From Bidens hawaiensis (Eukaryota > Streptophyta > Magnoliopsida > Asterales > Asteraceae): a stretch of 64,000 nt of DNA. Where the stretch lies: assembly GCA_021521415.1 (NCBI GenBank), contig JAIQDT010003853.1, positions 124,001 to 188,000 of the forward strand. Direction: 5' to 3'. The notes beneath the pieces were generated by a model. That model was given only the letters and a program-made list of their open reading frames with translations. It did no database searches and had not been told where the DNA came from. This document shows, one piece after another, positions 1 through 64,000 of this stretch; the stretch's first letter is position 1; each line of letters opens with the position of its first letter. Position numbers and translations under genes: made by a program.

Positions 1-959
1 AAAGAGGTGTTGAAATCATTATAGCATAGTTGGTTATTCGTTCGTAGGTGGTATACCGGGTATGCCGGATATACGAATAGACACGGATATTATAACTCCG
101 TGGTACGTAATCGTTTGGTGCTCACAGTGAGCATGTATCGGTTATGCTGACATGCAGAAGAATATTGAAATCAAGTATATTAAACATTAACCTTTGTTGA
201 GAAAGATCTATATGTCAGTTGGTGACAAGGATTATGAAACATATTTGAAAGTTAACCGACGTCAGGTTATGTCCATATGTTATTATACTTGTGGGACTTA
301 TATACTAGATACTGGTATGTGTAATATGTATGATAATATTTGGTGTGTATGTGTACCTGCTGTTATGATTGAGCTGGTAACGAGTTATACGGTGAGATTA
401 GTATTGATTACTGCGTATAGAATGAGTACGGCAGAATGACATAAAAAAGAGTAACTCCAATGATGGAGATTGATATGATTCAATGAATTGCTCAAAGATA
501 GCAGATGATGATACCGAATGTCGTATCACAGATCACTGCTAGTGTTGATGCAAATGTGATTGCAGAATTATAGATTGAGCAATCACATGAATATGAATAT
601 TTAAATTCTTAGTGATATTACTAAGAGTGATAATGTCCCACCGAATACTATTATGACTACAAGTATTAGTTATAAACTAAACATGAATAGTAGTCATAAT
701 GAATTAGATCCGGTATGAAGGATATGTTTGTTGGTTGTGTTAAGAAAATTATTAATAGTTTACTGATGGTAAAGGGAGGAATAGATTAGCGGGTGGATAG
801 AAAAGATCGAAATGGTTAAGGATATTGGTAAGAGTCTAGAACATTGTGTAGTGAAATATGCTACAGATATGTTGGTAGATTATGTTGTATCGTGATGGAA
901 CACAATGGTACTAAATTATAGTTAGAAAATTATTACTCAGATGAGATGGTCAAAATTTA

Positions 960-1745
960 AAATTCTTGTGCTAGAGCACTTTTATTCGAATAATTAAGTT
1001 CGGAGATTGGAAACTGAGCTATGGAAGATAGAAATGTTGTATGCTGATCACTTAGAAAACGCTAATCGTTTGAAGGAATTGTCGTGTCTGGTAACATGGC
1101 TAATTACTCCTGAAGCTAAGCGAAGTGAGCGCAATATTGGGGACTAACTCCATCGATAAGGAGTATAGTCAATCCTGTAAAATATACAACCTTTGGAAGG
1201 GTTGTGTCACAAGCCAGCATTGATATATTAAACTCTATGAGAAGCGGACTGGAAGGACGTTAGGTGAGACGTCGAGTGTTAAAGAAAAGAAATGATAAAG
1301 GTATAGGGCAAAATGGGCTTTTGAATAAGTAGGTATGTCCTACAACCCAGAACTATACTAAGACTAGTTCTGGTGTGAAAACATGAACCGCATAAAGGGT
1401 CCTTCTCGAAATGTGGAAAATATGGTTATCGGCAGGAAGAAGAATGTCGAGTGATAGTAGGCCATAGGTATGGTAAAGATGGACGTAATGCCCCAATTGT
1501 AGAATCATTTGAAGCCTTGTGAACCGGCAACCCCAACCCATACGTGTACAACCACTCCGAACCCAACAACTTCAATAACAATCCACCCAAGGAAATCAAA
1601 TTATGCCAAACAGTTGTACTTGCTATGAATGTGGCAGTACAGAACGTTTCAAGAGAAATTGCCCAAAGTTGAACCAAGGTGTCGTGGAAGACGAACCTCA
1701 TGACAAGCATCAGCCTCTGATCAAGCAAGGAGCCGCGCTTTTGTG
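960..1745 (+). pseudogene. gag remnant of G1
   Basis: No long ORF survives, but translated pieces resemble plant gypsy gag. The clearest part is a CCHC zinc knuckle at 1621-1662 (Cys-Tyr-Glu-Cys, then Arg-Asn-Cys-Pro-Lys). The histidine position reads CGT (Arg) where CAT would give His, so the zinc site is probably dead. Upstream, around 1070-1180, the translation resembles the alpha-helical gag region but has several stops. A few hundred bases further left (1-960) I can see only decayed element interior with no alignable domain. Confidence 0.55.
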
Positions 1746-1779
1746 AGTAATTCGAATAAAGCACGTCATGATCCAAAGG

Positions 1780-2209
1780 TGGTATTAAGTACGTTGTAGT
1801 TTTAAATCAATAGACTTCAGTGATATTTTTACGGTTGTCGATAGAAGTTAGATTTCTGCTAACCTCCTATCTTTTGAAAAGATACCGATTAGTGAAACTA
1901 TAGAACCCTAAACTGTAGAATCGCTAACGGTAAACCCCTAATGGTTAACTAAATTGTTCGGAATTGTCCTATTATTCCGAACGATTAACCTTTCCTTATT
2001 GACCTACGACCAGTAAAGTTAAGAAGTTTTGACGTAATAGTTAACATGGATTGGCTAACTCAACATGAAGCTGAAATCAAATATGAAAAGAAGATGATTA
2101 GAAGCCCTCCTTCGGACGATGAAGTGATTAGATACAGAGAAAAGTGTACGGTATTATGTTACCACTCTAATCTCATCTTGAGATGTTATAATATTTACGA
2201 CAAGAAGAC
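1780..2209 (+). pseudogene. aspartic protease remnant of G1
   Basis: The strongest piece is the C-terminal protease motif Met-Asp-Trp-Leu followed by a Glu-Ile segment at about 2051-2085, which in intact plant gypsy elements ends the protease domain just before the RT linker. The catalytic DSG/DTG triplet is not recognisable and the frame is broken several times. Confidence 0.5.
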
Positions 2210-3003
2210 GTGGTGTATTTAACAAACGCGATTGCCAAAGTATTTAAAAGAAAACATATAGAAAATGTTTCGGTGATACGTAAATATCCAGAAGTTTTCC
2301 CAGAAGAACTTCCTGGATTACCACCAACCCGACAGGTTGAATTCAGAATCGATTTAATACCTCAAGCTGGCCCTGTTGCTAAAGCATCTTACCGACTTGC
2401 GCCAACTGAAATGCAAGAATTATTGGATAAAGGTTTTATACGACCTAGTTAGTCACCATGGGGTGCACCAGTGTTATTTGGGAAATGAAGGACGAAAGTG
2501 TTAGGATATGTATTGATTAGAGAGAATTGCATAAAGTGAGGATCAAGAATAGGTATTCACTTTTTCGAAGTGAACGATCTGTTTAACCAACTGCAAAGGG
2601 CGATTTACTTTTAGAAAATTGGTCTTAGATATAGTTATCACTAAATGAAAAGTCCAAGAGGAGGACGTTGCAACAACAGCGTTTCGGACTCATTACGGCC
2701 ATTATGAATTCTTATTTATGCCGTTCGGGCTAGCAAATGCGCCGGCAGTGTTCATGGAACTCATGAACCGAGTCTGTAAACTTTATTTTGACAAAGTTGT
2801 CATAGCATTCATGGATAATATTTTGATATATTTGCAACGTAAGGAAGAGCAAAAACGACGTTTAAAAAAATGGTGGAAGTGTTAAAGCAAGAGGAGTTAT
2901 ACGCGAAGTTTTCGAAATGTGACTTTGAATACAGAAAGCATAATCCCTTGGTCATGTTGTAAAGCAACAAGGATTTCACATAGATCCAAATAAGATAGAA
3001 ACC
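2210..3003 (+). pseudogene. Ty3/gypsy reverse transcriptase, broken
   Basis: The open stretch 2210-2452 encodes the N-terminal RT signature (PEVFPEELPGLPP, then RLAP and KGFIRPS) and ends at a TAG where the family continues SPWGAP. Further RT motifs follow in shifted frames: a palm segment with MPFGLANAP near 2717 and a decayed catalytic box near 2808 (Phe-Met-Asp-Asn in place of FIDD or YVDD, so the second catalytic Asp is lost). The segment ends abruptly near 3005 at Glu-Thr-Ile-Lys, from which the sequence jumps directly into RNase H, missing the connection region. Confidence 0.85.
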
Positions 3004-3010
3004 ATTAAAA

Positions 3011-3679
3011 TTGTGTCAAGCGCCGATTTTAAGTCTCCCCGATGGAGACGATGGTTTTGTCGCGTATTGTGACGCATCGCGAAGCGGGTTAGGATGCGTG
3101 TTGATGCAGAATAATAAGGTTATAGCCTATGCTTCCCGACAGTTAAAAGTACACGAGAAAAATTACACTACTCACGGCTTAGAACTGGGAGCGATTATCT
3201 TCGCACTTAAAATCTGGAGACTTTATCTCTACGGCACGAAGTGCACCATCTTCACCGATCATAAAAGTTTGCAGCACATATTTGATCAGAAGGAACTGAA
3301 TATGAGGCAACGAAGATGGGTCGAGTTGTTAAGCGATTATGACTGTGACATCCATTATCACCCCGGCAAGGCTAACGTCGTAGCCGATGCCTTGAGTAGG
3401 AAAGATCGGGTTAAGCCATTGCGAGTGCGAGTGCTGGGGATGATAGTCCAGTCGAACCTTTCGGACCTGATTCGAGTCGCTCAACGTGAGACGTTGAAAG
3501 AGGAACAATTGGAAAAGGAGGAACTTTACGGCAATGAGAAGAATTTCGAACAACGCGTGGACGAAATTCTCTACTTCAAAAAAAATTGGGTTTGGATCCC
3601 GACCCTCCATGACCTTCGTGAATTAATTATGGACGAAGCGCATAGATCGAAATATTCCATACATCCGGGATCGGATTAG
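3011..3679 (+). pseudogene. RNase H and start of integrase of G1
   Basis: An open stretch of 222 codons. It starts at the APILSLPDG motif and continues through the RNase H segments YCDAS, YASRQLK, TDHKSLQ and ADALSRK, then a linker into the integrase zinc-binding region, ending at Ser-Ile-His-Pro-Gly. RNase H removes the RNA strand during reverse transcription. This is the best-preserved part of G1, but it is cut off from RT by the deletion just upstream and stops early in integrase at 3677-3679. Confidence 0.9.
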
Positions 3680-4087
3680 ACTATTGATGATACGAATATC
3701 TGAAAGGATTTTGTTAATGACCGAGTGTGGAGAAAGATATGGTTACGTATGTTGGTGAAAATTTAAGTTATGCAAGAGATAAGGCTGCATACCGAAAACC
3801 CTTGGGAACGCCACAACGACAGAAAATTCGCCAATGATAGTGGGAATAAATTACATTGGATTTCGGGACGCAAATTCCCAAGATATATCAAAGGCATGAG
3901 GAAAATTGGGTAATCGCAGATCGATTAACCAATCCTCGCATTTCATTCCAATCTATGACGATTACCACAATGAATTCTCGCCCAAATTCCTGATGGTGAA
4001 ATGGTATCTCGTCGTGGAGTACCATTTTCAATTATCTCAGATCGAAATAGTCATCCTACTTCCAATATTGGAAGACGGGGAAGGAAA
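3680..4087 (+). pseudogene. integrase core of G1, left part, interrupted by solo LTR
   Basis: Frame-broken translation retains integrase core segments: a DRLT-like box followed by Ser-Ser-His-Phe-Ile-Pro near 3922-3950, and SRRGVPFSIISDRN at 4004-4045, the second catalytic Asp block. The solo LTR then splits the sequence at 4088-4092. Several stops and indels mean that it encodes no integrase. Confidence 0.72.
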
Positions 4088-4092
4088 CATCG

Positions 4093-7073
4093 TGTAACAC
4101 CCCGTAACCGCAGCGGAAACGTAAACGGGATGCAACAGACACATCTGATATCAACAGCATTGCTTATAAAGAAAACACCACTACATTAATTTACATCATA
4201 TTACATTGTTCCGAGTTTAGTTCCCGTCTAGGCGATAGCACATAAGTTTTACCAACATTACATTATCATATTTAATACAAAATGATCACTAAACTTCCAC
4301 AAATAGCACTCATCATCAAGCATGTAGCACTTACTCCAGTTTGGGAGTACCTAGAAAGCATGTAAAGAAAACGGGTCAACTACGAATAGTTGGTGAGTTT
4401 CACTAATTTAAATAAACAGTGATAAATCATTATGATAATCATATATTAGAGACATCTGAGGACACTGTTAACCCAGTACTGTACCCATTCCGGGGGCAAT
4501 GTTAACCCAGAAACACTTCTAGAGACATCTGGGGACACTGTTAACCCAGTACTGTACCCATTCCGGGGGCAATGTTAACCCATAAACACTTCCAGGGATA
4601 TCTGGGGACACTGTTAACCCAGTAATGTACCCATTCCATACGATTCCCGTACAATCAAATATTTATAAATACACGCAAATCCATGCGTTCAGTATGTACT
4701 TAAACATTTTATTAGTAACATGCTTCCGCCCCGGGAAAATATTTGAAAACAATTCAGAAAAAGGGGCTCGTGAAACTCACCTTATCGTAGGCAAATTAGT
4801 AATACAATACTCCAGCTACTAGTCCAAATCTGTAATACGATCCCTAAGTTTGTTACTATACAATCACTATTAACATAACTTTTACCGTGTTAACCGGTAC
4901 ATCTGGGGACACAGTTAACCCAGTACTGTACCCGTTCCGGGGGCAATGTTAACCCAGAAACACTTCACCGGACTCAGATTGTGATATCGTTTAGAGTTCA
5001 CAAGTCAGATTTACTATTAGTCATTTTTCCCGTTTTGCGTGCCTAGCACGGTTATCCATTTTTATGTTTCAAAAATGAGTTTGGTCACACACGACCCAAA
5101 AATAGTGGTTAATTGATAATTTAACTAAAGTTGTGAAATTAGGGCTCGGTTTAGACGTCCCGATTGGCCGCGGGACCCGTTTCCGTCATTATCGTACCGG
5201 AAACTGTTAAATAGGTTAAAAACACTCAAATCATCCGAATTATTTTCGGATGATTCATTTTTACTTGTTTAACTCAATTATATGAAAATAGTTCATTTTT
5301 AGGGTTTTTATACACCAGTCAGCTCGCTTATGCGAACTTTACCGATTTACGCGTTTTAAGCTTTAAAAGTTTGTTTTAGCACAAATAATTATCCGTTTAG
5401 TCTCGAATCTTAAAATTTTGCACAAGTTACTTTTTGACAGTGGGGAATATTATAAAAATATTTTCAGAATTAATTTTATATTTAAAATTTATTTATCTAT
5501 TTTTAAACCCCATTTAAACACTAAATATGTCGTAAATACCAAACGATCTTAGAAAAATCCCAAATTTTTCCTGGATGACCCCTGCCATCTCCATAGTCCC
5601 CTGTAATATTTCCAGAACCAAAATCCCTTTTTAAATGCCATTTTCACTAAAACCGAGCTAGAAAACCCTAGAACTCGTTTAACCGAAAAGCCTACTTATA
5701 CTTCTCCAAATGACCTCAAAATTTGTGTGTGTCTTATAAATGTTATAAAAAGCTTATCTGAAATTTTCCAGAATTTTTCATGATATTTAACTATTTTTCA
5801 CCATTTTTGGCCAAAACCGAGCATTAAATTCACCAAATATTCATCATTTATCCAAAAATTACCAAAAATTCACAGAACTCATATTTTCATATATTTAATA
5901 CCTCTGTAAAATTTCATGACCTAACTCTACACGTATCACAATCTGTCCAAAATTCATAAACCATACAAAACCGAACTACCTTGTGTTTCTAGCTTCAAAC
6001 CGCCAGAATCTCGCTTTCTAGCCTTTTCTAGCAACTAGATACAACACCTACAAGCACAATAACACCACACCAAGAAAGTTACACCCACAATCAAGCCATT
6101 TCTTTCATGGTTTCGGTTATGCTTTAAAAACAAAGATTTAACTGTAAAAATTCGTTTTTGGTTCGTTTAACTCCTTTCTTGGACCAAGATCCCTTGTATA
6201 ACCCGTATACATCACTTGATCATGCAAGAATCGGTTCCATCTCGGGTTTTCACCCTTTTTCACTTGGAAACCTCCTTTTCTTGCAAGAACACTCAGGAAA
6301 CGAAAATAAACACGTACATAACACAATTTTACCTCGGTTTTTCTTGCTAGAACTTTGGAATTTTGGATCTTAAAGTGGATGGAATTGGTGAATGTGGAGG
6401 GATTTGATGAGAAAAAGGAAAATAAGGGTGGGAAATGGGACATAAGTCCGATCGGCCTAAGGTAAGGGGTGGGGTGGGACCCACCTCTTCATTTCTAGCC
6501 ACACATTCGGATTCTCGTAATCCGAATAATGTTTTGGATAATCTGGTTCAGTTCATTTTTCGGTTAAACGTTTAATTCAGCTTAAAACGAGGCTAAAACG
6601 GTCGTTTTTTCGGCTTAAAAATGAAATTTATATAAAATCGATTTAAAAACTTAAACCATGACATTTATTAACTTAAAACATCATAGTATTAATAATTGTG
6701 CATCTTTTCCGGCTTGATCGATTGTCTCTTGCTTGGTTTGGTATTAAAGGTTTCGTTTAACGTACCGACGTATCATTAAATCGAAATCCTTTTTCTGTGC
6801 TTTAATTCACTTATCCCGAAGCTTTAATACTTCGTAAACATTACTAAATATTATATATTTCGTCTATAATGCAATCCCCGATCGTTCGGGCTTCAATAAC
6901 CGTTAATCGGTTAATCGTATTTCCAATACGATTAACCGTATAATCGAGTATAATTCGTACTATGAATCATACATACTCGTTTAAATGCATCATAATTCAC
7001 ATATTCATTATTAAATAACACATAAATAGTATATACCGGTTAGGGTATACCTGATTTTGCCGGAATCGTTACA
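4093..7073 (-). repeat. solo LTR 1 of the G1 family, TSD CATCG
   Basis: A 2981 bp unit starting TGTAAC and ending GTTACA, flanked by the perfect 5 bp target duplication CATCG (4088-4092 and 7074-7078). It is the reverse complement of the G1 3' LTR at 7745-10845 and matches the LTR at 34230-37334 end to end, so it lies in - orientation. No internal element sequence is attached on either side, so it is a solo LTR, most simply the product of LTR-LTR recombination. It differs from the other two copies by a block at about 4451-4636, where about 2.6 copies of a 73 bp unit replace roughly 300 bp. ORFs read inside it are not genes. Confidence 0.93.
4451..4636. repeat. 73 bp tandem repeat inside solo LTR 1
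   Basis: About 2.6 copies of a unit starting GACATCTGGGGACAC and containing GTTAACCCAGTACTGTACCC begin at 4451, 4524 and 4597. A single copy of the same unit exists in each related LTR (near 4901-4970 here, 35147-35220 in solo LTR 2, and the reverse complement near 9840-9915), so this is a local amplification specific to this copy. Confidence 0.85.
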
Positions 7074-7078
7074 CATCG

Positions 7079-7735
7079 AGAGCTTGAAGCTTTCTATGGG
7101 TAAAGTGATTATCACCAATTTGTTAAATCGAAAATGGGCGTCACTCAAGCCATAATATTTGGATTGATTCGAGAATCAACCAATCGGATTTATAATATTT
7201 AAGATAAGTCGAAAGTAGCGCGAGATTGGCAAAGGATTTATGCCAACATTCATAGGAAACCATTGTCACTGGAAAGAGGTGACAAGGCATTTTAAGGCAT
7301 CACCTTAGAGAGGTGATATGAGGTTTGGTAAAACCGAAAATAGCTCCTTAATATATTGGACCTCATGAGACTATCTCCATGATAGGTCATTTAGTTTATC
7401 GATCAAAGTACTCCAGGGGCTAAGTACTATACATGATGTTTTGCCATGTATACGGATTGAAAAGTACCTATGCGATGAGGCAACGAAAGTACCAGTAACG
7501 GAGGTACTCATGGAAGACATGCCTGATATCATAAATAATTCCGTAGAGTTAGTAGACGGGAAAATTAAACAGTTTGGACACACCAAGCTTTATTGATTAA
7601 GATTAAGTGGAATTCACAGCGAGGACCAGATTATACCTGGTAACGCGAGGGTGAATTCTGAAGGAAAAACCCCCACACCTTTCTCTCAAAAGGGGATAGG
7701 GGGCGTGTAAAATTTCGAGGACGAAATTTCTTAAC
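7079..7735 (+). pseudogene. integrase C-terminal region of G1, right part
   Basis: Resumes the G1 integrase after the solo LTR. It contains frame-broken matches to the C-terminal part of plant gypsy integrase: a GDKVM-like block around 7270-7340, an HDVLP-containing block around 7433-7447 and an EVLMED-type tail around 7500-7600, with a final WNSQRG-like motif near 7610. The central integrase portion (the Glu of DDE and its surroundings) is not evident, so DNA was also lost here. No chromodomain could be read. Confidence 0.65.
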
Positions 7736-7744
7736 GGGGGAGAA
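7736..7744 (+). promoter_or_regulatory. polypurine tract of G1
   Basis: GGGGGAGAA lies directly before the TGTAAC start of the 3' LTR, the normal place for the plus-strand primer of reverse transcription. It fixes the orientation of G1 as + and identifies 7745 as the LTR start. Confidence 0.88.
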
Positions 7745-10700
7745 TGTAACGATTCCGACGAAACCAGGGATACCCTAACCGGTAGACGATAGTTACGTCA
7801 TATTTTTTGTCGGGTACATGAGTTACCATAGTAATTATACGAGAATACAGGGTTCACTGTATTGATTGTACGTGGATATATAATTCATCATGTTGATTAT
7901 ACGATTAATCGATCGATAGTTATTGAAACCCGAACGAATCGAGGGTTCAATTATAGACGATATCTACAATATTTAGTGATGTTGCGAAGCATTAATGCTT
8001 CAGGATAAGTAAAGTACGGCACAGAAAAAGAATTTCGATTTAATGGTACGTCGGTACGCTAAACGAAACCTTTAATACCAAACCAAGCAAGAGACGATCG
8101 ATCAAGCCGAAAAAGATGCGCAATTATTAATAATATGATGTTTTAAGTTAATGAAAGTCATGGTCTAGTTTTTTTTGAAGTTTTTAAATCGGTTTTATAT
8201 AAATTTCATTTTTAAGCCGAAAAACGACCGTTTTAGCCTCGTTTTAAGTTAAATTAAACATTTAACCGAAAAACGAAATGAACCAGATTATCCAAAACAT
8301 TATCCGGATTGCGGAAATCCAATTGTGTGGCTAGAATTGGAGAGGTGGGTCCCACCCACCCCCCTTATCAATTCCGATCGGCATTTGGGGTCACACCCTT
8401 GCCTTTCATTTCTTTTTTCTCATCAAGCTATTGCAAGATCATCCATCCTCTCAAGATCATGATCCAAAACCGAGAATTTTTAGCAAGAAAACAAGGTAAA
8501 GAATCGAGTGAATCACGTTTCCATCTTCGTTTCTTGGGTTTATTTGCAAGAAAATGAGGTTTCAAAGATGAAAACCGATTCTTGCATGATCAAGTGATGT
8601 ATTCGGGTTATACAAGGGATCTTGGTCCAAGAAAGGAGTTAAACGAAGCAAGAACGAATTTTTACGGTTTAAATCTTTGTTTTTGAATCATAACCGAAAC
8701 TATAGTGTAAGAGGCTTGATCGTGAGTGTAACTTGCTTGGTATTGTGGTATGTTGGTTGTAGGTTCTGTGTTTAGTGGTAGATAAGGCGGAAAGACGAGT
8801 TTGTAGCTTGTAGTGGCGGAAAACGAAAGGTATATTCGGTTATGTTCGGTTTTGGAATTTTTGGACAGATTGTGATGTGTTTAGAGTTAGGTCATGAAAT
8901 TTTACAGGGATGTTCTACACATGAAAATAAGAGTTCTGTGAATTTTTGGTAATTTTTGGATAAAGGATGAATATTTGGTGAATTTAATGCTCGGTTTTGG
9001 CCAAAAATGGTGAAAAATAGTTAAATAACATGAAAATTTCTGGACAATTGCAGATAAGCTTTTTATATCATGTATAAGTCACACACAAAATTTGAGGTCC
9101 GTTGGAGAAGTCTAAGTAGGCTTTTCGGTTAAACGAGTTCTAGGGTTTTCTAGCTCGGTTTTAGTGAAAATGGCATGTAAAAGGGGGTTTTGGTTCTGAA
9201 AAATTACAGGGGACTATGTGGATGGCAGGGTACATCCAGGAAAAATTTGGGATTTTTCTAAGATCGTTTGGTATTTACGACATATTAAGTGTTTAAATGG
9301 TGTTTAAAAATAGATAAATAAATTTTAAATATAGAAATTAGTTCTGGAAATATTTTTATAAAATTCCCCACCGTCAAAAAGTGATTTGTGCAAAATTTCA
9401 AAATCCGAGATTAAACGGATAATTATTTGTGCTAATTATCAAACTTTTAAAGTTAAAATGCGTAAACAGGTGAAGTTCGCTTAAGCGAGCTGACTGGTGT
9501 ATAAAAACCCTAAAAATGAACTATTTTCATATAAATGAGTTAAACAAGTAAAAATAAATCATCCGAAAATAATTCGGATGATTTGAGTAATTTTGTCTGA
9601 TTTAACAGTTTCCGGTACGCTAAAGACCGAAACGGGTCCCGCGGCCAATCGGGGCGTCTAAACCGAGCTCTAATTTCACAACTTAAACTAAATTATCAGT
9701 CAACCACTATTTTCGGGTCGTGTGTGACCAAACTCATTTTTGAAACATAAAAACGGGTAACCGTGCTAGGCACGCAAAACGGGAAAAATAAGCTATTAGA
9801 AAATTTGACTGTTGAACTCTAAACGACATCACAATCTGAGTCCGGAGAAGTGTTTCTGGGTTAACCTTGCCCCCAGAACGGGTATAGTGCTGGGTTAACA
9901 GTGTCCCTAGATGTACCGGTTAACTTGGTTAAAGTTATATTAATAATGAGTGTATAGTAACGATCGTAGGGATCATATTACAGATTGGACGTGTTAATTG
10001 ATAATGATTGTTGTTACCTGCTTCCATGTGCTAAGGTGAGTTTCACGAGCCCCTTTTTCTGAATTGTTTTCAAATATTTTCCCGGGGCGGAAGCATGTTA
10101 CTATTGAAAGGTTTAAGTACATACTGAACGCATGGATTTGCGTGGATTTATATATGTTTTATTGTACGGGAATCGTACGGAAATGTACTAAGATGGTAAT
10201 TGTCTGAGTTGCAAACATTCTAAGGCCCCGGAACACGAGTGATTAACTGAAAGCCGGTAGAGTGTGGATAGTACTATTGGTCTGACAAACCCAACTGGTC
10301 CGGCATGGATTTGCTGATGTTTCCCAGCCAGTTGCACATGTCTATTTTGGGTGTTATATATATTTTGCTATGTAATGTTAGACATAGCGGTTTGGGGCAG
10401 TTCCGTGGGCGGGGGATATGCCACGGGGGTTGTGTGTGATAGTCAGAGGTTTCACTTGTGGGCTCAGCATAATTACATCGATAATAATATTATTTTATGA
10501 TAATGATTTATCATGGTTTACTCGAATTGTGAAACTCACCAACTATTCGTAGTTGACCCGTTTTCTCACATGCTTTTCAGGTACAACTAAGATGAAGTGA
10601 TTGCTTATGTGCTAAGTGCTTGATGTGTGTAAGATTTGCGTGCGGAATGTTAGGATACATTATAATAAATAGAATTATGTATCGTATTGTATGATGTGTG

Positions 10701-10845
10701 TATCACCTAGACGGTAATGAAATACGAGATAATGTAATTTTGAAGTATATTAATGTATTCAGTTTTCTTTATAAGCAATGTGGTTGATATCAAACGAGTC
10801 TGTCGCACCCCGTTTACGTTTCTGCTGCGGTTACGGGGTGTTACA
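7745..10845 (+). repeat. 3' LTR of G1 (3.1 kb)
   Basis: A 3101 bp LTR from TGTAACGATTCC to GGGGTGTTACA. Its boundaries are set by the polypurine tract on the left and by the return of the G2 integrase on the right. It pairs in inverted orientation with the solo LTR at 4093-7073. Contents include a perfect 12 bp inverted repeat at 9556-9584 that is nearly conserved in the two solo LTRs. No gene-like ORF inside is supported. Confidence 0.93.
9556..9584. other. conserved hairpin in the G1-family LTR
   Basis: AAATCATCCGAA, a 5-nt spacer, then TTCGGATGATTT: a perfect 12 bp stem. The same inverted repeat is present with slight changes near 5229-5258 and 35482-35512 in the two solo LTRs. A role in RNA 3'-end formation or structure is only a guess. 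Confidence 0.7.
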
Positions 10846-11277
10846 CATTGTTTTAGGCACCCCATGTAGACACTCTACTTTCTTAAAATAAAGATTAGCT
10901 ATCTGGACAACATCATATATAGTGTTGCATGCAATAAAATGGGCTAATTTTTAATATCGATCCACTACAACCATAATCGAATCTTTTTGGTGTTGAGTAC
11001 GTGGTAATCCGGTAATAAAATCGAGACTAACATCTTCCCAAGGAGCTACCGGCACTGGTAAAGGCATGTATAAATCGTGTGGCGAAGTGTGACTTTTGGA
11101 ACGGTTACATTGCAGGCAAAGTTTAATGAAGTGATCTACATCTCGGTTCAGTTTGGGCCAAAAAAATTGGTGTCGCACAATATGAACGGTTTTATCAACA
11201 CCCAAATGACCTGCCAAACCCCCTTCGTGAGCTTCCTGTGTTATTACCAACTTGAGGATATGGCGAGTAACAAATAG
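10846..11277 (-). pseudogene. integrase of G2, truncated by G1 insertion
   Basis: The ORF 10951-11250 encodes the zinc-binding part (GHLGVDKT, then a CLQC pair), the MPLPVPVAPWEDVSLDF segment carrying the first catalytic Asp, and VVVDRY. On the - strand beyond that, 10846-10950 continues as a degraded core reading HFIACNT and LHGVPKT, after which G1 interrupts. Integrase would join element DNA to the host chromosome; this copy lacks its core end and C-terminus. Confidence 0.9.
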
Positions 11278-11429
11278 CCGTTGTCCTTTGATTAAAAACC
11301 ATTTAAAACATGATAATCACCTTGAACGTGTAACTGGCAGCCTGCATACAATATGCCAAAATAAGGATCCAACGGATACTCGTACATCAAAAGATTGAAC
11401 CCGAGGATTTTGATTTGAGGGAGTTTAGT

Positions 11430-11680
11430 AGGGTATACTTACGAGAAAGAGCAACAACCCCTTTGTTAAGCTTTCCAGACTCGTGTTTAATCGTGAAAGT
11501 AAAAGCTTGTAGGAATTCCACCCATTTGGCATGTTGAGGCTGTAATTTGGGCTGACCTTGGATGTATTTTAGAGCCTCATGATCTGAATGAAGAATGAAT
11601 TATTTGGAGATCAAGTAGTGTTGCCAATGATTCAAGGCTCAAATGATAGCATAAAATTCTTTGTCGTATGTTGAGTATCG
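11430..11680 (-). pseudogene. RNase H of G2, decayed
   Basis: Translation of the - strand gives HSDHEALKYIQGQPKLQ, then a WVEFLQ block and a decayed ALSR motif, in the order expected for gypsy RNase H. A stop precedes the HSDHE block. The rest of the domain toward 12100 is recognisable only in fragments. Confidence 0.75.
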
Positions 11681-12146
11681 CCTTTTTGCCTCGTTGAGTT
11701 TTCCACTAAAATAGGCAAGTGGGCGGCCTAATTGTGATAAAACAACTATACCCATCTCGGATGCATCACATTCGACCTCAAATACTTCATCAAAACAGGG
11801 GCGCTAAAACTGGAGTGGACGATAATTGTATTTTGAGTTCTTCGAAAGCTAACTGAGCTTGCTGGTTCCAAGTAAATTGCCTGAGTTTTGTCACTTCCGT
11901 TATTGGAGCCACAAGGGTGCTAAAATTCTTAATGAAACGCCGGTAAAAATAGGCAAGGCCATGAAAGCTTCGAACTTGCTGAATTGATTGGGGAATCGGC
12001 CACTCTCGGATGGCTTGAATTCTTTTTTCATCAACCTGTATACCCTGTTCAGAAACAAGATAGCCAAGAAAAGTGACCTTGTTAGTAAAAAAATCGCATA
12101 TCTCTAAATTCCCATATAGCCTCTACTGATCAAGCACTTTGAACAA

Positions 12147-12829
12147 TTATAGTAGATGGAATTGATGTTCAACCGATGTTTTGCTATACACAAGAATATC
12201 ATCGAAATAGACAACGACAATACAACCCAAAAATGGTTTCAAAACTTGATCCATTAGGCGCATGAAAGTGCTCGGCACATTAGACCATCCAAATGGCATG
12301 ACAATCCACTTATATAACCCTTCTTTGGTCTTGAAAGTCGTTTTCCACTCATCCCTCTCATAAATCTGAATCTTATGGTAGCCACTTCTCAAATCAACTT
12401 TAGAAAACACAGTAGCACCATGGAGTTCATCTAGTAAATCATTCAGTCTCGGAATGGGAAATCGGTACTTGATAGTGATTATATTGATTGATCGACTATC
12501 CATGCACATACGCCACTCCCCATTTTTCTTCGGTACAAGTAATTTGGTACAACACATGGGCTGAGAGATTCACCAATGAACCCCTTTTCCAACTGTTTAT
12601 CGATTTGTCTCCTGATCTCGTTGGTTTCCTTTGGGATAGTGCAGTAGGCTAGTTTATTAGGTTGGGAAGAACCATGTATTAGGTCGATTTTGTGTTTTAT
12701 TGAGCGTTTAGAGGGGAGGCCAGGCGGTATTTCAGTTGGGAACACTTGGTTATAGGATTCCAATAATGGTTGTACAAGGGAAGGTAGGACTGTTGGAGGC
12801 TTGTCTTCATCTTCATCAAGTCCCATCAA
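12147..12829 (-). pseudogene. reverse transcriptase of G2, frameshifted
   Basis: Two overlapping - strand ORFs in different frames make up one RT. The upstream one (12479-12829) has the FPTEIPPGLP start motif. The downstream one (12147-12557) has [35 protein letters not shown] and the catalytic YFDDILVYS, which keeps both Asp residues. The frame changes near 12550. Family copies normally read this as one frame. Confidence 0.9.
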
Positions 12830-12984
12830 ACAAATTATTTAAAATGATATTCATGTTGCTCATATTGTAATAGTGTGTTCAAGGTAGGTGTTCGGTTAAG
12901 AGATGGTGTCGAAGGGTTGATAGTGGTTAGGACAATTTTTCGGTTGTTATGAACAAAAGAATACGTGTTTCGATACCCGTCATG

Positions 12985-13509
12985 CATTGCTCAATGATCA
13001 AATTGCCAGGGACATCCGAGCAAAACATGGCACGCATCCATCGGAGCAACATCACACCACAACTCATCAGTGTAGGACTTGCCAATACTTAAAGATAATA
13101 ACACTCGATGAGAAACCCGAATACCCTTTCCCTGGTTGAGCCATTGAATCACATACGGGGAAGGATGCAGTTGAGTGGCAAGGTTTAATTTGGATACCAA
13201 TGTCTATGAAGCAACATTAGTACTACTACCTCCATCGATTATGACTGTGCAGACCCTCTGGGCAATTGTACAACGGGTGTGAAAAGTCAATTCCCGCTGA
13301 AGATTTTCCTCTTGAGTCACAGTAGTACTCAGTGCCCTTCGCTCAACTAAACACGGGCCGTCATCAGGTCCGATCACCTCTTCTTCGTTTGCAGCCAGGG
13401 GTGTAGTGAGTTCTACTAGTTCTGGATTAAATTCATAGCCATTTAAGAGCTCAAAATCAGCAAGGGAGATGATACGTTTATTGGGACACTCAGAAGCGAA
13501 GTGTCCCAA
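12985..13509 (-). pseudogene. aspartic protease and zinc knuckle of G2
   Basis: The - strand ORF 13204-13509 starts at the end of a gag CCHC knuckle (GHFASEC) and runs to the protease site IIDGGSSTNVAS. A TAG at 13201-13203 then interrupts, and the protease resumes at 13200-12991 with the MDACHVLLGCPWQFD motif. The site reads DGGS where DSG/DTG is usual; DGG is, as I recall, normal for this group. The single stop is the clear lesion. Confidence 0.82.
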
Positions 13510-14370
13510 CCCCTGACATCGGAAACAACGACGAGGAGCTTTGGGGGGTTCGGTGGTGTGGCTGGAATCGAATGACGGTTTATTTTGTTGATAGGGGTTA
13601 GGGATTTGTTAGATGGGGTGGTTTTTGGATATGTAGTGGGCTTAAAAGAAGAACGATTGGGCTCAAATTTACCCCTGGCCGTTGTTGAGAATCCACCTTA
13701 TGGGCTAACACTGTTAGTTTAGATAAGGTCAGGTATGAGTGAAATTCAACTACATTAGCAACCCTAGTTTCAAGACCTCCCAAATACCGGACTAGGGTCA
13801 GGGGATCATCCTCAGGGATATCACACTTCGTCAAAAGATATTCAAACTCATGCGAATACTCTTCAGCCATACCTGTACCTTGTTTCAAAGAATGTAATTG
13901 GGAGAGACTGGCTCGAATATAACGAGTGGGAAAGAAATTATGCTTCATATTTTCTTTCATCTTTGACCAATTTCTGATCTTGTCTTTCCCCATTCGTTCA
14001 CGCTTCAAACACACATTCGACCACCATGTCGAAGCATACTTGTGTAATTTAAGGGCACCTAGTTGTCCTCAATGGTGTGTTTATAATCGAACACACGTTC
14101 TACAGTTCAGATCCATTCTACAAACTCATCTGGATCTAGCTTATTCAGGTGTGTCGACCTTAATTTCATTTGGATACCGACCACCATTTCCTTCTGTGTT
14201 AACCGATTCTCCAGAATTGAAACTTTCACCACTTGTTCGATGGTTTTGTGAAAGAATCAACTCTTGAATCTGCTCTTGCATCGCCGTCATCTGCTATACC
14301 GTATCCCTCTTGTCGGCTTCCATAGTTTCCAAAATCTTCTTCAATTTGGTACTACTTCGGGTATCCATTT
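13510..14370 (-). pseudogene. gag of G2
   Basis: The ORF 13598-14014 encodes a retrotransposon gag segment with NFFPTRYIRASLSQL and LKQGTGMAEEYSHEFEYL, the packed helical region seen in plant gypsy gag. It continues upstream in other frames toward the start next to the PBS. It forms the particle shell in an active element; here it is frame-broken. Confidence 0.82.
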
Positions 14371-14383
14371 TGCTCTGATACCA
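14371..14383 (-). promoter_or_regulatory. primer binding site of G2 (initiator tRNA-Met)
   Basis: On the - strand this reads TGGTATCAGAGCA, the standard complement to the 3' end of plant initiator methionine tRNA. It marks the boundary between the 5' LTR (to the right) and gag (to the left). Confidence 0.9.
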
Positions 14384-15300
14384 AATGATGCCAATGAGCT
14401 TTAATTTGGATCGTTATACCCGAGAATAAAAGAAAACAAAAAACACACAGAATAACAACGAGTCTTGCGAGTTATAGACACCACTTGTGAGCCTTCGTTG
14501 AAAGAAATAACTACCAAAGCACTATCTCCCACGTTTCCTACACCTTTGGAATTTTCAAACAATTGTTTTGACTGAACGACCAACTGGAAAAATAACTAAA
14601 AAAGAAATGACGTAAATAAATAACCGTGGAACAAAACGTGCTGGAAATTAAGACTGGCATATGACATCAAGTGAATGGGTTCTCTAACTTGGCCAATATG
14701 ATCTATTTTTGAACTGGGTTCGAGTCCAATGGGCTGTTCATGGACGCTTTCCTATCAACACTTCCCTAAAGACTACAAAACACACTGCCTACAACCAAAT
14801 TTATGCTTACTACCACAACCACAACAGGAATAGAAACACACCAAGCATTGAAACAATGGATGACATAAATATACCATCCAACATCAATATCAACATAAAC
14901 ACACCAAGCATTGACACATTCTTCTTACAAGTGAAATGACACACCGACGTTTGAACTTTCAGGGAACAAAGATGAAAACAAACAAACAAGGAGATCAAAA
15001 TTGTATGTATACTAACAAAACACAACTCCTTTTTTGGAATAGGAAAAAATGGAATTAACGAAAGATGACATCCAGAAAGTTACAAGAGTATGGTGACTTC
15101 TAAACACAATTCGTTGATTCACGTAGGAAGATGAGAGAAAATAAATAACAATACATCAACATGGTGGTTAAAAAATAGGACTTTCTTGAAATAAACAGTT
15201 GACGAGTTTGAATGTGTTTCAAACTACATTGACTTTTTTACCCCTAAACCCCTTTGACTATCTCCTTAAAATAAAACACATCGACGAAAAACACATCGAC
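14384..15300 (-). repeat. probable 5' LTR of G2, outer boundary not resolved
   Basis: Sequence next to the PBS must be the inner end of the 5' LTR (TGATGCC on the + strand from about 14386). The other LTR of G2 is not in the window, so the outer edge cannot be fixed by comparison. A 19-20 bp direct repeat (AAACACACCAAGCATTGA) occurs at about 14833 and 14897. No gene is supported. Confidence 0.5.
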
Positions 15301-15491
15301 GAGTCACAACCACTAGATCATGAGATCCAACGCTCTAGATCACTTTCTACGCTTTTTAGACACACCTTACTATAACCTCACCGTATGTGTGTGTGTGTAG
15401 GGTAGGGTTAACATAAAAAACAATAGTTTTGCGAGAAACATAAGAATAGATGTAGACCATTGGATCTAGGATCTAGTGGTTGTGATTGATA
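15301..15491. repeat. MITE-like inverted repeat unit
   Basis: GAGTCACAACCACTAGATC at 15301 faces GATCTAGTGGTTGTGA at about 15471, giving imperfect terminal inverted repeats of roughly 30 bp around about 190 bp. An inner block near 15336 (AGATCACTTTCTAC, then TTAGACACACC) recurs near 33898 (reverse complement) and 41271. No clear target duplication was found. Confidence 0.5.
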
Positions 15492-15603
15492 TTTTTTAAA
15501 AGTTGTATAGTTTTCCTATTTAAATGGTATAGTTTCCTATTTAAGTGGTTCACTTTATTTTAAAGTCTTCTCACAAAATAATTGGTTTTTTATTTGAATC
15601 ATT

Positions 15604-15605
<2 letters not shown>

Positions 15606-15651
<46 letters not shown>
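15606..15651. repeat. (TA)n microsatellite
   Basis: About 22 uninterrupted TA dinucleotides. Confidence 0.97.
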
Positions 15652-15653
<2 letters not shown>

Positions 15654-16135
15654 CTATATATAATGTATATAAGAGAGTGAAATTTAAAATGTTGAAATTT
15701 AAGAGTGTATAAACTTTAAAGCATGATGTAGAATGCTTTGGAGCATATATAATGAATGAAGCAGCTACTTAGGTAACATCTGGCTCGACTTTTGAATTTT
15801 GAAGTGAGATTTAAATTTTTCTCACTTCCACCGCTCATTCTCTCAATTCTCATCCTCACGCCCATCTATGTCCGGCGAACATGAAACAGATGCGGCAGTG
15901 GTGGATTCGTCGACAGCAAAGAAGGATATTCTGCTCAGATGACACTGCTTCACGATAACAACAACGGATTTTTGGCTTAGATCTGAAGGTGCATGTCCCA
16001 TTTCCTATAGATCGTGACAACTTAGGTAAACTTCAAACCCTAATTGACTTAGAAGTCTACAAAAGGGAGAACTCTTTGTAGTTGGTTTATTAATCAATAG
16101 AATGAATCGATAGGCTTTGGTCTTGAAGAAACTTA
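15652..16135. other. non-element spacer with exon-like start
   Basis: No transposon gene is visible. An ATG at 15870 opens 27 codons (Met-Ser-Gly-Glu-His-Glu, Ala/Val-rich, ending Ile-Leu-Leu-Arg, TGA), preceded by a pyrimidine-rich leader resembling a 5' UTR. It may be the start of a captured or decayed gene; no family was recognised. Confidence 0.3.
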
Positions 16136-16157
16136 GGGGGTGTTTGGTACAGAGAAT

Positions 16158-17127
16158 TGGGGGGTGAGAAATGGAAATGGAAACAATTCTCTTGTTTGTT
16201 TATGAAAGAAAGAGGTGAGAAATGGAAATAAACCATTTCCATTTCCCTGATTTCTTTTCTCTAAAAAAAGCGGAGAAATCATTTCTCTATGATTTCATTT
16301 CTCACTTCCTTTCTCTGCCTTTTCACTTCTATCACCAGCTTCCTCCTTCAGAACACCGCAACCCATAACAAGGTATGGTTCAACTTCTATCACCAGCTTC
16401 CTCCTTCTATCACCAGCTGCCTACTGTTGTCGGGTTCAATTTCTGAACCCTAGGTGACGGTGGTGTGGTGGCCTGGTTAGGGTTTCTGATGTAAAGCCCC
16501 GTGATCGTCGGTCCGGTACTATTTCTGAACCCTCGTGCGTCCTTCGTTCAAAACCCTAATCGTCGGTCCGGTACTATTTGGGATCCAATTCAACATCTTT
16601 CTATTTATTATCTTTCGTCTAGCATATGATTGTGTGTTTGATTAGCTTATGAATTAGGTTTTTGTTTTCATATTCTTCTAATTTGATGGCTGATCTCTTT
16701 AATTTGTGGTTATTGTTTGATGTATCGACTGCTATTACTGATTATGCTCATTATTGGATACTAATTTAGGGCTTTCTGTGATTATCATTAATTCATTGTT
16801 TTTTTAATTACATGAAGCAGAAATGGGATATTAATTAGGCAAATTGAAATTATTAAAGATGTTTATAATAGAATAATATTATTGATATGCCTGTGTTCTT
16901 TTGATCTCGCAATCGAAGCTCTTTAAGTATTATTTGATCATGTTTTCTATGATACTTGCAATTAAAAGCTTGCATATAGAGTTATTTGAGTATTATAATG
17001 GAAAATGCTGTTATTTGCAACCGTTCAAAGATAGAATTATGTTATGTCATTACCAAACTGACAACTTTATTGAAAGATAGAATTGAGTTTTTGGGCTCCA
17101 CTATAACCTTTGGGAATGATGTTGCAG
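16158..17127. other. left interior of the Pack-type element, no ORF
   Basis: Contains direct repeats: ACTTCTATCACCAGCTTCC at about 16325 and 16383, and CGTCGGTCCGGTACTATTT at about 16507 and 16561. It looks like a gene 5' UTR plus intron: AT-rich DNA follows, ending in TGATGTTGCAG, a good 3' splice site before the exon at 17128. No coding potential is supported. Confidence 0.45.
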
Positions 17128-17235
17128 GGTTATTGATAGCCAGTCACCAAATGGTAGCCCAGGAAGACCAATATCAGCTGATATGCATGCGTTTTCAGAG
17201 TCTGTTAAATCTAAGTTTTCTGCTGCTTCAGCCAG
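17128..17235 (+). pseudogene. captured exon, RHF1A/RHF2A-like E3 ligase C-terminal part
   Basis: A 108 bp exon with a 3' splice site (GTTGCAG) before it and GTATG after it. Read from 17129 it is fully open and includes SPNGSPGRPIS and HAFSESVKSKFSAASA. It ends in codon phase 2, completed exactly by the exon at 30272, where the joined codon gives Arg followed by YKESISKG. The serine-rich FSES...AASARYKESIS signature resembles, from memory, the region after the RING domain in plant RHF1A/RHF2A proteins, which act in cell-cycle protein turnover. The RING domain is absent, so this is a fragment. Confidence 0.62.
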
Positions 17236-17391
17236 GTATGCCAATTGATTTTGTTTTCTCCTGCAGACAGAATAACACTTTATATGTTAACTAGTTTATT
17301 AACCTGAGGCTATTAGAAATGAAAACCTCCATTACTTTTATGTCTAGCGATATTATGCCAGCAATTGAATAAAGAAACAGATGTAAAGTGT

Positions 17392-17873
17392 TGTTGGTGC
17401 ATGTTTGTCAGTAGTTCATAGTCTTGTAATTGTAATCGAGTCTGTATTGTAATTGTGTATTTGATTATGTTTTAGATTGTGTAACTAGCAAAGTTGTCAA
17501 CAAGTTTGCTCAGGCGAACTTGTTGAACAAGCGAAGTTGTCAACAAGTTCGCTCAGGCGAACTTGTTGAATATGCGAAGTTACAGACAACTTCGCCTGTG
17601 GCGAAGTTGTCGTGTATATATTCACTGTTTCAGCCGAAACGTGAAAAGGTTGTTCGTTTAGGGTTTCAGTCAAGTGTTCGAGTTTAAGCAGACGTGTTTG
17701 CTAGTTCCAGAGTCTGTATTAGTGACTACGAGTCACGTGTTTGGTTATTAATATAACGTGTTTGATTCATTGCTCGTGTTCTTCTATATCTACACTCGTA
17801 ACCTACCTACGCAGGGATTCCGCACCTGCGTTGTTAGAGAATATCCCGTGTACGATCCGTCCAGGAACCTACA
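17392..17873 (+). repeat. 5' LTR of element A
   Basis: Starts TGTTGG, ends CCTACA. A candidate TATA box TATATATT lies at 17615-17622, directly downstream of a cluster of GCGAAGTT/AACTTCGC words (about 17500-17610), which are therefore placed where upstream promoter elements would be. No difference from the 3' LTR was found. Confidence 0.97.
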
Positions 17874-17875
17874 AT

Positions 17876-17887
17876 TGGTATCAGAGC
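17876..17887 (+). promoter_or_regulatory. primer binding site of A (initiator tRNA-Met)
   Basis: TGGTATCAGAGC, two bases after the LTR end; the standard copia minus-strand primer site. Confidence 0.95.
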
Positions 17888-18059
17888 CGATTGGCTCGAT
17901 TGTGAGGTTCGGGATTTCACACGAGTGTAGTTTCGTCTCGTTTGACCTATTCGCGAGACGTATTTTTGTTGGGATTGTGTTCTAATAGTGCTTGACAGTC
18001 ATTTTCAAGCCTTAGCATTGATCGGGAGCTTCTGGTTTGAAGAAAACAGATCTGGAAAA

Positions 18060-18440
18060 ACTTCCAGGTTCATCGGGCGAACTTGCTGATCTTCAGGCGA
18101 AGTTGTTAAATTCTGGCGAAGTTGCCGTCACTGGAGTTAGGGTTTTTGGCGAAGATATAAGGTTTGGCGAAGTTAACCACAACTTCGCTCAACTCATAAG
18201 TTCGCCTTAGCGAAGTTATCCGCAACTACGCTTCACACTTAAGTTCGCAGATTTCATAAGTTCGCCTTAGCGAAGTTATCCACAACTTCGCTTACTACCC
18301 AAGTTCGCTCAACTCATAAGTTCGCCTGAGCGAAGCGAAGTTAACTTTAACTTCGCCAATTCAAGCGAATTAAAGACCTCAGCGAAGTTCTCTATTCAGC
18401 GAAGTTGACCTTCAAGCGAAGTTATCCTTAACTTCGCCTA
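18060..18440 (+). repeat. GCGAAGTT/AACTTCGC repeat cluster in the leader of A
   Basis: More than a dozen copies or near-copies of GCGAAGTT and its complement, several arranged as facing pairs (for example GCGAAGTTATCCACAACTTCGC around 18270, with a 6-nt loop). It lies in the untranslated leader between PBS and gag. The same word fills the LTR and the region before ORF3. Confidence 0.9.
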
Positions 18441-18460
18441 CTGAGCTGTTTTAATATTTT

Positions 18461-18477
18461 CTTGTTTTTTTTTTCAG
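18461..18477 (+). promoter_or_regulatory. pyrimidine tract plus CAG before gag (candidate 3' splice site)
   Basis: CTTG followed by a long T run and CAG, 20 bases before the gag ATG; a second CAG follows at 18483-18486. Compare 21121-21136 and 26681-26693. Confidence 0.45.
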
Positions 18478-18497
18478 GTTTTTCAGGTTTTACAAGG

Positions 18498-21116
18498 ATG
18501 TCGTCTATCAACATCTCCGATTTGGTCAAGATGGAAGTTGAGGCAGGGTCAGCCACTAAGGCCCCGAGGTTGATGAAGGGAACAGACTTCGTGGCATGGA
18601 AGGACAGATTCATCCAATACATCAAATATCAGGATGCCAAAATGTGGGTGTGCATCCAGGATGGATATATCCCTCCAACTGCGCAATACGAAGGACGTGA
18701 CGTGGTGAAGAAGTACAGTAAAATGGAGGACGAAGAAAAGAAAATGTATGAGGCCGAGAGCAAGGCCCATGCAGCGATAACAATGGCACTTCCTCAAGAA
18801 GTTCTCCATACGTTCCGAAAGTACACTTCTGCAAGAGAGCTTTGGGATGCTCTGGAAAACAGATTCGAGGGGAACGTAGGTATCCGTGCCTCAAAGATTA
18901 AACTCTTGAAGACCCAGTTCTCCGTCTTCAAATATTTGAAGAATGAATCTTTGGATGATATTATCACCAGATACTATCATCTAATGACAGAGCTTAGCAA
19001 TTATTCGATTGCCTACCGAGAAGAAGAGATCGTCGAAAAGCTTCTCGATGCTCTCCCACCGAAGTGGGAAATGTACACCGTCCTTATGAGGGAAGACAGA
19101 GACTTTCCTAACTGTGATTTGGAAACTGCAGTAAACAAGCTCAGAACTTATGAGCTCAATATGGTTCGAAAAGAAACACCAACAGACCAGATACAAGACC
19201 CTGGTATGTATGGTGCAAAGATTAACTCAGGCTCAAGCTCGAGACCTGAATCTGCAGCTTTTTACTCAAAAGGGGAGTCAGGTCCCGACTCTCCTCATGA
19301 TGGAAACGTTTCTGTAAACACGAATGGTGATGTATGTTTCGTTGCTGGAGGATCTAGTACTTCAAAGCCTCAAGCATCCACAAGTAGTTTTTCTGTAAAT
19401 GCATCAAGCAATAATTATACCAAGATGCCTATGAGTGTAAAATCTGCTGAAGAGCAGTTTGCAGTCTATGCTTCATTTATTGCTTCCTACGAAAACTACA
19501 TCCAGGGGAAGATTGTGGACCCTGCTGTTCTGGATGAGGATTATGACCAGATCGATGCTGATGATCTGGAGGAGATGGACTTGCAATGGCAGATGGCCAT
19601 GATAGTGAGGCGAGTCAAGCGTTTCATGAATAAAACGGGGAGAAAGTTCGTTGGTGGTCGGCCCGGGTTCGACAAGTCCAAGGTAAGGTGCTACAATTGT
19701 CAACAGTACGGGCACTTTGCCAAGGAATGCAGAAATGAGAGGGTTGAACGTGGACAAGGTCGACCTACACAACACTCAGGAGTTAACAGAGAGATAAATG
19801 CCATGTTGACCAGAGAGGCAGGAGAGTACAACTGGAATCAACGCCCAAGTGGTTCTGGTGAACAGGCTAACATGGCTGAGACTGAAGCTGAAGAATGTGA
19901 GAAGGTTGAAGAAACAGAGAAAGCAAATGAAGAAGAAACCGCCTTCATGGCAAATGACAAAGATAATCGCTCCGAGGTAAGTCCTAAAACTATTTGTACT
20001 AGTTGTGAGAATTTGTCTGAGCAACTTAAAACAATAACTGATCAGTATGTCCATTTAGATGCTGACTTTAAAACTGTTAAAGAAGATCACCATTTTACGA
20101 AAGCAAGAGAAACGAGTTATAAAATTAAAATAAAAGCATGTGAAAAAGACGTTCAAAGCTTAAAAATTAAACTTGCTGAGAAAATTGAAATAATTGATCT
20201 TAGTTATGAAGTTTTGGAGGAAAAAACTAAAGTGATTGCTGATCGGGATAAACAGATTGCTGACCACCAGGTAAAGGTGGTGGAACTGAACCGCAAACTT
20301 GAGCAGTTCAGGAATTCCTCAGCCATCCTTGATCACCTCGTGCGTGATCCAGGTACCTCTGCAAAGAGGGGAGGAATCGGATATAATGAAGTTCCACCAC
20401 CCTTTAACCACAACTATACTTATAATCCGAGTGTTCAGAAATCTGTCGATTTCGAAGTTCCTCAGACAACTCCAATCAAGATTACAAAACCAAATGTTAG
20501 CTGTGGCGAAACAAGTACGCCTGTTTCTAGTGTGAATATTTCTGTATCAAGTCCAGTCTCATCAGATTCGGATATGTTGTCCGAATCTGGTCAGACAAAA
20601 GAGAAGGTAGGTTTACCCACCGATGGAGATAAAAATGAAGTTTCTAAAAAGAGTTCTCCACTCAATCCGTACGTCCCACCTTATGTGAGACGAACGGCTG
20701 GTAACACTGCCTCTACATCCAAACCAACATTTGACAAGAAAATGGAGGGTAGATGTTGCTTTAGATGTAACAAGTTAGGACATCTTGTTGCAGATTGTCC
20801 TTTGAAACCGAGATTTAGAGATGTGAAGCCAAATAAAAATGAGGATAAGCGTCATTTTGTTCCTGCTAAAAATGAAAACTTTAAAAAATGCCAAAATGTA
20901 ACGAATTCAAGTTTTCATAAAAACCAACCTCATTTTTACAACCAAACCACAAGAAATAACACTTTCTATTCTCAAAGGTTTGGAAGGCATTACACTCAAT
21001 CTGCAGGGAGATTCCCTAACAGGACGTACAGAAATTATCCTGATGCTAACTTGAGAAAGCCAGGATACGGGATGTATCGATCCAAGACCAATTGGTCTTG
21101 GGTCCCAAGATTCTAA
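18498..21116 (+). CDS. gag: gag polyprotein of element A
   Basis: 872 codons from the ATG at 18498 (the frame is open slightly further up, but without ATG). The N-terminal third has the copia gag signature LMKGTDFVAWKDRF, LWDALENRFEGN and the UBN2-like helical core. Zinc knuckle 1 is C398-X2-C-X4-H-X4-C411 and knuckle 2 is C754-X2-C-X4-H-X4-C767. Between them is an acidic stretch, a coiled coil (about residues 500-605) and a VPPPFNHNY motif near residue 631 that recurs in the gag remnants of B and C. The C-terminus is rich in Asn, Arg, Tyr and Phe. It forms the virus-like particle and packages RNA. The frame is intact; at 872 residues it is longer than many copia gags because of the coiled-coil and second-knuckle extension. 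Confidence 0.93.
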   Translation: MSSINISDLVKMEVEAGSATKAPRLMKGTDFVAWKDRFIQYIKYQDAKMWVCIQDGYIPPTAQYEGRDVVKKYSKMEDEEKKMYEAESKAHAAITMALPQEVLHTFRKYTSARELWDALENRFEGNVGIRASKIKLLKTQFSVFKYLKNESLDDIITRYYHLMTELSNYSIAYREEEIVEKLLDALPPKWEMYTVLMREDRDFPNCDLETAVNKLRTYELNMVRKETPTDQIQDPGMYGAKINSGSSSRPESAAFYSKGESGPDSPHDGNVSVNTNGDVCFVAGGSSTSKPQASTSSFSVNASSNNYTKMPMSVKSAEEQFAVYASFIASYENYIQGKIVDPAVLDEDYDQIDADDLEEMDLQWQMAMIVRRVKRFMNKTGRKFVGGRPGFDKSKVRCYNCQQYGHFAKECRNERVERGQGRPTQHSGVNREINAMLTREAGEYNWNQRPSGSGEQANMAETEAEECEKVEETEKANEEETAFMANDKDNRSEVSPKTICTSCENLSEQLKTITDQYVHLDADFKTVKEDHHFTKARETSYKIKIKACEKDVQSLKIKLAEKIEIIDLSYEVLEEKTKVIADRDKQIADHQVKVVELNRKLEQFRNSSAILDHLVRDPGTSAKRGGIGYNEVPPPFNHNYTYNPSVQKSVDFEVPQTTPIKITKPNVSCGETSTPVSSVNISVSSPVSSDSDMLSESGQTKEKVGLPTDGDKNEVSKKSSPLNPYVPPYVRRTAGNTASTSKPTFDKKMEGRCCFRCNKLGHLVADCPLKPRFRDVKPNKNEDKRHFVPAKNENFKKCQNVTNSSFHKNQPHFYNQTTRNNTFYSQRFGRHYTQSAGRFPNRTYRNYPDANLRKPGYGMYRSKTNWSWVPRF

Positions 21117-24100
21117 CTCATTGTTTTATTGTGCAGGAACAGTTGAACAGGGCTGCCAACAATCTGTGGATTGTAGATAGCGGCTGTTCCCGGCACATGA
21201 CTGGCAACAAACACTTGTTGCAAGATTTAAAACCTGTTCAGGGAGCTAGAGTTAGTTTTGCTGGTGAAAGCGGAGGAAGAATAACTGGGAGAGGAACTGT
21301 GTCAAATGGGAGAATGACACTTGAAAATGTAAACTTTGTGGAGGAATTAAAGCACAATCTGCTGAGTGTGTCGCAGATCTGTGATAAAGAATACACTGTC
21401 CATTTCACTAAGAATGAAGCGATTGTATTGAAGCCTGGTTTTCATATACCAGAAGAATGGATAGTAATGAAAGCTCCACGTGAAACGAATACATACGTGA
21501 TGGATATGAGGTCTACTGAAATGGCCACCAGAGAATCATGTTTAATGACAAAGGCAAGCGAATCAGAATCAGAGTTATGGCACAGGAGAATGGGACATAT
21601 TCATCTTCGTAAGATGAACTTCATTGTCAAAAATGGGCTTGTGATGGGCGTTCCCTTAAAGAGTTTTAACTTTGAAGATAAATGCATAGCGTGCAAGAAG
21701 GGAAAACAACACAAGAAAAGCCATCTCACCAAGACGATCAACTCAATTGATGGTACTCTAGAACTACTTCATATGGATCTCTTCGGTCCGGTGAATGTAC
21801 AAAGTTTAGGCGGTACTTCTTACTGCTTGGTGATAACTGATGATTACTCGCGATACTCGTGGGTATATTTTCTGAAAACGAAAGACGAGACGACTCAGAT
21901 GGTAAAGAATCTCATTACAAAAGTCGAGAACGTCATGAGTAAATCAGTTAAATTCATCAGAAGCGACAATGGGACAGAGTTCAAGAACTTTGAGATGGAA
22001 ATCTTTTGTCTTCAGAAGGGTATTGAGCATCAATATAGCGCTCCGTATACTCCACAACAGAACGGAGTAGCTGAAAGGAAGAACCGAACGTTGATTGAAG
22101 GAGCCAGAACTATGCTGGCCGACTCAAAGCTTCCTGTGATGTTCTGGGCTGAAGCAGTTGCTACAGCCTGCTATGTTCTGAATCGGGTGTTAACAGTTAA
22201 GAGACTTGGAAAAACTTGTTACGAGCTTATGCATGGAAGGAAGCCCAACTTGTGCGGTCTTGAACCTTTTGGGTCTCCTTGTTCGATTTTGAAGACTAAC
22301 TCGAAATTTGGTGAAGTAGCCGATGAGGGAATCCTAGTCGGTTATGTTGTTGGGACTCCCAACAGACGGGTCTTCAATACGACAACTTGCAAGGTGGAGG
22401 TGGTTTGTAACACCGACATTACTAGTTATCAACCGCCAAAACCAAGCAATGGACCTGCTGAGCTTTTTGACTATGTTAAACTGTTTAAGTCGTTTAACGT
22501 ACCTAATTTGGAAATTGCTGAAGAAGACGAAAGAGTTGTGACGAAGATGATATTTGATGAGGAAGAGGAGCTAGTGCAACATCAGATGATAGAAAAATCT
22601 CAACCTTCCACATCAAACCCTATCGATACCCCTGCGGCCTCAACTGAAGATGAGTTTATTAATCCTTTTCACTCTCAGCCTGAAACTACCATAGATGAGA
22701 TCTCTTCAAACTTGGAAGACAATTTACATGTCGGTGCTGTTCCGACCACGAGAATTCACAAAGATCACCCTTTGGAGAATGTTATAGGTGATGTGTCCTC
22801 TAGTGTACAAACCAGAAGTAGTTTGAATGAGCACACCTGTGTTTATACAAGCATTAAAGATACAGGTATTATGAATGAATGTTTGTACTCTTGCTTCATA
22901 AGCCAAATTGAACCAAAGAATTATCAAATGGCTTTGAAGGACAGCTCGTGGGTCGAAGCTATGCAAGAAGAGTTGGCTCAGTTCGAGAAAATGGAAGTTT
23001 GGACTTTGGTCGAAAAACCAAAGAATGTGCATGCTATAGGCACGAAATGGGTGTTCAAGTGCAAGAGAGATGAAAAAGGGATTATTGTGAGAAATAAGGC
23101 GAGGCTGGTTGTTAAAGGTTTTAATCAGCAAGAGGGTATTGACTACAATGAGGTTTTCGCTCCTGTTGCCCGGTTAGAAGCGATTCGATTGTTTTTGGCG
23201 TTTGCTGCTTTCAAAAAGATGAAGGTGTTTCAGTTGGATGTAAAGAGTGCGTTTCTTAACGGGAAAGTTGACGAGGTTGTGTATGTTGAGCAACCACCGG
23301 GTTTTCCTGACCCAGACTTTCCTGATCATGTATACAGGTTGAGCAAGGCGTTATATGGTTTACATCAGGCACCTCGTGCCTGGTATTCAACGTTATCGGA
23401 CTACTTGCTGGAAAATGGTTTTGAAAGGGGTTTGATCGACAGTACGCTGTTTGTGAAGAGAGAAGGATGTGACTTCTTACTGGTTCAAGTCTACGTGGAT
23501 GACATCATTTTTGCTGCATCAAGAGTATCCATGTGTCAAGATTTTGAGGCTGTCATGAAGAAACGATTCGAGATGAGTGCTATGGGTGAACTAACTTTCT
23601 TTCTAGGATTGCAGGTTGATCAGAAGAAAGATGGGATGTTCATTCATCAAACAAAGTATGTTCATGATGTGCTGAAAAGATTCAAGATGGAGGACAGTTC
23701 TCCATATGACACTCCAATCTGCGTCAATCACAAATTGGGAGCTGAATCAGATGGTGACGCAGATGTGGACCCTACTCTGTATCGGGCGATAATAGGTTCT
23801 TTAATGTATTTAACTGCTTCTAGGCCTGATATAATGTTTTCTGTTTGTCTTTGTGCTCGCTTTCAGGCAAACCCAAAGGAATCTCACATGAAAGGTGTGA
23901 AGAGGATTTTGCGGTATCTCAAGGGCAAGCCGAAACTAGGATTGTGGTACCCAAAGGGAGGAGACGTTGAACTGGTGGCATATACTGATTCTGATTATGG
24001 AGGTTGTAATCAGAGTCGGAAGTCAACAACAGGAGGCTGTCAGTTTCTTGGAGGAAGATTAGTTTCCTGGCAGTGCAAGAAACAGACATCAGTTGCAATT

Positions 24101-24439
24101 TCAACTTGCGAAGCTGAATACATGGCAGCATCCAACTGCTGCTCTCAGGTTTTATGGATTCAGCAACAATTGCGCGACTATGGTCTGAATTTCTTACTCA
24201 CTCCTATTTTAATTGATAACACTGCCGCCATCTCAGTAATTAACAATCCCGTGAAGCACAGTAAAACTAAGCATATTGACATTCGTCATCACTTCATACG
24301 GGATTGTGCTGAGAAGAAACTGATCAAGATCGAAAAAGTTGATACACTTGAAAATTTTGCTGACTTGTTTACAAAAGCGTTTGATAAATCCAGATTTCAA
24401 AACCTAATTGAGCTAAATGGGATGATCAATCCCGAGTAA
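21092..24439 (+). CDS. pol: pol polyprotein of element A: protease, integrase, RT, RNase H
   Basis: The frame lies at -1 to gag and overlaps its end by 25 bases, with no ATG near the start; 21137, after a CAG, is a likely first coding base if spliced. Domains by residue from 21092: protease DSGC at 29-32; integrase HHCC (WHRRMGHIH, then CIACKKGK); catalytic D229, D292 and E328, matching D-X62-D-X35-E; RT from about residue 620 (GTKWVFKCKRD, QLDVKSAFLNG) with YVDD at 801-804; RNase H with TDSDYGG, CEAEYMA and KHIDIRHHF; end LNGMINPE. All catalytic motifs are present with no stop, as expected of an active copia pol. Confidence 0.95.
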   Translation: MVLGPKILTHCFIVQEQLNRAANNLWIVDSGCSRHMTGNKHLLQDLKPVQGARVSFAGESGGRITGRGTVSNGRMTLENVNFVEELKHNLLSVSQICDKEYTVHFTKNEAIVLKPGFHIPEEWIVMKAPRETNTYVMDMRSTEMATRESCLMTKASESESELWHRRMGHIHLRKMNFIVKNGLVMGVPLKSFNFEDKCIACKKGKQHKKSHLTKTINSIDGTLELLHMDLFGPVNVQSLGGTSYCLVITDDYSRYSWVYFLKTKDETTQMVKNLITKVENVMSKSVKFIRSDNGTEFKNFEMEIFCLQKGIEHQYSAPYTPQQNGVAERKNRTLIEGARTMLADSKLPVMFWAEAVATACYVLNRVLTVKRLGKTCYELMHGRKPNLCGLEPFGSPCSILKTNSKFGEVADEGILVGYVVGTPNRRVFNTTTCKVEVVCNTDITSYQPPKPSNGPAELFDYVKLFKSFNVPNLEIAEEDERVVTKMIFDEEEELVQHQMIEKSQPSTSNPIDTPAASTEDEFINPFHSQPETTIDEISSNLEDNLHVGAVPTTRIHKDHPLENVIGDVSSSVQTRSSLNEHTCVYTSIKDTGIMNECLYSCFISQIEPKNYQMALKDSSWVEAMQEELAQFEKMEVWTLVEKPKNVHAIGTKWVFKCKRDEKGIIVRNKARLVVKGFNQQEGIDYNEVFAPVARLEAIRLFLAFAAFKKMKVFQLDVKSAFLNGKVDEVVYVEQPPGFPDPDFPDHVYRLSKALYGLHQAPRAWYSTLSDYLLENGFERGLIDSTLFVKREGCDFLLVQVYVDDIIFAASRVSMCQDFEAVMKKRFEMSAMGELTFFLGLQVDQKKDGMFIHQTKYVHDVLKRFKMEDSSPYDTPICVNHKLGAESDGDADVDPTLYRAIIGSLMYLTASRPDIMFSVCLCARFQANPKESHMKGVKRILRYLKGKPKLGLWYPKGGDVELVAYTDSDYGGCNQSRKSTTGGCQFLGGRLVSWQCKKQTSVAISTCEAEYMAASNCCSQVLWIQQQLRDYGLNFLLTPILIDNTAAISVINNPVKHSKTKHIDIRHHFIRDCAEKKLIKIEKVDTLENFADLFTKAFDKSRFQNLIELNGMINPE
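21121..21136 (+). promoter_or_regulatory. candidate 3' splice site before pol of A
   Basis: TTGTTTTATTGTGCAG starts four bases after the gag TAA and ends just before the protease coding region. Nearly the same string precedes ORF3 at 26681-26693, and equivalent sites precede protease in B (47445-47456) and C (56837-56857). Splicing, rather than frameshifting alone, could supply pol; this is inference. Confidence 0.5.
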
Positions 24440-24454
24440 CCATGTCTTTGTTTT

Positions 24455-24460
<6 letters not shown>

Positions 24461-24503
<43 letters not shown>
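24461..24503 (+). repeat. poly(A) run, 43 nt
   Basis: Uninterrupted A run 22 bases after the pol stop codon. Confidence 0.95.
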
Positions 24504-24504
<1 letters not shown>

Positions 24505-25221
24505 AGTCTTTATTGCTTAAAATTAGTCGGTTACCTCGGTTTGATGGACATCTCCTCGGATATGTTTTGGTCCTTGTTTTCGACTTAGGAAATGAGGATA
24601 GCCATTAACCGGAAGACTGAAAGTAACTGGGGCAGTGTTGACATGTTTTTCTTTCAGTTGCTGAAAATTAGTCGGTCATTCTTAGTAAGAAGGACACATA
24701 CTTGCATGTGGTCGGTCCAGCTGATCCAATGGATCTTCAGGATAGCCGTTTACCTGATGACTTTGACATGATTGGGGCAATTGAATTCAAAACTTTATTT
24801 CGGGAAATGAAATTACTTTTCAAGTCTATTACTTCGTAAGAAGTTCTTTGCTGTGTTTAAAAGAAAATTGATCCAACCTTGGAAAATGATATATATACTG
24901 ACTATGTGTGCCTAACTAGTGAAGTTATTAAGCTTAAAAGGCTTTAGAACAGTCATTGTATGTCATGGTAATTTTAATGGTGCGTAAAAGTAGATGTGAT
25001 ACTAACTTAAATTTACTCGAATTTACGTGGAAACTCCTTAAGAGTTTTGTATGTCTTCATACATATCTTTTCGAAGGATAGGCAGAAAAGCGACTACCCA
25101 GTCATACACGAGCCCGTGAGTGTTCTGATTCCCGTGAAGAAAGCATTTCAAGACACTGCAGTGATCCAGATTCGGGACTTGCAGTAGTTTAGTACTCCGA
25201 TGAAAATTCTTATGTTTGATT

Positions 25222-25222
<1 letters not shown>

Positions 25223-25266
<44 letters not shown>
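25223..25266 (+). repeat. poly(A) run, 44 nt
   Basis: Second uninterrupted A run of nearly the same length. Both are preceded by TTTGATT-type sequence. Confidence 0.95.
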
Positions 25267-25272
<6 letters not shown>

Positions 25273-25856
25273 TATAATTTTTGTACTTATGAGAAATAGT
25301 GACAATAAACACGAGAACCAAAACGTCTCAAGATTTCTCAAGTTTGGAGTAAGAAGAAAACGGGAAGCAGACAACGAGTATCTACAAGTTAATCAGACAC
25401 TATGGGTCGAAGTCAATTCGGGGTGACTTGGGTATAGCCAAATACGCTTTGAGAATAGATAGAAGGCATCATTACCTCTGAGTTGTTGCCAACTTAAATT
25501 TTTGAGCTTAACTGAACCTTAATCCGTATCACAGAAACAATGAAAACCATTTAAGTTATTACATGCTTATAACCTGTTTCTCTATGTCATAATACAGCCA
25601 AACACGGATCCAAGTGACAGTCACATAGTTAGTATGATTCCTGTTCGGATCTTTTCTAAAACGTAGTGGTCCCTGACTAGACTGAAATTTGATCCCTTAT
25701 TTCGTTAAAATTTTATAAGTATTTTCTGTTTTTGTAGTTATATTTTTATTGTTGGTTGGTTACTGGGTCTTGATCATTTTTGTTTAACTTTTTTTGGTAA
25801 CTTATAAGGATATATTCAAGATTTTTCAAACTGAAAGGGCTGTTTTTGTAAATATC

Positions 25857-25949
25857 GGGCGAAGTTGTTGAATCGGCGAAGTTGTACTTAACTTCGCTTA
25901 GGCGAAGTTAAGAATAACTTCGCCTGAACCAACTCAGCCCTATAAAAGG
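25857..25949 (+). promoter_or_regulatory. hairpin-word cluster followed by TATA box upstream of ORF3
   Basis: Five GGCGAAGTT/AACTTCGCC words at 25858-25926 are followed by TATAAAAGG at 25941-25949. The order repeat cluster then TATA matches the LTR of A (cluster, then TATATATT at 17615) and the LTR region of element C (hairpin array, then TATTTAAGG at about 52521). This may be an internal promoter for ORF3; that is inference from layout only. Confidence 0.45.
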
Positions 25950-26322
25950 GATTTTAAACAGTAAATTTTTTATTATTAACTTTTTCCGGCGAACTTAACC
26001 TTAATTCCGGTTAACATCTCTTATATACACTTTCGATTTCGATCTTTTGTTCTTTGTTACTACTATACTGAGTGGTATGTGTTGTCGATTTCATCCTTTC
26101 ATTCTTTTTATAATTTTACCTCGGGTCGTCGAACACTCGAAGAATCCTCGAAACCAAGGTTTTCGACCTCACGTTACGTGTTCATGGACGACCTTTTCGT
26201 CCATACACCATTGAAATATGTTGTTCTTCATGTTTATATCGTCAAATCTGTCCGAAAACATCGGATTTCGACCTCTGAATCCGAACAGTCGCCGATTCTG
26301 TTTCAGGCGAAGTTATGGTTTT

Positions 26323-26519
26323 GGCGAAGTTAATCTCAACTTCGCCAGACGCTTAAGTTCGCCTAGGGCGAAGTTATCCACAACTTCGCCTGGCGAAGTT
26401 AACCACAACTTCGCCGTGGCGAAGTTATCATCAACTTCGCCTTGGCGAAGTTATCCACAACTTCGCCTTGGCGAACTTAACTGTAACTTCGCCTTGGCGA
26501 AGTTATCCTTATCTTCGCC
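26323..26519 (+). repeat. regular 26 bp hairpin array upstream of ORF3
   Basis: Hairpin units begin at 26323, 26367, 26392, 26418, 26444, 26470 and 26496; from 26392 they are spaced exactly 26 bp. The typical unit is GGCGAAGTT, a 6-nt loop (ATCCAC, AACCAC, ATCATC, AATCTC), then AACTTCGCC. Five of the seven have perfect 9 bp stems; the units at 26470 and 26496 each have one mismatch. Loop length is constant while loop sequence varies. The array sits about 180-370 bases before the ORF3 ATG. Confidence 0.92.
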
Positions 26520-26680
26520 TATATCCTTTTATTTTAACTGTTTTGTAGACGAATTTACTGATGAAGCGAAGTTGTTCCCAACTTCGCCTCAACTTTAATT
26601 TCGCCTGTGTATCTTACATCACAACTTCGCACTTGCTACACTGCGAACTTGTGAGTTACATAAAACGTCTCTAACTTGAT

Positions 26681-26693
26681 TTGTTTTGTGCAG
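26681..26693 (+). promoter_or_regulatory. candidate 3' splice site before ORF3 of A
   Basis: TTGTTTTGTGCAG ends two bases before the ORF3 ATG at 26696. It is the same string as the one before pol apart from a 3-base ATT difference, suggesting a spliced subgenomic mRNA for ORF3, as for envelope genes of retroviruses. Confidence 0.5.
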
Positions 26694-26695
26694 AT

Positions 26696-29473
26696 ATGGC
26701 TGCAGTTGGAGGAACTGGTGGTGATGATGGTGATGAGCAACGACAATTCTTTCCAGCTCATAACCAATACATTACTTTGGATCCTGACGCACGAGGCGTT
26801 GACGACTACAGGGAGATTATCACTTTTCTCCAGAGATCAAGGGTGTTTCACGCGATCACTAATACACTACCCATATCTCTGCCTAACATACAAGATTTCT
26901 GGCAGACGGTGTATTATGATTGCAGACCTGAGCCTCCGGTGATGCGAGCAACCGTCAATGGTCAAAACATACAGTTTTCTTCGGAAGACATTCGGTTGGC
27001 TCTGCAGTTCGGCAATGAGACACGAGACGACCCAACGGAGTTCGTAGCTCCTTTCCGTGACGGAGCATACTTGAGAATGGGTTATTCGGGTCCGCTGGGG
27101 GACTCGCAGAGGAGGAAAGGCTTTCTGCTGGACCAATGGCGTTTTCTGATGCACGTGTTAATTGTGTGCATGTCCGGCAGGAAAGCAGGAACAGACGGGA
27201 TGGGTGCGACGATGCAATCTGCCATGACGGCCCTGACTTACAATCGTCGTTACTCTTTTAGTCAGATGATTTTCTATGAGATTGATCGTCAGAGACGGGC
27301 GACGGCGCGAGAACGATTTATCATGTATCCGCGATTTCTTCAAATGATTATTAATCATGTCGCTCCGTCTCTACCGCAACGACGTCCTATTCGATATGTT
27401 GAGTGTGTTACAAAGCGTATTTTTGCTCAATGTAGGACGTCGAGCACTCGTAGCAACCCTGAACGCCGTCCAAGGCATACTCCACTTTTCGGGTATCTCA
27501 TCAACCCGGAGTATGTTCCTGCAGGAGGGGACGAGTTCAGGGATCCCCAACCACATCAGGCGGCAGCACCTCATGCTGTATCAGCTGCGCCTGTTGTATC
27601 TTCTGCTGCTGTGCCAGCTACTATTGCACAGACTATGTCCACGGCTGAAAACGTTGATCTGGATGCTGCTTTCAGTGGACACGGTTTGTTTGATATGGAT
27701 ATCTCGGGTCCTCAAGTTATGGATGCTTCAACAGCAGCTACTTCGGTAGCTGAATCCGAGTTAGATGAAACGTTTGCTGAGGCCAGACGGCTAATGGTGA
27801 CTCGTGAAAGGATTTCGGGTAAGAGGCCGAGAGTTGAGGAAGAGGAAGGAGATGAGGAAGAAGCGGTACAACTTGTGATGAGACGTTCGCGACGAGAACA
27901 ACTAGGTATGGCTACTGGAGCGGGGGAGACTTCAAGGCATGTACGTTTTGCTCCGCCTGTCTTGTCAGGTATGTCACTGCTTCCTACTACTGCACAGGTT
28001 ACGACTGTCGAAGCGTCAGCTCCAGCAGTGGTGTCTCTACCACCACAACCGTTTGATCCACCGGTGGTAGTCGCACGCTTCGTTGATTCGACTATCACAA
28101 CAATTGCAGGGTTACCAAGTGTACCACCTGCGGTCACTTCTGCTACTGATGTTCCACCAACTCCATTGCCTACTTCAGATGCTGAACGGATTACATCACT
28201 AGAGCGTATTGTTGCCGAACAGACTAAGACTATTGAACGCCTAGTGGAATCCAATCGACTACAAGCTGCCCTCCTGGTAGAACATGGCCGAATAATTGAT
28301 GCCTTCAAGGATTACTTGGCATCTCAGGGGGAGAAGACGTGTAGGGGCGATGAGTTGAGAACGAAAAGACGAGAAGATCATGACGATGATCCCAATGCAC
28401 CTTCGGGTGCAGGTGGTGAGCTGCCAAGAACCTCTCAGGCTCTTGGGGCTTCCACAACTGAGGGGGAGTCTACAGATGTAGCTGGTGATGTTGTTGTTGG
28501 TATGGGTGATGATGCTGATGTTGAGGACGTTATCGATGCTTTAAAGGATTTGGATGATGAGGAAGACGATGAGTTTATGGATGATGACGACGTGTTGCCC
28601 GTGGATGAGATAGAGAGGATTGGGGAAAAGATTAATGTGGAAAATGTGTTAGAAGAAGGTGAGATAATGGATGATGATGTTGAGCATGACATTCCCGAAG
28701 TGGAAAAGTCGGGTGTTGGTGATGAAACGGTGTTGGATGAGACGATGTGGGAAGAGCAGCCTAGATGGAAGGAAGAATATGCTCATTGGTTTGTCAAGAC
28801 CAAGAAGCCTGCTGTTCCAACCATGTTCAGAAAGAGCTACAATATTAAAGGGTATGCAGAGGCGAAAAAGGGGATTATTTGTTGGATCTATGATGCACAG
28901 CTCAAGTTGTTTGTGGTGAAGCGTTATGATGGCGTTCAATATTTCAAGAAGATGTTGAGATCGTTCAACACATTGCCTGAATGCGAAGTAAAAGATTTGG
29001 CCAGGTTGGGCCTGATAAACCGAAACAACGACAATATGGCTAGAATGATTGAGAAGATAATGTGGAAAGAAGGAGTAAAAGAAAAGAAGTTTGAGTTGCT
29101 AAAGCCACAAAAGGGAAAATTAGTGAAGGATACAGAGAGAGGTATGAGAGCAGATGGTAAACCGTGGATGGTAATGAAGTACAAACCAGTCCGATGTATC
29201 AAGGAGGTACCCATGAAAGCTATGCCTCGAGATGTGCTGAAAGATTTGAAATGGTGGTTTGTGGACTGTGAGACTGCAGAGGCAGTAATGGAGGACGAGG
29301 ATGAACAAGAACTGCTTCGGGTTTACGACCCGATGCATCTTGTTAACCTGTCGCAAGCTGATCTGGAAGTACTCAACAACAAGAAGATCTTCTACATTCC
29401 TGCTTGGAAGGATCAAGCTAGGAGATTTCAAAGTGTAGTGACAGTATGTGTGAGAGAAGGGGCGCACGCTTAG
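26696..29473 (+). CDS. third ORF of element A, 925 codons, function unknown
   Basis: Intact ORF between the post-pol region and the polypurine tract. Residues about 15-230 form a folded-looking, Trp/Arg-rich region (DYREIITFLQRSRVFHAIT, then LLDQWRFLMHVLIVCMSG and TALTYNRRYSFSQM). From memory, similar sequences accompany SIRE/Maximus-type elements in composite genomes. It continues with a Pro/Ala/Ser-rich region; a GKRPRVEEEE basic-then-acidic nuclear-signal-like motif near residue 375; a coiled coil about 498-545; a very acidic stretch about 590-670; and a C-terminal domain from about 685 rich in Lys and aromatics. No signal peptide or membrane-spanning helix is evident, so it does not look like an envelope despite its env-like position. 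Confidence 0.85.
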   Translation: MAAVGGTGGDDGDEQRQFFPAHNQYITLDPDARGVDDYREIITFLQRSRVFHAITNTLPISLPNIQDFWQTVYYDCRPEPPVMRATVNGQNIQFSSEDIRLALQFGNETRDDPTEFVAPFRDGAYLRMGYSGPLGDSQRRKGFLLDQWRFLMHVLIVCMSGRKAGTDGMGATMQSAMTALTYNRRYSFSQMIFYEIDRQRRATARERFIMYPRFLQMIINHVAPSLPQRRPIRYVECVTKRIFAQCRTSSTRSNPERRPRHTPLFGYLINPEYVPAGGDEFRDPQPHQAAAPHAVSAAPVVSSAAVPATIAQTMSTAENVDLDAAFSGHGLFDMDISGPQVMDASTAATSVAESELDETFAEARRLMVTRERISGKRPRVEEEEGDEEEAVQLVMRRSRREQLGMATGAGETSRHVRFAPPVLSGMSLLPTTAQVTTVEASAPAVVSLPPQPFDPPVVVARFVDSTITTIAGLPSVPPAVTSATDVPPTPLPTSDAERITSLERIVAEQTKTIERLVESNRLQAALLVEHGRIIDAFKDYLASQGEKTCRGDELRTKRREDHDDDPNAPSGAGGELPRTSQALGASTTEGESTDVAGDVVVGMGDDADVEDVIDALKDLDDEEDDEFMDDDDVLPVDEIERIGEKINVENVLEEGEIMDDDVEHDIPEVEKSGVGDETVLDETMWEEQPRWKEEYAHWFVKTKKPAVPTMFRKSYNIKGYAEAKKGIICWIYDAQLKLFVVKRYDGVQYFKKMLRSFNTLPECEVKDLARLGLINRNNDNMARMIEKIMWKEGVKEKKFELLKPQKGKLVKDTERGMRADGKPWMVMKYKPVRCIKEVPMKAMPRDVLKDLKWWFVDCETAEAVMEDEDEQELLRVYDPMHLVNLSQADLEVLNNKKIFYIPAWKDQARRFQSVVTVCVREGAHA

Positions 29474-29526
29474 AGATGCAGATTACAAGATTCGAGATTT
29501 GAAGATCAAGATATGAAGCTACTGCC

Positions 29527-29535
29527 AAGGGGGAG
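29527..29535 (+). promoter_or_regulatory. polypurine tract of A
   Basis: AAGGGGGAG two bases before the 3' LTR; plus-strand primer for reverse transcription. Confidence 0.93.
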
Positions 29536-29537
29536 TC

Positions 29538-30019
29538 TGTTGGTGCATGTTTGTCAGTAGTTCATAGTCTTGTAATTGTAATCGAGTCTGTATTGTAATT
29601 GTGTATTTGATTATGTTTTAGATTGTGTAACTAGCAAAGTTGTCAACAAGTTTGCTCAGGCGAACTTGTTGAACAAGCGAAGTTGTCAACAAGTTCGCTC
29701 AGGCGAACTTGTTGAATATGCGAAGTTACAGACAACTTCGCCTGTGGCGAAGTTGTCGTGTATATATTCACTGTTTCAGCCGAAACGTGAAAAGGTTGTT
29801 CGTTTAGGGTTTCAGTCAAGTGTTCGAGTTTAAGCAGACGTGTTTGCTAGTTCCAGAGTCTGTATTAGTGACTACGAGTCACGTGTTTGGTTATTAATAT
29901 AACGTGTTTGATTCATTGCTCGTGTTCTTCTATATCTACACTCGTAACCTACCTACGCAGGGATTCCGCACCTGCGTTGTTAGAGAATATCCCGTGTACG
30001 ATCCGTCCAGGAACCTACA
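29538..30019 (+). repeat. 3' LTR of element A
   Basis: Identical in my reading to 17392-17873, at a constant offset of 12,146. The TATA-like TATATATT is at 29761-29768. Followed by the AGTGT duplication at 30020-30024. Confidence 0.97.
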
Positions 30020-30271
30020 AGTGTTTTAACTTTTTTTAATTGTTTCATAATAGAAGAGTGTAGATATAAATTATCTTGTGAAATTCAATATTTTTATATA
30101 ATGTGTTTTTTCATATGTAATCAAATAAATACATATACAATAAAAATGGGAATATAAATAACAATAGGTAAAGGGTTAACTGGAAACTTTTAGTAGACGC
30201 CGTGTTTATTTTAATTTGTTGTATATAAAGATTTATTCTGTTATTCTGAGATGGTTTGGCACGTCTTGCAG

Positions 30272-30541
30272 ATACAAGGAATCTATTTCAAAAGGCACTC
30301 AGGGTTTAAAAGCAAAATTACTTGCTAAAAACAGTTCAGTTAAAGAATTAAGCAAAGGAGTTCAGAGAGAAATGAGTGCAGGAATGGCTAGAGTTGCTAG
30401 AATATTTAAACGGTTGGATCCAACTTTAAAAAGAAATAATGATGGAACTAACTTAAACTTTTTCAAAGGAAAAAATACTCAAAATAATTCCGCTGAAACT
30501 CCTACGGATGTCGGTTCGAATGGAGAAACTATGCATCTCTA
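30272..30541 (+). pseudogene. captured terminal exon, RHF1A/RHF2A-like E3 ligase
   Basis: Preceded by a 3' splice site (GTCTTGCAG). The first base completes the split Arg codon of the exon at 17128-17235, and the frame is open to TAA at 30539-30541. It reads YKESISKGTQGLKAKL, ELSKGVQREMSAGMARVA and RLDPTLKR, then a low-complexity tail rich in Asn. The GVQREMSAGMARVARI pattern resembles the conserved C-terminal helix of RHF-type proteins. The intact reading frame implies recent capture or retained coding; the intron now contains the 12.6 kb element A. No RING domain is in the window. Confidence 0.62.
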
Positions 30542-31419
30542 AGTTGCTTTTGGGTGCCCGGAGCTTTTCAGGTTAGCCATATCGCACCGTACTATTATTT
30601 TAATAAAAAGTTTTAAAACATCATGTTTTCTAGACTGCAATCCAACCCAAACTGTTAAAAGTAAACCTGTGAAGATTGTCATCCCTACTGAATGAACACG
30701 TAGATCTTTACTTCTAGTTGCTCTTAGAAACATTAAACGTTCGGCCGTGAACCACAATCCGACTGACATTTTTGTTATGTTTTCTTTGCAGTGTCACCGG
30801 GGAAAGAAAGTTGATAATAGCAAAGTGACGTATACTGAACAAATCTGCCATAGCCTTAATGGTTGGTTTGTTTGCGTCCTGCAATAACTACATTTGGCAT
30901 TGTTCTAAGTTGACTTGTGTTCTAAAAAACATTGGCTTTATATGTAAGACTATAACTTTTATGTCTTTGTTTAAGATTACTTAGACAAGGTGGCGGTGAA
31001 GAGATGGAAAGAGATTTGTTATGAAGTATGTTGTGTATGGTTGAAGTATGTTTTGTATGTGAATTGGTTTAAACTATGGTTGATGTTTTTTGCTTAAAAA
31101 CTATGTTTTGTATGTGAATTGGTTTGATCAATGCATATTTTGGTTGGAATTTATGCATCTTTTTATATGTTTTTTTATTTTTTAATAAATATTTGTTATG
31201 AAAAAAATACTTGTGCTAATGATAAAGTTGATATAATTCTCTGTTTATTTTCTATGTACCAAACAAGAGAAATGATTCTCAGCTATATTTCTCTACTGAA
31301 ATCTCTGTACTACCAAACAGAACAGTCAATTCTCATTCTCCAGACCAATTCCCTTTCTCTGCAATTCCATTTCTCTATTCCATTTCTCTACAATTCCATT
31401 CTCTGTACCAAACACCCCC
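30542..31419. other. right interior of the Pack-type element
   Basis: Looks like 3' UTR and intron sequence (CAG at 30789-30791 after TTTCTTTG) followed by a subterminal region rich in CCATTTCTCT repeats, which mirror those at the left end. No further ORF is supported. Confidence 0.5.
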
Positions 31420-31422
31420 TTA

Positions 31423-33890
31423 GGGTTTCAGTGTTTAAGAAGGTTTGTTTCTCTTCCAACACCTTCAACCTAAAAAAGAGATCTCTTCGAACAATCAGGT
31501 ATTTTATTTTGCTTTATTAACACGCCAACTTTAGTTAGTCTGTTGCTACAAGTTCAGAAATTATATTGAATATATATGTTTACTATTAAAATAACAAATA
31601 TATTTTTAATATATATATATATATTAAAAAAAAGAGAGAGTAAGCCTCTTTTTACCTTATCAAGCTTCTGCAAGTAACATATTTTCTTTGTTAATACTTC
31701 AACACATGAAATTAGTAATCTAAGCATGCAAAATAAAATGTTATGCATTGAAAACTGATGTCGGTTTGATTTAAGTGTTTATATTATTCATATTATCTAC
31801 TGTATTTCCACTGTCTCGAAAAGGTGTAATGTTTGGTTTGCACTTAGTTTACAAAAATATATTGCTGTTAATAAAATGTTCAAAATGGAAGAATGCTTCT
31901 TAATTAGAACAAAATAATAGAAAACTTGTGGACCTATTTGGTTTACATTTAGTTAACCTTTAATGCAGCACCGTGCTTGGTTGGATACAACTCTTAATCG
32001 CTCGGTTCCATCTTCTCTCTTGATTTTTTCCAGGTAACTCTGGATATTCTACATGCTATGTTTGAACTGTAATTATTAGTTTCAACTGGTAACAAAATTC
32101 TTGCAAGTCAAAATACCTTTGTAACGAAAACTATTGACAACTTGAATATATCACAATCCCGAAACAATCTGTCTGCGGCCACAATAACCAAAACTGCTCT
32201 TTAATCAAAACTGTTTAAGACTTGCTGTTTGACATTTACGTGGTCAAATTATGGACTTTCAATATTGCCCTTGAGCTGTCCTCGATTGCAGATTGATTTT
32301 TGTTCGATAAAATTTCTAGTGCAACTGAAGTTGTGTATATAACTTCAGAAACTTACACTGCAAATTTAACCAATTACTTTGTAACAATTTCAGATAAAGT
32401 CCAAATATTCAATATCATGACCTGTTAACTTAAGCTTTAACCCGTATGCAAAGCCTTTTGTTGCAAAGTATCAAACATGGTCAGTTTACAAACAAATTTA
32501 AACCTACGGGCATTCAAATTTCCCAAACTACCGTAGGATGCCTGTTAAATTTAAATCAATTAAAGCTTTTAACATTCAGATACAACTGATTGTAGCCCAA
32601 TCTAATTGGTTTTACTTTTAACTTGATGCTGAGCCAGTCTAAATATTTACAAAATGTTGATATTTTATACAAAAGTTTAACATACACAGGTATGCAATTT
32701 ATTTTCAATACTATTCATAATAATGATAGGTGTTGTTTGTGAATTAATAATAGAGCTTTCCGCTGCATAAATTGTTTAAATGGTAGGTTATTTTGAGTTG
32801 TCATGAATAAACAATTATAATGCTTTGAATTTAATACATGAAAAATAAGGGGTGCTGCATTTTAACTTTCAAGGTAGGACACAAGGAATTGCGGTCAAAT
32901 AGGGAAGTGACATAACCATGAAAATCAAATATATAAGGCCATTTTCAAAAAATTGAATAATTAACTTCATTTATCTTTGAACGTTTTAATTCCATTTTAT
33001 AAGGCCATTTTTGGAAAATCGAATATATGATCCCGTCATTTGTCGCAGAGATCTATCGCTAAAAAACAAACTAATAATTAAGATGATGCAATAAAAGAGA
33101 TTACATTAACTATTCTTTAGTTTTCATGTTCTTGCAGCTTGTGGGAAATTGCATTCCTGCTCTACGTGAAACATCTTCTGGTGACATAATGAAGCTGCTC
33201 AGTTTATCATCTCAGATTCGTTCGTCCAGTTAGGTAACAAAATTGAACTTCCTATTACTATGATTTTATCACATATGATATTACCAACAAACATCTAAAT
33301 TTGTTGGTATTCATGTTAGAAGATGTGAGTTGTGAAATGGTGGTTAACAGTCCAAAAGAAAAGTTGGGATCGATGGTTGGCCGTCGAAGTGTGTAAATTG
33401 CAAATTCTTTGCATGTGGGAAGTTTCATCGTGATACCAAATAGGTTTGACCAAATCTCTTAGTCCATAACTCTTTTGGCACCTTTCATGGTTTAATTATT
33501 TGTTACTACTATTAGTTATACTAGATTCCAAAAGACAAGTGCTTCCGAGACATATTCTTCAATGGAAATTTTGGCAAGCCGTATTTCAGGTCTAAAATAT
33601 TGGGAGAGCCAAGAGGGCTTTTACCAACATCCAACAAAAAATTGTGGAAGTCATAATACATGTAATTTCTTTTGCCACATAGACTTTAAAGATCAGTTTG
33701 TAAGAGATTGATTTAGTTTTATGTGATTTAGATTTATAAAAAGTGTTTTATGCTGATGACCAGTATGTATTTTCCTACATCAAAGTTAATGTGACATTAT
33801 TTAAGTTGTGTTTTGCGCTTTGTACATAATTTGATTGCCACATGCAAGTCGTATTCAGATCCCCGCCGCATCACGCGGGTTAACTACTAG
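31423..33890 (+). other. AT-rich region ending in a Helitron-type 3' terminus, with exon-like scraps
   Basis: No transposon protein is readable. Several stretches look like exons with splice signals: one ending TCAATCAG before GTATTT near 31498; 31974-32034 between AATGCAG and GTAACT; and 33138-33234 between TTGCAG and GTAACA. I could not recognise their parent gene. The region ends at the hairpin and CTAG terminus annotated separately, so it may be the 3' part of a non-autonomous Helitron whose body also includes 15.6-16.1 kb. Confidence 0.4.
33862..33890 (+). mobile_element. Helitron-type 3' terminus
   Basis: CCCGC, an 8-base loop, GCGGG (33862-33879), then seven bases and CTAG at 33887-33890, followed by T. 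A short GC-rich hairpin shortly before CTRR with a T downstream is the diagnostic Helitron 3' end. The matching 5' TC end was not located with confidence. Confidence 0.65.
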
Positions 33891-34056
33891 TATAAGATGT
33901 GAAGTGTGTCTAAGAAGTGTAGTAAGTGATCTGAACCATTGAATTGAATATAACACATAAGAGTCTTTTTGTCCATATTGTTTTAATTATTCTTGGAATT
34001 AACCTAGGTAATTAATTATAATATCATTGACTGTCTTCATTTTCTCATATTCTATC

Positions 34057-34229
34057 TCTCTATATAATAATCAAGTGGGTTTTCACAAAATTCTCCTTTT
34101 GTTTTTTACCAAATTTCTTTAAATTGACACATGTCATTTCCTAATTATATTTTAATTATTTTACTCTCTATATAATAAAAAAGTTTGTACCAAATTCTCC
34201 TTTTATTTTTCACCAGATTTTTCAAATTT
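34057..34229 (+). repeat. 108 bp tandem duplication with Helitron-like 5' ends
   Basis: TCTCTATATAATAA occurs at 34057 and 34165 and starts two copies of a 108 bp unit with AAATTCTCCTTTT and CATGTCATTT. The second copy is split by the solo LTR at 34230 and resumes at 37335. The TC(TC)TATATAATAA start resembles plant Helitron 5' ends, but no partner 3' end is proven. Confidence 0.55.
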
Positions 34230-37200
34230 TGTAACACTCCGTAACCGCAGCGGAAACGTAAACGGGATGCAACAGACACGTCTGATATCAACAGCATTGC
34301 TTATAAAGAAAACACCACTACATTAATTTACACCATATTACATTGTTCCGAGTTTAGTTACCGTCTAGGCGTTAACACATAAGTTTTACCAACAGTACAT
34401 TAACAAATTTAATACAAAAAGATCATTAAGCTTCCACAAAAAGCACGCATCGTCAAGCATGTAGCAATTATTCCAGTTTGGGTGTACCTAGAAAGCATGT
34501 AAAGAAAACGGGTCAACTACGAATAGTTAGTGAGTTTCACTAATTTAAATAAACAGTGACAAATCATTATAATGATCATATATTAGCGATGTAATTATGC
34601 TGAGCCCACAAGTGAAACCTCTGACTATCCACATACAACCCCGTGGCATACTCCGCCCACGGACCTGCCCCATACCGCTATGCCTAACATTACATAGCAA
34701 AAATATATAACAACAAAATAGACATGTGCAACTGGCTGGGAAACATCAGCAAATCCATGCCGGACCAGTTGGGTTTGTCAGACCAATAGTACTATTCACA
34801 CTCTACAGGCTTTTAGCTAATCACTCGTGTTACGGGGCCTTACAATGTTAGCAACTCAGACAATTACCATCTTAGTACATTTCCGTACGATTCCCGTACA
34901 ATAAAATATATATAAATTCACGCAAATCCATGCGTTCAGTATGTACTTAAACATTTTAATAGTAACATGCTTTCCGCCCCGGGAAAATATTTAAAAACAA
35001 TTCAGAAAAAGGGGCTCGTGAAACTCACCTTATCGCAAGCAAGCAGGTAACACAGTACGTGAGCTACTAGTCCGGATCTGTAATACGATCCCTAAGTTCG
35101 TTACTATACAATCACTATTAATATAACTTTAACCGTGTTAACCGGTACATCTGGGGACACTGTTAACCCAGTACTGTAACCGTTCCGAGGGCAATGTTAA
35201 CCCAGAAACACTTCTCCGGACTCAGATCGTGATATCATTTAGAGTTCAATAGTTAAAATTACTATTAGTTCGTTTTCCCCGTTTTGCGTGCCTAGCACGG
35301 TTATCCGTTTTTACGTTTCAAAAATGAGTTTGGTCACACACGACCCAAAAATAGTTGTTGACTGACAATTTAATTAAAGTTGTGAAATTAGAGCTCGGTT
35401 TAGACGCCCCGATTGGCCGCGGGACCCGTTTCCGTCTTTAGTGTACCGGAAACTGTTAAATCGGATAAAATTACCCAAATCATCCGAATTATTTCCGGAT
35501 GATTTATTTTTACTTGTTTAACTCAATTATATGAAAATAGTTCATTTTTAGGGTTTTTATACACCAGTCAGCTCGTTTAGGCGAACTTTACCGGTTTACG
35601 GGTTTTAAACTTTAAAGGTTTGTTTTTACACAAATAATTATCCGTTTAATCTCGGATCTTGAAATTTTGCACAAATCACTTTTTGACAGTGGGGAATTTT
35701 ATAAGAATATTTCCAGAATTAATTTTTATATTTAAAATTTATTTATCTATTTTTAAGCACCATTTAAACACTAAATATGTCGTAAATACCAAACGACCTT
35801 AGAAAAATCCCAAATTTTTCCTGGATGACCCCTGCCATCCACATAGTCCCCTGTAATTTTTCCAGAACTAAAATCTCTTTTTACATGCCATTTTCACTAA
35901 AACCGAGCTAGAAAACCCTAGAACTCGTTTAACCGAAAAGCCTACTTAGACTTCTCCAACGGACCTAAATTTTTGTGTGTGACTTTTACATGTTATATGA
36001 AGCTTATATGGAATTTTCCAGAATTGTTCATGATATTTAACTATTTTTCACCATTTTTAGCCAAAACCGAGCATTAAATTCACCAAATATTCATCCTTTG
36101 TCCAAAAATTACCAAAATTTCACAGATCTCATATTTTCATGTGTAGATCATCTCTGTGAAATTTCGTAGCCTAACTCTAAACGTACCACAATCTGTTCAA
36201 AACACTCATAAACGAACATAAACCGAATATACCTTTTGTTTTCCGCCACTACAAGCTACAAACTCGTCTTTCCGCCTTATCTACCACTAAATACAGAACC
36301 TACAAGCAACATACCACAATACCAAGCAAGTTACACTCACCATCAAGCCTCTTACACTAAAGTTTCGGTTATTGTTTCAAAACAAAAGTTTAAACCGTAA
36401 AAATTCGTTTTTGGTTCGTTTAACTCCATTCTTGGACCAAGATCCCTTGCATAACCCGTATACATCACTTGATCATGCAAGAATCGGTTTCATCTCGGGT
36501 TTTCACCCTTTTTCACTTGAAACCTCATTTTCTTGCAAATAAACTCAAGAAAAGAAGATGAACACGTAAATAACTCGATTTTTACCTCGGTTTTCTTGCT
36601 AAAATTCTGGATTTTTAAGTGGAAATGTGGAGAGAAAGAAGGATGATGCAAATGGTTGATGTAAAAAAAAATGAGAGGCAAGGGGTTATACCCCCTTGTC
36701 CGATCGGAATAGATAGGGGAGGTGGGGTGGGGCCCACCTTTCTATTCTTAGCCACTCATTCGGATTTTGGGAATCCGGATAATGTTTTGGATAATCTGGT
36801 TCAGTTCGTTTTTCGGTTAAATGTTTAATTTAGCTTAAACGAGGCTAAAACGGTCGTTTTCGGCTTAAAAAATGAAATTTATATAAAACCGATTTAAAAA
36901 CTTTAAAAACTTAAACCATGACATTATTAACTTAAAACATCATATTATTAATAATTGCGCATCTTTTTCGGCTTGATCGATTGTCTCTTGCTCGGTTTGG
37001 TATTAAAGGTTTCGTTTAACGTACCGACGTACCATTAAATCGAAAATTCTTTTTCTGTGCCTTAATTCACTTATCCCGAAGCTTTAATACTTCGTAAACA
37101 TCACTAAATACCATATATCTCGTCTAAAATGTAATCCTCGATTCATTCGGGCTTCAATAACCGTTAATCGGTTAATCGTATTTCCAATACGATTAACTGT

Positions 37201-37334
37201 ATAATCGAGTATAATCCGTACTGTGAATCATATATACACGTATAAACGCATTATAATTCACATATTCATTATTAAATAACACATAAATAGTATATACCGG
37301 CTAGGGTATACCTGATTTTGCCGGAATCGTTACA
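34230..37334 (-). repeat. solo LTR 2 of the G1 family, TSD AATTT
   Basis: A 3105 bp unit from TGTAACACTCC to GTTACA with a perfect 5 bp duplication AATTT (34225-34229 and 37335-37339). Same orientation as solo LTR 1 and opposite to the G1 3' LTR. It keeps the region that solo LTR 1 has replaced by the 73 bp repeats, so it is the better full-length reference. Short ORFs inside it are not genes. Confidence 0.94.
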
Positions 37335-37770
37335 AATTTTTACATGTCATTTTCTAATTATTTTAATTCAATTTCAAAATCAAACTTGTGATGCCTATTA
37401 AATTTTTATCATCATAATTTGCATGTTCTAACCCTTACAATCACCATATACATATTACATTGAAACTCATCAGTATTCAAGGTAACTATCAAACCTTTGT
37501 AATCAGATTCACATAATCAATTGTTTCATCTTCACATATTCAATTGGATTAACAGCTTCAACCGGAGTAAATCGAATCATATACACATATTCAATTGGAT
37601 TCAATCGATTCATAGGTTCAATCGATCAATCTTCTTAATGCGATTCATTTAATCCGAATCATCACAGTTTGTAAACTGGATTTATAGTCATAACCTGCAA
37701 TTTCCAACAAAATTGATTTGTTTAAACCATGATCATGAGCAAGTACAAAAATATACTCCTGAAAGATAAG

Positions 37771-38310
37771 TTTTTTTTTTGAAAATTAAGCTTCATTCAA
37801 CACACCCCGACTAGGACCTCAAAGCGAGGACCAGCGGAAAATTACAACATGTACATAGGAGACTTACACCAATCATCCCAAGACAATACCTTAAACTGTG
37901 TTCTATTTTGACACCAAAAAAAGGATAAACTTTTAATATTATAGGTAACAATTCTACTCGGTGTCCTCGTATCCCTGAAGATCTTTTCGTTCCTCGCACG
38001 CTAGATACACCAACAAGCAATAATGATAATTCCATGAACCATGTTTTTCCTCCACTTGTTACCTGCCACCATTTTATGCGCTTCAAGAAGGTCTCGAACA
38101 TCAAAGGAAAAAATGGGATTTAACCCGCACCAGAAACCAATGGCATTCCAAACCTCGTGAGCAACTATATAACTCGAAAAAAGATGATCCACCGTCTCTT
38201 CACCCCACTCGCATAAAGAACATTGCGTAGAACCCACATGAATGTGTCTTTTAATCAACTCGGTTTTAACCGGAAGCCGACCCATAGCCGCCCTCCAAGC
38301 TAAAATCATA
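37771..38310 (-). pseudogene. 5'-truncated LINE: RT zinc-binding C-terminus with poly(A) end
   Basis: On the - strand, 38309-38004 encodes a zinc-binding RT domain of plant LINEs (AWRAAMGRLPVKTELIKR, then CSLC and ETVDHLFSS, VWNAIGFWCGLNP). It continues with a frameshift into the usual C-terminus (CIWRARNEKIF) and ends in a T run at 37771-37780, which is the poly(A) tail on the - strand. Only about 540 bp remain, a typical dead-on-arrival insertion. The Cys-Ser-Leu-Cys and His residues of the zinc site are present. Confidence 0.85.
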
Positions 38311-41300
38311 CATAGTCCTAAATAAGTGGATATAAGAAGTAGTGAGATCTACTTAGTCCTAAATAGCTTTGGAATTTATCCATTTAATTTTTTTTATTAA
38401 GGGTAAAGGATTTTTTAAGGGTTATAAATGATACATAGTGTGATACAGTCAAAACAAGGTATTATACTACAAACCGAATAGATACCTCGAATACAGATAA
38501 ACTTATCAACAGATTCTCTGTCCTAACTTTTTCTCTTGTTTTCATTATAGGATAACAAGATGATTAGAAATCCTTTACTTTTTTCAACCTAATCGCTCTT
38601 TTGATTTTGGAAACTTTTTTATCAATATATAATCTGATTCACGTAATTGATTTATATGTAATCCGTTGTCTTTCAATTGAAACTCTAATTCTATGATCAT
38701 TATATAACACAAATTATTTACTTAGAGATATATTACAAAAAAAAAATAAAGTATATCATCAGTTATCGATAAGTATTATTTAAATAAATACATATTATCT
38801 TTAAAAATACACATTAAAAATTCCAAAAAAAGTAAGTTAATATAGTACAAGATTTAATGTTTAATAAATTAACGAGTAAATGTCCTCGAATATGCAATGT
38901 TTGAATTACTTTTATTCTTAGTGGATTGTTTTCGAAGAATTATGGACTTTTATTGTTTTCAAGGAGATGATTTGTGATAACAAAAATAATAACCCCTACT
39001 AATTATCTTATCAGTCTGCACATCATAATGCAACTTTATATCACCCATATTATACAGTTAATTATATGTAATTTTAAATGACCGGCTTGGGTTCATGTAT
39101 AGATTAATATAAATTTGGTCAATGTATTTTTTTAAGTAAAATGAGTTTGGCTCAAACGAGCATGATCTGAACAATTACTTACATTTTTTTGCGTCTAATA
39201 TTATTTTTATATTTATCTGTAAATATTATTTTTTGTGAACTCCTTGTCAAATAAAACAAAAGGGAAAAAAGAAAAAAACAATCACTTTATAAGTAAAATG
39301 TTTTTTTTTCTTTTTGGTTTTTAACTTTTAATATGCCAGCATGTTTATAATTTTTTGTAAAACATTCTCACACTAACACTTTCTTCACTACCAAGAATAG
39401 AATTACATATGTAGACATTATGATTTCTTATACACAAAAACTATTTACAGATTTAATAATTATCAATTACCTTAAAAAAAAATTGATTTGAAAATGGTAA
39501 AAAGATACTTTTGTGAATTGGAAAATAACAAAGTTGGTTTTTCTTGCTCCATTTTATGTAGCAATGAATATTTTATTTTATTAATTTATTATTTTTTGGG
39601 GTTTGATGTTTGAAGCAATTGAAACAAAACAGGACTTTCGTGACTTAAAAAACAAAGAAATAAATTAAAGATAATGATCAAGTTTAAAGATGACCATTCT
39701 GGATCTTCATTTTCTCTAACCACAAGTGTTGGCCACAAATTACCAGCAACATATTATAAATGAAATTCGCATCTAAAGGATAATTTTAGATTTTTTTGTT
39801 TGTTATTTTTGTAACATAAAATTTGCGAACTAAAGGTTATACATGTGTAGGGTGAACATATCAAATATTTATTTTCGAGTTAAGATTTTGAGTGCGAGTC
39901 AAAATTCTTCAGTTTTTGGTCCAAGGGTAGTTTAGGGATTTGTGAAAGTTTGGATCGTTTGAGTTAAAAGTTGCAGATATTTGGTCCTATGGTAGTAAGA
40001 AGATTTTTTTGTCTCACTTTTGGTAATGTTTTAAACACTATATTTGTTTTCAGCATTATATTTGTAGTTTGTGCATTTTCAAGAATTTAGATTTCTTGAC
40101 TAACCTGTGTGTCACTCGGTTTCTAACCTAGTAAATAATAAAAGAAACAAAAATATAAATTTTTATTACAACTAGCCTATCTGGCGATCACTCGGTTTCA
40201 ATCAAACACTATGCTTCTCGATCAAACAATCCATAAATTCAATCAAATTTTGTTCACATAAAACCCTACATCAACCGATCATGTCATCTTCAACCCTATC
40301 TGGCGACAAAATTGCTCCAATTTTTGGCTTCCTCTCAAATTGTCACCGTCAACAATGGGGAGTGAACGCCGCCGGCTAGAAGGTAGGAGTGGTTCCGATG
40401 GAGACTAGGGGCTAGGTTGTAATCGTGGCTTTTCGATATAGGGTTTCACCGCGAACTCGTGTTGATTGCTAGTGGTTGTTGGAAACCGTAATAAAATTGT
40501 TGTAATTTCGATGGTGGAGGTCATCGCAGGGGATAAGATCCGGCGCACCTCCCTGATTTTCTTACTTTGGGAGATACATTCTGACGAAAGTGGTGAAATC
40601 CGGTTGCGAAGGTAGTTTTTGGTCGGAAGTGGTGGTGGTTTACGGTGGACCGCTATTGGTTTAACAAAATTGTGGATGGTGTTTTACCGGCGGTGGTGGT
40701 GATTGCAGGATGTGGAGGCAGTGGTCTGGTGACTGGTGGTTGCATAAATAGTGTTTGTTTGTGTACAATACATTGTGCATTTCTTCTCTGGCCAATCAAA
40801 CAGTGTTGCCGGCAGAAAAAAACAGCTACTAGAGTGGAGGCGGGTAGTGTCTTTCTCGATGGTCATGGAGCCAAAAGCCGTTGGTTATGGTTATGGTTGT
40901 GTTCTGAATTAGTGTATCGTGTTTTTCTTTTTTCACGAATGTTTTTCTGTATGTTGTGTTTTTGCTACTGAAAGTTACCATTAAAAAAAATAAGTGTGTT
41001 TTGTTTTTGGTGTTGTGTTTTGAATTTCAATTAAAATTTGATGTTGCATTTTAAAACAGACTGTAATATATCTTGTGATGTTCTTGATATTGTGTTTTAA
41101 ATATGAATTAAAAAATGATAATTATATATTGATAGTGTCTCCATGTATAATATAACACATTGGAGGAGTATGCCCGCCCCTAAAGTGTTATAAAACAAGT
41201 GTTAAAATCAAACATACCCCGAGAAAGCTCTACAACGAATCTTAACCATTGTATCACACAATACAACGCAATAGATCACTTCCTATACTTATTAGACACA

Positions 41301-41350
41301 CTTCACTTCTTATTCTAACCTCATGCTATATATATAGACACACACACACA
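38311..41350. other. AT-rich region without recognisable genes
   Basis: Long AT-rich stretches to about 40100, then a less AT-rich segment (40280-40980) with GGTGGTGGTT-type sequence that could be a decayed gene 5' region. The 108-codon stretch at 40645-40971 starts without ATG, is low in complexity and was not accepted as a gene. Near 41271 a block matches the MITE-like motif seen at 15336 and 33898. Confidence 0.5.
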
Positions 41351-41381
41351 CTAGTAGGTGTGCCCGTGCGTTGCGGTGGGG
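41351..41381 (-). mobile_element. Helitron-type 3' terminus, first copy
   Basis: On the - strand, a GC-rich imperfect hairpin (CCCACCGCAACGCACGGG) is followed by CACACCTA and CTAG, with T downstream. It ends in a CA/TG-repeat target. The element body would lie to the right. Confidence 0.65.
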
Positions 41382-41544
41382 ACACAATGAAAATTAGGTT
41401 AGTATGAGTTAGGTTTACGGCGGAGACGTGATAGAAATTTGATGACATCGTTATAGTTTGAGACGGTACTGTAGTTTTCTATAGGTTAAACAAGGCTAAT
41501 TATCCAAAGAGGGTGACGAGTCTTTAATGTCCACACAAGACACA

Positions 41545-41575
41545 CTAGTAGGTGTGCCCGTGCGTTGCGGTGGAT
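41545..41575 (-). mobile_element. Helitron-type 3' terminus, second copy
   Basis: The same terminal 27 bases as at 41351, again preceded by A on the + strand. It lies 194 bp from the first; some interior sequence (TGTAGTTTTCTATA) is also shared. This means a duplicated 3' end or a Helitron inserted just behind another's end. Confidence 0.65.
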
Positions 41576-44500
41576 AATGTAGTTTTCTATACACTTAACT
41601 AAGTTTTAAATTAATACTAAATATTAGCAATAAATTTTAACAAAAGAAAGCGCAGAAAACCTAAATACTTATAAAAACTTCATTCCATCATCATCAATAT
41701 GTATAATTTGTAAATTGCATATCAAATGGAAAACTAAATATGGTAAACTTATTATCATTAAATGCTACTCCCAACTATCCCCATTACCACTTATCATTAT
41801 TATTCTCTGTTTACTGGTAAATCAAATGTTACAAATCAGTAATAAATTATTACTTACCATTCTTTGTGATTTTCCATTGCCTTTATATATATGAAGCAAC
41901 TTCTAGAGATAATAGTTTTTCTACATACCGCTGCCACAAAGATTCTCTATATTTCATTAGCCTTTTGTTGTATTGTGTGTCATCTTTGAGCAACTGTCAG
42001 GCTGGCGACCATGATGTAATAACTATGTTGACCCTCTTCATATTGGTTATTACATTAGCTAACAAAGCTTGGTATTCATTTGCATCTCTCTAAAACATTA
42101 TAGCACTCATGGTTAAAATAAAAGACAAATTAGGAAAAAAAAAACATGCTTTTAAAGGTCTAAATTTGTGATTTGAAGTGTAAAATACAACTTACATCGT
42201 ACAATTAGTTAACGTGTTCATAGAAAAGTTTATTGAGATCTCATTGATCTAAGTAAGGGTTGATTGGACGCCCTTGAGGATCCTTGTCTAGTTTAGGCAT
42301 TGAATCCATCTATTAAACCTGAACAAGATACGAAAAGTTAAACATCGAGAAATATGGTCACCAATTTAAATTACTTTGATACAAAAGAACAACTAATAAA
42401 CTAAAATGCACATCAAACCATAATTGTTTAATAGAATTACATGGCCTAGTAGCTTAGCCTAATGCTAACTTTGCTTTAAAAGACAGCGTATAACATGTGC
42501 AAGTCTTGAGAACCTCACAATGATATTTAACCATAAGTTGTCCAAAAAAAACCCTTCAAATATTAGATGACCATAAACAACGAATAATCTGAACCAATTA
42601 ATCTAAACATATATCACAATTAAACGCATAGCTTAAACAATTTAAAATCATCCAAGGTACTGAACCTTAGCTAAACATGGTTGACACACAGTTTAAAGTA
42701 TATATTTTGAGTCCTACAATTACAATGTATACCAAATTTAAATTGAAGACATAAGTAGTCAGCTATATACTATAAAGCTTGTTATCTTTATCTTAGCCCA
42801 ATGTTTGTTAAAAGACATAATGATCCAGGTATATACTATTGAGCTCTAGACCGAAAATATTGTAACAAATCATGTGGATGACCCATTTTGGACCAATTTA
42901 ACCGAATAAATATGTGAAGTGCTATATAAGGTGTTAAATAGAGCGAAATAATTTCAACGACAGTCGTTAAAAGGAAAAAAATCAGGTTATGTTATTTTAA
43001 AACACAAAATTACTGTCCGGCGTCTCGGGATGGAATAAGATGTACACATATCCTTTCATAAGCTTACCTCGTGAAAACCGCTAATGACCCTGCAACAAAA
43101 CTAAATACTTAAATTTTAAGCTACCATATAATTAAAAAAGATAACCATTGACCCAAAATCCAAGATTAGAAGTGCACCTATGATGAGATGATCCATTATC
43201 ATGATTTTCCACGAATTGACAGCAGGTCAACAACGCCATCCCATTACTCCTGTCTGTTCTCCATTATTTAGATCTATTAATCTCGAATACTGGTTATAAA
43301 CCCAACATGAAGTGTTCCGTGCAGAGTACAGTTACGATTACACTTGTGGTTTTCTCATAATATTTTTGTAAAAACAAATGTGTTACCTATGTCATAACAT
43401 CAAATGCAGATGAGGTAGCACCAGTGGCATTGATCTAAGTAAATGCATGTTGCGGAGGGGATGCGACAAGGAATCGGCATGCAACTGTTCAGATCATTAG
43501 GGTACCGAGGGGCGTGCACTGTACGTTTCGTTTCTTTTCGTTTCGGTTGACTAACTGAACCCAAAAATCGGTTATTCAAAAAGAAATTAAATGTTGGTTA
43601 ATGCTTCGGTTTGTGAGTATATCAGGTTCGGTTGCTAATCATTTCTCTTTGTTTTGTGGCTGCCTTCCATATCTGTATGCAGGAACAATGGTTTGTGAGT
43701 ATTGAAGGTATAAAAGAAATTTAAACCTAAAGAAAGACAAATGAGAAACCAATTCTTACTCCTTTGAACTAAATTAAAATTGATTTACTAAAATCGTACC
43801 AGTGTCTTTGTGATGTGGCTTTTTTTTTCAGTTGGTTTTCGCAGTGCTGTGTTGTAGGTGGCAGGGCGAGTGTTGACGCTGCTATGCTTGTTAACACATG
43901 CATGAAATGTTAGACAACAGTGCTTACGGCGCATTTTTACCTTTAATATGCGTAATATATATTTTAATGTGAACTTCTTAACGTAATAAAATGTGTCATC
44001 TAAATGCAAAATTTAGCCATTATCTTAATTCAAACCAAACAGTGAATGAGAAATGACCCAATAATATAGTAATATGATTATGTGATGCCAAGAAGGTATT
44101 ACTTTTGTAGGGGCAGATATGATAAACAAAATATATACATAAACCTTAAACACATTCAAACTAACAATTAAAGTGGATAAATAAGTTACATTAAATGATT
44201 TCCTCCCAGAGGTACAAACAAAATATGTATTAGTCAAGACAAACCAAATACGTTTAAAAAAAGTCAACTGAAATATGGAGTAAACATAAACAGCTGCATG
44301 TCTAAAGTTCTATGATAGATTATATGGAATTGAGTTAATAAGTTTCTTTAGATGGGTCGCTTTTAACAGTGCTCGATTACCTAGACCAACCTAAACTCAA
44401 GCTATGACTTTTTTTTCCTATTGTTTTCTGTAAGCCGATGTCGTTTTTAACCGTAATCCATTACCTAATAAGTGGCCCATAATTTTCAAAACAATCATAA

Positions 44501-44865
44501 TTACTAAAATGACTGGATCCCAACAAATTGGCAATCATTTATACACAGTTGATCTATGGTAGCTTAGCACTCTGAACAAGTTAGGTGTGTTAAATTTGGT
44601 TCGGGTATGTCGGGTTGGGTTTGGTAAATCAGGTTTTATTTACTCACATATCCAAAGATAGTTAACTTTATAGATTTGTATAAAGGAAAAACAAACCGAG
44701 CTCGACGAAAATATGTATATAAATAGTTTAAATATATAAATTCATTAACAAAAAATAAACGATCCGACATCGAGACTTTATGAGCTTGGCTTGGCTCATT
44801 TACAAAACCGAACACCATATAACAAAAAAATTGTACATACCATAAACGATTGACCTCTGAGCCAA
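41576..44865. other. putative Helitron body or host DNA with exon-like pieces
   Basis: Mostly AT-rich with no long credible ORF. Two short - strand open stretches follow good splice acceptors: 42303-42236 (after TCTTGTTCAG; reads MDSMPKLDKDPQGRPINPYL, then Asp-Gln and TGA) and 42092-42003 (after AATGTTTTAG; reads RDANEYQALLANVITNMKRV, then more and TGA). They may be captured exons; I do not recognise the parent genes. No Helitron 5' end was found. Confidence 0.35.
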
Positions 44866-45110
44866 CGTAACATCCTGATTCCTTAACAATATAATTTAGG
44901 AAATTATTACTATGTTTAAGGAAGTTTATTATTTATTTTAGAAATAATAAATATTGTTAATGAGTATGGACTTGAAATTAATGGGCTTGAAGAATGGACA
45001 TGGGCTTAAAATGGGCCTAGGGTATATAAACCCTACCTTAAACCTCATTCTCCACCCATTTCACATACACCTTCAAATATACACACACACTCTCGATATT
45101 TTGAAATCCA
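44866..45110 (+). repeat. fragment of a Ty3/gypsy LTR
   Basis: Begins CGTAACATCCT, like the TGTAACATCCT start of the D LTR at 57771, and has the same layout: AT-rich stretch, then TATATAAA at 45023-45030, then a C/A-rich leader with CACACAC. It breaks off where copia element B begins, so it is a truncated LTR from a D-like gypsy element. Confidence 0.6.
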
Positions 45111-45149
45111 ACAACAAGATCCAAGTTGGTTTAGTGATTTTTGCATCCA

Positions 45150-47370
45150 AACAACAAGAAGGATCAAGATCTAGCTCGTTGATAAGTCAAAGGCAATTTG
45201 CTACAACTGTCATCAACCAGGATATTTCGCAAGAAAACAATCAGCCTAGGCATTATTAGAACAACAATTTCAACAACAAGAACCCTCAAAGAAACCAATA
45301 CCCCCCAACAAAGGAAAAATCAGAACAATTTTCAACAACAAAACAATGAGAACAATCAGCAAATTGTTCCTCAAAAACCACATAACAATCAAAACATGAA
45401 TCAAGCCCCTCCTAATCAGAACAGAAATAATCAAAATAAACAAGGCTTGAACCAGCAACCAAGAAATCAAGGAAAAGTGGCAGTTGCAAGAGAGCCACAA
45501 TTTGGACAGTTTGACTAGAGTAATCATGCTGAGGAAATTGAAAATTTTAATGTGGCATACATTGGCATTGATCAATGAAAGTGGTGAATCTTCAAACAAT
45601 TAGGTAACTTCTGACCTTCATCTTCTGAATTACTGCTCATAATTAATAATTTGAGATAAGATGTGGGAAAATGTGAAAGTGAGAGTAACAGGAAGGATAG
45701 TATAATCAATGTGTACAAAATTAGTGAACAAAGATATGAAAATCAAATCAGAGGTTTTGAGGAAGACTCAACTGAAAGTTACAGGACTCAGTCAAGATTC
45801 ACAGTTGAGATTGATGGTTTGAAAAGATGTATATGGAAGAAATGTTGAAGAACACTTAGTTACAAGTTGAAGTTGAATTTTTATTGGTCTCCATTAGAAA
45901 TATTTGTGGAAAACTTGAGAAAGTTGAACCTAAAGACATATACAAGGTAGTTCCACCACCTTTTTGTGGCAATTACTCATTGAAGGTTGATAGAGAAAAC
46001 ATAGAAGCATATTTGAGCCAGTTCAAGTCGACTTTTAGTGACAAGAAAGAATTCATTGAAAACTATGAGAAGGTGATTGTGAATGATAAGGGTGACTTTT
46101 GAGATGAAAGAGGATGACCCAGGTACTAGTAAATCAACATATTCGAGTGAAAAGGCTAAAACATATTCAAGCAATTAGGGGAGTAAAAGCTCAAGCTGTT
46201 GCGACTGCAAGATCACTAAGCAGAACAAGAAAAAAACACAAAACAAAAATTCATCAAATCAAATGCAGAAATTACCCCCAATAACCCCTAAATTGAAAAA
46301 TAAACATTATGAACAGATGAAAAGGGATAACAAACCATTTGATATTTGTGGAGAATCATAAAGAAAAACAAGAAATGAAGTCCCTTATGCAAACAAGAGT
46401 CCTCAAGGTAAGAGAAACCTTTAATCACATAAGAATAAACTATTCAATAATGAAAAACAAGGTTACTCTTTGAACATGAAATCTGAAGAAGTTTTAAAAG
46501 ACATCAATAATTTCCTACACATTTATCTTATGTTTTCAAACCATGAGCTATTTGAAATTAGAGATGTTGAGCATGTTTCAAGGATGAGATAAAGTCCAAC
46601 AAGATAAAATGATAAAAAAGAAACTAGATTAAAACTTGAAAGGGTAATCTTTGTTAAGGGAACAAATTTTCATAGTAATGAAAAGATTGATGTGTTTCAA
46701 CCAATCTCAATTGACTTTGACAGAGAAATCACCCATCAAAAGACCATTGGAATTGATCCTCCTATACCAAGTGAGAGGTACAAAAATGGAAACTCAATTG
46801 CAAAGAATAATGGACAACTGTGGTGCAGGATATGTGATGTTTATGAACATCACACTAAGTCTTGTCATGACAGATTCACTCCAAAACCTTATCATGTTCC
46901 TGACTCCACCAAGTTTGGTCAAGATTTTGTTTTCTACAAGAAAAAGTATGTTGAATACTTGGAGAAGGGTATGATGAATGCGGGAGATGGTATGGAAAAT
47001 GAAACTGTGATAGAAAGGAAACTAGTGTAGAATTGTTCATTCATATCACATGAATCTTAAAGTTCATTTGATTATGAGAAATTAGTCTTATCTTCTATAA
47101 TTGGTGTAAAAAAGAAAAACTAATGCAAGAACCTTCAGAGGAAAACAGGGAAGAAAACTGAATGGTGATGAAAAGCATATAATGAAGAATGGGTATAAGC
47201 CAAGGGGTTCTTTGGAAGCCTGAAGATGAAACACCAAGAAGTATTCTGAGAAGGGAACTGTATTACAAGAATGGACTAGTATTGTGCCTTATTGTGGAAA
47301 GCCTAATGAGAGTGGTTATGAGACAGACGCGTCTTGTGAAGTAGTGTATGAATATCAAGTTCCAAATTAA
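45150..47370 (+). pseudogene. gag remnant of B
   Basis: A zinc knuckle CYNCHQPGYFARK near 45200 (its last Cys replaced), then Asn/Gln-rich sequence, coiled-coil-like fragments (45663-45848), the motif VVPPPFCGNYS near 45945-45980 corresponding to VPPPFNHNY of A, and an H/C-containing segment (WCRICDVYEHHTKSC) near 46820-46865 matching the second knuckle region. Many stops. Confidence 0.65.
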
Positions 47371-47382
47371 AAATCTGAAATT

Positions 47383-47802
47383 GTGATTGAAGAAGTGCAA
47401 GCTTCTTTGGCTTGTAGTTCACTTCAAAACGCACCAAAATGTATCTTTAATGTGCAGGAACATTCCACAGGGCAAACTGACATATGGTATATGGACAGTG
47501 GATGTTCAAGACACATGACATGCAATAAGAAGACATTGATTAATTATGAAGAAAAGTATGAAGGACCCATTATATTTGGCAGTGATGAGAATGGTGGAAA
47601 GATGGTTGGTAGAGGAATCTTGACAAATGGAAAAATATCTTTTGATAATGTATTACATGTTGAAGGGCTTCAATACAACCTGTTGAGCATCTCACAAGTT
47701 TCTAACAAGGGTTATAAAGTGGGATTTGATGATTCACACTACTATATATTGAAGCCTGAGTTTGTGATTCTTCTTGATATGATTATGATGATGGATCCTT
47801 GA
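47383..47802 (+). pseudogene. protease of B
   Basis: Reads WYMDSGCSRHMT at about 47488-47523, GRGILTNG and NLLSISQVSNKGY, the full copia protease pattern. The catalytic Asp-Ser-Gly is intact. The CAG at 47454-47456 after ATCTTTAATGTG aligns with the pre-pol CAG of A. Ends at a stop within the protease-integrase linker. Confidence 0.85.
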
Positions 47803-47833
47803 AATGGGAACCTTTATGAGCTAAGAATGAAAG

Positions 47834-48773
47834 ATGCAATATCAAGAGGAGGAACATGCTTTGTTTCAAAGATCTGAAAATGTATCAAGGTTGTCGCATA
47901 GGAAATTGTGTCATGTTAATCTAAAGAACATGAACAAACTTGTAAAAGGTGAGCATATAATTGGTTTTCCTATAAGGGAGTTCAAGCTAGAAGACCAATG
48001 TTCCAAGTATTGGAAGCAAGAGGTTTCGTTTAGTGATAAGTGATGATTATTCAAGGTTCACATGGGTATATTTCTTGTCTACAAAGGATGAAACTGTTGA
48101 GTTAATCAAAGGTTGCATTAGAATAATGGAGAATTAGTTTGAAAAGAGGGTTAGAGTAATCAGAAGTGATAATGACACATAGTTCAAGAATGGGGTAATG
48201 ACTGAATTTTGTACTGCAAAGGGAATATTTCAACAGTTTGGTGTTCCTAGAACTCCTGCACAAAATGGGGTTGCAGAAAGAAGAAACAAAATATTAATAG
48301 AATCTACAACAACCATGATTGCAGATGCATTTACGCCTGTCTCCTTTTGGGCTGAGGCTACCAACGCAGCTTGTTATGTTAAAAGTTGAGGGCTTCTCAA
48401 CAAAAGACATTACAAAACTCCTTATGAGATTTTGTTTAACAGAAAGCCCTATGTCAAGTTTCTTAAACCCTTTGGTTTCAAATTTTACTTGTTGAACATC
48501 AAGGACTACTTGAACAAGTTTCAGGCTAAATCATTGGATTGGTTCTTTGTTGGATATTCATCACAATTAAAAGCTTATAGAGTTTATGTCAAAAATCATT
48601 TAAGTGTGATTAAAATCTCTGACATTATATTTAATGAAAACCATTTCAACACTGTTAATGGTCATAGCTGTTGTTTGACCTTAAAAAGCTCATTCAGTCA
48701 TTCAAGATATACCCTGAGGACATTAAAGAAAGTGCTTATCAAACTAGTGTTCCTGAAGCAAATGCTGAAATGA
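47834..48773 (+). pseudogene. integrase of B, with internal deletion
   Basis: The zinc-binding segment (LSHRKLCHVNLKNMNKL) is followed by a jump at about 48010-48030: the CxxC finger end and the first catalytic Asp block are missing. The core resumes with SDDYSRFTWV, VIRSDN and TPAQNGVAERRNK (48240-48290), which holds the catalytic Glu. A stop replaces the Gly-Thr-Glu region after the second Asp. Confidence 0.82.
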
Positions 48774-49229
48774 AAATTGATTTGGACTAATTGTGGTCCA
48801 AAGTTGCTAATGATGACACTGAATTTACGTTTCAAAGGAAGATTTCAACTATCAATGAAGAAATTGAGCAAAATGTTGAGACTCGGGAATTAGATCAAAA
48901 TGTAACTACTTAAGATCCAGTTGAATCTCCTGTTGAACAAATTCAACATCATAGTCAAACTATGTTTGAAGTTTGAATCTTTATTTGAAAATCTTGATAT
49001 TTCAAATAATGTTGCTTCAACATCCAACACTTCAAATCAAAACAATGATGGACCTGATTTAAATGTTGATGAATCTGATTTGAATGTTACATATTTAAAC
49101 CCTGATCAAACTATAAGTTCAATCATCTAAACCTCTCCAGTTTAAAGAGATCATTTTCTTGACAATATCATCGATGACCAGCATGAAAGGGTTACCAGAA
49201 ATGAATCTAAATCTACAAATATATGTCTA

Positions 49230-50210
49230 TATTTCAGCTTTCTATCTCAAATTGAACCAAAGAACATTGTTCAAGCATTGAAAGACAGTAGGGTAGAAGC
49301 GATGCAGGATGAGTTGGCATAGTTCAAAGATATGAAAGTCTGGGAACTGGTAGACAAGCCAAGAAGAAAATATCTATAGGAACTAAATGGGTTTTCAGGA
49401 ATAAGAGAGATAAGATAGGGATAGTGGTGAAAAACAAGGCTAGACTTGTAGCCCTTGGATGTTTACAAGAAGAGGGTATTGCTTTTGAAGAAGTATTTGC
49501 GCCAGTTGCAAGATTAGAAGCAATTAGAATCTTTCTAGCATATGCAGCACCAAAGAACATTAAGGTTACCAGTTGGATGTCAAATTTGCTTTCTTGAATG
49601 TAAAGATAGATGAGAAGGTTTATGTGACTCAACCTCCTGGCTTTGAAGACCCTGAGTTTCCTAACAAGGTGTATAAGCTTAGCAAAGCCTTGTATGTTTT
49701 GTATCAAGCTCCAAGAGCTTGGTATGATGAGTTATCAAACCATCTTCTTGCCAATGGTTTCAACAGAGGAGCTATAGACAAGACCTTATTCAATATAAAG
49801 AAATGAAGAGACTTATTGTTGGTACAAGTGCATATTGATGACATCAGTTTTGGATATACTGATGAAGACATGTGTATGAAATTTGAGGGTGTGATGAAGT
49901 CAAAATATGTCATGAGTTCAATGGGAGAGACGAATTTCTTTCTTGGATTGCACGTTCTACATAAAAAGGATGGAATATTCATTAAGCAATCCAAGTATGT
50001 AAATGAAATCTTGACAAAGTTCAAATGTCATGATGTGAAGACAGCCTCAACTCCTATGGACACACATGAGAAAATGATTACTAATGAAAAAGGGGAGCAT
50101 GTAGACCAACATGAGTACAGAGCCAAGATAGGATCATTAATGTATCTTAACGCATTCATGTCTGACATCATGTTTGATGTATGTGTATGTGCAAGATATT
50201 AAGCCAATCC
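49230..50210 (+). pseudogene. reverse transcriptase of B
   Basis: Fragments in several frames: [13 protein letters not shown] near 49280, GTKWVFR near 49380, [19 protein letters not shown] (49570-49625), [15 protein letters not shown], and the catalytic box as HIDD (49831-49842), where copia normally has YVDD, then MSSMGETNFFLGL. A stop at 49804-49806 precedes the catalytic box. Confidence 0.88.
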
Positions 50211-50779
50211 GAAAGTTGCTCATATGATTGCTGTGAAAAGGATCTTCAGATATCTAAAGGGAAAGCCAGACTTGGGAATTTGGTAACCAAATAATAGATC
50301 ATTTGATCTACTTGCATACACAGATAGTGACTATGATGACTGCAACATGAGTCAAAATTCTACCTTAGAAGGACGTCGATTATTGGGTAATAGACTGGTG
50401 TCTTGGAAATGTAAGAAGCAAACTATAGTATCCATTTCAACTGTTGAAGCTGAATACATTAATGTATGTGCCTGCTATGCACAAGCTCTCTGAATTCAGA
50501 ATAACTTGCTGGACTATGGTTTGAATTTTTCAGAATACCCCTATTCTCATAGACAACATTGCTGCTATGTTTATTGCAAGAAATCCTGTGTAACACTCTA
50601 AGACCAAGCATATTGAAACTAGACATCATTTTATCAGAGACTGTAATGAGAAAGGCTTGATAGAAATGAAAGAGTTAAGACTAGTGATAACTTGGCAGAC
50701 GTTCACCAAGCCACTAGATAAAACTAGTTTCAACTTTCTGTTAAAGGCTTTTGGCATGATAAACTCAGATGACGTTTAA
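50211..50779 (+). pseudogene. RNase H and end of pol of B
   Basis: Decayed copies of the copia RNase H segments (AYTDSDYDDC, SISTVEAEYI, KTKHIETRHHFIRDC) and the terminal LLKAFGMI motif before TAA at 50777-50779. Confidence 0.8.
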
Positions 50780-52140
50780 TTGATGAAATATGCTTATTAT
50801 GCTAACTGGATATCTTTAGCAAAGTCTTAAGAGTTCCTATGTGTTTGTGTGGTTATGTGAATGATTGCTATGTGCTTAACTAATTATCTGTAAATGATGT
50901 GAATGTGATGTTTGAGTATGATGTTTTGTTGTGCTTAATGATCAATTAGAATGATTAATCTGGTTGCTTTATAATGATTGTAGTGTGATAGTTTTGACAT
51001 GATTATGCATTCTGCACCTGCATAACAAGTAGGTTTACACATGTGTACATTGAAATGAATATTTTAAATGCTTGCTTGCTTGCATTTGTTCAACTTTGAA
51101 ACTGATGATCATGTAATTGATTTTGTATGAAGATTGAATTGCTTTATGCATCAAAATTGTCTCTTTTCTTGAAACTGAAATGAGTGAATGATAAATCAAA
51201 GTGGTTTCCTAAAGAGTCAAATGTTTTTGATCTAAAGCAAAACTTTTGGTATACTTTAGATACGATAAGATTATTCAGTTATATGCTTTATAGAAGCTTA
51301 AAAGGGTTTTCAAATAAAAATTTGATCCACCCTTTTGGGAAATGATAGGTATATTGGTTATTTACACTGTATATGTGGATTTATTAGGCTAAAAAGGCTA
51401 TTAGTGCAGCCATTAATATGTATGTTAACTTTCCATGATGTGTAAAAGTTGAAGAAATATGCATCTCTCAATATACATCTCTCTAAATGATAGACAGAAA
51501 TGTAATTATCAAGTCATACACAAGCCTGTTGGTGTTTGGTAAACCAAAATGAAATATTTTTAGATATGACAAAGAACAAATTGTGCAAAAAGATTACATA
51601 TCACCCAGAAAGTTGATAAAAATCCAAACTTGAGGGATAAAACTAGAACTACAATGGTGGGGCATCATTATAAGTCCTAAACACCTTGAATGTATGGCAT
51701 GTAAGTCCGAACTGCGTGGCATGTAAGTCCAACATTCAACTTCAAAAGTTTGAAGTTTTGAAATGAAAATTTATTACCAAAATTAAAATAATTATGTTCT
51801 ATCATCAAAAGAAATTTTGACCAAATATCAGGGGGTTGAAGTCAATTTGGGGTGATCTGGAGAAAGCTAAATAAGCTTTGAGAAGATATATGAGTCGTCA
51901 TAAGTCAATAAGTGTTGTCCATTTATGTCGTATGCAAAAATTGAAAACAAATACATATCAATGATGTAATAAAATTCAAGCTAAGTTTCAAAAATACATG
52001 CTATTAACATATCTAATATGTCATAATGATGTTGAGATTAAAATATTGAAAGGTGACTTAGGCTATGTGATCCCTTCTTGAGATCTTTTCATAAAAAGAT
52101 ATGTTTTGTATTGACAAACTGAAATTTGATCTCATACACC
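50780..52140 (+). other. post-pol untranslated region of B, conserved with A
   Basis: No ORF. Blocks matching the A post-pol region occur in the same order: AAGTCATACACAAGCCTG near 51511 (A near 25100), GAAGTCAATTTGGGGTGA near 51839 (A near 25407), AGCTTTGAGAAGATA near 51871 (A near 25449), and GAGATCTTTTC near 52079 with CTGAAATTTGATCTC near 52119 (A near 25640 and 25682). Confidence 0.75.
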
Positions 52141-52280
52141 ACATGTACCATATGTACTTAAGCTTTAGTTAGTGCACGGTTTTGTCGTATCGAGTATTTA
52201 TAACTTATCGGTTGTAAATTATTATTATTATTATAAAGTTAATGGTATTTATGGAAAATCAAGTAGTTCGTTATGTATAG

Positions 52281-52507
52281 GCTAATTCGTTAAGGATATT
52301 TAACGAATTAGCCAGTTTGTTATATGTAATATCCATTTGTTAAGGATGCTTAACGAATGGACTGTAATTCGTTATGTTTGTATCCCATTCGTCATGGAAT
52401 GTTGACGAATGGGGGCATAACGAATCACCGATTCGTTATGCGTTCCTTATTTGTTATGTAAGTTAACGAACTGGAGCCAATTCGTTACGGGATGTGTAAC
52501 GAATTGG
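52281..52507 (+). repeat. array of five hairpins with changing stems in the LTR of C
   Basis: Hairpins: 52281-52312 (stem GCTAATTCGTTAA, 13 bp, loop 6); 52333-52360 (CCATTTGTTAA, 11 bp with one G-T pair, loop 6); 52384-52413 (CCCATTCGTCA, 11 bp, loop 8); 52416-52440 (CATAACGAATC, 11 bp, loop 3); 52477-52507 (CCAATTCGTTAC, 12 bp, loop 7). Stem sequences differ between units while pairing is kept. A TATA-like TATTTAAGG follows at about 52521. Confidence 0.93.
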
Positions 52508-52753
52508 TCTCCATCTTCTATTTAAGGCGTGTTCATGCCTTGTTAATTTAAGGAATTGAGATAATTATACCATACCTCTGCTCAAGTTCTCTCTCGTTCA
52601 ATTCTTCATAACGTTTATTAATATTTTACCTATTACAATTACTATTTATACTATATACCTAACTAAGAACATATCATAAACTAGATCCGAAGATTAAATG
52701 ATCTAATACGATTATGAATTGATTAGTTCTGTGAGATCTGAGTTATTTTCAAG

Positions 52754-52765
52754 TGCTATCAGAGC
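52754..52765 (+). promoter_or_regulatory. primer binding site of C
   Basis: TGCTATCAGAGC, one mismatch from the initiator tRNA-Met complement used by A and D, two bases after the LTR end at 52751. Confidence 0.75.
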
Positions 52766-53199
52766 TATTGGTTGTTAGATTCCTCTTAATTAAGCTATAT
52801 TGATCAGTATTTGAAGATTATTGGTTAAGTTTCGGGTTAGTATAAGTTTTATTGAATTTTGATTGATTTTTGTTTTGAATTTGATAATTATGGACTGAAT
52901 TTGGATTGAATTGTACTCGGTGAGGATTGAGGAAGGATTGTGTGGATTTGATTAGGTTATTGTGATTGATTGTGTTGGTTTTGGACTGGATCTGAGGAAT
53001 ATGGAACAGAGTAATGGTTAATTGGAATTTGGTAATCGTTTGGTTGACTGAGGTATACGGGATCAGTTTGAGCTTTGATTTGGCCAAATTGAGGTTGTAT
53101 TACACCATTTTAATTTGAGTTTTGATAAAACTTGAATCTGGAAAATTTCCAGATTTCTGGAAATCTATTTGAAGATTTTAAGATATGAATATGGCTGTA

Positions 53200-53570
53200 A
53201 TTCCTTATAGCTAATTTGTTAAACATAAGTCTTAATTCATTATAATTTCTCAACTGATTCGTGCCACGTGGATAGTTTGTTACAACTGAATAACAACCTA
53301 GTTCGTTATTCACTGTTGCGAATTCGTGCTCTTTGATTCGTTATTGATTCGTTACTTTAATTCGTCTTTTATTCGTTACTTTGATTCGTCATTGATTCGT
53401 TACTAACTCATAATTGTTTCATTACCCATTCGTTACATTTGATTCGTTCCTGATTCGTCAAGATACTCTTCCTAATTCGTCATTCATACCTCACTTGGTT
53501 CGTTAAGTTACTATTCCCAATTCGTTATCCATACTTCACTCAGTTCGTTAAGTTTACTGTTCCTAATTCG
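53200..53570 (+). repeat. TTCGTTA/TTCGTCA word cluster in the leader of C
   Basis: About twenty copies of TTCGTTA, TTCGTCA or close variants between PBS and gag, the position occupied by the GCGAAGTT cluster in A. They are mostly in one orientation, unlike the paired units in the LTR. Confidence 0.85.
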
Positions 53571-53675
53571 TTACTGAAATTACAATTTTAACCCTAAAAG
53601 TTTGGATTGTTGTTAAATTTGAACTTTTTAATTAAATTTTTTGGTTTTTATGCGTTGCCATCTCAGAACATACTT

Positions 53676-54799
53676 ATGCAACAAATGCTACTCCTCGATG
53701 CGGAAATTGGATCCCATTCAAAATGTCCACGACTGATGAAATATAGTGATTTTGCCAAGTGGGAACCACGTTTTCGTGCACATCTTGGTTCTGTGCATCC
53801 TGACTGTTCTCATTGCCTTGATGATGTTTATACAGTTTCGATGTTTGGTTGTGAAACACTGGGTTTTTCTCTAAAGGCTTTCTCTCAATATTCGCAAGAG
53901 GAAAAGAAAGCGTTAGAGATTGAGACCAAAGCTTACACAACCCTTACTATGGCTTTACCTGATAACATATTTCATCAAGTTGGAAGTATTAAAATATGTG
54001 CTTCATTGTTTCAACACATTAAAATGAGAAGCATGGGAAACACAGAAGAGAGTAAGAAAGTGATGTTAAGTTTCAATTTCGAAACTTTAACTTACTAAAG
54101 GGTGAGACTGTTGAAGAGATGCTTACTAGTTTTAATCACTTGATTGCTGAAATGAAAAAACTGAAGATGGAACCTTCTGAATCTGATAAGATTGATACTG
54201 TAAACAATGCTTTACCGGATTCGTATTCAACATTCCTGACGGTGTTGAAAAAAAATAATTATTTGAAAAAAGCAGATATAACTGCTTCAGAATTCATGCA
54301 AAAGGTTGAAGCAAGAGAATATGATTTGAAGTGTCAAAAATCGTCAAAAGAAATTCAAGTTCCATCCTTTTATGGAGGTAGTATGCCATTAAGTAGCACC
54401 GCTTCTCCGATCACTGCATTTCTTACTCAGAATGCAAATGAGGGAACTTCAACTTATAGTGATCCAAATGTATGCTTTATGGCATCTGGATTCACTGATA
54501 ACTCTGGAGGTTCTGGAACATCTACTACAGCAAATCACTCATCTGCACCACCAAACGTGAACATGAAAGAAGCTGAACATAATTTTTCCTTTCTGTGTGC
54601 TTTTATCACCTCATATGCTTTATGGCATCTGGATTCACTGATAACCGATGAATATTATGACCAAATCGATCATGATGATTTGGAACTTATGGATCATAAG
54701 TGGAACATGGCAATGATTGTGAGAACAGTAAAGAAATTCATGCAAAGAACTGTCAAAGATCTACCATCGTTGAACAAGAGAGTTGGTTTTGATAAATGA
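53676..54799 (+). pseudogene. gag of C, N-terminal part
   Basis: From ATG 53676, after CTCAG at 53663-53667. It resembles A gag (CPRLMKYSDFAKWEPRFRAHL; TMALPDNIFHQVG), with a frameshift near 54098-54119, then MKKLKMEPSESDKI and WNMAMIVRTVKKFM, which matches WQMAMIVRRVKRFM of A. A TGA at 54797-54799 stops it just before the zinc knuckle. Confidence 0.85.
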
Positions 54800-56836
54800 A
54801 AACTCAAGTGCTATAAATGTCAAGAATTTGGCCATTTTGCAAAGAGTGTGACAAACCAAAGAAAGAGTACAATGGACCTCGGAGCCAAGATAGAAGTTCT
54901 GGGAAAACGGGTAATGATGTTGATATGCCTTCTGGTAGTAAACCTTCTGCTTCAGGATCACAAGCACTTCTTTCTGCTGCTGATGGGACTGACTGGATAC
55001 AAAGATTGTTGTGCAACAATAATCAAGTGAACTTGGCTATGTTTGAGATGAATGAAAGATTTCAAGACACAAGTGGGAATGAGCTATCATCTGACAATGA
55101 CACTGAATCTGATTCTGATTATTCGTGTTACATGCAACCAACTTCTTTCGCATGCATGGAAAAGATCGATGAGTTTAGTTCTTCTTCTTTTTCTTCTTCT
55201 GTTAATTTATTTGAAAATGTGCCTTGTGTTCATTGTGAAACTATTAAGCCTAGGTTAGAATCGTTGAAAGAGCCTAATGATCTATTGGTGAAATAAATTG
55301 CTTCTCTCATGGATACTTATAGACAATCATTAGAATCTCAAATAAGATCTAGGGAGAAAATAGAAGCATTGTCTATTAGTAACCATGACTTGAAAGCTGA
55401 ATTGTCTGTTAAAATGACAATTAACGATCAACAATTCAAGAGATTTGGGAACACCAAACTAATATAACAGAACTTGAGAATGAGGTTCTTGACTTGAAAA
55501 TCAAGTTGAGCAAGTTTCGAAACTCATCATTTTTGCTAAATGAAATTATTGAGGTGACTGGTAAGCAAAAAGATTCTAAAAAGATTGTAGGTTTTGTTAA
55601 AGTATCACCACCTTTTCATAATGATTATACTGCAAATCCTTTTGCTGGAAAAGAGGAAGTTTTTGTTAATGAACCTACTGTTGAGATAAAACCTAAAGTG
55701 GTTAAAAATGATAATTTGAATGCCCAATCTTCATCTCAAAAACCTCATATTCAAAGTAACAAAATCTTCGTTGAAAATGCTGAAAAACAATCATTGAGGA
55801 TGTGTTTGAACCTGAAGTTATACAAAAGGGCCAGAACATTCCAACTTAAATCACATTTTATGTGAACCTTATGAATTTGAGGAGGCGGTGTATGGTTCAA
55901 GTACATCTCATGTGAAAAAGGAGAAACCGGTTAAAGTTAAGGCTATGAAATCAGAAAAGCCAAAGAATTCTGATAAGGATTTGATGCGTTTTGCCAATCC
56001 TGTTTCTTCCAAGTCTTTTACTGGTCGTGTGTATAAGTTGAAATGGATTAGTAAGGTGTTCACTGAGAAAGACATTCCATTTAATCAATCCTGAATTGAT
56101 TGAAAGTGTCTTTCAAAATGTAACTTCTAAGATTCAAGATCTTGAACAAAAGTTACTATAAGACATCAAATGTAATAGATCCTTTGATAAAATCCAAATA
56201 ATTGTTAAAATCTGCTAAGAATGTTCAATTTGGTAAATCAAATTGAACTGATACTTTACAGAGTTTTTCAAACTGTTCAAACCTTGATTTCTACATGAAA
56301 AGGAAATTTGTGACATTTGATGACTTGGACAAAGTTCCCATTGCTAGTGTTTTTTATCCATTTATGTTGCACAAGTTTATGCTAAACTATCATGTGAACG
56401 TGTTCACCTGAGAACGTGTTTTCTCTGTGGTGAATAAAGTCACGTAGTCAGAAATTGTGGACTGAAGAAGTCTCAAAATCTTCATCCTTTTGTCAAGGAA
56501 CAATCCAAACACGTTCCTGTGATTAAGGAGATTTTGAAGAGACAACTGTCTTTTGATGATGAAACCCATATTATGTTTTCTGATGTGAATCCTCGAAAGG
56601 TGATTCATGTTAATGAAAATGCAAGTAATTTAAAGTCCAAATTTGTTCCCATGGAACCTATTTGCAAGAACGTGAATACAAATGTAGTTAAAGCTGCATA
56701 CTTGAGATGAAAGTCGAAACGCCCTTTGACTTATTCACAAGCAGCTGAACCACATTTGGATTCATTAAACATTAACATTTCAAGTGAAACTCAAAAGGTG
56801 CCCAAGACTAAGGCCTGGGCTGCCTTTTTGAACTAA
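54800..56836 (+). pseudogene. gag of C, C-terminal part
   Basis: The zinc knuckle KCYKCQEFGHFAK (54805-54845) loses its last Cys to a frameshift. An acidic Ser/Asp-rich region, coiled-coil fragments, the motif VSPPFHNDYT near 55600-55630, a second knuckle remnant (CFLCGE) near 56418 and a terminal Trp-Ala-Ala-Phe-Leu-Asn before TAA at 56834-56836 follow in several frames. Confidence 0.75.
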
Positions 56837-56887
56837 TCTTTTTTCATTCATGTTCAGAGTTCATCCAAGACTGTTTCTGGTGAAAAC

Positions 56888-57770
56888 TTGATGATGGATA
56901 GTGGATGCTCTTGTCATATTACCGGCAACATTAACCTCTTAACAAATATCAAGAATATACAAGGAGGGTATGTTGCGTTTGCGGGTAATTTGGGTGGAAT
57001 GATCACTAAGGAAGGTGATGTGTCAAATGGGAGTATCACCTTTGAAAAGGTTAATTATTGTGACAAAGTAGATCACAACTTGTTGAGTGTGTCACAAATC
57101 TTTGATAAGAAATACACAAGAGTATTTAATGATAAGGAGTGCAAAAAAATACTGAAACCGGGATACGTCATTCCCGAGGATATGGTAGTTATGCGATCTC
57201 CTCGATCAAACGATATTTATGTGTTAAACATGACTTATAAGGTATCCACTTCTGTAGAAACGTGTTTTGTTTCTAAGGCAACAGAAAAAGACGATTCTGT
57301 GGCACAGAAGAATGGGTCATATTCATGTCAGGAAGATGAATTATCTTATGGCTAATGACTTGGTTGATGGTGTTTCCTTGAAACATTTTAAATTATCTGA
57401 CCACTGTATTTCTTGTAAAAAGAGCAAACAGAAGCAGAAGTCACACACTTCTAAGTTAATCAATACCATTGATACTCCACTGGAACGACTTCATATGGAT
57501 TTGTTTGAGCCTGTGAATCGTGCGAGTATTGCTGGTGATTGGTATTGTTTAGTTGTCACTAATGACTATTCAAGATACTCATGGGTGTTATTTATGAGTT
57601 CAAAATATAAAACACCCATTCTGGTTCAAAATTTAATCACTAAGATCGAATCATTGTACAAATTGAAAGTGAGATGTATGCGTAGTGATAATGGTACGGA
57701 GTTCAAAAATACTGTACTGGATTTCTTTTACATTCAGAAATGAATTCATCGAGAATACAGTGCTCCATAT
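56888..57770 (+). pseudogene. protease and integrase N-terminal half of C, truncated by D
   Basis: Protease: MMDSGCSCHITGN at 56891-56930, GDVSNGSI and NLLSVSQIFDKKY, with the catalytic triplet intact. After a frameshift near 57300 the integrase zinc domain follows (LWHRRMGHIHVRKMNYLM; CISCKKSK), then LHMDLFEPV with the first catalytic Asp, TNDYSRYSWV, and MRSDNGTEFK with the second. A TGA at 57741-57743 and then the D insertion end it before the catalytic Glu. The CAG at 56855-56857 after a TTTTTTCATTCATGTT tract aligns with the pre-pol site of A. Confidence 0.88.
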
Positions 57771-58344
57771 TGTAACATCCTAAAATTTATAATGTTGAAT
57801 AAAGAAAGTTATGTTAGTGATTTCGCGTTTTTAATTATTAATATCGAGTAGGAGCGGGTCATGGACTTGGATTAATTGAGATAGGATAAATGAGAATGGG
57901 ATTTCAGGGATATAAATACCCCCAAAATCCCAAAATATCTCATTTCTCACCAAACTCCACACATACTCCACACACTCCTCAAAACACACACACACTAACC
58001 GATCGAGATTCGAAGCCGAGACCCGAGATTTTGTTGATAGATCTGAGTTGGTAAGGTAAGAACAAATCCCCCAAAGCTAATATTACTGAAAATGGTTAGG
58101 ATTGGATGGGTTAACCGGACCCGAAACCCAAACTGCCCAAATCGGACCCCTAAAACGTCGATTTTAGGCCGATTTGATGGTTGGGATTTGTAGGCGCTGA
58201 TCATACGATTCCGTGGGTACCAAAATCGAGTTATTTGGCTAAGAAACGAAGGATTTATGGGCAAACAGATCTGCAGCGCGATAACTTCGCCTGCAAGATC
58301 AAGTTCGCCTGATGAACTTCGCCTTCAAGCGTAACTTCGCCTTC

Positions 58345-58712
58345 AAGCGTAACTTCGCCTAAGGTATAACTTCGCCTACGGCCAAGTTCGCCTAAGGTAT
58401 AACTTCGCCTGAAGCCAAGTTCGCCTAAGGTATAACTTCGCCTGAAGCCAAGTTCGCCTAAGGTTTAACTTCGCCTGAAGCCAAGTTCGCCTAAGGTATA
58501 ACTTCGCCTGAAGCCAAGTTCGCCTAAGGTATAACTTCGCCTGAAGCCAAGTTCGCCTAAGGTTTAACTTCGCCTGAAGCCACGTTCGCCTAAGGTTTAA
58601 CTTCGCCTGAAGCCAAGTTTGCCTAAGGTATAACTTCGCCTGAAGCCAAGTTCGCCTAAGGTTTAACTTCGCCTGAAGCCAAGTTCGCCTAAGGTTTAAC
58701 TTCGCCTGAAGT
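58345..58712 (+). repeat. 33 bp minisatellite with AACTTCGCC word
   Basis: About ten copies; the consensus unit combines AACTTCGCCTGAAGCC with AAGTTCGCCTAAGGTAT. Each unit has AACTTCGCC and AAGTTCGCC in the same orientation, so unlike A these are direct rather than facing words. The word is the same as in the arrays of the unrelated copia element A. Confidence 0.93.
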
Positions 58713-59094
58713 GAAGTTCGTTTATAAAATAAATTAAAAACCTAATGGAAAATGTGTTAAGGCAGTTATCGAAAATAAAATTTTTCCAAGCCAGGGGCTC
58801 TGCCCCTTGGACCCCGCTAGGGGCTGCTGCCCCTAGAACCCCGCTGCCCCCGAACCCCCGTTCGTTGTGGGTCATATATAGATAGAAATACAAAACGAGT
58901 AGTAGTAGTTAATTGATATGTGTAAATATTATACAGTTAGCCGAGCCCAGTTAAAGAAAGGAATTACGATCAACGGCGAGCGTAACAGGATCCAGGTGAG
59001 TTTCTAGCCCCATTCCTTGTTATGTTTTCGGGGCTGTGTGCATACTTGATGTGTTGTTAATACATTTATCCTAAGTGATAAGTGTATGCTATAT

Positions 59095-59288
59095 GTGATA
59101 TATGTGATATGTATGAATGATTGCTTGACGGTTCGTGAACGATCTTCGGATATTGCACGTACTGTCAGGTTGTAACGTTATAAAGCCATATGTGATATAT
59201 GTGATATGTATGAATGATTGCTTGATGGTTCGTGAACGATCTTCGGATATTGCACGTACTGTCAGGTTGTAACGTTATAAATATGGCA
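59095..59288 (+). repeat. 97 bp tandem duplication in D LTR
   Basis: Two copies with one or few differences (CTTGACGG vs CTTGATGG at 59124 and 59221), each containing GGTTCGTGAACGATCTTCGG. Confidence 0.92.
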
Positions 59289-59464
59289 AGTATGATATGT
59301 ATGTTTATGTGTATGAACGTAATAAAGTTAATAAAAGAAGGAAATGACGGTTGTATGGTTGTATGGTTACGAAAAGGGTACCGAGCCCTAATAATACTCG
59401 AGGTATGATGTATGGTTGTATGGTAACGAAGAGGGAATCGAACCCTACTAATATTCGAAAACAA

Positions 59465-59656
59465 GGGACCAGACCCTTATAATATCTGTGATGTTAGGGA
59501 CCAGACCCTTATAATATCTGTGATGTTAGGGACCAGACCCTTACAATATCTGTGAGGATAGGGACCAGACCCTCATAATATCTGTGATGTTAGGGACCAG
59601 ACCCTTATAATATCTGTGATGTTAGGGACCAGACCCTTATAATATCTGTGAGGTTA
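59465..59656 (+). repeat. six 32 bp tandem repeats in D LTR
   Basis: Units start at 59465, 59497, 59529, 59561, 59593 and 59625; the unit begins GGGACCAGACCCTTATAATA. Each contains the short palindrome GGGACCAGACCC-like arms. Confidence 0.95.
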
Positions 59657-60141
59657 TAGGGCGAAAGGCTCTTAAAAACGTATGATTATGAATGTAAAGA
59701 AAGTATGTAAGTAAGAAAGAAAGTATGTAAGTAAGAATGAAGGTATGAGTACTTATGTGTGTATGAAAGAAAGTTATGAGGTTAAGTACGTATGTATGTA
59801 ATAAGGTATTGTATGGTATTGTATGATTATATAGAACTCACTCAGCGTAGCTGACTTTTAGTATGCACGCAGGTGAGTAGGATGAGACAGCTGGCTTGAG
59901 TGGAGGACACATGGCAGAAGACTAAAGCCTGGCATCTGAAGATCTGATATGTTTTATAAGTTATGTTTTGATTTTAAAGGACAAGAGGAATGTTTTAAGA
60001 CATGATTATGAATTGATATGTAATGTTTTATGAAAGTTTTATATTCCGCGTAAAGTTTTTAATTAACTCTGATATTTAGAACAGTGTTTATGAGTAAATC
60101 CAACACGAAAGTAGGGTTACCGGTGACGGGGCCTTACAAGT

Positions 60142-60154
60142 TGGTATCAGAGCA
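60142..60154 (+). promoter_or_regulatory. primer binding site of D
   Basis: TGGTATCAGAGCA, three bases after the LTR end; complement of initiator tRNA-Met. Confidence 0.94.
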
Positions 60155-60541
60155 AAGTTCAAGAGATTTAAGCATCCTACATGCTTAGACTTGAACAGAG
60201 AATGGGATTTAAGTAAGAAAAGAAAGAAGATGCCAGTTCAAGAATGCCATGTGTCGCTCAAGCAAGATCAGTAAAGGTGAAAGGTATGATTAAATGATAT
60301 ATGTTAATGAGAAAGAAAAGATATGAGAATGGTACGGATAGGAATAATTGATTGTTTGAATTGACTAACTGCTTAAGTAGAACCAGCACAAATAGACTCA
60401 TAAAGGGAAGTGTATAGGACACGGAAAGCAACGTGATCAGCTAGTCACAGCTGGCCACTGTTATTACCTGTTAGCCTTGCTATCCTTGTACTAAATAGTT
60501 CCTTGAGTGACGATGTTTGTGTTTTCCCCTTTAGAATACTA

Positions 60542-62293
60542 ATGGCTGGAGCTGGAGAATTTGTTGAAACTGGGGGTCGCACTGGACGTCGTGGCAGGCC
60601 TCGTCTTGTCCGGCAACCTTCGGTAGAAGAAGCTTCCCACACCGAAGATGAAGGAAGCGCAGCTGGAGGAGACCAGAACAACAACGAAGAAGTTCAACTT
60701 AGCCCCGCAGTTCAAGCAGCCATCGTTCAGGCTGTAGTTGCTGCTGTGAAGAACCTGAATCCCGAAGGATCTGCTGGAAGCCGTGAGCGAACTGCTGAAG
60801 GGGCGGGTGGTGATGGTAGAAAGGATGGGGAAGGTGAAAGAGGGGCCTCGAGTGGGGATAAGTCTGTGAAAGTCGATGATAGGAGAGGAGGACAAGGTGG
60901 GTGCAGCTATAAGTCCTTCAAAGGTTGTGACCCGCCTAAGCTGACTGGTTTAGGAGACGCAATCGCTACTCTCCAGTGGATAACCGCTATGGACAAGGTT
61001 ATCCACATTAGCGAATGCCGTCCCAACCAAGCAGTGGGTTATGCTACTCAGTCATTCGTAGATGAGGCTATGTATTGGTGGGAGAGTGTGGAGCAGAGGA
61101 ATACCCGTGAAGAGATCAAAGAGATGAAGTGGGAAGATTTGAAAGAGTTGGTAATGAAGAAGTTCTGTGCAGATGCCGAGGTTGAAAGAACGGAGATGAA
61201 GTTTCAGAATTTAAAAGCCGGTATGATGACGCATCGTGAGTATACCACGGAGTTCAACCGACTATCTAGGTTGGTGCCTGACATGGTTGACACTGAGGTC
61301 AAGAGAATCAAATGTTATGTGAGGGGGTTGCCACAAAAGGTCCGCATGTTAGTCAGGGCGATTCAACCTGCTACTTTTGATCCGGCTGTTGGACTCGCGG
61401 AAATGGTCTATGCTGACGTGGCCGCGGATGATAGGGTGGAAAGGGACGAAGAGAAAGAGAAGAAAGGGGTCACTCCTGCTAAACGACCCGGTACTCAGTT
61501 ATGGAACTCCAGGGATAAGAAACAGAAAGTGTGGGAGAAGAGATCGTGTAAGACCTGCGGAAAGAGGCATGGTGGTGAGTGCAAGTGGGGTAAAAGTTCT
61601 AATGTTTGTCTCAAATGTGGAAAGGCTCATGGTGGAGAATGCAGAATGGGGTCGAATGCCTGTTATAAGTGTGGGAAGGTAGGGCATTATGCCAATGAGT
61701 GCAGTGCGAAGCCAGCATGTTACAAATGTGGCAAGACAGGCCATATGTCAAGGGAGTGCACTGAAGGTGTAGCTGGAGGTAGTGGAAAGAAGGATGCCGA
61801 TCAAGCTAGGCCCAGAACTAGAGCCTACATGCTGACCCAGGAACATGCCAGGCAGATTCCGGATGTCGTCACAGGTACGTTTCTAGTGAACGATGTTTCC
61901 GCTTCTGTATTATTTGATTCTGGTGCGAATAGAAGTTTTGTAGCTACGACGTTTAGTAAACTAGCTAAAATGAAAGGCTGCCGAGTGTCTGAAACTTTTG
62001 TAGTAGAAACCGCAAGTGACACTTCGGTGAAAATAACAAAAATGGTGAAGAATTGTAAGATAGAGTTAGAGGGACATGAGTTCCCTGTTACTTTGTATGT
62101 TATGGCCTTAGGAGGGTTCGATGTAGTCTTGGGTATGGATTGGTTGTCTGAGTTTGAGGCTCAGATAGTATGTAAAAGTAAGATGATAAGGTTAAAGTCA
62201 TTGGATGGTAGTGCGGTGACGGTTTATGGTGATAAGGAGAGTTATGGGCTTAATGTCATTTCGATGATAAAAGCCGAGGGTTTGTTAAGGTGA
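60542..62293 (+). CDS. gag-protease of D
   Basis: 583 codons from the ATG at 60542 (the frame is open further up, without ATG). Arg/Gly-rich N-terminus, then the retrotransposon gag domain (about residues 125-260; WITAMDKVIHISEC, YWWESVEQRN, MKKFCADAEVER). Four zinc motifs at residues 336-406: two short CX2CX3HX3C (CKTCGKRHGGEC, CLKCGKAHGGEC) and two standard CX2CX4HX4C. The aspartic protease has D459-S-G-A and ends in GMDWLSEFEAQIV. The final TGA (62291-62293) lies where related elements read straight into RT in the same frame. Confidence 0.93.
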   Translation: MAGAGEFVETGGRTGRRGRPRLVRQPSVEEASHTEDEGSAAGGDQNNNEEVQLSPAVQAAIVQAVVAAVKNLNPEGSAGSRERTAEGAGGDGRKDGEGERGASSGDKSVKVDDRRGGQGGCSYKSFKGCDPPKLTGLGDAIATLQWITAMDKVIHISECRPNQAVGYATQSFVDEAMYWWESVEQRNTREEIKEMKWEDLKELVMKKFCADAEVERTEMKFQNLKAGMMTHREYTTEFNRLSRLVPDMVDTEVKRIKCYVRGLPQKVRMLVRAIQPATFDPAVGLAEMVYADVAADDRVERDEEKEKKGVTPAKRPGTQLWNSRDKKQKVWEKRSCKTCGKRHGGECKWGKSSNVCLKCGKAHGGECRMGSNACYKCGKVGHYANECSAKPACYKCGKTGHMSRECTEGVAGGSGKKDADQARPRTRAYMLTQEHARQIPDVVTGTFLVNDVSASVLFDSGANRSFVATTFSKLAKMKGCRVSETFVVETASDTSVKITKMVKNCKIELEGHEFPVTLYVMALGGFDVVLGMDWLSEFEAQIVCKSKMIRLKSLDGSAVTVYGDKESYGLNVISMIKAEGLLR

Positions 62294-64000
62294 GGGTGCG
62301 GTGCCTACCTGGCGTATGTTGTCAACGCTACGGTCGAGACGAAAGAAATGAAGAATGTTCCTATTGTGCGCGACTACCCAGAAGTATTCCCTGAGGATCT
62401 TCCGGGGTTGCCACCTGAGCGAGAGATAGAATTTCAGATAGATCTAGTACCAGGAGCCCAGCCCGTCGCGAAGGCGCCTTACCGTCTAGCACCGTCCGAG
62501 ATGAAGGAATTGATGTCTCAACTGCAAGAACTCCTCGACAAGGGTTTTATCAGACCGAGTGTTTCTCCGTGGGGCGCACCGGTTTTGTTTGTGAAGAAAA
62601 AGGATGGAAGTATGAGAATGTGCATAGACTATCGTGAGTTGAATAAGCTTACGGTAAAGAATAGATACCCCTTGCCTAGGATTGACGATCTGTTTGACCA
62701 ACTGCAAGGTTCGAGTTGGTTCTCACGAATAGATCTCAGATCAGGCTACCATCAACTGAAGGTAAAGGAGGCAGACGTCCCTAAGACGGCGTTCCGAACG
62801 CGATATGGACACTACGAGTTCCTCGTAATGTCATTCGGCCTAACAAATGCTCCTGCAGCATTTATGGACATGATGAACAGGGTGTGTCGACCAATGTTGG
62901 ATAAGTCAGTTATCGTTTTCATTGATGACATATTAATATATTCAAGGAGCGAGTCTGACCATGCGGAGCATTTGAGAGAAGTATTGGAAGTTCTGAAGAA
63001 AGAGAAGTTGTATGCCAAGTTTTCGAAATGCGCGTTCTGGTTAAGAGAAGTGCAATTTCTAGGTCATGTGGTTAATCCGGAGGGGATTACCGTGGACCCA
63101 GCTAACATTGAAGCGATAACGAATTGGAAGACTCCGCAGAATCCGACTGATATACGAAGCTTCCTAGGGTTAGCTGGCTACTATAGGAGATTCATCGAAG
63201 GTTTCTCCAAGATAGCCGCACCGCTGACCGGTATGACCCGAAAGACGATAGTATTCAATTGGGGAAAGTTTCAGGAGGAAGCCTTTGAAGAATTGAAGAA
63301 GAGACTCACGCAAGCTCCAATCCTTACTTTACCCGATGGTGATGAGGATTTCGTTGTTTGTGCTGATGCCTCGCATCAAGGGTTAGGTTGCGTGTTGATG
63401 CAACGAGGGAAGGTGATAGCTTACGCGTCTAGACAGTTGAAAGTCCATGAGAGTACTTATCCGACGCATGATTTGGAGTTAGCAGCTGTAGTGCATGCTC
63501 TTAAGATATGGAGGCATTACCTGTACGGTACTAAGTGCACTATCTATACAGATCATAAGAGTTTAAAGTACTTTTTCGAGCAGAAAGAATTGAACATGAG
63601 GCAGAGAAGATGGTTAGAATTGATAAAGGATTACGACTGTGAGATTAAGTATTACCCCGGTAAAGCTAACGTGGTAGCTGATGCGCTAAGTCGTAAGAAT
63701 GAGGAAGTCCTTGCAACCGTGAAGTCATACAAGTTGATCATGAACTCAAGTCTTTTTGAAGAAATCATCAAAGTGCAGTCAGAAGTGTTAGTAGACGAAG
63801 GGTTAGTAAAGAAAGAAAGGATTTATGGCCAGCAAGATGAGTTGATGGAAAACACTCATGGAGTTAAGACTAGGTTCGACCGTATGTGGATCCCACGCCA
63901 TGGTGATCTTAGAAGTCGAATCTTAGATGAAGCTCATAAGTCAAGGTACTCAATCCATCCTGGAGCTACAAAGATGTACCAAGACTTGAAAAGGGATTAC
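62294..64000 (+). CDS. pol: pol of D: RT, RNase H, start of integrase (continues past window)
   Basis: Open from the TGA to the window end in the same frame as gag-protease; first ATG at 62348. RT motifs: [73 protein letters not shown] and catalytic FIDD at 62928-62939. RNase [48 protein letters not shown]. Integrase begins near 63860 with [13 protein letters not shown]. It copies element RNA and degrades the template. No lesion is seen apart from the stop separating it from protease. Confidence 0.93.

Follow-up and report, generated by a model that had tools for sequence, protein, structure and literature searches.

What keeps a row of short hairpins in front of the TATA-like box of a copia retrotransposon: the structure itself, the words from which the stems are built, or the way in which such repeats mutate? 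The question is raised by one element, C, in a 64,000-nucleotide stretch of the Bidens hawaiensis genome (the window). In it lie three copia elements of the Sirevirus type (A, C and a third, 'up') together with gypsy elements. C is inserted in the linker of 'up', whose pol occupies 47446-50770, and its own pol is interrupted by a nested Ty3/gypsy element, beyond which it continues at L032 3560-5938. The two LTRs of that gypsy element (57771-60138 and L032 1228-3572) are 97.6% identical, so its insertion into C was fairly recent relative to most C-family copies. The best named relative of the C gag, also from Bidens, has 64% identity. The parts of C are as follows.

52167 to 52751, forward strand: 5' LTR of C, 585 bp, delimited by genome copies
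52264 to 52507, no strand assigned: U3 word array of C, 15 TTYGTYA words over two strands, ten of which pair into five stems
52519 to 52525, forward strand: TATA-like box TATTTAA, 15 bases downstream of the last word
52757 to 52765, forward strand: primer binding site of C, TATCAGAGC, from the sequence match and genome copies
53215 to 53573, forward strand: leader array of C, TTCGTTA with TTTGTTA and TTCGTCA forms, on the sense strand only
53637 to 54862, forward strand: gag region of C, with frame breaks and one intact frame at 54056-54799
56852 to 57770, forward strand: first part of the C pol, reaching the integrase core (residues 28-333 of the A pol), interrupted by the nested Ty3/gypsy

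The array belongs to the U3 part of the LTR, because genome copies begin at 52167 and the LTR end is then followed by the primer site. We searched the 3.47-Gb assembly with 52140-52700 and scored 40 of 3,251 candidates; 35/40 scored places begin at query positions 26-31. In the 29 copies fetched besides C (84-92% identical), TG stands at the position of 52167 in 27, TGGTATCAGAGC follows the LTR end in 13 and, with one or two changes, in six more, and a polypurine-like G-run lies ahead of the LTR in 11. C itself deviates at the first base, reading AGTTAGTGCACGG where most copies have TGTTAGTGCA. Two C-family LTRs elsewhere (L012 and L021) have a polypurine run before and a primer site after, as if common to two tandem elements. 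An LTR start at 51835, after AGGGGGT, was considered and rejected, since genome copies start at 52167; the stretch 51300-52160 is repeated elsewhere and is the linker of the third element, the site of the C insertion. A reading of the array as the ORF3 promoter of the upstream element was likewise rejected, as the array lies inside the repeated LTR.

The initial annotation described a row of stems at 52281-52507 directly upstream of a TATA-like box. Both are there: the box is the TATTTAA at 52519, and the stems number five, of 11-14 bp, four perfect and one with a single mismatch, some of them one or two bases longer than first quoted.

52280 to 52313, no strand assigned: stem 1, 14 bp
52332 to 52361, no strand assigned: stem 2, 13 bp, with one T-G mismatch
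52384 to 52413, no strand assigned: stem 3, 11 bp, with the word TTCGTCA
52415 to 52441, no strand assigned: stem 4, 12 bp, of opposite polarity, with the loop on the TTCG side
52477 to 52507, no strand assigned: stem 5, 12 bp

The row does not arise from base composition. Perfect stems of at least 10 bp number four in 52264-52510, against a mean of 0.006 and a maximum of one in 1,000 dinucleotide shuffles, and five are found when one mismatch is allowed (mean 0.08, maximum two in 1,000 shuffles); the suggestion that random sequence would give similar numbers thus fails. With the TA microsatellite at 15600-15665 excluded, the C array, at four stems per 247 bases, has the highest stem density of the window. 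Nor do related families lack it: an array is present in every C-clade U3 piece read, which comprise 29 family copies, four gag relatives and one flanking relative.

Strong folding of the array (z-scores of -11.2 as RNA and -12.8 as DNA) suits a reading in which the hairpins themselves are selected, whether as single-stranded DNA or in the U3 portion of the genomic RNA, for example for RNA stability, for packaging or as a structure kept though it feeds small RNAs. The palindromes of maize Sireviruses, as described in PMC5311732 and PMC10760457, are small-RNA hotspots, which would fit. We regard this reading as unlikely, and the covariation that should speak for it is divided. Between families, in seven sequences (C, one family copy and five relatives), 11/62 pairs changed on both sides against a shuffled mean of 6.4, a value reached by 1/500 shuffles, and two-sided cells number 25 against 9.8, reached by 0/500, although these shuffles overstate independence because the sequences are few and related. 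When partners are slid, at most three pairs are recovered, and an earlier set of eight sequences gave nine pairs against 4.6. Between units of the array the signal is weaker, with 5/14 pairs differing on both sides (reached by 10/500 shuffles). Among the 30 copies of the C family, in contrast, covariation is at chance, with 3/62 pairs two-sided against a shuffled mean of 3.9 and four two-sided changed cells against 190 one-sided, though many of the changes counted are expected to be younger than the insertions. One of the five between-family measures, the number of further standard pair types, is even lower than in shuffles (21 against 24.9). The earlier proposal that pairing is kept while sequence changes therefore holds between families, weakly between units and not among family copies.

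Conservation within the family separates the word from the stem. We counted differences from the majority over the 30 copies, with CpG positions excluded. Words inside stems differ at 1.7% of positions (25/1493), stem bases outside words at 5.3% (84/1580), loops at 5.2% (42/810), unpaired words at 5.7% (46/808) and other spacer at 9.5% (191/2006). Stem words exceed both loops (p 0.002) and unpaired words (p 0.007) in conservation, whereas in these 30 copies stem bases outside words show no such advantage over loops (p 0.53), and the advantage of unpaired words over spacer is not significant (p 0.12). Decay is seen at the CpG positions of stems (10.7%). This pattern speaks for paired words being recognised rather than for pairing alone, and it counts against selection on the hairpins as such. 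So does the leader of C, which is present in the RNA and carries the words without structure (folding z +1.0).

We therefore prefer, with moderate confidence, to read the array as a promoter-proximal cis-regulatory cassette: short sites, mostly in inverted pairs, that would be read by a sequence-specific, probably dimeric and probably host-encoded DNA-binding protein affecting transcription started at the TATA box some 15 bases further downstream. The distance from last word to TATA-like box is nearly fixed. Across 35 C-clade sequences (C, its 29 copies and five relatives) it is 15 bases in 27, 14 in three and 13 in one, and in four of the 35 the script detected none. In four promoters of the window, those of the A LTR, the A pre-ORF3 region, the C LTR and the gypsy LTR, no more than about 20 bases separate the end of the array from a TATA-like box. 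Position, near-fixed TATA spacing, the use of a single word by each element at the sites we read and conservation of the paired words are observed; we infer protein binding, the host origin of the protein, an effect on transcription and a separate ORF3 transcript. No known factor was matched to the words. One feature sits uneasily with a protein that reads the word alone: between families, stem positions outside the word covary although they share no sequence, which such a protein would not need.

Another explanation invokes mutation only. The symmetry could be a by-product of tandem or inverted duplication of the word, followed by correction of one arm against the other through template switching during reverse transcription, with no selection on structure. 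Arm matches outside the word total 27 bases in the true pairing against a mean of 12 over all 120 pairings, and only the true one reaches 27; the flanks are unlike from stem to stem; three units of about 50 bases, each a word and a stem, align like tandem duplicates; and the deficit of intermediate pair types noted above is also as expected. We find this account decidedly improbable, as it does not sit well with an array length (52258-52512) that stays at 246-256 bases in 29/29 other copies, with stem words conserved beyond loops or with the nearly fixed spacing to the TATA box.

The C array is one of four sites in a larger arrangement of word arrays, and its counterparts in A and in the nested gypsy element are as follows.

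17392 to 17873, forward strand: 5' LTR of A, with stems at 17497-17611 and a TATA-like box at 17615
18096 to 18438, no strand assigned: leader array of A, words on both strands
25858 to 25924, no strand assigned: A array preceding ORF3, followed by TATAAAA at 25941
26306 to 26588, no strand assigned: second A array, between the TATAAAA box (25941) and ORF3, words on both strands
29538 to 30019, forward strand: 3' LTR of A, 482/482 identical to the 5' LTR
57771 to 60138, forward strand: LTR of the nested Ty3/gypsy, with a word array at 58283-58720 and TATAAAA directly downstream at 58723

The claims that A and C use different words and that they keep the same architecture around them were both borne out, the latter at the LTR, leader and pre-ORF3 sites. 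TTCGTTA occurs 27 times in the window, ten times in the C array and ten in the C leader, and GGCGAAGTT 42 times, 27 in non-coding parts of A, 15 in the Ty3/gypsy LTR and none in C. Counts of TTCGTYA in C on the two strands are 6 and 6 in the LTR, 13 and 0 in the leader and 10 and 8 ahead of ORF3, where the arrays of C itself lie at L032 7811-8080 and 8569-8786 and four palindromes contain the word. A C-family copy in L031 also has the C word ahead of its ORF3 (arrays at 2574-2821 and 3308-3547, ORF3 at 3745). The A word STTCGCC, repeated at the LTR, leader and pre-ORF3 sites of A, was not found in the LTR, leader or pre-ORF3 (L032) stretches of C or in the pre-ORF3 stretch of the L031 copy, and A has one stray TTCGTTA, at 25701. 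A single word likewise runs across the LTR, leader and ORF3 sites of the C relative in L034-L036. A third lineage, defined by pol and linker and read at eight pre-ORF3 places, has a third word, TTCGAGTA, found 29 times in sense and once reversed, with at least three copies in 5/8 pieces and a single copy in each of the other three. TTCG is common to all three words (TTCGTTA, STTCGCC and TTCGAGTA), a likeness noticed post hoc. The flank of the window carries two more arrays (L033 3051-3700 and 7051-7750), of ACCTACA and of GGGTAAC/ACAATAA.

With the same word standing before ORF3 and in the leaders, the transcription units of the element could share one regulator. TATAAAA stands behind the pre-ORF3 array of A (25858-25947), which suggests that the ORF3 of A may have its own promoter. 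Directly behind the first pre-ORF3 array of two C-family copies no TATA-like match was found; L032 has TATAAT there. ORF3 of A (26675-29473, 932 codons) had no match in a Pfam search; three relatives were found, in Smallanthus, Mikania and Helianthus, all daisy-family genomes. Six peptide patterns from the A pol found no relative in IMG/VR. A (17392-30019) is flanked by AGTGT on both outer sides. It is apparently very young and also abundant, given its identical LTRs and a genome search with its LTR in which the 40 scored of 4,259 candidates are 99-100% identical, the two LTRs of A itself included.

How fast do the words change? The initial annotation envisaged a fast-evolving recognition system, in which an element protein (ORF3 or gag) would fit its word as a key fits a lock, or an escape from host silencing, and proposed comparing word type with gag and ORF3 sequence. 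In the cases read, word type does follow lineage: the A word has a partial match in a relative with 76% gag identity, the C word is shared by C and seven relatives, and the third lineage has the third word. ORF3, moreover, has diverged to 26-39% identity between A and a C-family copy. A fast tempo is nevertheless unsupported. In a gag search with 150 scored of 49,119 candidates (70-82% identical apart from C), six leaders were read, picked among the less similar relatives (70-75%), along with U3 pieces of four of them, and TTCGTYA is present in all six leaders and all four U3 pieces. The LTR, leader and pre-ORF3 region of a seventh relative, which lies in the flank and has 67% gag identity, carry it as well, so that the C word is kept in 8/8 C-clade leaders read (C and seven relatives, gag 67-75%). 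Turnover is therefore slow, given a word that stays constant over gag divergence down to 67%. For the A relative, which lies in the opposite flank, gag identity is 76% over 444 residues and 44-51% past these; its leader has AACTTCG 12 times and STTCGCC once, which is the partial match referred to.

An element-encoded reader is further weakened by the nested Ty3/gypsy element, a member of another superfamily. Its U3 carries, at 58283-58720, a 33-base tandem array of the A word, GGCGAAGTT reversed, in 15 copies just upstream of TATAAAA, and the 3' copy of this LTR, in L032, carries the array as well. The gypsy array has a 15-mer in common with the A ORF3 array and at most eight bases in common with the C LTR or leader. 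An A word in such an LTR points to a host reader, as in the cis-regulatory reading, and leaves the fast-evolving account (element protein or escape from silencing), in our view, very improbable, even with word type following lineage.

The leaders raise a separate question, that of strand. In C-clade gag leaders the words TTCGTTA, TTTGTTA and TTCGTCA occur 237 times in sense and three times reversed in 18 copies (the 18/30 loci at which the script located the primer site), and TTCG exceeds CGAA by 91 to 0 in the gag leaders of six C-clade relatives (L077-L082). A general rule of sense-only words was rejected, however, because the A leader and the second pre-ORF3 arrays are two-stranded: STTCGCC stands 5 and 5 in the A leader, which folds (z -6.9); the second pre-ORF3 array of A folds too (z -15.7); and in its C-family counterpart TTCG and CGAA number 7 and 2 (L032) and 10 and 7 (L031). 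It is tempting to imagine that each lineage has a word of its own with two grammars: inverted pairs within the promoter, and, in the transcribed leader, direct repeats on the sense strand only. A transcription factor would read the word in DNA, and in the leader it would be read a second time in its RNA form (UUCGUUA). Replacement of one word by another would then be needed at all four sites, while words would remain shareable with unrelated Ty3/gypsy elements. This scheme seems to us quite unlikely, and tandem duplication of one sense copy could also have produced the sense-only leaders.

The arrangement has a precedent in the RM boxes of Sireviruses, which Bousios et al. (2010, PMC2829016) describe as copies of a palindromic motif in the LTR upstream of the TATA box and again upstream of ENV, the ORF after pol, with one consensus per element and a CGG-CCG core in all except Tnd-1. 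The C array is best seen as a variant of this layout, because position and layout match and the core does not. As in RM boxes, multiple palindromic copies precede the TATA-like box of the LTR, and others precede the ORF that follows pol (L031, L032). Unlike the RM boxes described there, the words here (TTCGTTA, STTCGCC and TTCGAGTA) have no CGG-CCG core, in C two separate words, together with flanks that vary between stems, make up the symmetry, and the C word also fills the leader from primer site to gag. RM boxes comprise at least eight near-identical palindromes; C has five in the LTR and four ahead of ORF3, with differing flanks. The RM of Tnd-1 (ACAATCGATTGT in Table 3 of PMC2829016) is similarly palindromic, without CGG-CCG and with a central CG, but it is another word, found in the LTR only of an element without ENV. 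A 2016 report, as cited in PMC5311732 and PMC10760457, describes rapidly evolving palindrome clusters in the regulatory part of LTRs; the copia motif given from it, CACCGGACNNNGTCCGGTG, is unlike the words here. An open-access literature search found no paper joining Sirevirus, Asteraceae, long terminal repeat and motif, and a search with four 9-letter words listed matches that are unrelated by title.

Other Sirevirus hallmarks were compared in A and in the C family. A has the Ty1/copia order, with integrase before reverse transcriptase (Pfam Retrotran_gag_2, then Pol_BBD, gag_pre-integrs, rve and RVT_2; the same search of A named neither protease nor RNase H), and the gag and pol parts of C follow in the same order. 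At the Sirevirus junction CA/ATTGG-TATCAGAGC, A reads ACA-ATTGG-TATCAGAGC, an exact match, whereas the C-family LTR end is followed by AG-TGGTATCAGAGC, with the primer site kept and the intervening bases different. The Sirevirus polypurine octamer AGGGGGAG occurs in A at 29528, starting 10 bases ahead of the 3' LTR, and twice more within ORF3 (28326 and 28461), while the attachment of A reads TC/TG against AT/TG in Sireviruses; the 11/29 C-family copies with a G-run have it with TGYT before the LTR and not the octamer. On these tests alone we do not assign C to Sirevirus.

These findings extend the RM boxes of Sireviruses to words without a CGG-CCG core. The unexpected parts are the sense-only gag leaders of the C clade and a word common to a copia and a gypsy element. 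One genome that holds three lineages with three words, each in many copies (40 scored of 3,251, 4,259 and 7,669 first-look candidates for C, A and the third lineage, respectively), is a natural experiment in which what the word does can be told apart from what the palindrome does.
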